Shown one piece after another: positions 1 to 64,000 of a stretch of DNA of 64,000 bases. The stretch covers positions 10,295,962 to 10,359,961 of the forward strand of contig OZ024933.1 of assembly GCA_964017235.1 (NCBI GenBank). The letters are read 5' to 3'. The translations under genes and the position numbers were made by a program. Each line of letters starts with the position of its first letter. The first letter of the stretch is position 1. The DNA is from Sabellastarte sp. h YS-2021. Taxonomy: Eukaryota; Annelida; Polychaeta; Sabellida; Sabellidae. A model generated the notes under the pieces. That model searched no databases and was not told where the DNA came from. It saw only the letters and a program-made list of their open reading frames with translations.

Positions 1-775
1 AAAAGGGACACACTGGTCAAGAGTCTTGTTTGTGGAGAGATTAAGTCATTATAATTAGGGATGGGTCGGTAGTTCCGGTATCTCGGTATCGAGAGCATTT
101 TACTGAAATACCGTGATGAGATTTTACAACCGTCACTTCGCTTGTCAGCAAATATAATGGAAGGAAGAGATAAAATATTAGAAACAAAAATCTGAAGAAA
201 TTATAGCTTTTCTCCCAAATTTTCATGCATTTGCATACTTTATTCAGTAGTACAGTAGCAATTACCTTGAGCAGAACTGCCATACGTTTTGGTTACGTCT
301 ATTTATAACCTCAATCTCGCTTGTCATCCCATATAACTCCAGGAAAACTTAAAATATTGGGAACCAACAAGAAATCTGTAGAAATTATAAACCATTATGT
401 CGTATTTCATCCATTTTGTCACTTTTATTATGATGTCGTGAAGAGGAAACGTCCATGTTTCTTTGGGGTGTACTAAAACGTGGAATCCCGGAATCGGTAC
501 GGTTTTGCATTGGCGACCTCCCGATGTACATATTTTTTATACCGACCCATCCCTAATTATAATAGACAGAGAGATGTTAAGTTAGGCCATGTTAGGTGTG
601 TGACAATATCTGTTGACACAATACTGCCAGAAGTTAATAAATTGAAAGGGGGTGTAATCACCAGTATTATAAAAGGGACACTGGCCAAAGCTCTTCATTG
701 TGGAGAGATTAATTGCATGTAAGGATAGGAGGGTGTGGGAATGTACTGTGGGTGTATTAGCTGTTTAATTACACA
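1..775 (-). repeat. Dispersed repeat, third copy of the 9.2-kb TTAA element family, cut by a hAT MITE
   Basis: Read on the minus strand, bases 564-775 and 1-47 match the interior of the element at 9225-10048. Shared landmarks are the block around GTACATTTCCACACC, the CCTTACATGCA block and the ATTACACCCCCTTTCAAT block. A separate 500-bp MITE sits inside it. The element runs off the left edge of the window. No coding capacity is seen. Confidence 0.7.
56..555. mobile_element. hAT-type MITE, 500 bp, with perfect 8-bp target duplication
   Basis: The ends are TAGGGATGGGTCGGTA and its exact reverse complement. They are flanked on both sides by ATTATAAT (48-55 and 556-563), an 8-bp duplication as made by hAT transposases. 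There is no transposase frame, so it is non-autonomous. The interior (about 120-500) resembles the interior of the TA-flanked MITEs at 23162 and 34292, including a shared AATCCCGGAATCG block, although the ends differ. Confidence 0.85.
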
Positions 776-1730
776 TGTGATAATTTTAACTATTCTATCC
801 ACTTTCACTGTAGTTAATATTTTCTCAATATACTGAAAACTGCTGGGAAAACCGCCCAAATGTGCAAAGAAAATTGGTCTGCTCACTATGCAGTAAAAAT
901 TGTATATGTGTAAAGGCCTTAAAAAGGCAACAAAAATGTTCCACTTGTCAAAGCTTTTGAGATAAACATATATTCATGAGCAAAACTAAGTGGCAATGGT
1001 TTTTAGAAACTGCCATGTCTGTAGGCAGAAACAGTTCCTTGTATAACAATTCTTTTTACTTTTCCATAACTGAAAAACTAGCTGAATACACACTCGTCTT
1101 CAATATTTTCAACATGTGAACTTTAAAAATGAAATCAGTCTAGGGAAATAGTGTAAATTTGGGGACGGTAAAGTTTTCCTTTAATTCATTCCCTCCCCAT
1201 GACCCTCTCTGTCATACCCCACTGAGTTTTATTGCTGGCCGTGGTCAGATTTTGGTTTCTTTCATTTGATAACAGATATGATGGTATATGGGTACTTGCA
1301 GTTTTTCAACTCTTTTTTTCAAGTTTTCCTTGTTGTGTGTACATACACGTGAAAAAGATTCAATTGTGACTTTGAGTGTAGAAGACTACTGGAAAAAAAG
1401 GAACAAGTGATTTTCAAGCTTATATCAGTGAATACGTAGAGTATATTTTAGTAAACTTAATCATACAATACCTAACCCAAGTAGTTTTCAAATTTTTCTA
1501 TCATTACAAATTGATACAAAAGTGCTTGTAGAATGCAAACCTCTGTCAGGGAGCATTTCTTAAAATTTGGGAATTTTTTTGGTATGTCATTCAGTTATTT
1601 TCCAAAATGTTTTCACTTCTTCTTTGGGACCTTTGAAATTTTGATTTTTTTAATGTCCAGAATATGATTCATATTTCCACAGAACATAATCAGTTTTTCC
1701 TTTTGTCAGGCCCTAATTACCTATGAAAAA
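776..1730. other. AT-rich sequence without recognisable feature
   Basis: I see no convincing reading frame, RNA gene or repeat boundary here. The last bases adjoin the 3' terminus of the Helitron-like element. Confidence 0.5.
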
Positions 1731-3793
1731 CTAGACCTATCGCATCAGAGAACCGATGCAAATTGTATCCACCAGAAGAAAACTCACCAAAGCCATTCTA
1801 ACATCGCTTAACCTTGAAGGAGAAGCCCAAGGTGAAATCTGACCATATCAAAAGATTCTTAGCCAATGATTTCCTATAGGTTGGTGTGACACTGCAAACC
1901 TCTAAGAATACGAATAAGCAAGATATAAACACTAATTTTAGCAATCCTCATTTGACCTTGAAAGAGTGGCCAAAGGTCAAATCCGATCACACCAAAAGAT
2001 TCCCAGCCCATGATTTCCTAGATTTTGGTTTACCATTCCAAAGCTCTAGGACCAATAATAAGCGAGTTATAAGCACTTTTAAGTTTGGCTATCCTCGTTT
2101 GACCTTAATGGAGGGTCCAAGGTCAAATCCGACCACAGCAATAGATTCCCAGCCCATGATTTCCTATAGGTTGGTTTACCATCCCAAACCTCTAGGACCA
2201 ATAATAAGTGAGTTATAAGCACTTTTAAGTTTGGCTATCCTCATTTGACCTTGAAGGAGGGGTCTAAGGTCAAATCCGACCATACCAAAAGATTCCCAGG
2301 CCATGATTTCCTATAGGTTGGTTTACCATCCTAAACCTCTAGGACCAATAATAAGCGAGTTATAAGCACTTTAAGTTTGGCTATCCTCGTTTGACCTTGA
2401 AGGAGGGGTCCAAGGTCAAATCCGACCACACCAAAAGCTTCCCAGCCCATGATTTCCTATAGGTTGGTTTACCATCCTAAACCTCTAGGACCAATAATAA
2501 GCGCACTATTAGCACATTTAAGTTTGGCTGTGCTCATTTGACCTTGAAGGAGGGGTCCAAGATCAAATCCGACCACACCAAAAGACTCCCAGCCCATGAT
2601 TTCCTATAGGTTGGTTTACCATCTCAAACCTCTAGGACCAATAATAAGCGAGTTATAAGCACTTTTAAGTTTGGCTATCCTCATTTAACCTTGAAGGAGG
2701 AGTCCAACGCCAAATCCAACCACACCAAAAGTTTCCCAGCCCATGATTTCCTATAGGTTGGTTTACCATCTCAAACCTCTACGACCAATAATAAGCGAGT
2801 TATAAGCACTTTTAAGTTTGGCTATCCTCATTTGACCTTGAAGGAGGGGTCCAAGGTCAAATCCGACCACACCAAAAGATTCCCGGCCCATGATTTCCTA
2901 TAGATTGGTTTACCATCCCAAACCTCTAGGACCAATAATAAGCGAGTTATAAGCACTTTTAAGTTTGGCTATCCCCGTTTGACCTTGAAAGAGGGGTCCA
3001 AGGTCAAATCCGACCACACCAAAAGATTCCCGGCCCATGATTTCCTATAGGTTGGTTTACCATCCCAAACCTCTAGGACCAATAATAAGCGAGTTATAAG
3101 CAATTTTAAGTTTGGCTATCCTCATTTGACCTTGAAGGAGGGATCTAAGGTCAAATCCGACCATACCAAAAGATTCCCTGGCCATGATTTCCTATAGGTT
3201 GGTTTACCATCCTAAACCTCTAGGACCAATAATAAGCGAGTTATAAGCACTTTTAAGTTTGGCTATCCTCGTTTGACCTTGAAGGAGGGGTCCAAGGTCA
3301 AATCCGACCACACCAAAAAATTCCCAGCCCATGATTTCCTATAGGTTGGTTTACCATCCCACCTCTAGGACCAATAATAAGGGAGATATAAGCACTTTTC
3401 ATGACTGCAAAGAAACGCCTGTGGCGGCCATCTTGTTTCTCAAAATGAGGCCAAAAATATTCCCAGTCAAGATTTTATAATGAGGAACATATCCTGCGAA
3501 TTTGAGATCTCTACCTATAATACCCTTGCTCTAGAGGGCCACCAAAAGTCCTTGTTTAAAGTCGAAAAACGCCCGTGGCGGCCATCTTGTTTTTCAAAAT
3601 GAGGTCAAAAATATTCCCAGAGAAGATTTTATGGCTATGAATATATCCTGCAAATTTGAGAAGGCTAGCTATAATATTTTTTTCGTTAGAGCGGTAACGG
3701 TGAAATCTCTCTACACACTGCGGCGGCGGTGGCGGCGGCGTAACAAAGTCAAATCCATAGTATCCACCGGATGCTATCCGGTGGACACAATTA
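1731..3793 (-). mobile_element. Helitron-like non-autonomous element with satellite core (left copy)
   Basis: On the minus strand the element ends in CTAG followed by T (1734 to 1731). About 11 bases inside that end is a hairpin, GCATCAG-AGAA-CCGATGC (1742-1759, plus-strand reading). A hairpin just before CTRR, inserted in front of T, is the classic Helitron 3' end. The other end (about 3765-3793) has a palindromic TCCACCGGAT...ATCCGGTGGA segment. Between lie two ~170-bp repeats (about 3400-3720) and a long ~147-bp tandem array. The same plan, in opposite orientation, occurs at 25703-27072. It resembles Helentron-associated or 'pearl'-type elements of bivalves; that family name is an inference. 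There is no Rep/helicase frame. Confidence 0.75.
1805..3400 (-). repeat. Tandem array, ~147-bp unit, about 11 copies
   Basis: Each unit contains GACCTTGAAGGAGGGGTCC, CCCATGATTTCCTATAGG, CCTCTAGGACCAATAATAAG and TATAAGCACTTTTAAG in that order. Unit starts recur near 1956, 2099, 2246, 2393, 2538, 2687, 2833, 2981, 3125 and 3277. The array is the core of the surrounding Helitron-like element. The open frames across it are by-products of the repeat. Confidence 0.9.
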
Positions 3794-4078
3794 TAAACAT
3801 TGACCTTATTGTTAAAGGCCAAGTCAACACAATAGGCTCTGAAGCCTCACCATTATTTACCCACATACCAAGTTTTGAAAGGTCCCGAGAAATATTTTCA
3901 AGTTATGGTGTCTAAAATTAAACCTTTGTGGTAGTAGTAAGTACTAGTAGGCATGACATTTAAGCACTGAACTTTTGTCCAGGTATACAAGGAATAGATC
4001 TTTATGATTTTTTATGTGAATAGGGCCTGACCAAAGTAAGAAGTGACTTAATTTTGGGAAAGAACTGGATCATATCCT

Positions 4079-4176
4079 GGGGCCGTATTCACGAAAGGTC
4101 TTAGCCAAGTCTTAGGCTTTACTTTGGTATAAAAATATAGCCAACTTAAGCCTAAGACTTTCGTGAATACGGCCCC
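4079..4176. mobile_element. Foldback MITE, 98 bp, near-palindromic
   Basis: The sequence begins GGGGCCGTATTCACGAAAG and ends with the reverse complement of nearly the same string. The inner arms (CTTAGCCAAGTCTTAGGC and GCCAACTTAAGCCTAAG) also pair, so almost the whole element folds on itself. Related copies lie at 45191-45296 and 57268-57395. Confidence 0.85.
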
Positions 4177-4229
4177 AGAATACCAAAAAAAATCCTTCAT
4201 GAGGCAGGTTGTGTGTAACCTAGATTGAT

Positions 4230-4545
4230 TAACCTAGGTAATTAGATTGATGTGTCTGATGCCCATCTGTCCATTCACATTTCGTTTCCGGACTCTAACT
4301 TGAAGACCCTCCTGTCGATCGATCTGAATCTTAACAGCATAGTAGGACATCACCCAAGCTAGGTTGCTTCAAAATTAATGCCACTTCGAAAAATAAGATG
4401 ACCACCTTGGCTGGCATTTTGAAAAAAGACCAAATTTAACAGGGTAGTGGGGCTCCACCTAGGCTAGGTTGGTTTCAAAGTTGGTGCCATTTGGAAAAAT
4501 AAGATGGCCACCAATGAAATTCTGTTTGCAGACTGTAACTTGACA
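4230..4545. repeat. Divergent repeat of the 'CATTTCCGTTTCCGGACTC' family
   Basis: Bases around 4270-4300 and 4500-4545 match units of the arrays at 24780-25215 and 45115-45985, which share a fixed order of CCGTCAACATTTCCG, GACTCTAACTC and a CTAAGTTGC-like block. This copy is degraded. Confidence 0.55.
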
Positions 4546-5165
4546 AAGTGGAATGACAGAACCTAGCACTATTTTCGCATGTCCAGGACCATTATCGGAC
4601 CACCCATGTCACATACATCCAGGGTTCCAAATTGGCACTGGTCTGCCACTGACAGAAATGCTTCTGGGTCAATGGAAATTTAGGCCCAGTCGCGTCATTT
4701 GTCCAGGAAGTTTATACTTCCTGTGCATGACTGAATTATGGCCTGGATGTTTGGAATATTGTCTAAAGATACTAGAGTGACACCACATATGTGTAAATTT
4801 GTAAACCTGTAGAAGTATACTTATAAGCATCTTGCATGACTGAAATATGCTTTGGATGTTTTCAATATTACTCATACATACAGAAATGGCAATACAGTCA
4901 CTGAATGCTAATGTGTGATTGTTGAGGCAAACCCAGTTGCTCACTTTTTGAAATACTATCTGTTACAATGGAAGTTGAAAAGGAAAATGATTAATGAATT
5001 CTAATATGACTTTAACAGTGCATAATCTGCATCAAAAGACACCCAAAGGTGCAACAACCAAGATACAAGTAAAATAAGAAAGATATAGAAATCCTAAATT
5101 TGTTTTCAGACAATGCAATAAACAATACAGTGATACAATAATACATCATAAATAGAATAATACCG
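4546..5165. other. No recognisable feature
   Basis: Short open frames on both strands here show no domain, conserved motif or splice-flanked structure. Confidence 0.45.
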
Positions 5166-5167
5166 TA

Positions 5168-5331
5168 CAGTAGAACCTCTATTATCCGACCCTATTGGGA
5201 AGTAACAATTATATTAGGTCAGATAATAGAAGGGATTAAAAAACAGGTTTAAATGGAGTTGTAACAGTGGGTTTGAGGTTTTAGAATTGAAAATTGTGAT
5301 AATAGAAGGTAGAATAATAGAGGATCTACAG
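5168..5331. mobile_element. pogo/Tigger-like MITE with TA target
   Basis: The ends are CAGTAGAACCTCTATTATCC and, at the right, the complementary ATAGAGGATCTACAG. TA dinucleotides flank both (5166-5167 and 5332-5333). CAGT-AACCTC-ATTATCC ends with TA targets are typical of pogo/Tigger-derived MITEs. A second copy is at 29952-30082. Confidence 0.75.
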
Positions 5332-5927
5332 TACTTAAAAGCCAAAATCTTGCGATCTGTAACATAAGACTGCAGAAAAATTACTGGGACTCCATTTGTT
5401 TGAAGCTCATGTAGTCCCATGGACTCCTGCTTTAGATGTGCTTTGCAATCACTGTAACATACATCTAGGGATCATTTTTACTTCCTTTCTAGCATTTCAT
5501 AGTTTAAAGACATTAAAAGTGTTTACAAACATCAGATTTGCAGCCTAGCCCTTGTACAAATAATCTTCCATGAAAGTTTCTATCACTATTATAGTGACCT
5601 CTGATGTTGTCACTAAAGATTATATTGTCACAGATGTTGCTTTAATTTAGATATCATCACTTACAGTGTGTGATAATTACTGCTCAGTATAATATATTTT
5701 AATAACCGTATAGCAATTTTTCATTCTCATGTTTGCATATCAGACTGATAAACTTTCTGACGGACCAGTAACTTCGTGAAGTTGTCAGTCCTGTGGTCCC
5801 AGAACTATTTTAGCTTAATTTTGTACGCTGCATACATACATCCTGTAGATATGGCAAGTGCTAATATGTGTTACCCTCCATGGTACTGATTGTGCAACCC
5901 ACCTTTTGGGGTCTACAACCGCAGTTT
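5332..5927. other. AT-rich spacer
   Basis: No gene, RNA or repeat boundary is seen, apart from unplaced sequence leading into the GGCGGGAGAT repeat. Confidence 0.4.
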
Positions 5928-7934
5928 TTATCTCCCGCCTGTGGCCGAAGGCCGAGGTTGGGAGATTATAAAACTCCTTCCGTCCATCCGTCCGTCCGTC
6001 TGTCCGTCCGTCCGTTCGTCACGTTTTTGCATAAACCTTAATATCTCATTCATTTATAAAGATATCTCCACCAAATTTGCAGGGAATGTTTATGGCTAAA
6101 AAAACCTGTCTGAAACATTTTAGCCTCATTTTGAAAAACAAAATGGCCGCCATAGCCAATTGTTTGAAAATCATAAAGGTGCTCTAAATCTTGAAATATT
6201 CCAGCTAGCTTTATCAAATTTGCACAAAAGCTATATGGCTAAAAAAGCTAGCCTGATAGTAATTTTGGCACTGGTTCAAAAAACAAAATGGCCGCCATAT
6301 CACATGTTTAAAGTTCGGCATGTTTTTGCATAAACCTTAATATCTCATTCATTTATAAAGATAATGAAGATATCTTAGAGATATCTTCACCAAATTTGCA
6401 GGGAATGTTTATGGCTATGAAAACCTGTCTCTGCAAAATTTTAGACTCATTTTGAAAAACAAAATGGCCGCCATAGCCAATTGTTTGAAAATCATAAAGG
6501 TGCTCTAAATCTTGAAATATTCCAGCTAGCTTCATCAAATTTGCACAAAAGCTATATGGCTAGAGAAGCTAGTCTGATAGTAATTTTGGCCCTAGTTCAA
6601 AAAACAAAATGGCCGCCATATCACATGTGTAAAATTCGGCACGTTTTTGCATAAACCTTAATATCTCATTCATTTATAAAGATATCTTCACCAAATTTGC
6701 AGGGGATGTTTATGGCTATGAAAACCTGTCTCTGCAAAATTTTAGTCTCATTTTGAAAAACAAAATGGTCGCCATAGCTAATTCTTTGAAAATTATAAAG
6801 GTGCTCTAAATCTTGAAATATTCCAGCTAGCTTCATCAAATTTGCACAAAAGCTATATGGCTAGAAAAGCTACCCTGATAGTAGTTTTGCCACTAGTTCA
6901 AAAAACAAAATGGCTGCCATATCACATGTTTAAAGTTTGTCATGTTTTTGCATAAACCTTAATATTTCATTCATTTATTAAGAAATCTTCACTTTACGGC
7001 TTTTCAATCTTCACTTTACGGCTATGAAAACCTGTCTCTGCAATATTTTAGCCTCATTTTGAAAAACAAAATGGCCGCCATAGCTAATTGTTTGAAAATC
7101 ATAAAGGTCCTCTAAATCTTGAAATATTCCAGCTAGCTTCTTCAAATTTGCACAAAAGCTATATGGCTAGAAAAGCTAGCCTGATAGTAATTTTGGCCTA
7201 GTTCAAAAAACAAAATGGCCGCCATATCACATGTTTAATGACAGGTTATCCTATTAAAAAGGCCATATATCTGCCCAAATATTGCTCCAAGAGGTTTGGA
7301 ATATGAAAACAACTTGTAGGAAGACATGGACAGGGAATCTGTTCCAGGTGTTGAATTTGACCTAAGACCCCTGCTTCAAGGTTAAACGAGGTCGTCACAC
7401 TAAAACATCCTTATTTCTCCCTTATTATTGGTGCTATGGCTTCAGAATATAAAGACAGGCCATCAGAAGTCCTGCCCTTCAAATGTTTTGCCTCAGAAAA
7501 ATTTTGCCTTATTTTGAAAAATAAAATGGCCGCCATAGCCAATTATTTAAAAATCATTAAGATGCTCTAAAACTTGAAATATTGCAGCTAGCTTCATCAA
7601 ATATGCGCAAAATACATATGGCTAGGAAAGTTAGCCTGATAGTAATTTAGCCTAGTTTCAAAAAACAAAATGGCCGTCATATCACATGTTAGATGGGATT
7701 ATCCTATTAAAAGGCCTTATATCTCCCTTATCATTGCTACTAGGGTTTCCAAATGTGAAAACAACTTATACCAAGTCATGGCCTGAGACTATTTTGAAAT
7801 TGCTGACTTTTACCTTTGACCCCTTCTTCAATGTCAAGTGGGGTCATCTTACTTCAGAGGCCTTAAATCTCCTTTAGTTCTCCATTTTTACTGATTCTGA
7901 GGCGGGAGATAACTGCTGCGGCAGTGGCCTTGTT
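5928..7934 (+). mobile_element. Large interspersed repeat with TTATCTCCCGCC terminal inverted repeats
   Basis: The left end reads TTATCTCCCGCC followed by a GTCCGTCC-rich tract. The right end reads GGCGGGAGATAA followed by CTGCTGCGGCAGTGGCCTTG. Inside are four ~300-bp tandem units and then a region of TGACCTT-rich sequence. A truncated copy lies at 12373-13168, and the 3' end alone recurs at 25467-25590, immediately after a host splice donor. No protein is encoded. The class of the element is unknown to me. Confidence 0.7.
6021..7242 (+). repeat. Four tandem ~300-bp units carrying paired AAAATGGCCGCCAT sites
   Basis: Units start at 6021, 6320, 6641 and 6942, each at (C)ATGTTTTTGCATAAACC or ACGTTTTTGCATAAACC. 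Each unit normally has two copies of CAAAATGGCCGCCAT, spaced about 150 bp, with an occasional substitution such as GGTCGCC or GGCTGCC. The reverse complement contains ATGGCGGC, the YY1 core. Unit 4 has a local rearrangement near 6980-7020. Confidence 0.85.
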
Positions 7935-9224
7935 TGTTTCCAGAAATTCCCCAACTTGGTGGGGCTTTGCACTCTACAAGTGATTTTTGGTCTTGTTTAC
8001 TGTATGTTCATATCTAGCCTTGCTGAAGGCTCAAATTTCTTTGCAGTTAGGGAAAGTTTTTAGTTCAGAAAATGGAGTTTCAGTTTCTATAATATACTCA
8101 TACACAAACTGTTTCTGTCTGACACAATTCTTTCTCTTGACGTGTATGAGTGCTTTATAACTACCAAATATCTGTGTGCATGTTTGAAAAGATATGCAAA
8201 TTTGAGCCTTAAGCAAGGCTCGTTCATATCAATAGGTACAACTAAAACAATCCACCCTCTGTACAAATACACTGAGTGTAAGTATCATGTTTGTTTTGAC
8301 AACACTTGGGGGCATGCTCCAGGACAATTTGAGTGACATGTGTTAAATTATTGACTTTTTTCAATGGTACCTGAAATCCAGACATTTTTAGGCATTTTTC
8401 CCCAGTCTGAAATGTTGAAAACGAAATTAAAAATATTGTTACTTTTTAAACCAGTTCTTTGAATTTTAATGGTTAGAGGGTTTTGCACTGCCAAACCTAA
8501 TTAATGTTTTTGAACACAATGAAATAACAAAAATGCATGTCTCTAAAGTACACATTTAAACTACACCGGGAAAACTACATTTTAGTGCTTATATATAATT
8601 ATACAAAAATAAACCAAGAGTGAAAGTTAATATATTTCCTTTCTGTAAGGAAAACTTTTCCCATCAAAATTTCTCCTTGATACAAATCTATATTTCATGT
8701 AAAATTTCTATTTGGTGAAACCTTCAAGGTCCCACAGAAAGGCCTCAAACTATACTCAGTGAGCTACAATGCAGATTTGTTTTTTTTTTACTTAATTGTT
8801 GTGTCAATATTAGCATATCATACATCCAACACTGTACACAAGGACACTGGAAGCAGTGAAAGGATCTGGTATTTTATGATAAACACTGGATATATACTTT
8901 GTACAAGTGGAGTGAGCTGTACAATCTTTGGAGTTTTAAAGGCACAAGGCTGGACCACTTTATCACAGTGAACACAGATATCTTTTTCCAAGCATATTCT
9001 CCACAAAATTATAAACTATTTTCAATATGATGGAACACATACAGATTTTATTTTCATTTTAAATACACTAACAATAACAGATGTGGTGTGACTGCATATC
9101 TGGTAACAGGTAAAATAGCAGTGACATTCTAAAGCCATCAGTAACAGATAAGGCTTTAAATTGTTGAAATGGATAACAATCGAAAAAATTGTCAATCACA
9201 TTCTTTTTAGATATTTAATTCAGT
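7935..9224. other. No recognisable feature
   Basis: Overlapping short frames near 8031-8336 lie on both strands with no recognisable domain. The rest is AT-rich. Confidence 0.45.
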
Positions 9225-10048
9225 TTAATGCCCATGAAGGGCGTTGCACATTTACGCTGCGCGGTTCGGCGCGGTACGATTTTTACTACATGCCAAGCAG
9301 GCGAATTTTCTTTACTTTGCACATTTGGGTGATTTTTCCCAGCGGTTTTCAGTAAATTGAGAAAAAATATAATAAAAATAGCGAAAACTGGCTAGAAAGG
9401 TGGAACTAATCACATATAATTAAACACCTAATACCCCACAGTACATTTCCACACCTATCATACCCTTACATGCAATTTAATCTCTCCACAATGAAGAGCC
9501 TTGTCCTTGACCACTGTCCTTTTATAATACTAGTGATTACACCCCCTTTCAATTAACTTCTGGCTTTGTTTTGTCTACATAAATTGCCACACACCTTACT
9601 TGATATTTCTTTCTCCATTGAAGTACTTAATCTATCTACAAACAAAACCCTTGGCCAGTGTGTCCCTTCTAGAATTACTGTTAATTGCAATCTTCATTAA
9701 ATTAAACCCTTTTATGTGTCTATATTGACACATACCATATTTTGTCATCTATCTGCCAGTAGTTAATCCCTTCACAATGAGTCTGTGTGCATTTTGTTTT
9801 CCAATTAATATATTTGTGTAGAGTTCTGTGATATACTACCATATTTAACATGTGTGGAATCCAAATATCTATGAAAACTTGGGAGAAAACAGTGAAAAAG
9901 CCGCGCGGTTTTTCGGAAAATTAGAAAATTTTCTAAATGGAAAAATCCGCACCGCTTGCTGCCGCGCCGCATATGTGTATAAGCAGTGAACTACTTCCTT
10001 TATTTCTATTTTATTTAGCCGCGCCGCGCTAGTGTGCAATGGGCTTAA
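9225..10048 (+). mobile_element. TTAA-flanked element with GC-rich ends
   Basis: The element is bounded by TTAA at 9225-9228 and 10045-10048. The right end reads GCGCTAGTGTGCAATGGGC. Its complement is found, with a short insertion, at the left (GCCCAT...TTGCACATTTACGC). Just inside are GCGCGGTTCGGCGCGG and CCGCGCCGCGC. TTAA targets suggest a piggyBac-type non-autonomous element, but no transposase is present. Related copies are at 21718-22345 and, inverted, at 1-775. Confidence 0.65.
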
Positions 10049-10097
10049 CTCTTTATTTGTTACTTCTAATTTTGCTTTACCATAATATAGTTATTAC

Positions 10098-11065
10098 CCC
10101 ACAGCCCTTAAGGGCTGCCGGGGTGTTGTTTTCACCCATGGTGTCCGGATGGGCGGGCGAGAGGGCCGGTGTCGGGAAGACGTTTGTCTGGCCTGCATCT
10201 CGGAAACTGTAAGGTGTAGGAAGTTGATACTTGTTAGGGACATTGGTTAGGGGTGTAGGTGCAATGTCAAGGTGTGACCTTGATTTGATCTTTGACCTTG
10301 CCATAGTGACCTTGACATATAAAATCTTGTCTGGGCTATATCTCGGAAACCATAAGATGTAGACAGTTAATACTTGCTAGGGGCATTGGTTGGGGGTGTA
10401 GGTGTGCAACATCATGGTGTGACCTTGATTTGACCTTGCTGTAGTGACCTTGACCTATAAAATCTTATCTGGGCTATATCTCGGCAACCATAACCTGTAA
10501 GAAGTTGATACATGGTTGGGACATTGATTAGGCAATGTAGGTGTGCAAAATCATGGCGTGACCTTGATTGGACCTTTGACCTTGCGATAGTGACCTGGAG
10601 TTTTAAAATCTTGTTTGGGCTATATCTCGGAAACCGTAAGGAAGTTGATACTTAGTAGGGGCATTGGTGAGGGAGTGTAGGTGTGCACATTATAGTGCGA
10701 CCTTGAATTGGCCTTTGACCTTGCTGCAGTGACCTAGACCTATAAAATCTTGTCTGGACTATATCTTGGAAACCATAAGGTGTAAGAAGTTGATACTTGG
10801 TAGGGATATTGGTTAGGTGGTGTAGGTGTGCATCATCATAGTATGACCTTGATTCAACCTTTGACCTTGTCGTAGTGACCTTGATCTATAAAATCTTGTC
10901 TGGGCTATATCTTATCTCAGAGACCGTAAGGTGTAGGAAGTTGATACTTGGTAGGAACATTGGTTAGGGGTTGTGGGTGAGCAACATCATGGTGTGTCTT
11001 TGATTTCACCTTTGACCTTGCTGTAGTGACCGTGACCTATAAAACCTGGTCTCCCATGTTGACCA
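10098..11065 (+). repeat. Tandem array, ~150-bp unit, about six copies
   Basis: Units repeat the order GACCTTGA, ATAAAATCTTGTCTGGGC, TATATCTCGGAAACC, AAGTTGATACTTGG, ACATTGGTTAGG, GTAGGTGTGCA. The array is preceded by a distinctive head (CCCTTAAGGGCTGCCGGGG and TTTTCACCCATGG). A single degraded head plus unit recurs at 53647-53860, so this is a dispersed element with variable copy number. Confidence 0.85.
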
Positions 11066-12372
11066 ACCAAGTACCAACCTTTTGTTGAATTCATTCAATC
11101 TTCTCAAAATGATATCATTATAATACTGTTTCCCCACCAATACATTCCATTTACTTCATTCAGCCTTTATTTCATGTATTTTACATACTGCTTGTTTGTG
11201 CAATAAGTAACTTGAAATACTGATGAGCAACCTGGTTATTACATTGCAGATAAAGATTAACTCCAAGTATCAGGTATGTTTCCCAAGTCTTTATTTTGTT
11301 CTAATCTACTTGTGAAGTTACATCTCCCTGACTAATCTAACAGCTTTATTGGAAATTGAACTGGATAACGAATGACACATGTCAACAACAAAAAGGTAGA
11401 GATAAAAAGGCTAAGGAGCATTTTGAGGGAGTGTATGTTAAAGTTGAGAATTAAGAGACCTTGAAAATATAAATAATATCACACAAGCTGACATTCTGGC
11501 AAAGGCATAATTCTTCTGTAAGGCATTATCAGCTTGAATGCCCACTTGATACTTTACTCTGATTTTAGGACCCCAGATTTGAAACATTACACTTTTAAAA
11601 TGCATGTATGAATAAGAATAAGAATTCTTTATTTTTGTGACTTGAGGTTATGCTTCACAATATGCATAAAATAAAACTTTTTAGATTTCTCCCAGACCTT
11701 GCAGGCTTTTTAGTCACCTTTCATATTACATATAATAAGAACTATATATATCAATACAAATATATTACAACAATTAAGTTTAAACTTATAGGGATAAATT
11801 GTATTTTTAGAGTGCAACAATTTTGCGACCTATACACAAATGTAAAATACATATGCAAAAATTATAACATAAAAACATGTAATTACAGAAATACAGGTAA
11901 CAAACTAGCATTATATTTATATCAATCACAATAATATTGATTGGCACAACTGGGGTAGATCCAGTGAGTCATTACATTGGTAGTTAAACTGATTGAAATG
12001 AATCATTGTAGGATATTGTTAATTACACACTTAAATAATGTGTGGACATATACTTAGTCTGTATATGATATGGTTATGCAAGGATGAAATTATGATTTCA
12101 GTTGTAAGAATAATTCAAACTGATTTTGACAAGCATCTGAAGGAATGGGCCCAGAAGTTTTCGATACTTGTTCATTATGTCCAGGAATTTGAGTTCATCT
12201 GGTTTGTTATCAAATGTTATATCGATATCATTTAATCAAATCAATAAGTTTTGTATGTTGTTCTGAGTAGTTAGGACAGATAGAACCTACATGGAATTCA
12301 CCCTCATTTATTAGAAAACTCTATGAACATAGCCTATTTTCTAATGGGATATGGCGGTATCTACATTTTTAA
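11066..12372. other. AT-rich, no supported gene
   Basis: Open frames at 11650-11934 and 12038-12235 are low-complexity, Lys/Ile/Tyr-rich translations of AT-rich DNA with no motif. Confidence 0.5.
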
Positions 12373-13168
12373 AACCCGCCAGTGGCTGAAGGCTGTGGTC
12401 AGGAGATTATAAAATGCCTTCCTCAAGTGTGTCTATCTGTCTGTGCGTCCATTCGTCACACTTTTGCATTCACCTTAATGTCTCATTCATTTATAAAGAT
12501 ATCTTTACCAAATTTGCAGGAAATATTTATGGCTATAAAAACCTGTCTGTGCAAAATTTTGGCCTCATTTTGAAAAAAACGAAATGGTCGCCATAGCCAA
12601 TTATTTGAAAATCATAAAGATGCTCTAAATCTTGAAATATTCCAGCTAGCTTCAACAAATTTGCACAAAAGATATATGGCTAGAAAAGATAGCCTGATAG
12701 TAATTTTGGCCTATTTCCAAAAACAAAATGGCCACCATATCACATGTTTAATGTCAAATGGGGTTATCGTATTAAAAAAGGTCTTATATCTCCCCTAATA
12801 TTGCTCCTGGAGGTTCGGAATGTGAAAACAACTTGCAGGAAGTCATGGCCTGGGAATATTTTCAAGGTGTTGAATTTGACATTTGACCCCTACTTCAAGG
12901 TTAAATGGAGTCATCACACTAAAACGTCCTTATTTCTCTCTTATTATTGGTTCTGTGGCTTCACAATGTAAAGACAGACCATGAAAAGTCCTGGCCTGCA
13001 AATGTTTTGCTTGAGAAAAGTTTTGCCCTTATTTTGAAAGCAAAATGACCACAACAGTCATTTTTTTCAAAATCATTAAAATGCTCTAAAACTTGAAATA
13101 TTGCAGCTGGGTTCATCAAATTTGTACAAAAGATATATGGCTAGGAAAGTTAGCCTGATAGTAATTAT
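12373..13168 (+). repeat. Truncated copy of the 5.9-kb repeat family
   Basis: It starts with CCGCCAGTGGCTGAAGGC and carries one tandem unit (ATATCTTTACCAAATTTGCA, GGTCGCCATAGCC), then the TGACCTT region. It breaks off near GTTAGCCTGATAGTAATT before the usual GGCGGGAGATAA end. Confidence 0.75.
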
Positions 13169-13765
13169 TTTCTAAATATGTTATCAGTCTTTTGTTTATT
13201 ACAGCAGTATATGTTTTTCCTATGTTAGAGAGCAAACTAATGCTTCTGTAGTGGAATGTATGGATCTTTCAAGGAGCTTTGTGGGATTGGTATGATTGTA
13301 GCCTTCTTCCAGGCTGATGGCAAGCAACCATGACTGAAAACAAATATTTCGAAAGTTTATGAAGGATGTGTAAAATGTCTCAATTCTTCAAAACTTCATT
13401 TTGAATGTAGTTTAGACCAAAGACTATTATTTTTTTAGATTTTGAATATACTATTATTTTTTTAGATTTTGAATATAGTTTGTGTCTTCAGGATTATGTG
13501 GCATGATTTGTTCCCTTGTATAATTGTTTCGGGGTAGCTAAATCATTACTTTGTTACAGAAATTACTTTGACATTTACTAAGTACCTGTGGAAGTGATTC
13601 AGTAATTGGGCCTGAATCTCTATTTATGTAAACTTTCTCTGGTACCACCTTGTGTTTTTTGGGTCCTAACTTGAAGGTATTTCTTAGATGATTTTTCTTG
13701 ACAATATTGCCTGAAACTTTTTAAAAACTTTCTCACTCTCTAATTCCATTCCATTTGGTGGTTAT

Positions 13766-14369
13766 TATGCTGTTCAAATAAGGTTTGTGATATTTAAATA
13801 GCTTTTAGTAGATCTTGAATAGGTTGAGCTTAGTAAGTGTTTATCATTTTCTGTAAAGATGGTTTCACACAGTTTATCATACAGTGAATCTATTTCCCTC
13901 TGAGATTCCTCAGATAACAGTTCTAGTCCAGCATGGTTCCATGATTTAGTGTCAGGTTTGTTGTTGAAATTGTATCTCTTAATGCTGGGGTGAATCTGGC
14001 TTGACCTTTACATGTTTACTCTTGTATTTGTTGTGCCTGGACTTTGTCTAGTCTGGGGTCTCTGGTCATTAGTTGTATTAACTCAGGGATCATCTCAAAG
14101 GTGTATGTTAAAATAAGTAATGCACAATCTGGTGCTTTACATTGGGTACTTATTGTAGAAAAGAAATTTAGTTTGTCGATTAGATCTGTAGTTTGCAGAA
14201 CTTCAAACCTTTTACAATATTCAATACTATCAATAGGGACAGCTGTATAATCTATTACTGATTTGCATTTAGCAGTGACACTTGTATAATCATTAAATTC
14301 TGGTGTAATTCTACCACTGACAACAACACTATTTGCATTTTTCTTAATTTCAGAAAACTCTCCCCATGC
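13766..14369 (-). pseudogene. LINE relic: end of the endonuclease domain and the linker before RT
   Basis: The minus strand is open from 14369 to a TAA at 14016 (117 codons, no ATG start). It contains SVIDYTAVPIDSIEYC and KRFEVLQTTDLIDKL, which resemble the last strands of an apurinic-type LINE endonuclease, where an S-x-I/V-D-Y motif is usual. After a frame change it is open again for about 78 codons to 13766 (KRYNFNNKPDTKSWNHAGLE), resembling the Trp-containing linker that follows. Fragments of further basic helix continue to about 13600. Stops and frame changes show it is dead. The clade is probably CR1/L2/Jockey-like; this is inference. Confidence 0.55.
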
Positions 14370-16828
14370 TTAGTAACATTTTTATCTAAAATTTGTCTTG
14401 GCAAACATGTATGTTTCTTCTCTCAAAAGACTGGAAGTAAATTAGATATGTCAGATCTTATTGTAACAATGACACTGACAAAGAATGTTATATATTGTTT
14501 CGGAGAATTTAATAGGATTGTGCACATTTGAAATTCATTGTCCTTAGAAAAACCCAGGTTCAACAGTGTCCACATCTTATCATGGATTCAAAACATTTTC
14601 TGGGCATTCAGACTAGTGATTCAACCCAGTTTGACAAATACTGAACCAGATTAGAGACTAGTCTCAACACTCACAATCTAGGTTGACAAGGGTAAATCTC
14701 AATCCCCACTCAGGAGGTGGATTGAAGCAGATTAAAGCAGATTGATTCAACCCCCTTTGTAGTATGAACCCTCTCAATCCGGGTTTACAAGGATTGAGTA
14801 CACTAGTACTGTAAACAACTGATTTAGTGCCTTGCAGCAATTGCTCAACTTATAATAATGTGTCAATGTATATGCCTTAATCCTTTGTTAGCAAGAAGTA
14901 CCAATGGGAACAAATGCTACCTAAACTGATTTTGTGTGATTTCTACATGATTGTAATTTGGCGTAAATTAAATAAGGTGAAATATATTTAAAATATCCAT
15001 GAATTTTATATTTTTATCATATTTCCACAAAGTGACAGGATTGTATGTCAAATTTCTGCATTTTTACTAGTTTTGAAAATGTTTCGATGATAGGACTAGA
15101 TTAAAGTTTGCTGGCTTGTGCAGATACCAAACATTGAACCCAACATTCTAAGCGATCTCGCATCACTTTTATGTACATATCGTATAAGGTAGTGCTGTCA
15201 CTCACCATGGCAAAGTAACATTGAATATTGCCCATGTTGCCCATCCAAGTACATGTAACAACATATGTCTACTTCTTAAACTCATCTATAAAAAGAAATT
15301 GTTTAATTAAAATGTACAACAATATTGTTTCATCACCATTTATATCATAATTGTCTTTTTATAGTGGTTGTTTATTCATTGTCAAATACATGACCCTGTT
15401 AAAAGAAGTCAGTATTAAAAAAATATGTCATTCTCCATATACACCTCAAATAAATAAAACTAAAACAGTTTCAAACATTATTTGATTAAATTGACTCACC
15501 ATTTTTGTAAAAAATTAAGATCCAATTCCGCAACTACATTTAAGCAATGGTTTTATGCTTTCCTGACAGGTCATGTGACTACTTGTATGGACTGGGTTGT
15601 CAAAATGCCGAAAAAATATTTTAAAATGCTGAATAATCATTCACTTTTAAAAGAAATTCTGTTATCATTGTATAAGTATGCTAATATCTTAGTAATCAAA
15701 TTTAAAAAACTGCAATATAACTCATTAGTATCTGGTCATAATGCATTGAATGTTTTAAAGACAAAGATTTTCATCATAATTTTTGTCACAGGCTGTCAGT
15801 TTGAACCTAAACAAGCATTATAGGTGTACCCGTATTCAAGTTTAAACTAGTATGAAGCTTAAATAGTATCATTTAGGTGCAGAATATGTCAGATTTAAAT
15901 ATATTTCCTAATTTCATAACATCATGTGTTGTGTAAACTCCCTTTAGCTGTCAGTCATCAGAGGCATTTCTTATCAAGATATATTGATCTATAAATGATC
16001 AAAGAACAGAATATAAATGAAATAACTTGAAACGTGTCCCTAACTCGTAATATATAACTGTAAAATATGTTGCCATAATACAAAATTGAGCTGTAAACTA
16101 ATACCACCCACCCAAACACCCACTCTTCCATCTGACAACCATGGCCCAAAAACAATACCTACACAGCCCTTAAAGGTTGTGATATAAAAACTAACTAGAG
16201 ATTTTGATCCAGATCACCATCTGGAAATGTTAAAAAAATTTTACACTGAATTCATTACTAATATTTTGAAGTTTTGGGCAGGTATGCATTCTCTCAGCAT
16301 TCTTGATAATAATACAATAACTGGAGCACATTTTCATGTGCCATGTCAAGTGAAAATCTTGGTGCCTGAGAACAAAGTGTGAACATGCGTGAGTTATTTG
16401 TCTTCATAGAGCTTTGAGATGTGTAACTTTAGTAAATCATATGCTGGGATTCTTTTCATGTTGTAAGCTTGAAACTGGACCCTCGTTCAAAGCCGAATGA
16501 GAGAACCTAAACTTTAAAGTCCGTAAACTTAAACTCACATGAATAGCTTAATGTAATGACTTATTATTTTGACCTAAGGGGCATGTGAAACAGACATGCT
16601 CTGATCATTTATATTATTCTTGGTATGTAGGTGTACATAAAATATGGTGGACACCAAGCTTAAGGTGTCCTTAAACCCAAACTCATTCAGATACTTTTTT
16701 CCATGGAGATATATAATGTGTGTAAATTTATGCAATTTATTTATTATTCGTACACATAATACAATGCATCAATACAAAAAAATAGAAAAACATTTAGAAA
16801 TGAGCACTATAACTGAAACATTTTACAT
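14370..16828. other. No supported gene
   Basis: A 113-codon plus-strand frame at 15482-15823 has no recognisable domain and AT-driven composition. A region near 14580-14800 has repeated TTGAATCA/GATTGA blocks that could be a degraded MITE, but I could not define its ends. Confidence 0.45.
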
Positions 16829-17182
16829 ACCATAAATGACCTATTTAGCACACAGTGCGCTAAGCAAAGTCTATTTTCATCCAATATTTGGTGGGAAAAA
16901 ATTCCCATTTTAGCGCACCCATCATGTAACACTTTCCGGGTTGTATAGGTCAATCCGGTAGAAAAACAGTGTTTCGACATTTAGAAATACCCACTTCCTG
17001 TAAATATGGCAGTAGATGAAAACAACCTCGAAAGTCGTGACAAAAAATTCAGTTTGTTAAGTAAAATACGTACAATATATAAAAAATATGTAGATATTGT
17101 GCACTGTCACCGACGATATTGCTGGGAAAAAGAGGTAGGGTGCGGTTACAAAGGCAGATGCGCTAAATAGGTCATTTACGGT
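16829..17182. mobile_element. TA-flanked MITE, ~350 bp, with an internal small ORF
   Basis: The ends are CCATAAATGACCTATTTAGC and GCTAAATAGGTCATTTACGG, complementary but for one base, and each is flanked by TA, as in mariner/Tc1-type MITEs. The interior is richer in CG than the flanks (CCGGTTGTATAGG, CACCGACGATATTGC) and holds a 54-codon ORF. Confidence 0.75.
17006..17170 (+). CDS. 54-codon ORF inside a MITE, unknown
   Basis: The frame starts at ATG 17006 in a fair context (AATATGG) and ends at TAG 17168-17170, inside the right terminal repeat. The product is charged, begins MAVDENNLESRDKKF, and has a Cys/His-rich tail (HCHRRYC, then C-G-Y-K-G-R-C). I do not recognise it. A possible splice donor, GAG|GTAGGG, falls after codon 43, so this could be a captured first exon. 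That would leave phase 0, which does not join directly to the exon at 25393. It could equally be chance. Confidence 0.25.
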   Translation: MAVDENNLESRDKKFSLLSKIRTIYKKYVDIVHCHRRYCWEKEVGCGYKGRCAK

Positions 17183-20061
17183 ATTTATTTACAGATTTAG
17201 TTAAACAGTAAATTATGAAATACAAGAAACTTAAATAAAAGTATCATGTACAGTTGTTCACCCGATGAAAACTTTATGTTGTTATATTCTTTAATAAACA
17301 TTTTAGCCATGAAATGTAAAAACTTGGAATAGTATATTAAGTTATATTTTCATACAGACTATTGCAGGCAAGTTTGATATCTCCAGCCACAATATTTATT
17401 AAACAGCTGAGCTACATATCAGCTAAAATTTATTGGTTTAGATATAGCATGATTGAGTTTAGCTATATTCTCATGTAATTTTTACAAATATAATGAATTG
17501 AGTTTGAGATATCTTGTCAGTAATGTAAACCCCCATGTGATTATTAGTTGTGTGAAGTTAAACCAACAAACAAGGAAATTTTGGATCCAGAATACAAATG
17601 CCTTTTTGTGTATCATCACAATAAGTTGGCCCAAAAAGTAGCAGTACTTTATATTGTAGTTTCAATGCTGCTATTATTATTCTGTTTGCACAGAAATTAT
17701 ATTTCTATTTGTTTTAAACTGTATTACATTTTAAGATAAATTAAATGTGTGTAAGATTTGTAATATTAGACAATTCCCATTTGGTATTTGAAAGCAAAAA
17801 TAAAACTTCACAAGTTTCTGACCCAAAATACATTGTGTGTATTGGCTCAGGGATTAGCATATTATTTCACTCAAATATAAATATAACTTAGATAACTACA
17901 TGAATAACTAAATATAGACATGTGTTTATATGGCATGCTCACTGAGAAAAGTAAATTTACAAATAGAGTGTGTCATATAAGCTATGATATTATTTTTAAT
18001 CCAAGTATTTTTGTGTATATTGAGTTCAGTTTGAAAAGCAAATATTTTTTGTGGCCCTTCAGATATATAATCTTGTCAAAACATTGTTTCAAAAATTCAC
18101 AACATTATCAGCAAAGTTTCTCCTGTAAACAGTAGCAAGGTTAAACAACTGGCTGAACAGACAACTTCTGTTAGAAATACAGTTGCTCGCAAGATAATAC
18201 CCCTCTCTCTTATCTTCATACTGTGTTCAAAAATAAACTAATAATCTCTTGTCATGTTTGAGTGCTATCTTTGTGGGAAGATTTTAAAAAATATGTCAAG
18301 TCTCCAGAGAGACATTCTATGCAGTTTATAAGTTAAAATAATGAATTCTTATATCAGCCCATAGTTTACCCATGCCATTGAAATAATATCTTAATTTCAG
18401 ATTAAATGATTTGTTTATGAGCAAGTTTCATCACTGTTTCAAGTATTACAAAATGAATTTATGTATAAAATTATGTGGAAATAACTAAAGTTGTTTTCTG
18501 AGTATTGTGATCATTTGGAAATAAAAATGGACATTTTGAAATTGTAGTAGTATATAACAAAGAATAATAACAAAATGAAAGTTTTTGTGAAATAGCAATT
18601 TCTTATAAATCTGTTAGTTATTATTTCGCACTTCGATACTGAGTAGACAGCTATAAAATTCTAAATTTGCTATTTTTGAACACCTCAAAAGTTCCACTTT
18701 TCTTGCTTGGCCTAAGCAAGGCTAAATTAAAATATGTTTTGTATGCCTGATGTGTGACATGAGATTGACAGACAGAGAGGTTTCATGTGTGAATATTAAT
18801 GAACTTCTGTACAGTGTGATCTTGATTGTTTTTTGCTTTACTGTGGTTTACATTAGGTCAAGTCCTGCATTTTCCACAGAGGAAAAGTAAAAACTCAAAT
18901 TAGTCTGCTACTGCTATCAATATAATTTGCCTTTATTTTCAAAATGAGGTATTACAGATTAATGTATAAGATTACATTCTTGTAATATCCAAAAGTTATT
19001 TCAGAAGAAAAGTTTCTAGGTTGTTTTTGGTCCTAGTTTATTTTATGTCATAACCTGGGAGGGATTTAAATACATTTCTGACTGAATACATGTTTATGTA
19101 AAGTTGTAAAAGGCAGCTAAATAATGAAGGCAAGAATGTTTGTATCACACTTTCCCAGGGTAGACAGGATATGCACTTGACCTGTAGTTTATCTGGATGT
19201 CATTGAGCTGTGAAGGTGTTGACTGATATGAAAAAGCAATGACCAGAGTTTAAGCAGTGCAAGAGCTACTTACAATATTTTAACATTTTTGATCAGTATA
19301 ACTACTAAAAAAAAATCTTCATCCACCACCAAAAATATAATGTTTATTCAGATGTAATGAGTGTAAAAAGTGATGAATTATTAACATTTTATTTAATCCT
19401 AATAATATATGTGTTTATGTTCAGTGCAAAAGCTTTTAAAACTTTTTGGTAAATCCTCCAAAGTAATAATGTTTTTCTGTACATTTTGTTTGTTTTACAG
19501 TGTTCATTGTAACACCCAAAGTGAATAAACAGATCTTCATGAAATATTAAATGTGGATAGGGCCTGGCCAAAGAAAGAAATCATTTCACTTTTAGCAAGA
19601 TCTTAATCATTTTCAATATGCAAAAACGGTTTCAAATTTTCCATTTTCGTGATATTTTCAGAAACTTTGGCTTTTTTTCATTTACATGACCTGGTTAGTG
19701 GAATTTTAGAAAAGATCAATATGTTAAACAAAAATTGTAAGAAATTCTGTGTTTTACAAGTGCTTTTAAGTTCATGAGTTTGTCAATCAAAGAAAAATTA
19801 TACAACTTTAGGGTGTATGTTTTATATTTTATGTAAATTTCAAATTAAATATTAACCTGGAAGTACATGTGTAGTGACACTTTGCAAAAACAATGAAACC
19901 TGTATGACTTGATTTAGGATATGTTTCCGCCTTTTTTAGCATTTAAATTTAAAAGTGAGAAAATGAATTTACATAGAGAGTAAGCTGGTAATAGTAGTTG
20001 GATAAAGTTCTGTAAATTTACATCATTCATGGATCGTAATGTCAGTATGCGTGCAAATCGC
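17183..20061. other. AT-rich, no supported gene
   Basis: Several 60-70 codon frames here have no motif. Bases around 19490-19590 resemble 3960-4050 (ATAGGGCCTG-CCAAAG), marking a degraded dispersed repeat. Confidence 0.45.
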
Positions 20062-20560
20062 AACCAAAACGGCTCGCACCCAACAACTCGCACACACAAC
20101 TCGCACCCAAAATTGAAGAATTTCCTCTGTAAGATTTTCTTAAGTTTTAACCCAAAATTGAAATATTTGTTCTTCAAACGGCACCTTTATTTAGGGCATG
20201 GCTGCAGTACGGTAAAACTTTGTCTTGAGTGAGGTTTCAGTAACAATTGATTTCATTGGTTAATGAAATTAATCACATTTGCAGACAAAAAGTAGACTGG
20301 TTGCTTGGATCTTCTGTTGTAAAATATGGCTAGAAACCCAGTGTGGCCTCATATTCCCATCACTCTGTGAGATGTTTAGGTTACAAGCTTGAACCACATT
20401 CTAACTCTAACTGGAATATGGCAAATGAATGCTGAATGCAAATTATGTATAAGCTGCTTGTTAGTTATAAAATATTGCTGGGAAAGCTAATGTGAAATAT
20501 TTATCATTTATTTGTTTTTGGGCTGTGAGTTGTGTGTGCGAGTTGTTTTGGTCGTGACTT
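20062..20560. mobile_element. Foldback/MITE-like element with AACTCGCACACACAACTC ends
   Basis: Bases 20067-20115 read ...AACAACTCGCACACACAACTC..., and 20515-20560 contain the reverse complement (GAGTTGTGTGTGCGAGTTGTT) bounded by CCAAAAC/GTTTTGG. The left arm carries a small extra GGCTCGCACCC. About 400 bp of loop separates the arms. The inner portion near 20200-20280 matches, inverted, a repeat near 44090-44180. No target duplication is clear. Confidence 0.5.
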
Positions 20561-21717
20561 GCCGGTAATTCGTAATGTCTGTACAAAGGAAAAAATTTCA
20601 GTAACAACTAGGAAGCATTCAGAGACTGCTGACCTGCATCAGGTGGACATTTCTGTACTTCAGGATTCTTTTGTATAAACAAAATTATCAGGATCGTGCC
20701 AATACATACCCACATAAAAATTCAGAAAGGTTCATTCAGTACTTTTGGAGTAATCATGAAAACAGTTCATAGGATATATTGAATTCCAAATATTTGGAAC
20801 AACCCCAGCAGAGGTCTCAGCTCTGTCAGTGCTTTCTAGTTCTTAGAATGAAAATAAAATGAAGCACATTATTTTTTCTAGGTAAAGAATGTTCTCAAGT
20901 TTACTCTGAAACTGAACCATTGTTTTTTTTCTAAACATATGTACTGGTACAAGTGGACAATCTAAAAGTTTTACTTTCCAAGTAGAGTGCACACACTAGG
21001 GTAACATTAATAGCTAGAAAGCATTCCACAAGTGCTAACCTCTGCCTATCAGCTCATATCACCTTTATATTATGACTTTCCTAGGCAAACAGATGTGTAT
21101 GCCAAATTTATATAAAAATGCATAAAATTATTTTTAGTTATTGTGAACAGAAGTCAAAATGTGCAGTGGCAGTTCAAAACAATTAAAAACACACAGTGTT
21201 TTATTGACTTTTTATAATATTAACTTCCTATATATTTGGATGACACAGATATTACATTATAAAGTGACCATCCTGTTTTCACTTTGTATAACATACATAG
21301 TACAACAGAAATATTATTTGAATGAAAATGCAAAGCGCCCAGGCTAATTATGAATTAAGGGAAAGCTTATAATTAGGGAGGAAGAAGTGTCAAAATATGG
21401 AGTACGTAAATATATACAGATTTGGTTTTAGTAGAACTCCCATAAGTAGAATACTGCGATAAGTAGAAGTAGTTTCCAAGTCCCAACAATTATCAATTCA
21501 CAATATAAGAATAAATAGAAGTATGTCTAGCAGACAGTGGCCAGAACATAATTTGTTGCACAAAGCATTACGTTTAAATGAGAACAATAAGGTATAAATA
21601 GAACGTATAAATCTTGTGTTTTCAGAAGTGTCAATATACAACAAAAATAGTAGCATTGTGACAGTCTTTACTTGATTCCTTACTTTTTTGTTATAACATC
21701 TGAACACCAAGCAAATA
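20561..21717. other. No recognisable feature
   Basis: AT-rich sequence. Bases near 21430-21530 loosely recall a GTAGAACTCC MITE end, but no pair was found. Confidence 0.4.
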
Positions 21718-22345
21718 AGTACATTTCCACACCCTCCTACCCTTACATGCATTTAATCTTATTACAATGAAAGGCCTTGACCAGTGTCCCATTCATAATA
21801 TTGGTGATTACACCCCCTTTCAATTTATAAACTTCTGGCTGTGTTGTGTCTACAGGTATTGTCACATACCTAACATGGCCTAATCCCTCTGTCTTTTATA
21901 AGGACTTAATCTCTTCACCAAGAAGACCCTTGACTAGTGTGTCCCTTTTAAAATTGCTGTTGTTTGCAATCCTCACTGAGTTACATCTTTTTATGTGTCT
22001 ATATGGACACCCCCTATATTTTAACATCTCTCCCCTAGTAGTTAATCCCTTCACAATGAGCCTGTGTGCTTGCATTTTGTTTTCCAATTAATATATTTGT
22101 ATAAAGTTCTGTGATAGACTGCCATTATTAACCTGTGGGGAATCTAAATATCAATGAAAACTTGGGGAAAATAGTAAAAAAAGCCGCGCGGTTTTTGAAA
22201 AAATTAGAAAATTTTCTAAATAGAAAATCTGTGCCGCACCGCTAACTGCCACGCCACACATATGTATAAACAGTGAACTATCTCCATTATTTCTATTTTA
22301 TTTAGCCGCGCCGCACCGCGCCACGCTAGTGTACAATGGGCTTTA
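21718..22345 (+). repeat. 5'-truncated copy of the TTAA/GC-rich-end element
   Basis: It matches the 9225-10048 copy from GTACATTTCCACACC to the right terminal CGCTAGTGTACAATGGGCTTTA, including the GCCGCGCGGTTTTT and GCCGCGCCGCACCGCG blocks. The left terminal inverted repeat is missing and the right TTAA is mutated to TTTA. Confidence 0.75.
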
Positions 22346-23161
22346 GATTCAGTTTCCAATTCCCAAAATTTTACAGTCAGGACAAGGTTTACAAAATATC
22401 ACAGAAATGGAACAGTCCTAATAAGGGTATTCTTTGTAGAGTGATTAAGTTTTTATAACCAAGAGAAAGATGACTAGCTATCGCGTATGATAATATAAGA
22501 TAAAAGTGTTTACCATTAACATAAAAAACACAGCCAACAGTTAATTAGTTGAAGGTGAGTTTAGTTACAAGTCTTAGAAAATGTACACTTGTCTTCATTC
22601 TGAATAGCATATTTTGTTAATACTGCAAACTGCCTGGAAAATTGCCCAAACATGCAGGGTAGTAAAAATTTGCCTCCTCAGCATGCTTAAAAATTATACC
22701 ACTTGGGCTAACATATGTGCCAAGTGCCTAATATTTCTCTTTAATTTTTGTAATTAATATGCAGAAATATAAATAGTTCCTATTACTTTACCAATTCAAT
22801 GTTGTGGTCTTAAATATCAATTTACTAACAATCATTTTAGAGAGCACTAAGTACAAACTCTTGTCTTTAAGACTTACTGTATATAATTCTTGAATAATTA
22901 AATTAATCACTAGTTAATTATTATTATCTATTATTTTATATGGTTTATTACTTTAAGGTAAATGTGATAAAATATTGATTGATTTGTTAGCAAGCGAAAG
23001 TGTTAAGACTATGTTTAAAAGATTTAGTTACATGGAGATAGACAAATATTTTATGAGTACTTTATAGTAAAACAAAAAAAATTAAAACTATTTGTCAAAG
23101 GCTGGATATAGCTTGATGCAGACAGTTTGTCCTCTGAGTGGATGTGCTCCTGCTATATCTA
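22346..23161. other. AT-rich, no supported gene
   Basis: I see nothing beyond short random frames. Confidence 0.45.
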
Positions 23162-23857
23162 CCGTATTTATCCGTATAAACGAGCGGGGGCGATGCATTT
23201 TTCAAAAGGCGGGGCTACTATTACAGATAAATAATCAACTCTCGAGTCCAGTGACAATGGGCAATAATGGACACCTGCGGCGTTAATCTCACTTGCTAGC
23301 ATGTATAATGTCAGGAGAGCTTAAGATATTAGAAACAAACCCTAAAACTGAAGAAATTATAAGTGGGCCACGGTGGCAGAGTGTTAACACTCTCGCCTCC
23401 CACCTGTGAGGCTGGGGTTCGATCCCCGTCATGGCCTTAAGTGGGAAAGCTGGTAGTTGCTTGCCGTTGGTCGGCAGTTTACAGTACAGAACCCTAGCAA
23501 ACTGTATGTACTGGTTTCCTCTGCCCTTCCAACTACCCGTCGTGATATGACCTGTACAGTGTTGAAAGCCACGTAAAACCCCAAATAAATAAATGAAGAA
23601 ATTATAAACTTTTATCTCGTGTTGTTTTGCAGATTTTAATGTGTCTTTGATTAAAACTGCCATGTTTTTTTGTGATTTTCTTTATTTTCTTGTAAGTGGT
23701 ATGCTGCTGGGGAAGTACTAAAACTTAGTTCAGACTCCTTAAACTGCAAAGGTACCGATTGTTAAGAGGGATGTAAAACCCTGAAATATGAACTCAACAA
23801 AGGTTGAGAGGAGGCAGGACAATTAATAAGGAGGGGCATTTGTATGGATAAATACGG
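23162..23857. mobile_element. TA-flanked MITE interrupted by a SINE
   Basis: The ends are CCGTATTTATCCGTATAAAC and the complementary GGATAAATACGG, both next to TA. Without the nested SINE it would be about 450 bp. A second copy is at 34292-34763. The interior is shared with the hAT-ended MITE at 56-555. Confidence 0.8.
23363..23593 (+). mobile_element. tRNA-derived SINE, 231 bp, with 14-bp target duplication
   Basis: The head has an A-box-like GGTGGCAGAGTG and a B-box GGTTCGATCCC (23416-23426). A central region is followed by a tail ending GTAAAACCCCAAATAAATAA. TGAAGAAATTATAA flanks both sides (23349-23362 and 23594-23607). It lies inside the TA-flanked MITE and is therefore younger than it. 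The copy at 38125-38355 has the same length. Confidence 0.9.
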
Positions 23858-24779
23858 TAGGTACCACAGGTTCAGTTACAGTTCAAGGGTTCAAGTGGTG
23901 TACATGGAGCATTGTTTAGTTTACTGCACTAGACACTTGTTTATCCCTGAATAGTCTTTGCCACATGGGCTTATCCATCATTCTCAGTAAACTTATAGTG
24001 GGATAATATATTAATATTTTGCTAAAGAATCAGCAAATTCAGGTTATATTTAATGTAGGTGTACATGACTTGGGCATTTTAAACATTTAAATTAGAATTT
24101 TGGATGTCAGATTCATCAGTGCATCATGTGGACAATCAAGAAAAGTGACATTACAAATGGGGTCATGCTTATAGAAGACTGTGAGTATATTTTATGTTAC
24201 TACTATCATTGTAAAATTTACCATGTAAAATTTACCATTTAGTAGTTCACTCTGTAAATTTTAATTTTGTCTGGTGGTCAGTTTCAATTAGAGTAGATAT
24301 AACAAAAGTAAATAAAAAAAACAATTTAAATTCTGACAAAAGTTTTGTGTAGAAAAAAACTGTAGAAAAAGCCACAATGAAAGAAAACCCCAAGCAGAAA
24401 ATGATCCACAGGGGGTTTGCAAAATCTCCAAATCTCTAAAACTTTCCTATGATGCAGTTATCCATGTTAAGAATTTGAACCACCCAAACTTCTGTTATTA
24501 TATTATGTGATATGTAGGTCATATGGCATTCACTACTTCTTTTTTAAAAACATGTGTTTCAGTGTCATAAACTGTTTATAATTTATCAAAAAATCCTGTA
24601 TGTTCTTTGATTCAATGAATTAAATGTGTTATGTATCATTTTTTTACAGTTTTTTATGTTACAAGCTTTTTCTACTTTCGGATTTTCTGCAAAGGGCTTT
24701 TTCCTTTAGTTGTTGAAATTGCCAAGGTCAAATCTGAGCACATCAAAAGATTCCTAGCCCAAGAAATCAAATTAAAACT
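23858..24779. other. AT-rich, no supported gene
   Basis: Nothing recognisable is seen. Around 24720 there is a short fragment (CAAGGTCAAATCTGA) of the Helitron satellite unit. Confidence 0.4.
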
Positions 24780-25215
24780 GAACAGTGAAATAGATCACCA
24801 CCATAGCTAAGTTGTTTTCAAAATTGGTGTAATTCTGTCCATTCATTTGTCTGGGTTTGTCTGTTTGTCCGTCAACATTTCTGTTTCCGAACTCTTACTC
24901 AAAAACGCTTTGTCCAATTGAATTTAAGCTTGAAAGGGAGACAGATCACCATCATAGCAAAGTTACTTTCGAAAGTGGTGTAATTCCATTTGTTTATTTG
25001 TCTATTTTTTGTCTGTTTGTCTATTCGTCAATATTTCTGTTTCCAGACTCTAACTCAAAAAGGCTTTTTCCAGGGAAACAGATCACCATCATAGTTAACT
25101 TGCTTTCGAAATTGGTGTAATTCTGTATGTTTGTTCATCTGTTTTTGTCCGTTTGACTGTCTGTCAGCATTTCCAAATTTAATTACAGCTAACCTTATTA
25201 CTGCCTGTGCAAACT
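24780..25215 (+). repeat. Tandem repeat, about three units of the 'CATTTCCGTTTCCGGACTC' family
   Basis: Each unit runs GTCCGTCAACATTTC, GTTTCCGAACTCTTACTC, CTTTGTCCAATTGAATT, GATCACCATCATAGC, TGCTTTCGAAATTGGTG. The same family is found in a longer array at 45115-45985. The 88-codon plus frame and the minus frame here are repeat translations. Confidence 0.75.
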
Positions 25216-25392
25216 GCCTTTTGGGGCATTTCTCACCTTGTTTCTTTTCAAGATCAAGATGTTTCAAATTTTCTCAAAGTCTTTTCAAATGTGAGTGTTG
25301 AACGCAAGAAAACTACAATATTTGTAACAAAATATACTTAAAGTTGTTTATATTAAATGTTCTAATTAAAACATTCAACAAATTCATTGTAG

Positions 25393-25448
25393 TTGGCGAT
25401 GAAGGATTGATCACATCCACTAGTTTCCTGGGAGGTGACATAGTTAAG
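25393..25448 (+). CDS. ParB-like gene, upstream 56-bp exon
   Basis: The exon lies between an acceptor (TTCATTGTAG|TT) and a strong donor (GTTAAG|GTAAGT). It carries two bases of a split codon and then GDEGLITSTSFLGGDIVK, ending in phase 0. It joins in frame to VSLDDGSSRYLDIQ of the exon at 27121, giving a continuous GGDIVK-VSLDDG segment. It is too short to be found by ORF length; splice sites, phase and sensible sequence are the evidence. The true first exon was not found. The intron after it is filled by a fragment of the 5.9-kb repeat and by a Helitron-like element. Confidence 0.6.
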
Positions 25449-25466
25449 GTAAGTTTGTCTCAAACA

Positions 25467-25590
25467 CACATGACCCCTTATTCAATGTCAAGTGGGGTTA
25501 TCTTACTACAAAGACCTTTGATCTTCTTTAGTTCTCCATTATTACTGATTCAAAGGCGGGAGATAACTGCTGCGGCAGTGGCCTTGTTAT
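25467..25590 (+). repeat. 3' end fragment of the 5.9-kb repeat family in an intron
   Basis: ATGACCCCTTATTCAATGTC through GGCGGGAGATAACTGCTGCG and GGCAGTGGCCTTG matches the last ~125 bp of the element at 5928-7934. It begins less than 20 bp after the splice donor at 25449. Confidence 0.8.
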
Positions 25591-25702
25591 CTTAAGAAAT
25601 AAACTCATGTTTCAAAGGTATCTGGGCATTAATTTTACTATCAAAATTCAGACAAAATAGCTAAAAAGAAATGTCTGGTAACAATTTACACTTGTGTAGT
25701 AA

Positions 25703-27072
25703 TTGTATCCACCGGAAGCATCCGGTGGATACTTTGGTTTAGCGTCCGCTACGCCGCCGCCGCGCGTAGAGAGATTTTCGGCGTTAACGCTCTAAGAGGA
25801 AAACAACAGCAGCTACGTTCACCAAATTTGCAGGATATCTTCATTGGGGGTAAGCTACTCTGGGAAGGAAAATAGCCTCATTCTGAAAAAGAAGGCATTT
25901 CTTTAAAAATGATCTACATTTTTCTACTGGCTCTTCCTCATAGGTAGAAGGTTGAATCTCTTCATAGGTGATATGTATGACACATATACATGTCCTCTAC
26001 AACCTTGCACACATTTGCACACATTTGACCTTGAAGCTCCTAATTCAAGGTCATCCACGGAGTGCCGAAGTAACCCACATAGCGGACTTTAAAAGTGCCT
26101 ATATCTCCCTTATTATTGGTCCTAGAGGTTTGCAATGTGAAGCCAACCTATAGGAAATCATGTGCTGCGAATCTTCTGATGTGGTCAGATTTGACCTTGG
26201 ACCCCTCATTCAAGGTCAAACGAGGATAGCCAAACTTATAAGTGCTTATAACTCGCTTATTATCAATCCTAGAGGTTTGGGATGGTAAACCAACATATAG
26301 GTAATCATGGGCTGGGAATCTTCTGAAGTAGTCGGATTTGACCTTGGGCCCCTCCTTCAAGGTCAAACGATGACAGCCAAACTTAAAAGTGCTTATAACT
26401 CGCTTATTATTGGTCGTAGAGGTTTGGGATGGTAAACCAACGTATAGGAAATCATGGGCTGGGAATCTTCTGGCATGATTGGATTTGACCTTGGGACCCT
26501 CCTTCAAGGTCAAACCGGGATGCCAAAGGTAAAAGTGCCTGTAACTCGCTTATTATTGGTCCTAGAGGTTTGGGATGGTAAACCAACATATAGGAAATCA
26601 TCTGCTGGGAATCTTCTGGTGTGGTCGGATTTGACCTTGGGCCCCTCATTCAAGGTCAAATGAGGGCAGCCAAACTTAAAAGTGCTTATAACTCGCTTAT
26701 TATTGGTCCTACAGGTTTGTCATGGTAAACCAGCATATAGAAAATCATGTGCTGGGAATCTTCTGGTGTGGTCGGATTTGACCTTGGGCCCCTCCCTCAG
26801 GGTCAAATGAGGACAGCCAAACTAAAAAGTGCTTATAACTCGCTTATTATTTGTCCTAGATGTTTGGGATGGTAAACCAACATATAGGAAATCATGCGCT
26901 GGGAATCTTCTGGTGTGGTCGGATTTGACCTTGGGCCCCTCCTTCAAGGTCAGATGAGGATAGCCAAACTTAAAAGTGCTTATAACTCGCTTATTATTGG
27001 TCCTAGAGGTTTTGGTGCATTGTCTTTATGGTGGATACAATTTGCATCGGTTCTCCGATGCGCTAGGTCTAG
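25703..27072 (+). mobile_element. Helitron-like non-autonomous element with satellite core (right copy)
   Basis: The left end has a perfect hairpin, GTATCCACCGGA-AGCA-TCCGGTGGATAC (25705-25732). The right end has the hairpin GCATCGG-TTCT-CCGATGC (27044-27061), followed 8 bases later by CTAG (27069-27072) and then T. These are Helitron-type 3' features. The core is a tandem array. It sits wholly in an intron of the ParB-like gene, ending 48 bp before the next exon. The 1731-3793 copy is in the opposite orientation. Confidence 0.8.
26050..27015 (+). repeat. Tandem array, ~147-bp unit, about six to seven copies
   Basis: The units are the reverse complement of the 1.8-3.4 kb array: ATTATTGGTCCTAGAGGTTT, GGGATGGTAAACCAAC, GGAAATCATGGGCTGGGAAT, GATTTGACCTTGG, CAAACTTAAAAGTGCTTATA. 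The long minus frame at 26148-26513 is a repeat translation. Confidence 0.9.
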
Positions 27073-27120
27073 TTACATGTTGCATTATTTTGTGTCCTTA
27101 CACATTTTACTCTGTTACAG

Positions 27121-27815
27121 GTTTCTCTTGATGATGGGTCGTCTAGATATCTGGACATACAAGAGTTCCAGGGTTCACCCATTGGATTTGAAAGAGATGT
27201 CACGGCGTCAAAATTTGTTTTGACACTAGAAAATCTTTTGGGGGGAACGAGCTTGCTACCTAATGTAGATGGACCTGCAGCTAGCAAGAAGCAGGTTCCT
27301 ACTTCCCCCTGTGCTGACACCAAAATTGGAATTCTGGATATTCCTTTTGGAAATTTAAACTTTGCTTCAGAGGAATACCGGTTACGCGAAAAAAATGAAG
27401 CTAGGGTGAATTATCTGGCTAAAATTCTTTGGCAAGAAAAGAAAGCAAGCTGAGCTCCATGTTAACCGTGTTGGTTTCTCCAGGGCAGACATACAAAGAA
27501 GGTGATGATCTGTGTAAGAAACAATTTATTGTTCTAGATGGTAATCACAGGTTAGCCGCGATGACTAAAGTCAGAGAAATCACCGGAGACCCTTCAGCTT
27601 TTGAGCATGTAACAAGCCATGTTTACAAGAACCTGTCTATTACAGAGGCACTTGTTAAAGGTTATTGTACTAATGATGTGAGTTCAGATGCTCTAAAGAC
27701 ATCAGACTATGATAAGGTAATCCTTGTGAGGAAACTGTGGAATGAACATCAGTTTAAAGAACTTGATGAGAAAGAGAGAATGGCAAAACTGTACACTATT
27801 CTCAAATCAGATGTG
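27121..27815 (+). CDS. ParB/sulfiredoxin-fold domain exon (one frameshift)
   Basis: The acceptor is CTCTGTTACAG|G and the donor GATGTG|GTAAGT. The 5' frame opens VSLDDGSSRYLDIQEFQG and continues to GILDIPFGNLNFASEEYRL and REKNEARVNYLAKIL. The 3' frame continues SKLSSMLTVLVSPG, QFIVLDGNHRLAAM and TSHVYKNLSITEALVKG. This is the order of the ParB N-terminal (ParBc) domain: a strand pair, an Arg-containing helix, a 'P-I-x-V'-like strand, the D-G-x-H-R-L-x-A box, then a final strand and helix. ParB proteins bind CTP through this fold; relatives are nucleases or sulfiredoxins. Activity here is unknown. The two frames meet at about 27420-27450. The exon is 695 bp, one short of a multiple of three, while both borders are phase 0, as expected from one lost base. 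A short A-run lies there, so a sequencing or assembly error is possible. Confidence 0.7.
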
Positions 27816-27974
27816 GTAAGTAGTCTGCAATTTTCTAAATAAATGATGTAATGTTCTTATTTTAAAATGCATATAAAAACTTTCATGTGTTATTTGATGA
27901 GCATTTAAATTTCAATGGTGTGAAAAAGGTTTAACATAAGCAGGATGGTAATTTACTAATTAAAATAAATCAAA

Positions 27975-28418
27975 TATCCTTGCTATAAACATTAAAAAAA
28001 CTTTTTGAAACATGCATTATACAACTCTGGGGCTTTTGTAAAGAAACATTTGGTAATGAACTTCAAATAAATGAACTAAGACGTTATCTTGGTGTTCACT
28101 GTCAAGAACCAATTCACGCAGTCATTCATACTTGGGTGATTAGCTGTAAAACTCAAATTTTACATGAACATTTGCAATTTTTTGGAATCATAACAAGCTA
28201 GAAGATGCAACATCACCAAAAGTATTTTTCAAAACCATGACTTTATGAAGCCAGATGACAATGGAACCTGGGTTAATGAAATAAAGCATAAAATTTTGCC
28301 TAATGTAGGGATAAAAGAGCTCAGATCTGTTCTGCTTTTTGATTTGAAAGAAATAGAATTTAAACTTTTGAACACCCTAGAAGAAAAATTGAGAAGCTGC
28401 TGTATTATGTAAACCAAA
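27975..28418 (+). pseudogene. Decayed protein-coding relic in an intron, unknown family
   Basis: A frame without ATG is open from about 27980 to 28202 and reads like protein (LFETCIIQLWGFCKETFG, ELQINELRRYLGVHC, EPIHAVIHTWVISCKTQ). A shift leads to KLEDATSPKVFFKTMTL. Another shift leads to KPDDNGTWVNEIKHKILP and SVLLFDLKEIEFKLL, ending at TAA near 28412. Amino-acid composition and helical periodicity look coding, but there are at least two frame breaks. It may be a lost exon of the surrounding gene or an inserted relic. Confidence 0.4.
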
Positions 28419-28804
28419 ATTACAGAACAATTAAAACCAATATTAAAAGTGAAAATTATGTTTAATTTAACTCAACTAAATATGTGTACACTTGTAGATA
28501 AAACTGATGTACAAATGTTACTATCAAAGACAGAAATGTTTCTGGTTTAAATTTATCTGTAATTATACATCATATAGTGATTTAAGAATCAATATAAAGT
28601 CAATACTGGTAGAAATGAGAAGCAAAAATACCCTTTTGACCAAAAGAAAAATTTGTAAAAGCCATGAATTCATCTAATAAATTCTTTTGAAAGCAATGTG
28701 TCATAACATTCTGAATTTATGTTATATATTGTTATTTGTTATCACACCACACACTAGTTTTAATAAGTTTTATATTGACATACAAGTCCTATAGTTGATT
28801 GGGT

Positions 28805-29135
28805 TACAAACTACTATTATTACCTACACCAAGGAGGTTAAGTTTTCGCTTGGGTTTGTTTGTGGGTTTGTGAGTTTTTTGTGAGTTTGTTTGTGAACAA
28901 GATAACTCAAAATCTTGTGGACGGATTTTGATGAAATTTTCAGGATATGTCTAAAAAGGTAAAAGGAAGAAATAATTCAATTTTGGTAGTGATCCGGATC
29001 AATATCTGGATCTTCTTGATCCATGAAATGTAATTTTTAAAGACAGATAACTCAAAAAGTTATGGACAGATATTGATGAAATTTTCAGGATATGTGCTCC
29101 CTTGGCGGAGGTCTGCACTCTCTGAGTGCTCTTGT
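28805..29135 (+). repeat. Interspersed repeat ('CCTTGGCGGAGGTCTGC' family), copy 1
   Basis: It starts ATTACCTACACCAAGGAGGT, contains two AGATAACTCAAAA...GATGAAATTTTCAGGATATG blocks and a GATCCGGATCAATATCTGGA block, and ends CTCTGAGTGCTCTTGTT. A close copy lies at 46437-46750 and a decayed one at 53885-54130. No coding function is seen. Confidence 0.8.
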
Positions 29136-29599
29136 TTTGAACTATGCAATTGTTTGATATGCATGTCACTATAATAAATGAATAAATAAATAAAAAATAA
29201 AATGTTATGCAAATTCAAAATAAAAAAACGTGAACACAAAAACAATAAGTGATATACAATAACTCATGTGATATTCAGCTAATTCACAGTTGGTGTTGAT
29301 ATGCACATCAAACAAGTACATGCAATGAAGAAACTATCAACTCTTTACTTGATACACTGAAAAGCTAATTTATAGAATTCACTTAATTCAATGGACCAGA
29401 ATCCAAAGGCTACAAGTCCTTTCAACTAATTATCTGTCATATGATGTAATATCAATTCCACCCTTAGATGTGTTAGTATACTTATCAAATATGAATTTCA
29501 TGCAATAGAATCACTCCCTGGAATCCTGTACTGTGAGGAATGATTTTTGGAAGAAGACATACTTTATATGTATGCTTAAATGTTTAAATATAATTGCAG

Positions 29600-29833
29600 A
29601 GAGAAAAAAAGCAAAAACTGCAGCCCTGAATGTTTGTGGGCAGATTAAATGCAGAGCAGTTTCAGATAGTAGAACCAGCCCTAAGAAATGGTATCTGTAA
29701 AGCTAGTACATTTAATATGTTGCGGGCTCTCAGTGACCCAGAAAGAATGATTGCCCTAACAAAATACAAAGAACAAGGCTACTGCAGAGAGGCACTGCTC
29801 CGGTGTTGCATGGGGAAAAACAAGAAAGAAAAG
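29600..29833 (+). CDS. ParB-like gene exon: helix-turn-helix-like segment (in-frame TGA)
   Basis: The acceptor is TATAATTGCAG|AGAG and the donor GAAAAG|GTAATA. The exon is 234 bp and phase 0 at both ends, matching its neighbours. In that frame codon 10 is TGA (29627-29629); after it the frame is open: RLNAEQFQIVEPALRNGI, CKASTFNMLRALSDPE and MIALTKYKEQGYCREALL. The pattern 'short helix, A-x-x-L-x-x-L-x-D-P-E, then a helix ending G-x-C-R-E' resembles the DNA-binding HTH and following helices of bacterial ParB. A basic tail (GKNKKEK) ends the exon. The TGA is either a true nonsense change, a base error, or a sign that the real acceptor or an exon before it is elsewhere. Confidence 0.6.
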
Positions 29834-29951
29834 GTAATAAATTAAATTGTGATTCTTAGATTAAGCTGAATAGTAACAAAGTTCAATTTTCCTTTTTAAT
29901 TGGTTGACACTTATTATTACTATCAAAAGAGAATACTGTGAGTAGATGATA

Positions 29952-30082
29952 CAGTGGAACCTCTATTATAGAACTGTCTTTTATTCCAGTTTTCAAGCTG
30001 CTATTTTAACCTTTCTATTATCCAACCTTTCTGTCTAAAATTGTTATTCTCCCAAGAGGGTCAGACAATAGAGGTTCCATTG
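29952..30082. mobile_element. pogo/Tigger-like MITE, copy 2
   Basis: The ends CAGTGGAACCTCTATTAT and ATAGAGGTTCCATTG are flanked by TA at 29950-29951 and 30083-30084. It is related to 5168-5331. Confidence 0.75.
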
Positions 30083-30569
30083 TACTATACTGAGCTATAT
30101 TTTATGGTGATAAAAATTTATATTCTGTTCCTGGCAACCCAATATAAATGACAGAGTTGCCTCTAGGGCACATTATGTGAGAACCTGTAGTACACAAGGC
30201 GATGCAGGAAATATATGAAGCGAAAAGATAAGATATCTAGAAAATCGAAACACTGGACGGATCGAGAGTTTGTCGAGGTTTTGATTTTTCTGTCGAAACA
30301 TTCTTTGAATAATACATATTGATGATGTGGTTTCGTGATCGTTTATTTATGTAAAAGAACTCAAATATATTATGTGCTACAGACAGTATTTAGACATATT
30401 ATATCCAAAAACATGAAATTAAGTTTAAAGTGGATGGTTATATGAAAAATGGCGGCAAGAAAAATGAAACTGACAGCAAACTAGATTGTTACCACAACAG
30501 GACAGTCAAGCTGGTGCTGACCCTACGTATCTGGCGGGTTTCCCAACAATGTATATGTAGAAAATATTT

Positions 30570-30870
30570 TACTTGAAGATCAAAATTCACGGACAACTCA
30601 TTAATATTAATGAGGTCACAGATTTTCATAATGGTTTCTTAACAATATTTTCTGCTTTAAGATCAAATACTAGATGGACCACAGAGCTCATGAATATTCA
30701 TATATGCGTAGAAAATATTGACAATTTCATGGGATTTTTAAACAATATTTTACTTGAAGAATTTGTGGACTACTCATTAATATTCATGAGGTCACTGTAT
30801 TCTGTGGGGTTTTCCAACATATTCATACAAATTGATGGTATAATGCCTGAATTTGTGATGCCGTGGCTTT
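30570..30870. repeat. Short divergent tandem repeat with CTCATTAATATTAATGAG palindromes
   Basis: Three degraded units, about 100 bp apart, each carry a palindrome of this type (CTCATTAATATTAATGAG, CTCATGAATATTCAT, CTCATTAATATTCATGAG) and AACAATATTTT. The 99-codon frame 30573-30872 is a translation of this repeat. Confidence 0.6.
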
Positions 30871-31642
30871 AGACGAAAACTTAAAACCATAGTGCAGTGA
30901 CACTTTGATGAAAATAACCATTTTATTTTTTTTTTAAATCTATCACTAGGCTTGAAGTTTATTCTTATTTAGCAAGACAATCACCTGACATTTACTTTTG
31001 TACATAACTGTATATAGTGGCATTCTACCAGTGAATGCCAGCCTACCAGTGAATGCCCACCTTATATTTCTTCAATACAATAGAGGTCAAAGACAAATGC
31101 TTCTGTATGTAAACTAAATGACTGTTAACTGGCATAAAATGACCGATAATCAATGTAATTTGTCAAAATACATAGTTTAAAGCAAATATTATCAGATATA
31201 CAACTGCTAATTATACCATATCTATCAATTAGTATTCTGGTACAGTTACCTTATAATCAAAGCCTATTAATAGAATTTAAAATATTATTTATTAAATTAA
31301 TTTGGAAGTATAAGCTAAAAGGTGGGTGTTCAATAGTAGATAACCACTACTTATTGGGTAGCCAAGTGGCCTTGATCACTAATTAACAGAAGTCCACTGT
31401 TAAAAATGTCTAAATAAACTGGAAAAAATATGTTTCATTAGTTTTAACTTTATCATACAGTCGTCCCCCAGAATTTTAGCCCCTCCCCCACATTTTATGC
31501 AGTGGTGGGGGATCACCCCACATGAAATTCCTAGAATCAACACTGAATGCTCTATAATAGAGTACATCAATAACATTTCTATTGAGAATGGATTGTATTT
31601 AGAAGAAATTATTACAGAAAAAGATTTACATTGACCACTATG

Positions 31643-31930
31643 CAGGGGCGGATCCACCTTTTAAGTAAGGGGTTCACATAAGACATACCATAACTAGGGG
31701 GTGGGGGCATGCCCCTGGAAAAAAGATAAGTTTTGGTAAAAATATAGTGCATTTCTTGTAAATTTAACTCCACTGTCAAGAAATAATTTTGCCTAAATGT
31801 CTATATGTAATTTTTAAATATTGATGCCAAAATAATAAATAATAGATTGAATCTGTATTTTTTGTACTTTGGGTTGAACCCCTTTGCATTATTTTTCAGG
31901 GGGGGTTTGAACCACCTGGATCCGCTAGTG
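31643..31930. mobile_element. MITE with CAGGGGCGGATCC end
   Basis: The left end is CAGGGGCGGATCCACC. The right end is GGTTTGAACCACCTGGATCC followed by GCTAGTG. The ends are imperfectly complementary, in the style of hAT MITEs (CAGGGGCGGATCCAG). The flanks share CTATG but not a clean 8-bp duplication. It lies about 30 bp before the exon at 31961. Confidence 0.6.
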
Positions 31931-31960
31931 CTATGCTACATTAATGTGATTATTTTTCAG

Positions 31961-32099
31961 ACTAAAACAGCACCAGTTGTAATTTCTGCTTTTGAAGAGG
32001 GCATCCAATTCAAGCATGGGTCAAAAGTACTCCACAGTCCAATCATTGAAGCATTTGGTGTGACAATGGAAGCATCAGTATTCGAACAGTTGATAAAAG
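31961..32099 (+). CDS. ParB-like gene exon, middle segment
   Basis: The acceptor is GATTATTTTTCAG|ACT and the donor AAAAG|GTTTGT. It enters in phase 0 and leaves in phase 1. It codes for TKTAPVVISAFEEGIQ, FKHGSKVLHSPIIEAFG and VTMEASVFEQLIKG, a mixed alpha/beta segment with no motif I recognise. It follows directly on the basic end of the 29600 exon in phase. Confidence 0.6.
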
Positions 32100-32882
32100 G
32101 TTTGTCACTCGAGTACTCAGTTTAAAATTCTGTAAGCCATATTTTAGAAGATAAATGGTGTGAATAGTGGTATTTCATTATTTTTCGAATGGCTATAAAG
32201 GAAAATAAAGGATGTCTTGATGAAAAAACATAAGGTTCAACCAAGTATTTTTTGATGATGTATGACCCTCCTATGCTTTCTAATTTTCTGTATTATGCTT
32301 CTAAAGTCTATCTTTAGATGAAGGTTAGGCTCTATAAAAGTACTATAAGAATTAGAATAATTGATATAACCTTGTCGAATGATGCCACCAAAAGAAATCA
32401 AGATGAATTTTTATCACTGCATATTTACTACCACACTGGATTTTTGAAATACCACTTTTTAAAATAACATAATTTCTTTCCAAATTTTAACCTTTTACCA
32501 AAGAAGAAACAAAGCACATAATAAACACAGTTGAGAATTTGTCCACAGTGGAAAGGTTAACAAGGTAGTCACTTAAATAAGGCTCCATGGCAACAAACTT
32601 AGTTCTTACAATCTGATATTAAGTTATTTTTTACTATTTACAATTTCTAGCAAAGCATGTGGAGAAGCAGTAAAGTTGATAAGTTTATAAGTTAAGTTTA
32701 TACCAACATGCTTTGTATGAAGGAACAGAAAACACTTGAAGAGTATGCCGTTCATGATTTTAATGTTGCAAAATTAGAGATTTTCAGTTTAAAATTAATT
32801 AATAAGACAAGGGGTTTTTCTAAATGTTTGAAAATATACATTGAAAATTTAATCTATTTTTAAGAAAAACAACTTTTTACAG

Positions 32883-32945
32883 ATAACTTATCCAGTACAA
32901 AACTAATGGAGAGCAACGAAAAACACAACTCAGACAGCTTGGGAT
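32883..32945 (+). CDS. ParB-like gene, short linker exon 1
   Basis: 63 bp between CTTTTTACAG|AT and GGGAT|GTAAGT, phase 1 at both ends. It encodes NLSSTKLMESNEKHNSDSLG, polar and probably disordered. It can be skipped or duplicated without changing frame. Confidence 0.5.
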
Positions 32946-33231
32946 GTAAGTTATCAGTTGTGTACTTTTCTGAATTTGATTGATCAATTTATTACAGGGC
33001 AAATGTTTTCCTCATACGTGCCTCTTGTCATTGTGAATTAATAGGTTTATGCTTCCATGTGTACAGATTTCAAATTTAAATAAAGGAACATCTGAGTTAA
33101 TTGTACAAGAGAAGGCTTCTCACCATACTTAACATGTAGATATGTTATGAGTTGGAATAAACTAAACTAAAAGGAAAATGTTTGTAACAAGAGCTGAAAT
33201 TGAGCCATTTTACTGATTTTTTTCATTTTAG

Positions 33232-33282
33232 TTACTTCAACAGTAGATGTACAGCAGATCAATGAAACACTTCAAACTACAA
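33232..33282 (+). CDS. ParB-like gene, short linker exon 2
   Basis: 51 bp between TTTCATTTTAG|TT and ACTACAA|GTGAGA, phase 1-1. It encodes TSTVDVQQINETLQTT after a split codon. Confidence 0.45.
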
Positions 33283-33418
33283 GTGAGATATTTGAAATTT
33301 TTCTCATATGAACTGTTACACATTGACACTGTAACAAAAATATAATTGACTTTCACTCTTGGTATCAGCAGAGTTACAGCTTTTGGTGTAAATTGATTAT
33401 ATGGCACTTGCTATGAAA

Positions 33419-33734
33419 TACCCCTTTCACACTACAGGCAGTATCACCTGTGGTAAGATATACCTGTCCTTCGATCCACACCTGACATCCGTTTGTAAAC
33501 TTGTGAGTCAGTGGCAAACCATCCATTACCTTGAGCATCCACTGTGACGCAAGGTTATATATGAATCTCAAACAGTAGTTCAAAGACTGGGGTACTTGCC
33601 AAATGCATATAACCATGAATGACATCGCCTGTAGTGTGAATAACTGGGATAAAGTGGGGAGATCTGGGAGGCACTTCTGGTGCTGAGGAACACCTGTAAC
33701 CGTGAGACATACTACCTGTAGTGTGAAAGGGGCA
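33419..33734. mobile_element. MITE with CCCCTTTCACACTACAGG ends
   Basis: The left end is CCCCTTTCACACTACAGGCA and the right end the complementary ACCTGTAGTGTGAAAGGGG. The length is about 316 bp and there is no ORF of its own. It sits in the intron after linker exon 2. The target duplication is unclear (ATA/ATT). Confidence 0.75.
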
Positions 33735-34189
33735 TTAGGATATTAACTTTAGCATCACAACTGACTAAAGATTAAATTACTTTGATTGATTTTGACCTCT
33801 CTGTATTTTAATACAAAGTAGTACTACTTCTAACAAGGCCGAAAGGGGTTTCGGTCTACTAGCACCAGCTACAAAGCCATCAGAGACATGAGTAATGCGG
33901 TCACCCATCCATGTACTAATGAAGTCATTTGCTGCTTAACTTCAGTGATGAGAGAGGTACTCATCACGATACACAATAATTAATAAAAGTCTTGAGACAA
34001 AAAAAAGAAAAATAGAAATGAAAATAAAGTGATCTCTAGAAGCAAAAGCCTTGCTAGAGCTCGCACTTAAAAGTATTGACTTGCTTTTAGCATTTAAATA
34101 ACTCCACTGCTTGAATTTGTTTTTTCAGAATTTATCATTTTTTAGTTAGAAGATTTCTTTAGTATTAGCTGTTTTTCTCTGCTTTTCAG

Positions 34190-34249
34190 CAATGAATCCA
34201 ACACAGAAAGGGTCTGACACTAGTGAAATTCCTGAAGTCAGTGACGAAG
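34190..34249 (+). CDS. ParB-like gene, linker exon type A (copy 1)
   Basis: 60 bp between TCTGCTTTTCAG|CA and GACGAAG|GTAAGA, phase 1-1. It encodes TMNPTQKGSDTSEIPEVSDE. The start is nearly the same as the exon at 42646 (TMDPTQESSKEINELNDT), and it is the same size and phase as the exon at 40380, so these three are one exon family. Confidence 0.5.
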
Positions 34250-34291
34250 GTAAGAGAAACTGAATTATGTAAATTTTCCTGTTTAGGCATA

Positions 34292-34763
34292 CCATATTTA
34301 TTCGTATAAACGCCCTGGGGGGCGATGCATTTTTCAAAAGGGGGGGGGGGGGGGGGGGGGTGACTATAGCCTATTGAAAAAAATCAAATCTTGAGTCCAA
34401 TGGCAGTGGCCGATAATTGACACTTTTGGTCTTGAACTCGCTTGCCAGTACGTATAATGGCGAAAGAGCTTAAAATATTGGAAACTAACCTTAAATTTGA
34501 AGAATTTCTAAATCTTATCTTGTGCTTTTGCAGATTTTAAGGCATTTGGATCAAAACTTCCATCTTCTGTTTCGATTTTTTTTATTTCTCGTAAGCAAAA
34601 TTCAATTCGGGAAGTACTAAAACGCATCTTTTTTTGGAATCCCGGAATCGCAAAGGTGCTGGCTGTTGAGATGGATGTAAAACCCCAAAATATGAAATTT
34701 GCAAAGCTTGGGAAGAGGGGGGGGCTATTAATAGGAAGGGGCCATTTATACGGATAAATACGG
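34292..34763. mobile_element. TA-flanked MITE, second copy, with G21 run
   Basis: The ends are CCATATTTATTCGTATAAAC and TTTATACGGATAAATACGG, next to TA on each side. The interior matches 23162-23857 (GCGATGCATTTTTCAAAAG, GGAAGTACTAAAAC, AATCCCGGAATCGC). It carries a run of 21 G at 34340-34360, where the other copy has a short GGCGGGG. Confidence 0.85.
34340..34360 (+). repeat. Homopolymer run of 21 G
   Basis: Twenty-one consecutive G lie inside the MITE, in an intron. The tract could form a G-quadruplex, and its length is probably variable or uncertain in the assembly. Confidence 0.9.
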
Positions 34764-36312
34764 TAATGCAATTGTTAAAAATAGACAAGTTTCTTGTAGA
34801 TGACCAAAGATCATATTTTCAGGTATCATTATAATATTTTTATGCTTCATGGAGAAAAATTGTTATTAAAAGCTTTACGAAGCTACATTATTTATAATGT
34901 TAAGAAGTGTAATATGTATACACCTAGAAAAATATAAAAAGTTTAACAATAGGAGCATTTCCCGATATATTTGATGGCAGATGCATAATTAGCATAAGAT
35001 TTATTTAAAATCATATTTCTGGCTTTGATGGTGTATATTTCTATCAAGGGTAACCTGATAATGTTGTCTGGAGTCTTGAAAGTCGGGGATATATTGGTTT
35101 CACGTCCATCATTTCACACATTTCAGTCAAATGTGGCAGATGTATTTGGGTCAGGAGAGGAATCCTATTTTAAGATGACCTTAAACTCCCCATAATATAG
35201 ACATTATGGCCACCTTAAAGTCAGAAATTTGACGTTTGGCCATTTTTTTGACTTAAAAATGGTAAGTCTGACAAGTCTCATATTGTAGTAGATATAAGGT
35301 CTACATGTAATCTTTGGCTGTGAAAAAATTTAAGTCTATCGCTTTAATGTCACCTTAAAGTTAGACACCCAATTTATGGAGTTTATGTCTTTTTAAGCCC
35401 TACATCTGTCAAATGATGTGACTAATAGAGTGGAAATTTATCCGGGAATATATGATTATGTGCTAATTACATGTGCCAAAAACCAAGGTTTTTAGTAGAC
35501 ATTTAACAGAAGACAGTTTTTTAATTGAGTAAAAAATGAAAAAAAATAGAGTGACCAAAAATAGTGAAAAATAGTTGACAGTAATTGTGAATCACACAAA
35601 ATGGGGGCTACAAAAATAAAAAGTGAATGCTGTGGCATGAGAGATGACCTATTTGGGGATATGCTGGCATCAAATCGACACAATCTAGTTATCTTTTCAG
35701 TTGGAAGTGTTGGCTAAATAAGGTGTTAAAAACATGATAAAGCAGCACTATTCAGGAGAGCAGAGATCACTGACAAGCAACTTGGTTCCAGGCTCATTTT
35801 CTCATATTGTTATTTGTTGAATCATATTATCAGGAAATATTATGCAGCATAAACTTAAGTATATCACAAACATAATTGTCCTAGTGTTGTGTATGTTGTT
35901 GCCAAGCAATTTGATAGGGAAAATTGGCATGTCATAGTGCTAAAAGATACTTAATAACCTGGGTCCAGTCAGTGATCCAGATCACCACCAAATTGAATCA
36001 CCTGTTCCTTATGCCATTGTCAATAAAAAACCTAAAAAATAGTTTGTTTTGCAAAGACAAACAAATTAATGCCTTCAAAAACACTTTCTGCTATGTTGAG
36101 GTAAAAATCCTTGCAAATGCACATTCCTGTTTTGAGTACCAAATTTATTTGGTCATCAGCTGAAAATTAGCATTCTGGGACTGCATTATCTAATTATCTA
36201 CTATCCATATTTCCAACAATATCTGATTAAATAGCTATGCATATATTTGGTTGGTGCTTATAGGAAAAAATATTTTTATAAGTATGTATACAATAAACCA
36301 TTATATTTTCAG

Positions 36313-36369
36313 AGACACTGAGGATACTGGCAAATTACAGTCCCAGAAAACTTGACACCAGTGTGTTTG
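36313..36369 (+). CDS. ParB-like gene, short linker exon 4
   Basis: 57 bp between TATATTTTCAG|AG and GTGTTTG|GTGAGA, phase 1-1. It encodes TLRILANYSPRKLDTSVF. It has the position and size expected of a type-B exon but lacks the KRRKR cluster, so it may be a diverged relative. Confidence 0.4.
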
Positions 36370-36638
36370 GTGAGAAAATAAAGCATCCCTGAAAGGGTGC
36401 TTATTAGTTTTCACTTCAGTTTCCTCTCCACTGCCGCATTATGGTCTCCCTTGAGTATCTCCCTTATTATTAGAAGCTTTCTATCCACATTTGTCAGCTA
36501 AATACCTTGTTTAAATTTTTCCAGATGCTTAAACTCGACCTTTGATCTTTATGAAGGTCACATGATCAAAAAGTAGTCATTGCACTCAGCAAAATCTACA
36601 GAGCACAGAGGCTTGCAATTTCATACACATGTTTATAC

Positions 36639-37023
36639 TAGGGCTGGGACGGGTGCTGAAAAACGGCATCGAGTACTCGCCCTCTCACAACCGGCCCAAA
36701 ATCGAGTAACTGTGAGATTTAGTATCTACCATTAGAAGTCTTCTATAAACAGATAGTCTGTTCCGGAAATGAAACTTTAGAAGTAAAACGTCTTCTATCT
36801 GACCAGATATTATAGAATATGGAGTAAATTATATGTTTTCAAGCGAAAATAACTTTTAATTAATATGTGACAGAAATGCTGAAATGTGGCATATTTTACA
36901 CAAGCGTTTTATTACATGGGCGATAATACAACACCTCGTGAGTAACCGAGAATTTAAAATAGACTCGAGTACTATCAAAGATCGACTCATCTATCGAGGC
37001 TCGAGTACTCGTTCACAGACCTA
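36639..37023. mobile_element. hAT-type MITE with perfect 8-bp duplication GTTTATAC
   Basis: The ends are TAGGGCTGGGACGGG and ...CGTTCACAGACCTA. GTTTATAC flanks both (36631-36638 and 37024-37031). Internal GAGTACTCG/CGAGTACT blocks are inverted relative to each other near the two ends. There is no transposase. Confidence 0.85.
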
Positions 37024-37031
37024 GTTTATAC

Positions 37032-37765
37032 TATCAAAAACTCAAGCAGATTAGATTTTGGGAGTGATCCAATGAAAATTGACCGATTTATGAGTGATTT
37101 TATCAGTGCTACCAACCAGAAAGCTCAACATTTGTGTGAACCCCTATTATCTTATTAAATATTGCATTTGGAGACATAAAATGTATTGGGAGGTACTAGG
37201 AAACCATATGTGGAGAGTATAGAAAGCAAGTCAATTCCCCCCCAAGCCCCTTGTAGGATCAAACTGGGGTCATAAAATAGCAGATTTTGACATTTTGTCT
37301 TATATCTTCTTTAATAATGGCTTTAGAGCTATTGAGAAACCATATGTAGAGAGTCTAGATAGCCAGATTTACCCCCTGACCCCACTTATGGGTCAAACTG
37401 GAGGTCATAAAATATCCAATTTTGCCTTTTTGCATTGTGTCTCCTTTATTAGTGCTTTTACAGCTATAGAATGTATTTGAGATGGTACAGGGAAGCATAT
37501 AGAGAGAGTCTACAGAGCCAGTTAGATTAATGCCCTAGCTACTGCCCCCACCTTATGGGCCAAACTGGGCTCATAATATACAATAGATTTTTTTTCTTTT
37601 CCCTTGTATCTCCTTTATTATTGCCTTTACAGCTTCAGAATGGATTCCATGTATGAAGTCTATATAGCAGTTCAGATTTACCCACGACACTCTGTTATCA
37701 GTCAAACCTGGGTCATAAAATTTTCTGTTTTTTCCCCTTATATCTCCTTTTAAACAACTCTTCTT
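37032..37765 (+). repeat. Divergent ~150-bp tandem repeats in an intron
   Basis: About four degraded units share CTTATATCTCCTTTATTA, GGGTCAAACTGGGGTCATAA and CCATATGTAGAGAGTC-like blocks. Related single units occur at 38700-39000 and 44870-45080. No gene is supported. Confidence 0.6.
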
Positions 37766-38124
37766 ACAACTTATACATTTATTAAATTAACTTTTCACAA
37801 TTTATGACCACAGAAGAAAACTAAAGCTTACATTTTTCTTTTATGTTAATGTATAGACCTCCACACTGTCTGCTTAACATTCACTTCTTGTCTCAGCACT
37901 GTATGTTTTTCTTTTCAAAAACTTTTTTCTACTTTATACTATATTGCATCTAACCTTTGGGGATGCTTGTTTTTGTTAGCAAAACATATTTTTAGTGTGA
38001 CTTGAGTTATTAAATCTTAAGAAAAACAAGAGAGAGATATTGGTTTTGAGCTCACCATATGGCTACTGATAACAAATGTGATAACTGAATAATAAATTGA
38101 CAGAATGTTTTAAATATTGGTATA

Positions 38125-38355
38125 GGGGTCATGGTGGCAGAGTGGTAACACTCTCGCCTCCCACCTCTGAGGCTGGGGTTCGGTTCCCGGCATGGCCTCA
38201 AGTGGCAAAGCTGGTAGTTGCTTGCTGTTGATCCACATTTTACAGTACAGCACCTTGACCAATTGTATGTACTGGTTTCCTCTGCCATTCCAACTACCCG
38301 TCGTGATATGACCTGTACAGTGTTAAAAGCAACGTAAAACCCCAAATAAATAAAT
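38125..38355 (+). mobile_element. tRNA-derived SINE, 231 bp, second copy
   Basis: It has the same head (GGTGGCAGAGTGGTAACAC), B-box-like GGTTCGGTTCCC and tail (GTAAAACCCCAAATAAATAA) as 23363-23593, and an identical length. AAATATTGGTATA is duplicated at 38112-38124 and 38356-38368. The minus frame 38052-38417 is its shadow. Confidence 0.9.
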
Positions 38356-38368
38356 AAATATTGGTATA

Positions 38369-40049
38369 TATGAGTATGGGCAACAATACTGTGTCTTGGC
38401 GATCTTGATGGAGCCATTTTAGCAATGGTGCCCTTGGTAATGTCAATTTTTGGCCCCTACTACAATTCTTAAATATGGTATCTTTATCATGCTTTAAAAA
38501 CAGTTGAGGTCAATCAAAGATCATAAAGTTCTGCTTGTTATATTTTAACCCGTTGCTCTGGAAGTATGGAATGGAAGCCATTCATATTTACACAAAACCT
38601 TGAAGAAGAAAAAAACAAATATTGTTATCCAGTACCTTGACTTTGGTATTATTATTCCAAAGTTTTACTCCTAATTACGTGTTACACAGCATTGACTTCA
38701 GTTTCTCTTATTACTTATCCTAGGGGTTTGCAATGACAAAACATGTAGGATATCATCAATTGTGAATCTTTTTACAAGGTTAAATTTAATATTGACCCCC
38801 TGCTTTATGGTTAAATATAATTAAATTTCCAAAATTGCCTTTCATTTCCCTTATTACTAATCTTCAGGGTGATGAATGTCACAATAATTTAGAGGTCTGG
38901 AAATCTTTTTATTGAACAGGATTTGACCTTTGATCTCTTTCTAAAGGTCACCTAGATCTTTTAACAAAAATTCCAACATGAGCTCTGTCTCCATTTATTA
39001 TTGCTAATCTGGAATGCTCCAAATAATTTATCGTGGGCAACAAATCATATTATGGTGAGACATTGATTTTTCATCCTTGTTTAAACATCTATTAGATGTG
39101 ACTTTTTGCCCTTATTTTGATACCAAAAAGAATAGATTCACAAAATAGGGCAAAAATCTTCCTAATTTATTCAAAGGATGAAGGTGAGGCATATATTTGT
39201 CTCAAGCTTATTGTGTGCAACAGAACTTGACCTCAAGAAACATAATCTGAAGAAGCTAACCTAGACCTTCAGTTAGAGCTGAATCTGTTATGTTTGTTAA
39301 TATTTCTAAGGGCTAGAAGCCTTTTCTTGCTGGGCTTAATCTTCAATTTCAAGTTCAGTGGAAACTTGGATAATCTAAACATTTGGCTCTTTTATTCATT
39401 TTTTCACCTAATTCTCACATGCCGCAGCATGGATCCTGTGGTTTTTAATGTGTGTAATTTACATACTTGTCCAGTAGAGCCTGCAAAACGGACATTTTGG
39501 GTTGTAGGTATGGACACAAAGAATGGAAGTAATTTAAATTTGCAATGAATCTTAAGAAAATCATGAGGTTCACTGTGGCTTATCACAGGCTGTCACCTTT
39601 TTATAGGGGGTTTGACTTTTACAAGTCACAAGTGCTGAGAATCTGTCTCAATATGACTATGTACTGCTGTATGGGGTATAAAATTCCAACTTAGAACATT
39701 TGAGAAACAATGAAGTATTTATATTCAATACTTATCTGTTACCTTGATTGTATTTGTTCATGTGACCTTTGAACCCTAATTCATAGTCAAATAAGATAAA
39801 CCTTTTAGGAATGACTTCATGCCTCATTAACTATTGGTCCTAACAGTTTAAAATCTTGGGTCAATTTTGAGCTTTGATATGTGTATCTATTGTGCACAAT
39901 AAACAAAATGAATACCGAATTGCGAGCTAAATTTTTGTTTTGGGCCTACCAACCCATCCATATTATATAGTGAGGTGATTCTGGGGAAGATGTAGGGTGC
40001 AGTTGAGATATTCAAACTAAATCTGACTTTTAATATCTCATTGTTTTAG
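38369..40049. other. Intron sequence with decayed repeats
   Basis: Degraded units of the TTATTACTTATCC/TGACCTTTGATC family run through 38690-39240. I see no exon with good splice signals before 40050. Confidence 0.4.
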
Positions 40050-40109
40050 ATTACTCTTCACCTGAGAAAGATGATAAGAGGAGGAAAAGGACCAAGCCAC
40101 ATACCCAAT
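40050..40109 (+). CDS. ParB-like gene, linker exon type B (copy 1), basic
   Basis: 60 bp between TTGTTTTAG|AT and CCCAAT|GTGAGG, phase 1-1. It encodes YSSPEKDDKRRKRTKPHTQ, with KRRKRTKP as a likely nuclear-localisation or nucleic-acid-binding cluster. If the donor is not used, the frame runs on to TGA at 40175-40177, giving a possible alternative end. It is closely related to the exon at 42293. Confidence 0.55.
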
Positions 40110-40379
40110 GTGAGGAAAACAGTGGTTCTAACATTAAAAGGATCTTATGTCCAGACAAGAGAGATATTAGTCAATGAAAATCCTTAACATAACAGTGTGC
40201 TCAAGGATAATTTTCCTTTAATGAATGTAAAATGTTAAATTCTTAATCTATTTAGAAATGTAAAAAATAACTTGATAAATGTTTTGTATAAAACTTTTCT
40301 TTGATTGGTGCAATATTTGATATTTCATTTAATATTTTCATGCACAAATATTTTAACTCAATCACTTTCTTGCTTTCAG

Positions 40380-40439
40380 CAGCAGACCCAAATCCCGAAA
40401 GATCCAATAACATTGATACATCTGAAGATACTGATAAAG
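40380..40439 (+). CDS. ParB-like gene, linker exon type A (copy 2), GC donor
   Basis: 60 bp between CTTGCTTTCAG|CA and GATAAAG|GCAAGT, phase 1-1. It encodes ADPNPERSNNIDTSEDTDK. The donor is GC, in the strong context AAG|GCAAGT that permits GC-AG splicing. It is followed at 42293 by the second type-B exon. Confidence 0.5.
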
Positions 40440-41019
40440 GCAAGTAAAATTGCAACATGAATTGAATATTATTGTACACAAGCCTGTGGTATCAAGAAGT
40501 AACCCTTTGCTTGACTAGTAATTGAGTACATTGTATATTATATCCCTTAATATATAGATTTTGAAATACACTAAACAACAATAAAGTAGGTTCAATTAAA
40601 TCTTATGTCAGTATGTTTGATATGACAATCATTATGATAATGATTTTTATGTCAGTTGACTTATCAGTCTGCTGACATTATTGCATCACTCTGTTTTGTA
40701 CACATCCACATATGCATCTGTGTGAACAACTTCTGCTGTGTTCTTAAAGATACATTATGTATCAATGGTGAAAAATTGTTCAAGGCATGTAGATTGGTCC
40801 ATTCATCTGTTCCCCAGAGCCATTGCAACTGAGGTACCCCCACCCAAAGTGTGCAAATTTCAACAATTTATCGCAATTTTCTCGTTGACTATTGAGGGGA
40901 TTTCTCTGTTATCTTGCATATATGTACTAGGCCACAAGTAGATTCCCTTGTATGAGTATCAGGCCTGTATTTTTCTTAATTATTGTATATGAATTTTTAA
41001 AATTATTTTTAATGCATTA

Positions 41020-41985
41020 ATACATTTATAACTTGAAAAGTATTGCAGTTAGAGTATTTTATGAAAATTGTTATTCAGCTACTTTTCCCATATATACAAA
41101 ATGGAGAGTAACTTCTGCATTTATCCCCATAGCTTAGTGAGTATTAGCTACTTTTTGACTTTTAAATAACTTCCATAATGAGTAAAATCACTTGTTAGTT
41201 AAAAACTATTGCAATTAGAGAATTTGGTATAAATATCTTATTCCGCTAGTTTTGGGTTAGTTATAACAGTGTAAAATTACATACCTGTAGCTCATTGTAT
41301 TGCTGAGTAATATCTACTTTGAGGTTATCACTGTTGAGTAAATCAGTCACAACTTGAAAACTATTGTAGTTAGAGTATTTTTAGTTATTCAGATACTTTT
41401 GGGTCAGCTAAACCAAATTTCAGAACTGTATCTCACTGTATAGCTGAGTAAGGGCTACTTTGAGGTTCTCACTGTTGAGTAAATTGCTTATAACTCAAAA
41501 TCTATTGCATTTAGATAATCTTTTTGGAATATGTTATTTATCTTCTTTTGGGCTAGCTATAACATAGTAAAATTTCATATGTGTAGCTCTTGGCATACTT
41601 GAGCAATAGCTACTTTCAGGTTTTCACAGGTGAGTATATCAGTTATTTCATTACATAGCTGAGCAAAAGCTACTTTCAGATTGTAACTGTTTAGTAAATT
41701 TCTAAAAACTTGAAACTATTGCATTTAGATAATTTTGTTTGAATATATTATTCACCTTCTTAAGGGTCAGCTGTAACGGTGAAACTGTAGACTTGTAGCT
41801 CATTACATAGCTGACCAATAGCTACTTTCTGGTTTAAAATTTGTTATTCACCTACTTTTGGGTCAGCTTTGAAATAGTAAACTTGCAGACCTGTAGTTCA
41901 TTGCATAGATGAGAAATAGCTACTTTCAGGTTTTCACTGTTGAGTAAATCAGTTGTAACTCAAAAACTATTGCATGTACACTATT
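41020..41985. repeat. Highly diverged ~130-bp tandem repeats in an intron
   Basis: About seven units repeat TTCACTGTTGAGTAAATC, AACTCAAAAACTATTGCA, TTATTCACCTACTTTTGGG, GTAGCTCATTGCATAGCTGA and AATAGCTACTTTCAGG. No coding function is seen. Confidence 0.75.
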
Positions 41986-42292
41986 TTGTTAAATGTTTCC
42001 ACCTACGTTTTACACCCTAACAGTTAAGTGGGTACTTCTGAATACTTTGCACAAGTTTTGTGTCTTTTTCTTCTTTCACTAATACTCTGAAACTAAAAAC
42101 ACACAGTCAGCTGACATGGAGCCCTTTCAGGGGACTGATTGCTTGTTTAAATGTAAATCAATATGCTTTCTGGTTTATTTTATATACATGTCAGAAAGTA
42201 TTATTTGTGTCTATTTAATGCATGTTATGTCATTCAAAGTAAAACTGCCAGTTATATTTACATTTTTTTTAAATAATGTTTTATTATTTTAG

Positions 42293-42352
42293 GTAGCTCA
42301 TCAACTGCAAAAGAAGAAAAAAGAAGAAAACGAAACAAACCAGAATCAAAAA
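42293..42352 (+). CDS. ParB-like gene, linker exon type B (copy 2), basic
   Basis: 60 bp between TTATTATTTTAG|GT and TCAAAAA|GTACAA (a weak donor), phase 1-1. It encodes SSSTAKEEKRRKRNKPESK. The KRRKR-N/T-KP cluster is shared with the exon at 40050. Reading past the donor reaches TAG at 42400-42402. The intron that follows resembles the one after 40109 (CAGACAA-AG-GATA and GATAATTTTACTTT blocks). Confidence 0.55.
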
Positions 42353-42645
42353 GTACAAAAATTAGTTTTTCTGAAATAAAAAATCTCATAAAAAAATCTT
42401 AGGTGCAGACAAAAGTGATAAAATAGTAAAAAAATGATCATGTATGAATTAGCCTTAAGATAATTTTACTTTTTGGAATATGAAATTTAATCTCAAATCT
42501 TCAATTTTACTTGATGAAATGCAATAACTGATTAATATTTTAATTTTGTGCCAAATTGGATTTAATTGATATATGTAAATATGCTGAAAATAATTTAATA
42601 AACATTACACCGGATGTAATATTTTAATGATTTATTGACTTTCAG

Positions 42646-42699
42646 CAATGGATCCAACCCAGGAAAGCTCTAAAGAAATAAATGAACTCAATGATACAG
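42646..42699 (+). CDS. ParB-like gene, linker exon type A (copy 3), GC donor
   Basis: 54 bp between GACTTTCAG|CA and GATACAG|GCAAGT, phase 1-1. It encodes TMDPTQESSKEINELNDT. It is the second GC-donor exon of the gene and is closest in sequence to 34190-34249. Confidence 0.5.
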
Positions 42700-43075
42700 G
42701 CAAGTACTGTATTTTTTTTATTGCAAAATGTGATAGATTTGGAGAATCATGTAATTCATAAGAGAATATCTAGGGAAAATGAATTGTAAAAAGATTACTC
42801 TTTTTGATGAGAATTGCAAGTGAACATATTTAGTGCTCACAAGATATCTTTCTACGTCCTTAAGCCACACCAGAAGATGAAAATAAATTGATGTGTCCTA
42901 AAGTTTATTGAGTCACTGATAGTATGTATTGGCCTATATGTATGTGTTGGTGATGTTCATAATCCCATGAAATTATCATACTTAAAGTTATGACATGTGT
43001 AGATACAACAATATTGTTCTAATACATATGGGAGTTAAAATATTCTTCTGCATTAATTATACATTTATCTTTAAT

Positions 43076-43165
43076 TCTATCCACCGGATAGCAGTGTGTA
43101 GAAATTTCACCGTTACTGCTCCAAAGAAAAATATTATAGCTAGCCTTCTCAAATTTTCTCACTTT
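43076..43165 (+). mobile_element. 5' fragment of a Helitron-like element next to the last exon
   Basis: TCTATCCACCGGATAGCAGT, AATTTCACCGTTACTGCTC and ATATTATAGCTAGCCTTCTC match, inverted, the 5' end of the 1731-3793 element. The fragment ends 15 bp before the exon at 43181. Confidence 0.7.
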
Positions 43166-43180
43166 TATCTCTTTTTACAG

Positions 43181-43371
43181 AATATTTGTTTCATCCTACA
43201 CCCATGGTGGTCAAAGTGGGAGACTACATCCTGATGAAAATTAATGAGAAATGCAGTGAGGAAGAGAAAAAGATGCCATGGATTGGGGTTGTAACCAAGC
43301 ATTCCCCAAACAAAGTTTGGTTTGATTGGGTTATAGTACAGGAGTGTGGTATTGTGTATATGTTACACTGA
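43181..43371 (+). CDS. ParB-like gene, terminal exon with SH3/BAH-like motif
   Basis: The acceptor is CTCTTTTTACAG|AA and it enters in phase 1. The frame runs to TGA at 43369-43371. It encodes YLFHPTPMVVKVGDYILMK, then MPWIGVVTKHSPNKVWFDWV. 'V-x-V-G-D-Y-I/V-L-x-K ... W/Y-I/V-G-x-V' is the start of small SH3-like barrels such as BAH-type and transposon C-terminal domains. It is cut short at VYMLH, so the barrel looks incomplete unless a further exon is used. No AATAAA lies close behind the stop. Confidence 0.55.
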
Positions 43372-44869
43372 ATATGTAAAATCAGGGGATACACTTGTTT
43401 TGATTACTAGGGAATATGCATATTCCCTAACTAGACATTGCTCTTTGATCTTTCAATTAGAAACAAATCACCCATCCTTCATTGATCAAACAGGTGATTA
43501 ATTAACCCACTCAGTTTGCAACAAAATATGTCTTTGGTATATTGGTCATGGATGAATAAGCAAAGGTCCTATTAATTCAAAATAACTTGAAAATTTTAAA
43601 TGTTCCAAAAGAGGCAGGGTATCAGAATGAAATTAAAGTCACAATAGCATTTATATAATCTCTACAATATTTAAAAGCAACATTTACAGTCTACAAAAAA
43701 TCAATAATCAAAATCACCCATTACTTGAACGTACTGCTTAAATAATCAACTAAACTAACTTAAGAGCTAAATCTATTCTTACCCCCAAAAAAATAATTTT
43801 CCTTATTAAACAGTCTGCACATTAGTTATTAGGTTATCATATTTATTCCATAGAATGAAACTTTGACCTCTCAAACTTATGTATACCCTGAAAGTATAAC
43901 TTGTCCTGGTATATTTGACTTCAAGCAACCCTTTTAGTAACAAAGTGGTTGGAGTATGGTAAAACACCGCACTCGAGAAGAAATTCTACAGTACGGTACC
44001 ATTCATTTGCCGTATCCAGTAAATAAACCAGAGTGTGGTTCAAGCTGGAATCCTAATAATCTCACAGAGTGAAGGGTTTCTATATTTTAAATACAGAACA
44101 ATTAACCAACCAGTCTATTTTTCATCTGCAAACGTTATTAATTTAATTAACCAATGAAAACAATTGTTGCTGAAACCTCACTGAGACAAATATCTTACTC
44201 TCACCGCAACTACTGTTGACGTTTTGTACCAATATATTACAAATAGAATATCAAATGTTAGTACTTGCACACACAGACTTAAGGAAATATGAGGTGATTT
44301 AAGGAAAGGTGGGTAATTCTAGCCATATTTTACAATTGGGAGATAAACCCAACCAATACTATTTTTCATCTGCAAAAGTGATTAATTCAATTAACCAATG
44401 AAAACAATTGTTACTGAAACCGCACTCGAAACAAAGTTCTGGAGTGTGGCAATCCGTACTGCAGCATTTTTTTTAGGGAATGGTTTTACTGTACCGCAGC
44501 AAACGCCCTTTTAGTAAACTTAGAAAAAATTACATATAAAGAGAAGTAGGACACTAAATTGTTAGATTTGTAAGTGAACTTTCTACCTTATTTCTAGCAT
44601 TATACTGTAATAATGGCCCATTATACATATTCGCTAATTTCAGTTCAGGGAATATGTGAAGCAATTGCCTGAAAAGCTTAGGGAATATGCATATTCCCTG
44701 ACCATTTTAGGAAATACGCATATTCAGTAAAAATTCCAGGGAATTCGCATATTACCTACTACATATATTCACTGTAATATACATACTTTTAAATTGTCAA
44801 AATTTTGAAATTAGATTAGGGGGTGATTGTAATAAAACTGGGTGATTTATGAGCATTTTTATACACGGT
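43372..44869. other. Intergenic or intronic, with a degraded inverted repeat
   Basis: 43960-44520 contains related GGTAAAACACCGCACTCGAG and AGGGAATGGTTTTACTGTACC blocks in opposite orientation. It also has two AATTAACCAATGAAAACAAT repeats, one of which matches 20240-20280 inverted. AGGGAATATGCATATTCCCT palindromes occur near 43410 and 44680. No gene is supported. Confidence 0.45.
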
Positions 44870-45114
44870 AGCAATCAGAAAGCCAGTCAGATTTCCATCT
44901 AGACTACCTCAATGATCAAAGTGGGTCATATATCACAGGTTTTGTATTTTATATCTATACATTGCTTCCAGAGCTTAAGAATATATTGGGAGTAAAGAGC
45001 AAAGCGTATACACAGAGTCAATAGAGCTGGTCAGATTCGTTCCCTGGCCCTTTCATTTAGGTCAAAATTGGGTTGTAAAATTGAGGTTTACTTTTATCTT
45101 GGTCATTTTTAGGC

Positions 45115-45985
45115 AGGTTGCGTGTAGCATATTGGATTGATGTGTTTGACATCTGTCCATCTGTCTTTCCGTCAACATTTTTGTTTCTGGGGCCGTATTC
45201 ACGAAAGGTCTTAGCCAAATCTTAGGCTTAAGTTGGCTGTATTTTTATATAAAAGTTAAGCCAAAAACTTGGCTAAGACCTTTTGTGAATACGGCCACTG
45301 GACTCCAACTCGAAAACACTTTGTCCAATCAAATTCAAACTTGACAGGGAGATATATCACCATCATAGTTAAGTTACTTTTGAAATTGCTGTAATTCCGT
45401 TTGTTCGTTTGTCCGTTTTTTCTCTGTTTGTCCGTAAACATTTCCGTTTACGGACTGTAACCTAAAAATGCTTTGTCCACTTGAATTCAAACTTGACAGG
45501 GAGACAGATCACCATCATTGTTAAGTTGCATTCAAAATTGGTGTAATTTTGTCCAGTCATTCTCCTTTTTTGGTCCATTTGTCCGTCAACATTTCCGTTT
45601 CCGGACTGTATCTCAAAAATGCTTTGTCCAATCTTATTCAAAATTGAAAGAAAGATAGACCACCATCATAGCTAAGTTGCTTTCGGAATTGGTTTAATTC
45701 TGTTCATTTGTGTGTCCATTTTTTGTACATTTGTCTGTCCATCAACATTTCCGTTTCTGGACTCTAACTCAAAAACACCTTCAAATTCAAATCAAATTCC
45801 AACTTGACAAGGAGATAGATCATCATCATAGCTAAGTTGCTTTCGAAATTGGTGTAATTCCATGCGTTCATTTGTTCAATTTTTATCCGTCTGTGAAACA
45901 CATTTATCTTAACTGGGTGACCTAACATTTCTTTCCTTGTTTCTAAATTTAATTACAGCAATCGCTAACCTTATTGCTGTCTGTG
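45115..45985 (+). repeat. Tandem array of the 'CATTTCCGTTTCCGGACTC' family, about five units
   Basis: Units of ~165 bp repeat GTCAACATTTCCGTTTC, GGACTCTAACTCAAAAA, GCTTTGTCCAATC, AACTTGACAGGGAGATAGAT, CACCATCATAGCTAAGTTGC and TTTCGAAATTGGTGTAATTC. One unit is split by a foldback MITE. The array ends near GCAACCCGCCTTTTGGGGCA. Confidence 0.8.
45191..45296. mobile_element. Foldback MITE inserted in a tandem-repeat unit
   Basis: GGCCGTATTCACGAAAGGTC pairs with the right-hand GACCTTTTGTGAATACGGCC. The host unit reads TTTCTGG before and CTGGACTCC after, so CTGG appears duplicated around the insertion. It is related to 4079-4176. Confidence 0.85.
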
Positions 45986-46436
45986 CAACCCGCCTTTTGG
46001 GGCATCTCTGACCCTCTTGTTGCATTTATTGCTGTATAAAGCATTGGGAGTAAAAAGGAAACCATATGCAGGAAGTACCAAAGAATATGAAAGATTTGTG
46101 CACCCTTTCAATGTGGGACAAATTTGGGTTGAAATTGTTTCTTTGTAACTCTAAAAACTATCAGATTTCAATTTCTTGGAATAAGTTATTCAGCTGTATG
46201 TCTGTTTCTTCCTTATGCAAAATTTCAGACTTCTATCGGCAGTATTTAGTGAATAATGAACTCTTTTGCATGGTTTTCACAAGTTTTTTACACCGAGTAC
46301 AATGATTCCTCCTGTAAATATATTTGTCACTCTATTGCAATTAGGGTCAATTGTTAGATCTTAATAAACCCATTATAACATAAGAGCAAGAAACAGATTG
46401 CAGAAAGAGCAAGTGCCATTTTGTAATTATGCAATG

Positions 46437-46750
46437 ATTACCTCCGCCTAGGAGGTTATGTTTTCGCCTGCGTTTGATTGTGGGTTTGTGAGTTCATGAG
46501 TTTGTTTGTGCACAAGATAACTCAAAAACTTACGGATGGATTCTGATGAAATTTTCAGGATGTGTCTGAAAAGGTAAAAAGAAATGATTCAATTTTGGGA
46601 GTGATCCAGATCACTATCTGGATCTGCTGGACCTATGAAATGTAATTTTTAAAGACAGATAACTCAAAAAGTTGTGGACGAATTTTGATGAAATTTTCAG
46701 GATATGTGCTCCCTTGGCGGAGGTTTGCGTTCTCTGAGTAATCTTGTTAT
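46437..46750 (+). repeat. Interspersed repeat ('CCTTGGCGGAGG' family), copy 2
   Basis: It has the same block order as 28805-29135: ATTACCTCCGCCTAGGAGGT, ACAAGATAACTCAAAAAC, GATCCAGATCACTATCTGGA, GATGAAATTTTCAGGATATG, CCCTTGGCGGAGGTTTGC, ATCTTGTT. Confidence 0.8.
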
Positions 46751-46902
46751 TTATGTAAAAATCTGCTCTATGTGTGCAAACTGTCTATTGCAATATGTAT
46801 GTGTTACAAATAGATGGTGTTTTACCTAGCCTTGTTTAGCACCCATATTTGTACCATATCTTTTACAAAACATGTAAACAGATATTTGATGTTCATAAAC
46901 AC

Positions 46903-47236
46903 TAGTGCTGGTATTGTTTATCGATATTGAAATATTTATTGATCCATGCTAAATATGCTGATATTGGTAATGTAGGGTCTATTATCAATATCGAAACACA
47001 CTACTTAACAGGTACAACTATAGTGTGTTTTCATTCAAATAAAGGACAATATTTGAAGATGTGTAAAGGTTTTAATATTATTTTTGTCAACTTTCACTGA
47101 CCGCTAAAGCGGAAAAGCCATATTTGTTTACGTTTCGGGAAACAACTAAAACCTGCAAACGAGTTTGGAAGCTCTCTCCCGGAAAACATCTATGACCCGA
47201 TATTTCAATATCGATCGATATTGTTATTCAACACTA
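46903..47236. mobile_element. hAT-type MITE with 8-bp duplication ATAAACAC
   Basis: The ends TAGTGCTGGTATTG and ATATTGTTATTCAACACTA are imperfect complements. Both are bounded by ATAAACAC (46895-46902 and 47237-47244). Subterminal TATCGATATTGAAATAT and ATATTTCAATATCGAT are inverted copies. Confidence 0.85.
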
Positions 47237-47244
47237 ATAAACAC

Positions 47245-48055
47245 TGCTATATGTTAGAAAACAGAATATTTAAAATCAAATCAATGTATATGTAAAAGTA
47301 CATAATAGGTTTAAAATAATTTTATAAGTTTGTTTCTGTGTGGATTATTTCTGTTTAAGGAAATTTTCAACAATATACAAAATATTTCCTTTTTTCTTCC
47401 TTAAAACTTTACACATTTTCTTTTTGTTATTTTATTGGGAGACTATGTTTTTGTCCTCCGAAACCTTTTTGGTAGTTTAAGCCTCATGCTATAATTTAAA
47501 GTTAAATTTGATAACTATGATATACATTTTGTTCAATAAATATAGCATCATTTATTATGTATTTTTATTTTTTCAACTTTTCTAGGGAAGTATTAAAATA
47601 ATAAAAAAAAACATTACTTACATGTACAAATGAAGATAACTCATTCTATTTATAATTCTCTATGTGAATCACCTCATTGTATTTAGATTGTACCATTTTC
47701 AAACACACAAATATGCCCAATATGAAATCTTACCTTTACCCTAAATGTTATCTTCAGTATTTTTAGTCTCAGAACTACCTGCATGCAAACATTGATAGAA
47801 ATTTCATTTTTGTATCAGTACTTAAATACAGCAAATCTACCATGAAATGTCTGAAGCAAGATCAGCAGTATATTTTTAATTTCTTGCAAGTCAGTAATTA
47901 TTGTTGATCATTAGGATAATAAAAGTGGTAATATTTTGTAATTTTAAAATTATTTTACAGATTCTTATTAAATTTAATCTTAAATAGTTTCACAGTGATA
48001 TGGACTCAATAGTATCATAGGTTTCGTAAAAATATAAACTGCAGTACTTTGTATA
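47245..48055. other. AT-rich, no supported feature
   Basis: Nothing recognisable was seen in this stretch. Confidence 0.45.
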
Positions 48056-48059
48056 TTTT

Positions 48060-49345
48060 CACCAGTGATACAGACCTTTTCTGATTGAATTCAATCAGGG
48101 CTTATAATATATAAATAGTACTATTTTATTGCGCTACAATAGCTTACCATGTGGGATTGATTGCTGTTCTCGGGTTGCCACCCGGCAAACGGCCAACGTC
48201 TAAGAAAAACAGACGTTTAGTGTTGACCGTAGCCTCAGGTTGTCGTCACGTGACTTCCCCTTTATGTCATCTCCTTTCTCGTTGGCCGCCGCCATATTGG
48301 AATCTTTGGGAAGTTTTTACTACCTTTTTTTAGTTATATCTCAGTTCATTGTGGTTCTTTTATATAGTACTAGTTTAAACATTTAAACAGCCATTTTCAA
48401 AAGTGATACAGACCTTTTCTGATTGAATTCAATCACAGCTTGATAATATTTGAATAGTACTATTTCATACATTTCAACAGCCATTTTCACCAGTGATACA
48501 GACTCATTCTGATTGAATTCAATCAGTGCTTGTTGTATATGAATAGTACTATTTTATAAATTTGAACAGCTATTTTCACCAATGATACAGACCATTTCCG
48601 ATTGAATTCAATCAGGGCTAGTAATATATAAATAGTACTATTTCATACATTTAAGCAGCCATTTTCACCAGTAATACAGACTCTTTCTGATTGAATTCAA
48701 TCAGATTATTTATGTATAAATAGTACTATTTTATACATTTGAACAGCCATTTTCACCAGTGATACAGATCTTTTCTGATTGAATTCAATCAGGGCTTGTA
48801 ATATATAAATAGTGCTATTTTATACATTTCCACAGCCATTTTCACCAGCGATAAGACCATTTCTGATTTAATTCAATCAGTTTATGTATAAATAGTGCTA
48901 TTTTATACATTTCAAAAGCCATTTTCACCAGTGATACAGACTCATTCTGATTGAATTCAATCAGTGCTTGTTGTATATGAATAGTACTATTTCATAAATT
49001 TGAACAGCTATTTTCACCAATGATACAGACCATTTCTGATTGAATTCAATCAGGGCTTGTAATATATAAATAGTAGTATTTCATGCATTTAAGCAGCCAT
49101 TTTCACCAGTAATACAGACTCTTCTGATTGAATTCAATCAGATTATGTATAAATAGTACTATTTTATACATTTGAACAGCCATTTTCACCAGTGATACAG
49201 ACCTTTTCTGATTGAACTCAATCAGGGCTTGTAATATATAAATAGTACTATTTTATACATTTCCACAGCCATTTTCACCAGTGATACAGATCTTTTCTGA
49301 TTGAATTCAATCAGGGCTTACAATATATAAGCAGTATATGCTAGA
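48060..49345 (+). repeat. ~88-bp satellite with an 18-bp palindrome in most units
   Basis: About 13 units repeat CCATTTTCACCAGTGATACA, GAC, TTTT, CTGATTGAATTCAATCAG, GGCTTGTAATATATAAATAG, TACTATTTTATACATTT. The 18-bp core is a perfect palindrome with an EcoRI-type centre and is intact in most units. Some units are shortened (GATTATGTATAAATAG). The first unit is interrupted at 48133-48340. Confidence 0.9.
48133..48340. promoter_or_regulatory. CG-rich insert with promoter-like motifs inside a satellite
   Basis: This segment interrupts a satellite unit and differs in composition. It has GTCACGTGAC (48245-48254), a perfect palindromic E-box of USF/TFE type, and GCCGCCATATTGG (48288-48300), which fits the YY1 consensus. 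An inverted pair AACGTCT...AGACGTT lies near 48195-48220. It may be a promoter or a small transposon; no transcript start can be shown. Confidence 0.3.
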
Positions 49346-49914
49346 TTTGAACAGCAATTGTTGCCAGTGATAAGTATAGACTCTAAATGAATGCAGTTAT
49401 AGCTTATTCAATATTTTTTGCAAAAATTCAAGCTATGAAAATAAAAGTTAACATGTATTTATTGTTTTACTTCTACATTAAAAGGCCATTATGTCCCTTT
49501 GTTTACTCATCAGTTTGAAAATACATGTTAAATACGGCCTCAAAGTGGCTCTTTAGAAAAGTGCCGATTTGAGCGAGAAGGAGTTATGTATGGAATTTAC
49601 TAAATTCGGACTTTCTATCATATGTCACTTTCCACAAGGTTTCATTTAAGAGGAACACCAATGAAAGGAAACATTGTCAAAATGGGTATCCAATTCTGAA
49701 GTTAGTGTTTAAATCCTATCTTTAAACTTCCAACTCAAATACTAAATCTCTGATTTTACTAATTGAAATCTTAACTCGAAAAATGCAAGCTGTGACAACT
49801 TTATAAATTTTGAAGTTGGTGTTATAAAAAGAGACTGCATATACTTTAACAGTGTTCCTGATCAATTTTATTGCATTAACATTAATCCAGAAATACTAAA
49901 TGAGAAAGCTTATT

Positions 49915-50700
49915 GAAACCCCAGTTTTGTGAATAATTTTTTTCTTTTCGTTTGTTGTACATAATACTTCTTCAGATATCTCTATATAATAATATACAAG
50001 CCAATTTCTTGAATAATAACACTTCCGAAACACCATAATTTGCCTTGAATATGGTACTACTAACGAAGGCATTTGCTGCAAGGACTGCCACTTCTGGATC
50101 AAGATATTGTCTTACTCTACAAAGGTCCCACATCTGAAGAAAACATGTTTTGCAAGTCCTCTTGACATATTCAGAAAAGGAAAATTTGCATCAAATCACA
50201 CACTTAGATTTCTGACAGAATGAAATGGTTGAAGAAGGTTACCAAAAATACTAACAGTAAAATAGGATTAAAGCTTCTGACACTGAGCCTTAGAGCCAAA
50301 GACAGTAAATTAAGTTTTTTTCTGGGTCGAGCTTCAGTTTACTAAGATACACCCATCGTTGCACATCATGAAGGCAGGCATTTAGCTTGGAAAGATCAAC
50401 AAAGGCATTGTTATGGGAGAGATGAATCAAAGGTGTGTATCATCCGCATAGAAGTGGAGTTTAATATGCAGATAAAGGCAGATGATTTTGCTAAGTAGTG
50501 TAGTATAAAGTGAAAACAGCAATGGACCCAGAACAGAACCTTGGGGAATGCCATAGATGAGGTTGCTTAATTCAGATAGTGTGGAGCCTATCTTGAAGGT
50601 CTGGCATCGATCACTTAAGTAGGAAGCAAACCACTTTAGAACAGTTAAACCAAGACCAAACCAGGATTTAAGGTAACAGAGGAGAATAACCAAGCGTTAC
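49915..50700 (-). pseudogene. CR1/L2-type LINE relic: reverse transcriptase palm to C-terminus
   Basis: On the minus strand, 50693-50427 encodes SWFGLGLTVLKWFASYLSDR, then YGIPQGSVLGPLLFSLYT and FYADDTHL. These are RT motifs 4-5, including the catalytic YADD. A frame shift follows at about 50425. The next frame gives LSKLNACLHDVQRWVYLSKL and KLDPEKNLIYC. Further on are FSFSEYVKRTCKTCFLQMW and RQYLDPEVAVLAANAFVSS, typical of the region after RT in CR1/L2/Rex-like elements. The N-terminal RT motifs and endonuclease are absent (5' truncation near 50700), and the frame is broken more than once. Confidence 0.75.
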
Positions 50701-50740
50701 TTAAGATGTCCTAAAAGTGTTTGACATACATTTATTTTAG

Positions 50741-50776
50741 ATTACAATCAGATAGAAAATGACCTCAAAGATGCCA
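50741..50776 (+). CDS. Candidate 36-bp exon (phase 1-1)
   Basis: The acceptor is CATTTATTTTAG|AT and the donor GATGCCA|GTAAGT. It encodes YNQIENDLKDA. Phase and style match the linker exons of the ParB-like gene, so it could follow the exon at 42646 in another transcript form. Its size makes chance possible. Confidence 0.25.
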
Positions 50777-53646
50777 GTAAGTATGAAAAACATGTATTTG
50801 TATCACAGTCCTGGGCTTTTGTTAGAGATATATTGTATATATTGTTTAGAAGTCTATAACCAATACATCTAGCTAATTCATCTGAAATGTTAAATATGCC
50901 CAGTCTTTCAGGTTCCATAACTCTAAACATAACTCTGTGTAAAAGTTACAATATCATTTTTACAGGTTTACTAATTTTTAATCCTATGAGCAGGTGCAGT
51001 TAAAACCTTACATAATGAATATGTTTCTCCCCATAAGTATTTGAAATAGCTTCTTTCTTCTTTATGGTTAAAAAGTTAAGGTCTCAAATTGGTAAGCTTT
51101 TCTATATGGTCCATATTCCATTTTGATTTGAAGCATTTATAGGACCATGGGTGACTCTTGTTGTCTTTGATTGAGTTACATGCAATTATATTTGCAACAG
51201 TTTGAAATTGACCTGGGACATTGCATATTGACATCTATTTTTGCTGCAATTATTTTGTGCAAGAGCGGTGTATTCAAATACTAAGCCATAGATGATAAAT
51301 TTTTGGCTATTTTTAAATTTAAAATTGCATATTGGGCATAAAATTTGAGAAGCTACAGCAGCAATGTTTGATACGTAAAAGTGCACTCATATTATGTTAA
51401 CTGCTAAAGTATCCATCAAATGTTAATTGAATGACATTGAATAATTCTTTAAAGATTTTTGTGAATATCTGATGGAAAACCATCTATTATCAATTCGATT
51501 ATTTGAGAGTCCCAAGAATAAGCATAATAATTAAGAACAATTTTACAGTAATAAAAATGCCCCTGGATTTTTTTTTCAACTCTTGTTGAACATGTGAGTC
51601 ATTAAGGTGACTGTCATAAATATATACAAACCACGTTTCAGGATACTATGTCCACAACATATGTGAAAATTATTTATTTATGTTTCTTACTGTTTGTGAA
51701 TGGTAGTGATGCTTTTGTCTAACCTTACTGCAAATGGTTACAACAAATTATAATTTATTTCACTTTTAAGTATGACCCTTTTTTAAATTAAGCATTATAT
51801 ATTTTGTTTTACAAATATTGTGCTGATGCCACTAAAATATAATTTCTATATGAACTAAGAAAAGAACTCTGCTTTCAGATCATGTTATATATTTTGTTGC
51901 TTGGCTTGGAAATATTTTTCTTATGTTAGGGATAACTTTGTGAAGCTGATAACGAGGCATAGATAACGCTTATTGAATGACAAGGGAATTTCAACCAGTT
52001 CAAGTGTTGAGTAATAGCAAATAAAAAAAAACAGTTAACAGTCTATTCCAAACAAATTCACGGAATTAATCTAAATATAAGTGTTGGTGTAATACAATGC
52101 ATTTCAATTTTTAGATATTGATCACAATTGTATGACAGAAGCTAATGCACTGGCACCACAATGAGAGAAAAGAGTTAAAATCTGGACCAAAACCAGAGAT
52201 GATGGTAATTGGCCACTAAGTCACTAAACACTAAATATCTGATTCAGTTAATATTCCTTTCATATTCAAATGAATTCTTATAGTGCTGACATTCCAATAA
52301 TTATTTTAGGGCATTTCATTCAAAATTTGGTAAGTTATCATAAGCTTGATTTTAAGCCAGTGATGGTATAGATAAGAAACAAGTAATTGAATGCAAAACC
52401 TATTAATCACTCTGTCACTGAAACATCTGTACACAAAATGCAGAGATTGGTATCATAGCTGTTAATTTAAACTGGCCAGTATTTGCTCAATAAGACAGGT
52501 CTAGATAAAACCAGCAGTAGTTATTGGGAATATCTACAGAGAAAGATAAGAAATTAATTTTATATAACAAACATCCTGGCAATATCAACAAGGATGTTTA
52601 TGGACATAAATTTTGTGTCAACAAATTTGGCTTTGACGTGATGCTGGTAACTAATTACACAATTAAGCTTGATAGTGTCGGCTTTCAACAAAGAAAATAT
52701 TAAATTAAAATTAAACCGTATTCTGCTACAAAATCAATTGATATAACTAATCTAAACTGAAACGCTGTTTTAAAGATGAGGATTCTGCCAGAAGTAAATC
52801 TTTTGTAAATTCAGGATTTTTAAAGTCAGAATGTGACTTGGATTTTTTAAATGCAACCACTTTTTTCCTTTGGTCAGATTTTCCCATCTATTACTTTTGC
52901 AGTTATCCTGAACACATCAAAACCAACAGACAGATAAATGTACAGACCAATAACAAAGTTAAATATTATGTAAAACATAGGTCTTCATTGGTCCTGTGGA
53001 CAAGAAGTTTGGGCATCTCATTACACCCTGTTACCTAGGTATGGGTTGAATTTGCACATGTGGCAATGCTGATGACATGTCACAGTATAACACAGGCTTT
53101 TAAAGAGAATGCAAACCCCCATGTTTAATACAATATATGTTCCATATTGAAAGATCGTAATGTCAATTAAAATGTTTTTAAAAAGTACATTATGAATCTG
53201 TGGTTAGATATGCACTTACATATTGTAAAAAATTAATTGTGGGAAATTGGTCATCTACAATTGTATAACTGTACAAAGTATACCAGTATTAGTACAGATA
53301 ACAGAGTGGGACTGATGTTTGGATAAAGAAGCCGGACACCACATGACCCTGTCCATTGAATACGACATACACACCACATGTCACTTTGCAGTGAAATGTA
53401 TGATTCTAAAATGTAGTAGGCTAGCGTCCATAAATCTATTAGAGTACATTCTGAATCTGTGAGTAGGTGCATTTTGACAGTATACACTTTGGAAACTTTT
53501 CCACCGTTTAAAAACACTGTGATCAGTTTGTGCGTCTAATTTTAAAAAAGAAATGTCACACTTGACTAAATACTTGAAAGATTTATGCATGTACTTTTAC
53601 CTGTGATGACTGAGGAGTTACCAAATTATGATTCTATATCGTTCAA
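50777..53646. other. AT-rich sequence, no supported gene apart from the candidate exon
   Basis: Overlapping minus frames at 53251-53590 were examined and show no secure domain. Confidence 0.4.
52115..52163 (+). CDS. Candidate alternative terminal exon
   Basis: The acceptor is TTTCAATTTTTAG|AT. In phase 1 it reads IDHNCMTEANALAPQ and stops at TGA. It would fit after the 50741 exon. No other support is visible. Confidence 0.15.
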
Positions 53647-53860
53647 CTGTAGGTATTTTTTCACCCATGGCGTCCAGCTGCAAAAGTGTAAATATATTGT
53701 CTGGGATGTATCTCAGTAAGGTCAAGGATGTTGATATTTATTTTGGGATATTAGTTAGGGGTTGTACAATTATCATGTCATTGTGTGACTTAGGTCCAAC
53801 CTTTGACCTTGACTCTGCCACAATGTTTTTGCTAGTCATATCTGAGACATATTTCTTTCT
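53647..53860 (+). repeat. Degraded unit of the 10.1-kb tandem family
   Basis: TTTTTCACCCATGGCGTCC, TTGTCTGGGATGTATCTC, TATTAGTTAGGGGTTGT and CAACCTTTGACCTTGA follow the order of the 10098-11065 head and unit. Confidence 0.65.
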
Positions 53861-53884
53861 ATAACACAAAGACATATGAATTGA

Positions 53885-54130
53885 TGCTACTGATTACTAC
53901 CTATACTAAGGAGTTACAATTATCTTCATAAACATTTGTCGGTTTGTTTACTTGTTATTTAGCAGGTTTATGAAAATACTACTGTTTAGATCTTCCTGAA
54001 ACAAACCAGAAGATTGGTCCTGGACTAATTTATATCCAATTGAATTTTTAGAGTATGGATCATTGTCTGGATTAAAAAAAATATTCCTAATTTTCCCATG
54101 TAGTTATTATTACATGCCATGCTCTTGTTA
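53885..54130 (+). repeat. Decayed copy 3 of the 'CCTTGGCGGAGG' family
   Basis: ATTACTACCTATACTAAGGA at the start, a GGATCATTGTCTGGATT block and a final CATGCTCTTGTT keep the order of the better copies. Confidence 0.5.
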
Positions 54131-54251
54131 GATGTACTTTTACCTAGTTGTGCTGTTTCCATTGACATCAATACTTTAAACCACTATAAGTTCTATATCT
54201 TATGGTGTCCAGTGCTACTTACTGTGGGGTATCTCTGATGTCTTTTCTCTG

Positions 54252-54402
54252 TCAGTTTACACATGAGGTGATTGGAAAAGATTCAAACCCAAGACCAAAA
54301 GAGAAGGTGAAAGATTAAGTATGTAAGTTACCATATGCACAGGAAAACGCATGTTTGGGATATTTTATTTTACATGTTAGTATTATGTACAAGTGTTAAA
54401 AT
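54252..54402 (+). repeat. Direct repeat, left copy (second copy at 55276-55415)
   Basis: ACATGAGGTGA, GAAAGATTCAAAC, GAAGGTGAAAGATT, CAGGAAAACGCATGTTTGG and ACATGTTAGTATTATGTACA are repeated about 1 kb downstream with moderate divergence. The pair brackets 54403-55275. They could be terminal repeats of a small element or a local duplication. Confidence 0.65.
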
Positions 54403-54584
54403 AGGTACTAAAATTTATAGAAACTAAATTCATAGGTACACCTACTGACTAGAACGCAAAGTACTGACCAGAATATCTCATGTTACCGTGGCAACTTATA
54501 CAATAATATAATGTGCTATTTATATGTGATTATACAGCATACATAACAATAGTGAATAGTAATGATTAAGCAAATTTTGTCACA

Positions 54585-55015
54585 GTAGGTTGGGGGTTGC
54601 CAGGGTCAGCCTGGGCAGCCAATGGCAAGCCCTAATATAACTATATGCCTTATCAATCTTTCGAGAACTCCACCTGGTGGGCTACAGGGGAGAACAATGT
54701 ATCGAAAGCCAATGTACAACTGACCATGCTATGCATCCAAAGAGAACTCCTCTTGGAAGGCAACCAAGAGGGACCAGTAGTTAGAGGTCAACATTTAGCT
54801 GTTGAGGTCAGCTATGTCAAAATTGGTTGGAGGAAACCAGGGTCAGCCTCGGCCGCCAATATGCCCTAATGTCACTATATGCCTTATCAATCTATCGAGA
54901 ACTACCCCTGTTGCCCAACAACAACATATAGATAGTCAAGTACAACTAACTATCATGTCAGTCCGAGGATAAATCCGTAGTTAGAGGTCACATTTAATCT
55001 TGAATAATCAAGTCT
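54585..55015 (+). repeat. Two ~230-bp tandem units
   Basis: Both units contain AACCAGGGTCAGCCT-like, GCCCTAAT, ACTATATGCCTTATCAATCT, TCGAGAACT, AAGT/AATGTACAACT and GTAGTTAGAGGTCA blocks. The 74-codon frame here is a repeat translation. Confidence 0.7.
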
Positions 55016-55275
55016 GGTAATACTATACAGAATCCAATCAGACCCTTTGTTAAAGTGGTGGGATGGTGGGAATAAAATAGATGTTGTTTGGCCTCCACTT
55101 CAAACATAAGAGTGAAACCCAAAAGCATAGAAACAAAAAATGAATATGTGACTTGTGTAACCAAGGAACAAACCCAGGTAAAATTTCGGTGCTACAAGTA
55201 TTAAGTTCTATGTGTATTACGTAAATTGAATAAAGTAGCGCCAAACTAAAGAAGTAGCCCCTTAGAGGCCATGCT

Positions 55276-55415
55276 ATTCATAGTCTGTACATGAGGTGAC
55301 AGTGAAAGATTCAAACACAAGGCCAAAACAGAAGGTGAAAGATTGAGTAGGAAATTATATATACAGGAAAACGCATGTTTGGAATATATTTTACATGTTA
55401 GTATTATGTACAAGT
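55276..55415 (+). repeat. Direct repeat, right copy (partner of 54252-54402)
   Basis: It shares CAGGAAAACGCATGTTTGG and ACATGTTAGTATTATGTACA with the left copy. It directly precedes the minus-strand pol fragment. Confidence 0.65.
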
Positions 55416-55460
55416 ACATCACCCACCACCAGTTTATCTGAATACAGTCTAGATATAGCA

Positions 55461-55655
55461 TCAGCAACCCACAATAGCTACCATCGCTTTCTCTTTACCA
55501 ATGTAACTGGTCACTGCATTCGGATATTGCAAGGCTGAAGCATGATTGGATATGCATATATTATTTAACACGTGTGGATTCTCCAAAGATAAGGGATGAC
55601 CAAACTTGACGCATTGCAAAAACTGTTTCTCTTTGTAATCAAGTATATTTCCCAA
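55461..55655 (-). pseudogene. pol fragment of a Ngaro-like element (region before the RT)
   Basis: It encodes NILDYKEKQFLQCVKFGHPL, then ISNHASALQYPNAVTSYIGK and EKAMVAIVG. These align with LIDYKDQLLIQYLEYGFPL, ITNHFSAKQYQQAVSSYLVK and ERQFGAIVG of the plus-strand pol (about 61100-61280). The match stops there and the catalytic RT part is missing. It belongs with the minus-strand gag at 57899-58408 as pieces of an older copy. Confidence 0.75.
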
Positions 55656-55788
55656 GCTTCTATGTTTAGACCTGATTTAATAGGAAATCTACTTACTTTT
55701 AGTAAGGAACTCCTGTACTTGCAATAATATCATCAATTTTAATGTATTTGTCAACAGTATCCATAAGGATAGTTGTCTATCTGGGTCT

Positions 55789-56417
55789 ATGAATGAAAAA
55801 TATGTAGATGCCTGGAGTACAAACCCTACATTTCTAGTTCTATCATTACAGTTACTAGCCGTGCTACATTGCTTCTTATTGAACTGGTTTGAACTGTTAT
55901 CAAAGTCCTCTGTGGGACCTTTGATGCCAAGTAAAGGCGACATTTTACTGGGGGAGATATATTTTTTAGACATTAAGAGGTTCAGCTTCTGCTCAAATGG
56001 TCGAAGACTATACAGTATAGAGATGAATACAAGATAATTTCCCTACCCAAATTGGGGGCTTCAACTATCTGCCCTTACAAGGCGTTGCGAAATATTATGG
56101 ACTTATACAACCCAGGTAGCCAGTCTCCCTTCTTCCAAATTCGGACTGCAGTAGGCTGGCAAGTATTGACTGATTCGAGGATCCGCAAGGTCCTAGAAAA
56201 CATTAATCAAGATATGCAACTACCGTCTAATTTTTATACATTTCATGCTTTCAGGCACTCAGGTGCCTCATTGGCCTATAAAATAGATACTCCTATCAAA
56301 GAAATTAAGGAGCATGGCACCTGGACGTCTGACTGTGTCTGGCGCTACATCCGTCCGCAGGATAATGCTGGCCGTGAGGTATCCTTTAAGTTTAAGAAAT
56401 GTTTTGAAAATGTATGA
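55789..56417 (+). pseudogene. Tyrosine recombinase fragment, DIRS/Ngaro type
   Basis: The 3' frame (from about 55978) reads VQLLLKWSKTIQYRDEYKI, ISLPKLGASTICPYKAL and FHAFRHSGASLAYKIDTP, then EHGTWTSDCVWRYI. The catalytic Lys (KWSKT), H-x-x-R (HAFR), H-G-x-W and the Tyr of WRYI are all present. The 5' part (ELLSKSSVGPLMPSKGDILL) is in another frame, so there is a break near 55975. The N-terminal half is absent. It lies on the opposite strand to the gag and pol fragments around it, and its sequence differs clearly from the recombinase at 62632-63630, so it comes from a different element. Confidence 0.75.
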
Positions 56418-56983
56418 TAGAATGCTGGTACTACTCCTACTGGGGCTTGGGTTTGGGTGAACTTTTATATGCTAAAGAATAATACAAATACATGCTTAGA
56501 AGAGTAATTTGTAGATACAGACATGGTCATAGTCATTCTTATTAGAACTTGTATAGCAGTAAACTGTAAATTTACAGTAGTAGGTGACTTTTCATGGTCA
56601 ATGAATAAATTTTTACGGTCAAGTAGTGATATGACCTCTCAAGGTTTAAATCTATTCATAGATATATTTTAGTTGACCTCAGGTCACGTGCATGACCTTT
56701 GACCGGGGTCCATGCACGGGGGTAATGATTTTCCGATGACCCCTATGGGTCAAGCTTTGACCTTTAAGGTCAATACTCAGTGTTTTACAAATATTTTCTA
56801 GTCAGTAATTTTTATACAAAGTAATGCTTTTAAAATAAGAATATTAAGTCTTCTGCATTTATGTTATGTATATCAGAGTTGTATATATTTATTAGTTAGC
56901 TTGTGTATTGCATATACAGAATTAATGAATATGTATAATAAAATTTTTAATCCTCTGTGTTTATTTGTTGGAGTTGGGGACTG

Positions 56984-57259
56984 CTATAATTGTCTCCATA
57001 TAACTGGTATATGAGCAGCCATGTGGATATCTTTACAGTAATCTACATATACAGAGTTTGAAACATTAATGATACTGTTCATTGGGGTACTAACATGTAC
57101 ATACAACGATTGGATATTTTGTAAATATGACATAGGATCATCTGTACATTTAAGAAGCACATTCCAACCTTTGTTGACATCAAATCTAGTCGAAAACATA
57201 CCTCCCAAATCATTACCCTCAGAATGATGACCATATATCAAGTTATACATCAGTCCCAT
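56984..57259 (-). CDS. 91-codon open frame of unknown nature within element debris
   Basis: The frame (MGLMYNLIYGHHSEGNDLGG..., ...YLQNIQSLYVHVSTPMNSII) lies between the minus-strand pol remnants and could be part of their poorly conserved N-terminal region. I could not align it convincingly with the plus copy. Confidence 0.2.
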   Translation of the reverse strand: MGLMYNLIYGHHSEGNDLGGMFSTRFDVNKGWNVLLKCTDDPMSYLQNIQSLYVHVSTPMNSIINVSNSVYVDYCKDIHMAAHIPVIWRQL

Positions 57260-57267
57260 TAAGACCT

Positions 57268-57395
57268 GGACCCGTATTCACAAAATGTCTTAGATTTAGC
57301 CAGGTCTTAGGATTAAATCCAGTGTTTAAGTTAAGACTTTTGTCTCAGCTGAGTTTTGTCATAAAACCATAATCACAAAGGGTGACTTAGCTAAG
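57268..57395. mobile_element. Diverged foldback-MITE copy, one arm
   Basis: It begins GGACCCGTATTCACAAAATG-TCTTAG, as in the left arm at 4079, and has GCCAGGTCTTAGGATTAAAT. The right arm is not preserved. It interrupts the minus-strand pol remnants. Confidence 0.5.
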
Positions 57396-57622
57396 TCGAA
57401 GATTATCAAATAACCATATGTGTCATATGACAGAGATTGCCCTTTATGGAACGAATGTATCTATCTTTGTTAGTATACCCTTTGACCATAAACATATAAT
57501 CACCAAAAAACTCCATGTCAGATAACGAGTAGTTCGTATGGTTACAATACGTGTGGTCCATGCGAAGTGATTATATGATGAGTATGTGTCAATTTCAGAC
57601 ACCCGGTGCTGCATGCTGATGT

Positions 57623-57898
57623 TCAGGGGATGGTAAAGAACCCATCATTGACAGTTCTCTGAGTATTATCAGCATTAGTGCCAGTAAGGACATGTTTAAC
57701 GTTTTTACAGTTTCTATTATTATCTAGAACTAAACAGTGTCCCTCTTTACTGATATTTCTTAAGTTCCTGTCTGCCTTGTAAGTAAAATTATCAGTTATC
57801 AAACTACTACTTTGTCTATTAAAGTTTGATTTACTGTCAAATTCCCCCCATGTTGAGCAACTACAGCTTGACTGCTATGTACAAGTGGTCAAGTGGCT
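57623..57898 (-). pseudogene. N-terminal pol relic of the older minus-strand element
   Basis: After the gag stop at 57899-57901, the same frame has one more TAG and is then open: WGEFDSKSNFNRQSSSLI, FTYKADRNLRNISKEGHCLV and VNDGFFTIP, to TGA near 57623. Its place and composition match the N-terminus of pol in the plus copy (FETFRRTIDVKNQSK onwards), which also follows gag in frame. Confidence 0.5.
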
Positions 57899-58408
57899 CT
57901 ACAATGTCCTGTTTTGACAGTCCTTTGTCTTTATGGTTATTCTTGAACTTACTCCAGCCCACTGTGTGATTGTTAAATCATCCTTGCTTGAAACAGTAGG
58001 TACACATACATGTTTGCAGATCCCATGGTGATATTTGCAGGTACAGATCCCTTCATTATAATACATACATGCGCAAGCTTTGCCATGTGATGAAACTTGA
58101 GAGTTATTCATAGCCACTTGAGCATTGTTCAATCGGTTTAGAGCACATTGAGTGGTGTCCCTCCATGTAAGTTTACCCTCCTCCATCTCATGCATGAAGG
58201 AGGCCCATGCAGAACGAACTGCATGTCTTAACAAAGAAGATTCCTCGTTCATGGCTGCAATGACTTGTGATAAAACTAACCTGAGTAGGTCATTATCTTG
58301 GATTTGACTTATATTATTCAATTGTCCTGCTACCCACTGTGATACTGTCATGTCATTGTAACCCATACGCTTCTTGCTGGCCATCCAAAGAAGCCCTATA
58401 TTCACCAT
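57899..58408 (-). pseudogene. gag-like ORF of the older Ngaro-like element, N-terminally truncated
   Basis: It encodes GYNDMTVSQWVAGQLNNI, RSAWASFMHEMEEGKLTW and CMYYNEGICTCKYHHGICK followed by HVC. These align with TYDDLSLPQWVSGQLSNI, RTAWASSMHQVEEGHLSW and CRYFNEGSCSHEGHHGNYSH plus VC of the plus-strand gag. The Cys/His cluster is the likely nucleic-acid-binding knuckle. Unlike the plus copy, the frame is unbroken here. It loses similarity at its N-terminus near 58400, about 15 bp before the plus element begins. Confidence 0.75.
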
Positions 58409-58422
58409 CTAAGCTCGGGTGG

Positions 58423-58630
58423 TGGGACGGGCATGGCCCAGTAAGGGGCCTGCCATAGCAGTTGATCTACCTTAACCATAACACTACTTCTATAAGTTCA
58501 CACCCTCACTCCCACATTTGACCCTAGGTCATCCAATCACAAACCAGGCCAAATACCTTGTTGGCGCCAATTTACTCTCTGTTTAATTTCAAATTGGAAG
58601 CCATTGAATACACATCTTAGAAAATTTCAA
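58423..58630 (+). repeat. Split direct repeat A1
   Basis: TGGGAC-GGCATGGCCCAG through CCATTGAATACACATCTTAG is nearly identical to 63795-64000 in the same orientation, differing at only a few bases. It probably holds the 5' promoter of the element. The gag ATG follows about 50 bp later. Confidence 0.9.
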
Positions 58631-58680
58631 CCACCGTTTTAATATTTTAGTTTATTGTTTGTGGTTTATAACTCAGAAAC

Positions 58681-59920
58681 ATGCCATCTGGATAGAAAAC
58701 TTTACCAAAGGACAGAAAGCGGGTAACAGCCTCTGCAAGGGCTAGGATATCTGTATCTAAAGCGAGGAAAGTTGTTAATAAGGACTCGAATGGTTCATAT
58801 TTGGCTAACACAGAAACTGTGAGTATCAGCCCACCCGTCACACAACTGTCAAGTACAGCATCATCTGACGCTATCATGTCTATGTTATGCGAAATTCGTG
58901 CATCTAATGCTGACCTGGCCAGACGTCTGGACAAGGTTGAACAAAGGAACCCAACACCTATCAACCCTCGGTCCCATAGCCGCGACCATCCAACATCACC
59001 TCAGGCAGGCCCTGCAAACTTATCTCAACCTCTGCCTTTGCCCAATCAGCTGACTGACCCCCTGGCATTACCAAGGGTGGGGCAAATAAATCCACATCTG
59101 CGATCACATCTTCCTCCTACTCACGACCCCGCTCATGCCCACACCACAAGAGGGCTTCAACATCCCACTTCAAATGCGCAGGCTTCAGCACAAACCCAGG
59201 CACAACAGACTCATACCGTGGATCGACGCGAAGCAGTCGTCCCCAATCTCCACATGCTGAGGACCAACCAGGGCATATCTGAAGCTGTCAATAACTTACT
59301 CACCTCATATGAAGAGCGTGCATACTCGGACCTATCCCAAGGTAAGCCACACATTAAGAAGTCGGGCAGATACAATTTGCATGATACAGTAACAGCCCTC
59401 CCACAGCTCCGTTGGCCCAATGAGGGCTTCCATGCATCTAATGGAAAAAAACGTGTCACTTATGATGACTTGTCGCTGCCACAATGGGTATCAGGTCAAT
59501 TGTCAAATATTTATGCCATTTCTGATCCAACACTGGCAACAAGCCCTACTTCAGGTGATCCATGCCATGACAGATGCCGTATCGTTACCATGGCCCACAG
59601 TAAGGACTGCCTGGGCATCTTCTATGCACCAGGTGGAGGAGGGCCATCTTTCTTGGACTGACTCCACACAATGGGCCATAAACAGATTGAGCACCTCGCA
59701 GGTTGCCTTAGCTCACACCCAAACTACGACACAATCAGCACCACCCAGAAGGCCATGCAGGTACTTTAACGAGGGGTCCTGTTCCCATGAGGGCCATCAT
59801 GGCAACTATTCACACGTTTGCTCTTACTGTATGAAACAAGGCAGGAGTTCGAATCATCCGGAAGCTAGATGTAACACAAAACAAAGACAGGCTGGTCGCC
59901 AGCAACAGAACAGTAGTTAG
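58681..59920 (+). pseudogene. gag-like ORF1 of the Ngaro-like element (early TAG, one frameshift)
   Basis: The likely start is ATG 58681, but codon 5 is TAG (58693-58695). The frame is then open to about 59535: basic N-terminus (KTLPKDRKRVTASARARI), a short helix (MSMLCEIRASNADLARRLDK), a Pro/Gln-rich linker, then TYDDLSLPQWVSGQLSNI. One indel near 59535 moves the reading to the next frame: QQALLQVIHAMTDAVSL, RTAWASSMHQVEEGHLSW, and a Cys/His knuckle (CRYFNEGSCSHEGHHGNYSH then VCSYC). It ends at TAG 59918-59920. Comparison with the unbroken minus-strand copy fixes the place of the shift. Its role would be packaging the element RNA. Confidence 0.7.
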
Positions 59921-62644
59921 GAGTTATCTGAATCACTTGACCACAGACCTGACAACCATATTGACCCGACAAGCAGGCTGGGGTGCAAAGGACACAATAG
60001 TTTGAATTTTGAGACATTTAGGAGAACAATTGATGTAAAGAATCAAAGTAAAAACTGTAATGTGAACACTGTAAATAGTAGACCAGTAGTTGTTAATAAT
60101 GGCTTGAACACAAACTTACATACTGGTGGTGAATGTATATGCTTTAACTCATCAGTTGATTATCATATTATGGTACCTACAAACACTATTTCTGATACTA
60201 GTTTAACTGTCGATGTTGATAACTGTATGATATCTGGTGCCCATAGGGCCCCAGCCAATACTTGTACTATTGCTCCACAGCATGGCTCCCCTCCATGTTC
60301 AGTGATCGACCATGTCGAAACCACCACTCAGGTGTTACCTGGCAGCTCCCTTGCCTACAATGGCCACACCCCACTCTACAAAGTTGACAGGTTTAATCAC
60401 ATCTATGTCAATCAGTATGACACCTCTCACAACCAATTAGTGTACATACACAATTATCCACAAAATTCCCCAGGGGGGTTTTATAACTTAACATTTTCGA
60501 ATCATACTGGTCAGATCACCGTCCATGAATGTCTGAGCCATCCTGTGGGAGCTTTGCGAGTACTTGATACTATTTTTCTTTGTATATACTCTGTTAGTAT
60601 TGAATCAGATCCATTAGACACTAAACGTAAGGCCAGGTTGGCCTATGAAAACTATAACCAGGATTGCCTCAGTTACCAAAGGTATGGTGTCTCATATGAA
60701 GCACATATGGACCATATCATTTCCTCATTAATTGATGCACAAAGTCACGACATAGATATGTCAATTAGTGGCACTAATATGGTAGACACACCTGATAAAT
60801 TCGAAGGTAATATCTTCACACCAAAAGCCAGTCACAAATCAATGAAATTTGTTGCTTCAAAGAACGACCGTCAGACGTGTCAATATAGGGATATCAATTA
60901 CCCCACCAAACTCAAAGGCTATATAGCTTTGCAACCCACTAAATTCGAATATATTGGTCCTAATAGACTAGGTATCGACACCAAGAACAGTGACCAGTAT
61001 CTACGACTAGCCAAAATGGTCAGAGAATCTGGCCTCCCAAATTATAGACAGGTTAGAGTTCCCATAAAGTCTGGCCTCAATATTGAAAACTGGAGGCGTC
61101 ATCTTATTGACTACAAGGACCAACTCCTCATCCAATACTTGGAATATGGTTTTCCTCTATCAATGCGCGATTCAGAATCTCTATCAGACCTTAATATCAC
61201 CAATCACTTTTCAGCCAAACAGTATCAGCAGGCTGTCTCTTCTTATCTGGTCAAAGAAAGACAATTTGGGGCCATTGTGGGCCCCATCCACAAAGCCCAC
61301 AGTTATGACATACACTGTTCACCTCTGCTCACAAGACCCAAGGATCTAGATAAGCGTCGTGTGATTCTGGACTTGTCTTATCCCAGAGGTGCATCACTTA
61401 ATGACCAAGTAGATAGGGAATTGTTTGACACTTCTGAGTTTATACTAAAGCTTCCCACTGTAGATGACGTGGTCGAACAGATTATTAAAACTGGTGACGA
61501 CGTCACTTTATCAAAAATTGATGTTGCCAGGGCTTTCCGCAATCTCCGTGTGGATCCAGCCGACGCCATGAAATTAGGGATAACATGGCAAGATGACGTC
61601 TATATTGACGCTGCGGTTGCGTTCGGCTGGGTCCACGGGAGCGCGGCGTTTCAACGCGTCAGCGACGCCGTCACGTTCATAGCAGCAAAGGCTGGAATTA
61701 ACATGGTAGCTTACATTGATGATTACATCATTATCTCTCCAAAAACCTCTGCTCAATGCCATTTTGACACACTGGCTTCTATTCTGACGCAGCTAGGCCT
61801 GCCTAGCAACCAAGATAAGCAAACCCCACCCTGCAGAGCTCTGACATGCTTGGGTATTAAGATAGACCTTGATCAAAACACTCTTAGCATTGATCCTGAT
61901 AAGTTAGCATCCATCTATGCTGAATGCCAAAAAGTAGCCAGTAGGCGTCACTTAACAAAAAGGGCATTCCAATCTTTACTAGGCAAGTTACTATATCTTC
62001 ACAAATGTGCCTCCCCAGCTCGAACCTTTATAAACAGAATGCTTACCCTCTTCAGAAATGCATCAGATAAACGACGCATCCATCTTAACTCTGACTTTCA
62101 CAAAGATTTGGCTTGGTTCTTAGCATTCCTCCCTCACTTCAATGGCATTACCTACATAAACAAACCCAACCTACCCTACAACCATACCCTCCATATTGAT
62201 GCATCCCTTACTGGCCTAGGTGGAATATGGAACAACCAAGTATATGCCACCCCCATCTTTGACATATATGGCATGGATCTTAAGATTGTCCATCTAGAGA
62301 TGCTCAACTTGCTAATTGCCCTCAGACTCTGGGCCCAACAATGGTCTCACTCTCGGGTCAGGTTCTTTTGTGACAACTCGGCTGTGGTTCAAGTGGTTCG
62401 AACCGGTAAGACCAGGGATAATATGCTCTCAACATGCCTCAGAAATATATGGCTTATTACGGCATCCCATGACATTGACCTTCACATTGACCACATACAA
62501 GGTCGAGCTAACATAGTAGCAGACTTACTTTCTCGCTTATACTCCCCTAACCCAGTTGACAATAAACTCCTACAAGAACTGTTAAAATCTCACATATGGC
62601 ACAACATACCCATCCAGTTCTTTAACCTTAACTTTTCTATATAA
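59921..62644 (+). CDS. pol: reverse transcriptase and RNase H of the Ngaro-like element
   Basis: The frame is open directly from the gag TAG to TAA 62642-62644 and is in the same frame as the end of gag. The first ATG is far inside, so expression must come from readthrough, re-initiation or an undetected start. Counting residues from 60002: an N-terminal region of ~350 residues without known motifs; the RT with LSKIDVARAF (Asp ~507) and YIDD (~571-574); a thumb-like helix with LTKRAFQSLLGKLLYL; then RNase H with the D-E-D-D set LHIDAS (D ~733), HLEMLNL (E ~766), FFCDNSAVV (D ~791) and ADLLSRL (D ~841). All catalytic residues are present and there is no internal stop, so this domain could be active. 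RNase H of this form is usual in DIRS/Ngaro elements. Confidence 0.85.
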   Translation, partial: ELSESLDHRPDNHIDPTSRLGCKGHNSLNFETFRRTIDVKNQSKNCNVNTVNSRPVVVNNGLNTNLHTGGECICFNSSVDYHIMVPTNTISDTSLTVDVDNCMISGAHRAPANTCTIAPQHGSPPCSVIDHVETTTQVLPGSSLAYNGHTPLYKVDRFNHIYVNQYDTSHNQLVYIHNYPQNSPGGFYNLTFSNHTGQITVHECLSHPVGALRVLDTIFLCIYSVSIESDPLDTKRKARLAYENYNQDCLSYQRYGVSYEAHMDHIISSLIDAQSHDIDMSISGTNMVDTPDKFEGNIFTPKASHKSMKFVASKNDRQTCQYRDINYPTKLKGYIALQPTKFEYIGPNRLGIDTKNSDQYLRLAKMVRESGLPNYRQVRVPIKSGLNIENWRRHLIDYKDQLLIQYLEYGFPLSMRDSESLSDLNITNHFSAKQYQQAVSSYLVKERQFGAIVGPIHKAHSYDIHCSPLLTRPKDLDKRRVILDLSYPRGASLNDQVDRELFDTSEFILKLPTVDDVVEQIIKTGDDVTLSKIDVARAFRNLRVDPADAMKLGITWQDDVYIDAAVAFGWVHGSAAFQRVSDAVTFIAAKAGINMVAYIDDYIIISPKTSAQCHFDTLASILTQLGLPSNQDKQTPPCRALTCLGIKIDLDQNTLSIDPDKLASIYAECQKVASRRHLTKRAFQSLLGKLLYLHKCASPARTFINRMLTLFRNASDKRRIHLNSDFHKDLAWFLAFLPHFNGITYINKPNLPYNHTLHIDASLTGLGGIWNNQVYATPIFDIYGMDLKIVHLEMLNLLIALRLWAQQWSHSRVRFFCDNSAVVQVVRTGKTRDNMLSTCLRNIWLITASHDIDLHIDHIQGRANIVADLLSRLYSPNPVDNKLLQELLKSHIWHNIPIQFFNLNFSI

Positions 62645-63630
62645 TTTCAGGTTCCACCCAATCATCAGCTCCACTCATTGACGCAGCATATAGTAGAATC
62701 CAGACTGCATTCAGACCATCCACGGTTTCAGCTCACAATCTACATTTTAAGACATTTATGGCCTTCCTCATATTTATGGACCTACCAGTAGAGTGTAATG
62801 TTCATAACATTATTGCATTCATGGAATTTTTGTATCAGAATTCAGTTTCACCCAAAGCTATTTCAACATACATATCCTCCATCCACTCCAGGGCACACTG
62901 GTATGGCTGGTCAACCCCATCACTTTCACATCCGGCTGTCCAAAGATATCTCAGAAGTATCTCCATAAACTCCAGATTCAACCCCACACCCCGGGGCATC
63001 TTTGACATACACACCTTATACAACATCTCAGTCTCTTGTGACATCCTATCAGATCCAATCCTATTCAGGGCAATCTTTCTTACTGCATTCTATGGCTTCC
63101 TTCGGATGTCTAATATGGCTCCTCACTCATCCTCAAAATTTAACCCAGACTTCCACTTCCTGAGACAAGACCTCATCTTTGCTTCTCCCGGGGCTCACTT
63201 GCTAATCAAGTGGACTAAAACCCTCCAGCATCATAAATCACATCACTGGATCCAACTCCCATCCATTCAGAATCACTTCCTATGCCCTGTCAAAGCACTT
63301 CAAGCTCTCATTAACTCCAGACCTCTCTCCCCTACCTCACCTCTGTTTGCCAATAACTTTTACCCATACGCCCAAGTTATTGACACCCACATCCGGGATG
63401 CCCTTAAAAAGGTGTTGATTCACAGAAATATCTCACCCACGGGCCATGGCTTCCACACCTTTAGATGATCAGGAGCCACTCTAGCCTTTGATAACAACGT
63501 CAAACTCCAGGACATTATGGATCATGGCCTATGGAGAAGCTCTGCCATTTGGACCTACCTTGAGAACGCCTCACAGGCTCCATCCATCATACCCACCACC
63601 TTTTCAAAGATCATCCCTTCTCGCTTCTAA
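62632..63630 (+). pseudogene. Tyrosine recombinase ORF3 of the Ngaro-like element (in-frame TGA)
   Basis: The frame is open from 62632, overlapping the end of pol in another frame. Its N-terminal part (DAAYSRIQTAFRPSTVSAH, LHFKTFMAFLIFMDL) is a SAM-like DNA-binding domain and has no ATG until 62758, inside it. A TTTCAG|GT acceptor-like site at 62645-62652 suggests expression by splicing. Catalytic residues: Arg in YGFLRMSN (63103), Lys in LIKWTKT, H-x-x-R in HTFR, then H-G-x-W (DHGLW) and the Tyr of WTYL. A TGA at 63466-63468 lies just after HTFR, so His and Tyr are cut off unless read through. The frame resumes to TAA 63628-63630. It integrates element DNA without target duplication in this family. 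Confidence 0.8.
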
Positions 63631-63794
63631 GTTGGGCTTGGGGTTTTAAGATATTACCTTGTAACATTTTACACATTCCAAATGCTTTGTACTAACCTGT
63701 AAATAAAATGCCCAAACCTACATTCTGTGAATCTCAATTTGACCTTCATAAACTCAACTCACCTTCCTCTCACCTTTGACCTCATCTGAGCAAC
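63631..63794 (+). repeat. 3' region of the Ngaro-like element, expected place of repeat B1
   Basis: Non-coding sequence between the recombinase stop and A2. It contains an AATAAA (63701-63706) that could serve polyadenylation. If the split-repeat model is right, part of it should recur just beyond 64000. Confidence 0.4.
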
Positions 63795-64000
63795 TGGGAC
63801 AGGCATGGCCCAGTAAGGGGCCTGCCATAGCAGTTGATCTACCTTAACCATAACACTACTTCTATAAGTTCACACCCTCACTCCCACATTTGACCCTAGG
63901 TCATCCAATCACAAACCAGGCCAAATACCTTGTTGGCGCCAACTTACTCTCTGTTTAATTTCAAATTGGAAGCCATTGAATACACATCTTAGAAAATTCC
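63795..64000 (+). repeat. Split direct repeat A2, cut by the window end
   Basis: Near-identical to 58423-58630, in the same orientation. The last bases differ slightly (AAAATTCC against AAAATTTC) and the repeat may continue outside. Confidence 0.9.

Follow-up and report, generated by a model that had tools for sequence, protein, structure and literature searches.

A pseudogene from a multi-exon eukaryotic gene family with a predicted ParB fold

Introduction

The closest described systems for the gene family reported here are the ParB, Noc and KorB proteins of bacteria and plasmids. Sulfiredoxin has the same superfamily fold and, according to a 2025 survey, is the commonest eukaryotic form of the ParB fold; the survey searched eukaryotic proteomes with PF02195 at its cut-off (PMC12704722). 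The catalytic motif of sulfiredoxin is given as F(S/G)GCHR (PMC9925728). Among repeated elements of eukaryotes, the algal transposon Sola1 of Ectocarpus has been described as carrying a protein that combines a ParB-like domain with a DNA methyltransferase (PMC12477816).

The locus analyzed here lies in a stretch of 64,000 nucleotides (the window). The assembly measures 1.786 Gb, and the window is part of its contig C7. Unlike ParB, Noc and KorB, the family to which the locus belongs has 14 exons and no match to PF02195, and it adds exon 5, a series of linkers and a C-terminal part; the clade of the window copy has lost the Box III Glu. The window domain reads FIVLDGNHR, so the sulfiredoxin motif is absent. 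In Pfam, the N-terminal domains of DndB and GmrSD match weakly near DGNHR, and in contrast to the Sola1 protein no methyltransferase was seen here. Among the matches listed from open-licence PubMed Central papers, no report of a similar animal gene family was found.

Results

Gene model of the window copy

A model of 14 exons was built on the + strand (Table 1). The first-pass annotation had placed the start of the gene at 25393, but the gene begins one exon earlier, with the ATG at 24126. The peptides quoted in that annotation, including LTVLVSPG and LDGNHRLAAM, are present in the window sequence, in exons with splice sites. Phases are consistent across the model except at the lesions, all introns from exon 5 onward being of phase 1, and intron length reaches 3.7 kb. 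The amino-acid scores of the two parts of exon 3 were reached by 0 of 177 and 0 of 49 random open segments, and those of exons 4 and 5 by 5/500 and 1/500, respectively. Exons 6, 7 and 9 did not rise above the random background, in which 143, 104 and 259 of 500 segments, respectively, scored at least as high. The splice-site rank was poor for the acceptor of exon 6, for the donor of exon 12 and for 29602, the acceptor scored for exon 4. These gene-structure scores are mixed, and the case for the model rests on the sister copies. An alternative exon 4 with the acceptor at 29602 and a frame shift proved to be wrong, as the sisters give the acceptor at 29600 together with a nonsense codon.

Table 1. 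Features of the window copy and its surroundings (window numbering)
Feature	Position	Strand	Evidence
Duplicated unit, common with C7:11.2 Mb as far as fetched, with gaps	4423..49585	.	Right edge at ~49585 in three copies
Exon 1, with start codon	24126..24180	+	98-100% identity in three sisters, donor kept
Exon 2	25393..25448	+	Splice sites; kept in sisters
Exon 3, N-terminal extension and ParB-fold domain (predicted)	27121..27815	+	Splice sites, sisters; fold from open sister exon
Lesion 1, one base shorter than 3/3 sisters, frame leading to TGA at 27451-27453	27428..27453	+	Sister comparison
Box II (GxxR) region, FIVLDGNHRLAAM	27525..27563	+	Window sequence, alignment
Exon 4, conserved domain	29600..29833	+	Sisters; 43% and 34-38% identity in two divergent loci
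Lesion 2, in-frame TGA, sense codon in three sisters	29627..29629	+	Sister comparison
Exon 5, short conserved stretch	31961..32099	+	Sisters; weak, E about 0.02 in each of two divergent loci
Exon 6, linker	32883..32945	+	Splice sites, sisters
Exon 7, linker	33232..33282	+	Splice sites, sisters
Exon 8, linker, similar to exon 13	34190..34249	+	Splice sites, sisters
Exon 9, linker	36313..36369	+	Splice sites, sisters
Exon 10, basic linker with KRRKR, similar to exon 12	40050..40109	+	Splice sites, sisters
Exon 11, linker, GC donor	40380..40439	+	Splice sites, sisters
Exon 12, basic linker with KRRKR, weak donor common to three sisters	42293..42352	+	Splice sites, sisters
Exon 13, linker, GC donor	42646..42699	+	Splice sites, sisters
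Exon 14 as read in the window, C-terminal domain, shortened	43181..43371	+	Splice sites, sisters
Lesion 3, junction of ~380 bp deletion at a 7-bp repeat, true C terminus missing	43334..43340	+	Sister comparison

Open sister copies and lesions

A search of the genome with the ParB-like domain gave 25 matches, two of which are the window's own halves. The three closest relatives, at C7:11.228 Mb, C7:119.574 Mb and C20:6.823 Mb, have an open exon 3 of 256-259 codons. Each reads through the same 14 exons with 651 open codons (exons 1-13 mapped and exon 14 read onward), and the intron-end dinucleotides of the window model are kept in all three. The C7:11.2 Mb and C20 copies show synonymous differences in 45 codons and replacement differences in 44, giving a dN of 0.032 against a dS of 0.126, from which it was deduced that the protein has been under purifying selection. 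The C20 copy is the older one, with blocks of at least 250 bp being 70-95% alike.

Judged by comparison with these sisters, the window copy carries three breaks and is taken to be a recent pseudogene. Besides the lesions, its exons 1-13 differ from those at C7:11.2 Mb by five synonymous and six replacement codons out of 548, with one codon skipped, and the deletion in exon 14 is absent from all three sisters. A single lesion could correspond to a sequencing error, but a nonsense change and a clean deletion besides are hard to explain in this way, and the window copy probably does not yield a working protein. The ParB-like order that had been read across the exons at 27121 and 29600 is thus present as peptides but not as a single frame; LTVLVSPG and LDGNHRLAAM belong to the second frame of exon 3, past lesion 1. 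Likewise, the C-terminal end quoted in the first-pass annotation is not the true C terminus, as exon 14 is cut at 43340 by the deletion.

Divergent relatives

Two loci, on C1 and at C7:21.6 Mb, are 36-37% identical in the ParB-like domain and also contain homologues of exons 4, 5 and 14, in order and on one strand. The matches had E values of 7e-12 and 1e-9 for exon 4 and of 5e-16 and 5e-9 for exon 14 (for exon 5, see Table 1), while none of 11 control stretches, which were shorter and in some cases copies of one another, fell below E 1.3. The conserved domain order in these loci, together with the three full-length sisters, supports the proposed exon joins independently of transcripts.

Exon 4 is conserved in the family. 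It may be an HTH, as read earlier, but it matched neither the canonical ParB HTH columns nor a Pfam HTH; the C-terminal end may be SH3/BAH-like, but again no Pfam match of this type was found.

C8, C5, C11 and C14 carry a ParB-like gene of a further, more distant type, named after L078 (L078 and L096-L098), and its match coordinates recur at C11:91.5 Mb and C14:8.6 Mb. Weak matches of its domain to the C1 relative (E 0.0068-0.077) and to a ParB-like PHROG family (E 0.33), combined with reading by eye, suggest a ParB identity for this type. Degenerate arrays were observed on C14 and C19, and a truncated relative (L077) has GNHH instead of GNHR. The number of family members counted here is a lower bound.

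Evidence for the ParB fold

Taken alone, the window copy gave weak evidence for ParB, and the signal appeared to be that of the motif. The Pfam matches were to GmrSD_N, HVO_2928_N and DndB (E 0.017-0.084), with GmrSD_N and DndB around the DGNHR region, and the PHROG match was to phrog_1033 (E 0.011). Among motif-kept Pfam controls, DndB was matched in 3/9 (best E 0.006), GmrSD_N in 1/9 (0.014), ddrB-ParB in 1/9 (0.1) and HVO_2928_N in 0/9. The PHROG controls (n = 10, comprising nine shuffles and one sequence with both flanks reversed, with the Box II region of Table 1 kept) matched another ParB-like family in 4/10 (E 0.14-0.17) and other families at E 0.012-0.014, those of unknown function reaching E 0.012. 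As motif-kept shuffles gave comparable or better values, these matches were rejected as support for ParB. In four profile tests of the window copy (HMM and hhalign), such shuffles equalled or exceeded the real score in 156/400, 135/400, 63/150 and 65/150 cases. No family was named by NCBIfam or PADLOC, searches of the PDB by sequence gave two weak matches (E 0.28 and 0.3) or none, and structure prediction from the single sequence gave no usable model for the second half of exon 3 (pLDDT 48.2).

The evidence became strong only when the open relatives were added. ParB-like PHROG profiles were then matched. Against nine canonical ParBs, however, the family alignment scored no better than E 0.059 by hhalign, although GxxR and EN were in register. 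The model predicted for the open sister exon 3 with family rows only has a ParB/Srx fold, and ParB, Noc and KorB outscored the sulfiredoxin-like enzymes among the reference families of the VIA list. The core of the family is therefore predicted, from the open sister exon, to be a ParB fold. The first-pass annotation had staked its proposal of an intron-bearing gene with a ParB-like core in part on such a fold being found, and the proposal withstood this check. In alignment A3, GNHR (Box II GxxR) and the Box III Asn are invariant in 4/4 rows; the position of the Box III Glu holds Thr in the window clade, Gln at C7:21.6 Mb and Glu at C1 and in L078.

PF02195 had no match above its cut-off in the whole genome, from which it follows that a family of this kind would be missed by a PF02195 survey such as that of PMC12704722. 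PF02195 was also absent from the Pfam matches listed in the individual searches. No relatives were found in viral contigs and prokaryote genomes by short-pattern scans or in phages by tblastn. When the divergent relatives served as phage queries, all matches had E values of 0.3 or higher; one of them, at E 1, was to a gene annotated as ParB-like.

Eukaryotic origin

A retroelement lies near the window gene. Together with the introns of up to 3.7 kb and the 1.79-Gb size of the assembly, it argues against bacterial contamination, in agreement with the conclusion originally drawn from the introns. These features indicate a eukaryote, and the host is presumably an animal.

Discussion

We somewhat favor the interpretation that the window copy is a pseudogene whose family is eukaryotic, presumably animal, and nuclear and encodes a nucleotide-switched ParB-fold protein that is held on DNA or chromatin by its linkers and C-terminal part. 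The family brings to this interpretation its gene structure, open relatives, conserved domain order, purifying selection and predicted ParB fold. The protein of the open copies (651 residues) has a predicted ParB-fold domain near the N terminus, further conserved parts encoded by exons 4 and 14, and basic linkers that are probably flexible. The ParB-fold domain would bind a nucleoside triphosphate through the GxxR loop, and this nucleotide would act as a switch. Attachment to DNA or chromatin would fall to the basic linkers together with the C-terminal part. A nuclear location is suggested by the KRRKR sequences of the linkers, which we take to be a type of nuclear signal. A DNA or chromatin binder switched by nucleotide is the most likely function, with nucleotide binding, DNA binding and nuclear location all inferred.

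Under a less probable but possible interpretation, a very large DNA transposon carries the gene as cargo or as an accessory gene, the ParB-fold protein acts on the DNA of the element, and the C7 and C20 copies are copies of the element. This is supported by the three C7 units, located at 10.3 (window), 11.2 and 119.6 Mb, which match over at least 40-45 kb in blocks of 94-99% identity (the listing being restricted to blocks with a minimum of 94% and 250 bp) and end together at the common right edge, past which no similarity between the three was found. In the window, similarity to C7:11.2 Mb starts at 4423 and that to C7:119.6 Mb at 8766, with gaps, both starts being set by the fetched sequence. 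The L078-type gene similarly lies in stretches of nearly 6 kb on C5 and C14 that are 99.8% alike, a length again set by the fetched sequence, and the algal Sola1 transposon is reported to have a protein with ParB-like and methyltransferase parts (PMC12477816). However, no transposase was seen, the 300 bp at the right edge have no inverted copy in the window, and the introns and purifying dN/dS suit an ordinary gene too. The repeated units could have arisen by segmental duplication or could belong to a large mobile element, and since the gene is carried in them, the earlier suggestion of a domesticated mobile element may hold.

It is unlikely that the product is a chromatin protein with the ParB fold serving as a dead scaffold that does not bind nucleotide. 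The loss of the Box III Glu in the window clade is consistent with such a scaffold, as is the survey's finding that 17 of 28 purified ParB-fold proteins showed no nucleotide binding (PMC12704722), but every row of alignment A3 has both GxxR and the Box III Asn. Least likely is an enzyme, either one resembling sulfiredoxin or free serine kinase or else a DNase regulated by nucleotide, with the fold serving catalysis rather than a DNA switch, since ParB, Noc and KorB score higher and the motif is GNHR, whereas sulfiredoxin is reported to have F(S/G)GCHR (PMC9925728).

Returning to the favored nucleotide-switched binder, a further proposal, which we regard as doubtful, is that a DNA clamp of ParB type, switched by nucleotide, was retained as a nuclear protein family by animals of this lineage. 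Large repeated units would have carried and spread it, and it may be the DNA-binding component of an undescribed giant mobile element. With a multi-exon eukaryotic family of ParB-like fold that is under selection, it becomes a testable question whether a ParB-type nucleotide switch operates on DNA in a nuclear genome.

Internal structure of the ParB-fold gene

Exons 10 and 12 of the ParB-fold gene were found to be similar, with 64% DNA identity that continues beyond the donor (stretches 40031-40166 and 42274-42420 of the window), and exons 8 and 13 are likewise similar to each other. This likeness probably reflects an internal exon duplication. If exon 10 or exon 12 is read on beyond its donor, short alternative ends result.

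The second of the two 147-bp arrays lies inside intron 2 of the gene, and this array is expanded in the sister copy at C7:119.6 Mb. The right edge common to the copies of the duplicated unit is located about 250 bp from the 89-bp array.

Coordinates of tandem arrays and of the more distant ParB-like gene
Feature	Locus	Position
147-bp unit, tandem array	window	1811-3399
147-bp unit, tandem array	window	26089-27012
89-bp units, tandem array	window	48364-49330
Distant ParB-like gene	L078	1381-2022
Distant ParB-like gene	L096	2413-3054

Related loci and a neighboring retroelement

The more distant ParB-like gene carries the motifs AGNHRR and YREN, and its copies, partly near-identical, are dispersed over several contigs. 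At C14:45.698-45.716 Mb (L094-L095), the exon 3 segment and pieces of its introns are repeated in tandem in about six degenerate copies, and all of the longer matches contain stops. Six matches to the divergent relative on C1, spaced by about 2.4 kb, were observed at C19:67.983-67.996 Mb, each with a stop.

A retroelement was also observed at 58696-63468 of the window, with matches to reverse transcriptase (RVT_1, 1.9e-10) and RNase H-like (RVT_3, 4e-5) domains; its upstream ORF is split over two frames. Pfam gave no matches for the downstream ORF, which by eye resembles a tyrosine recombinase. DIRS-type elements carry such a recombinase.
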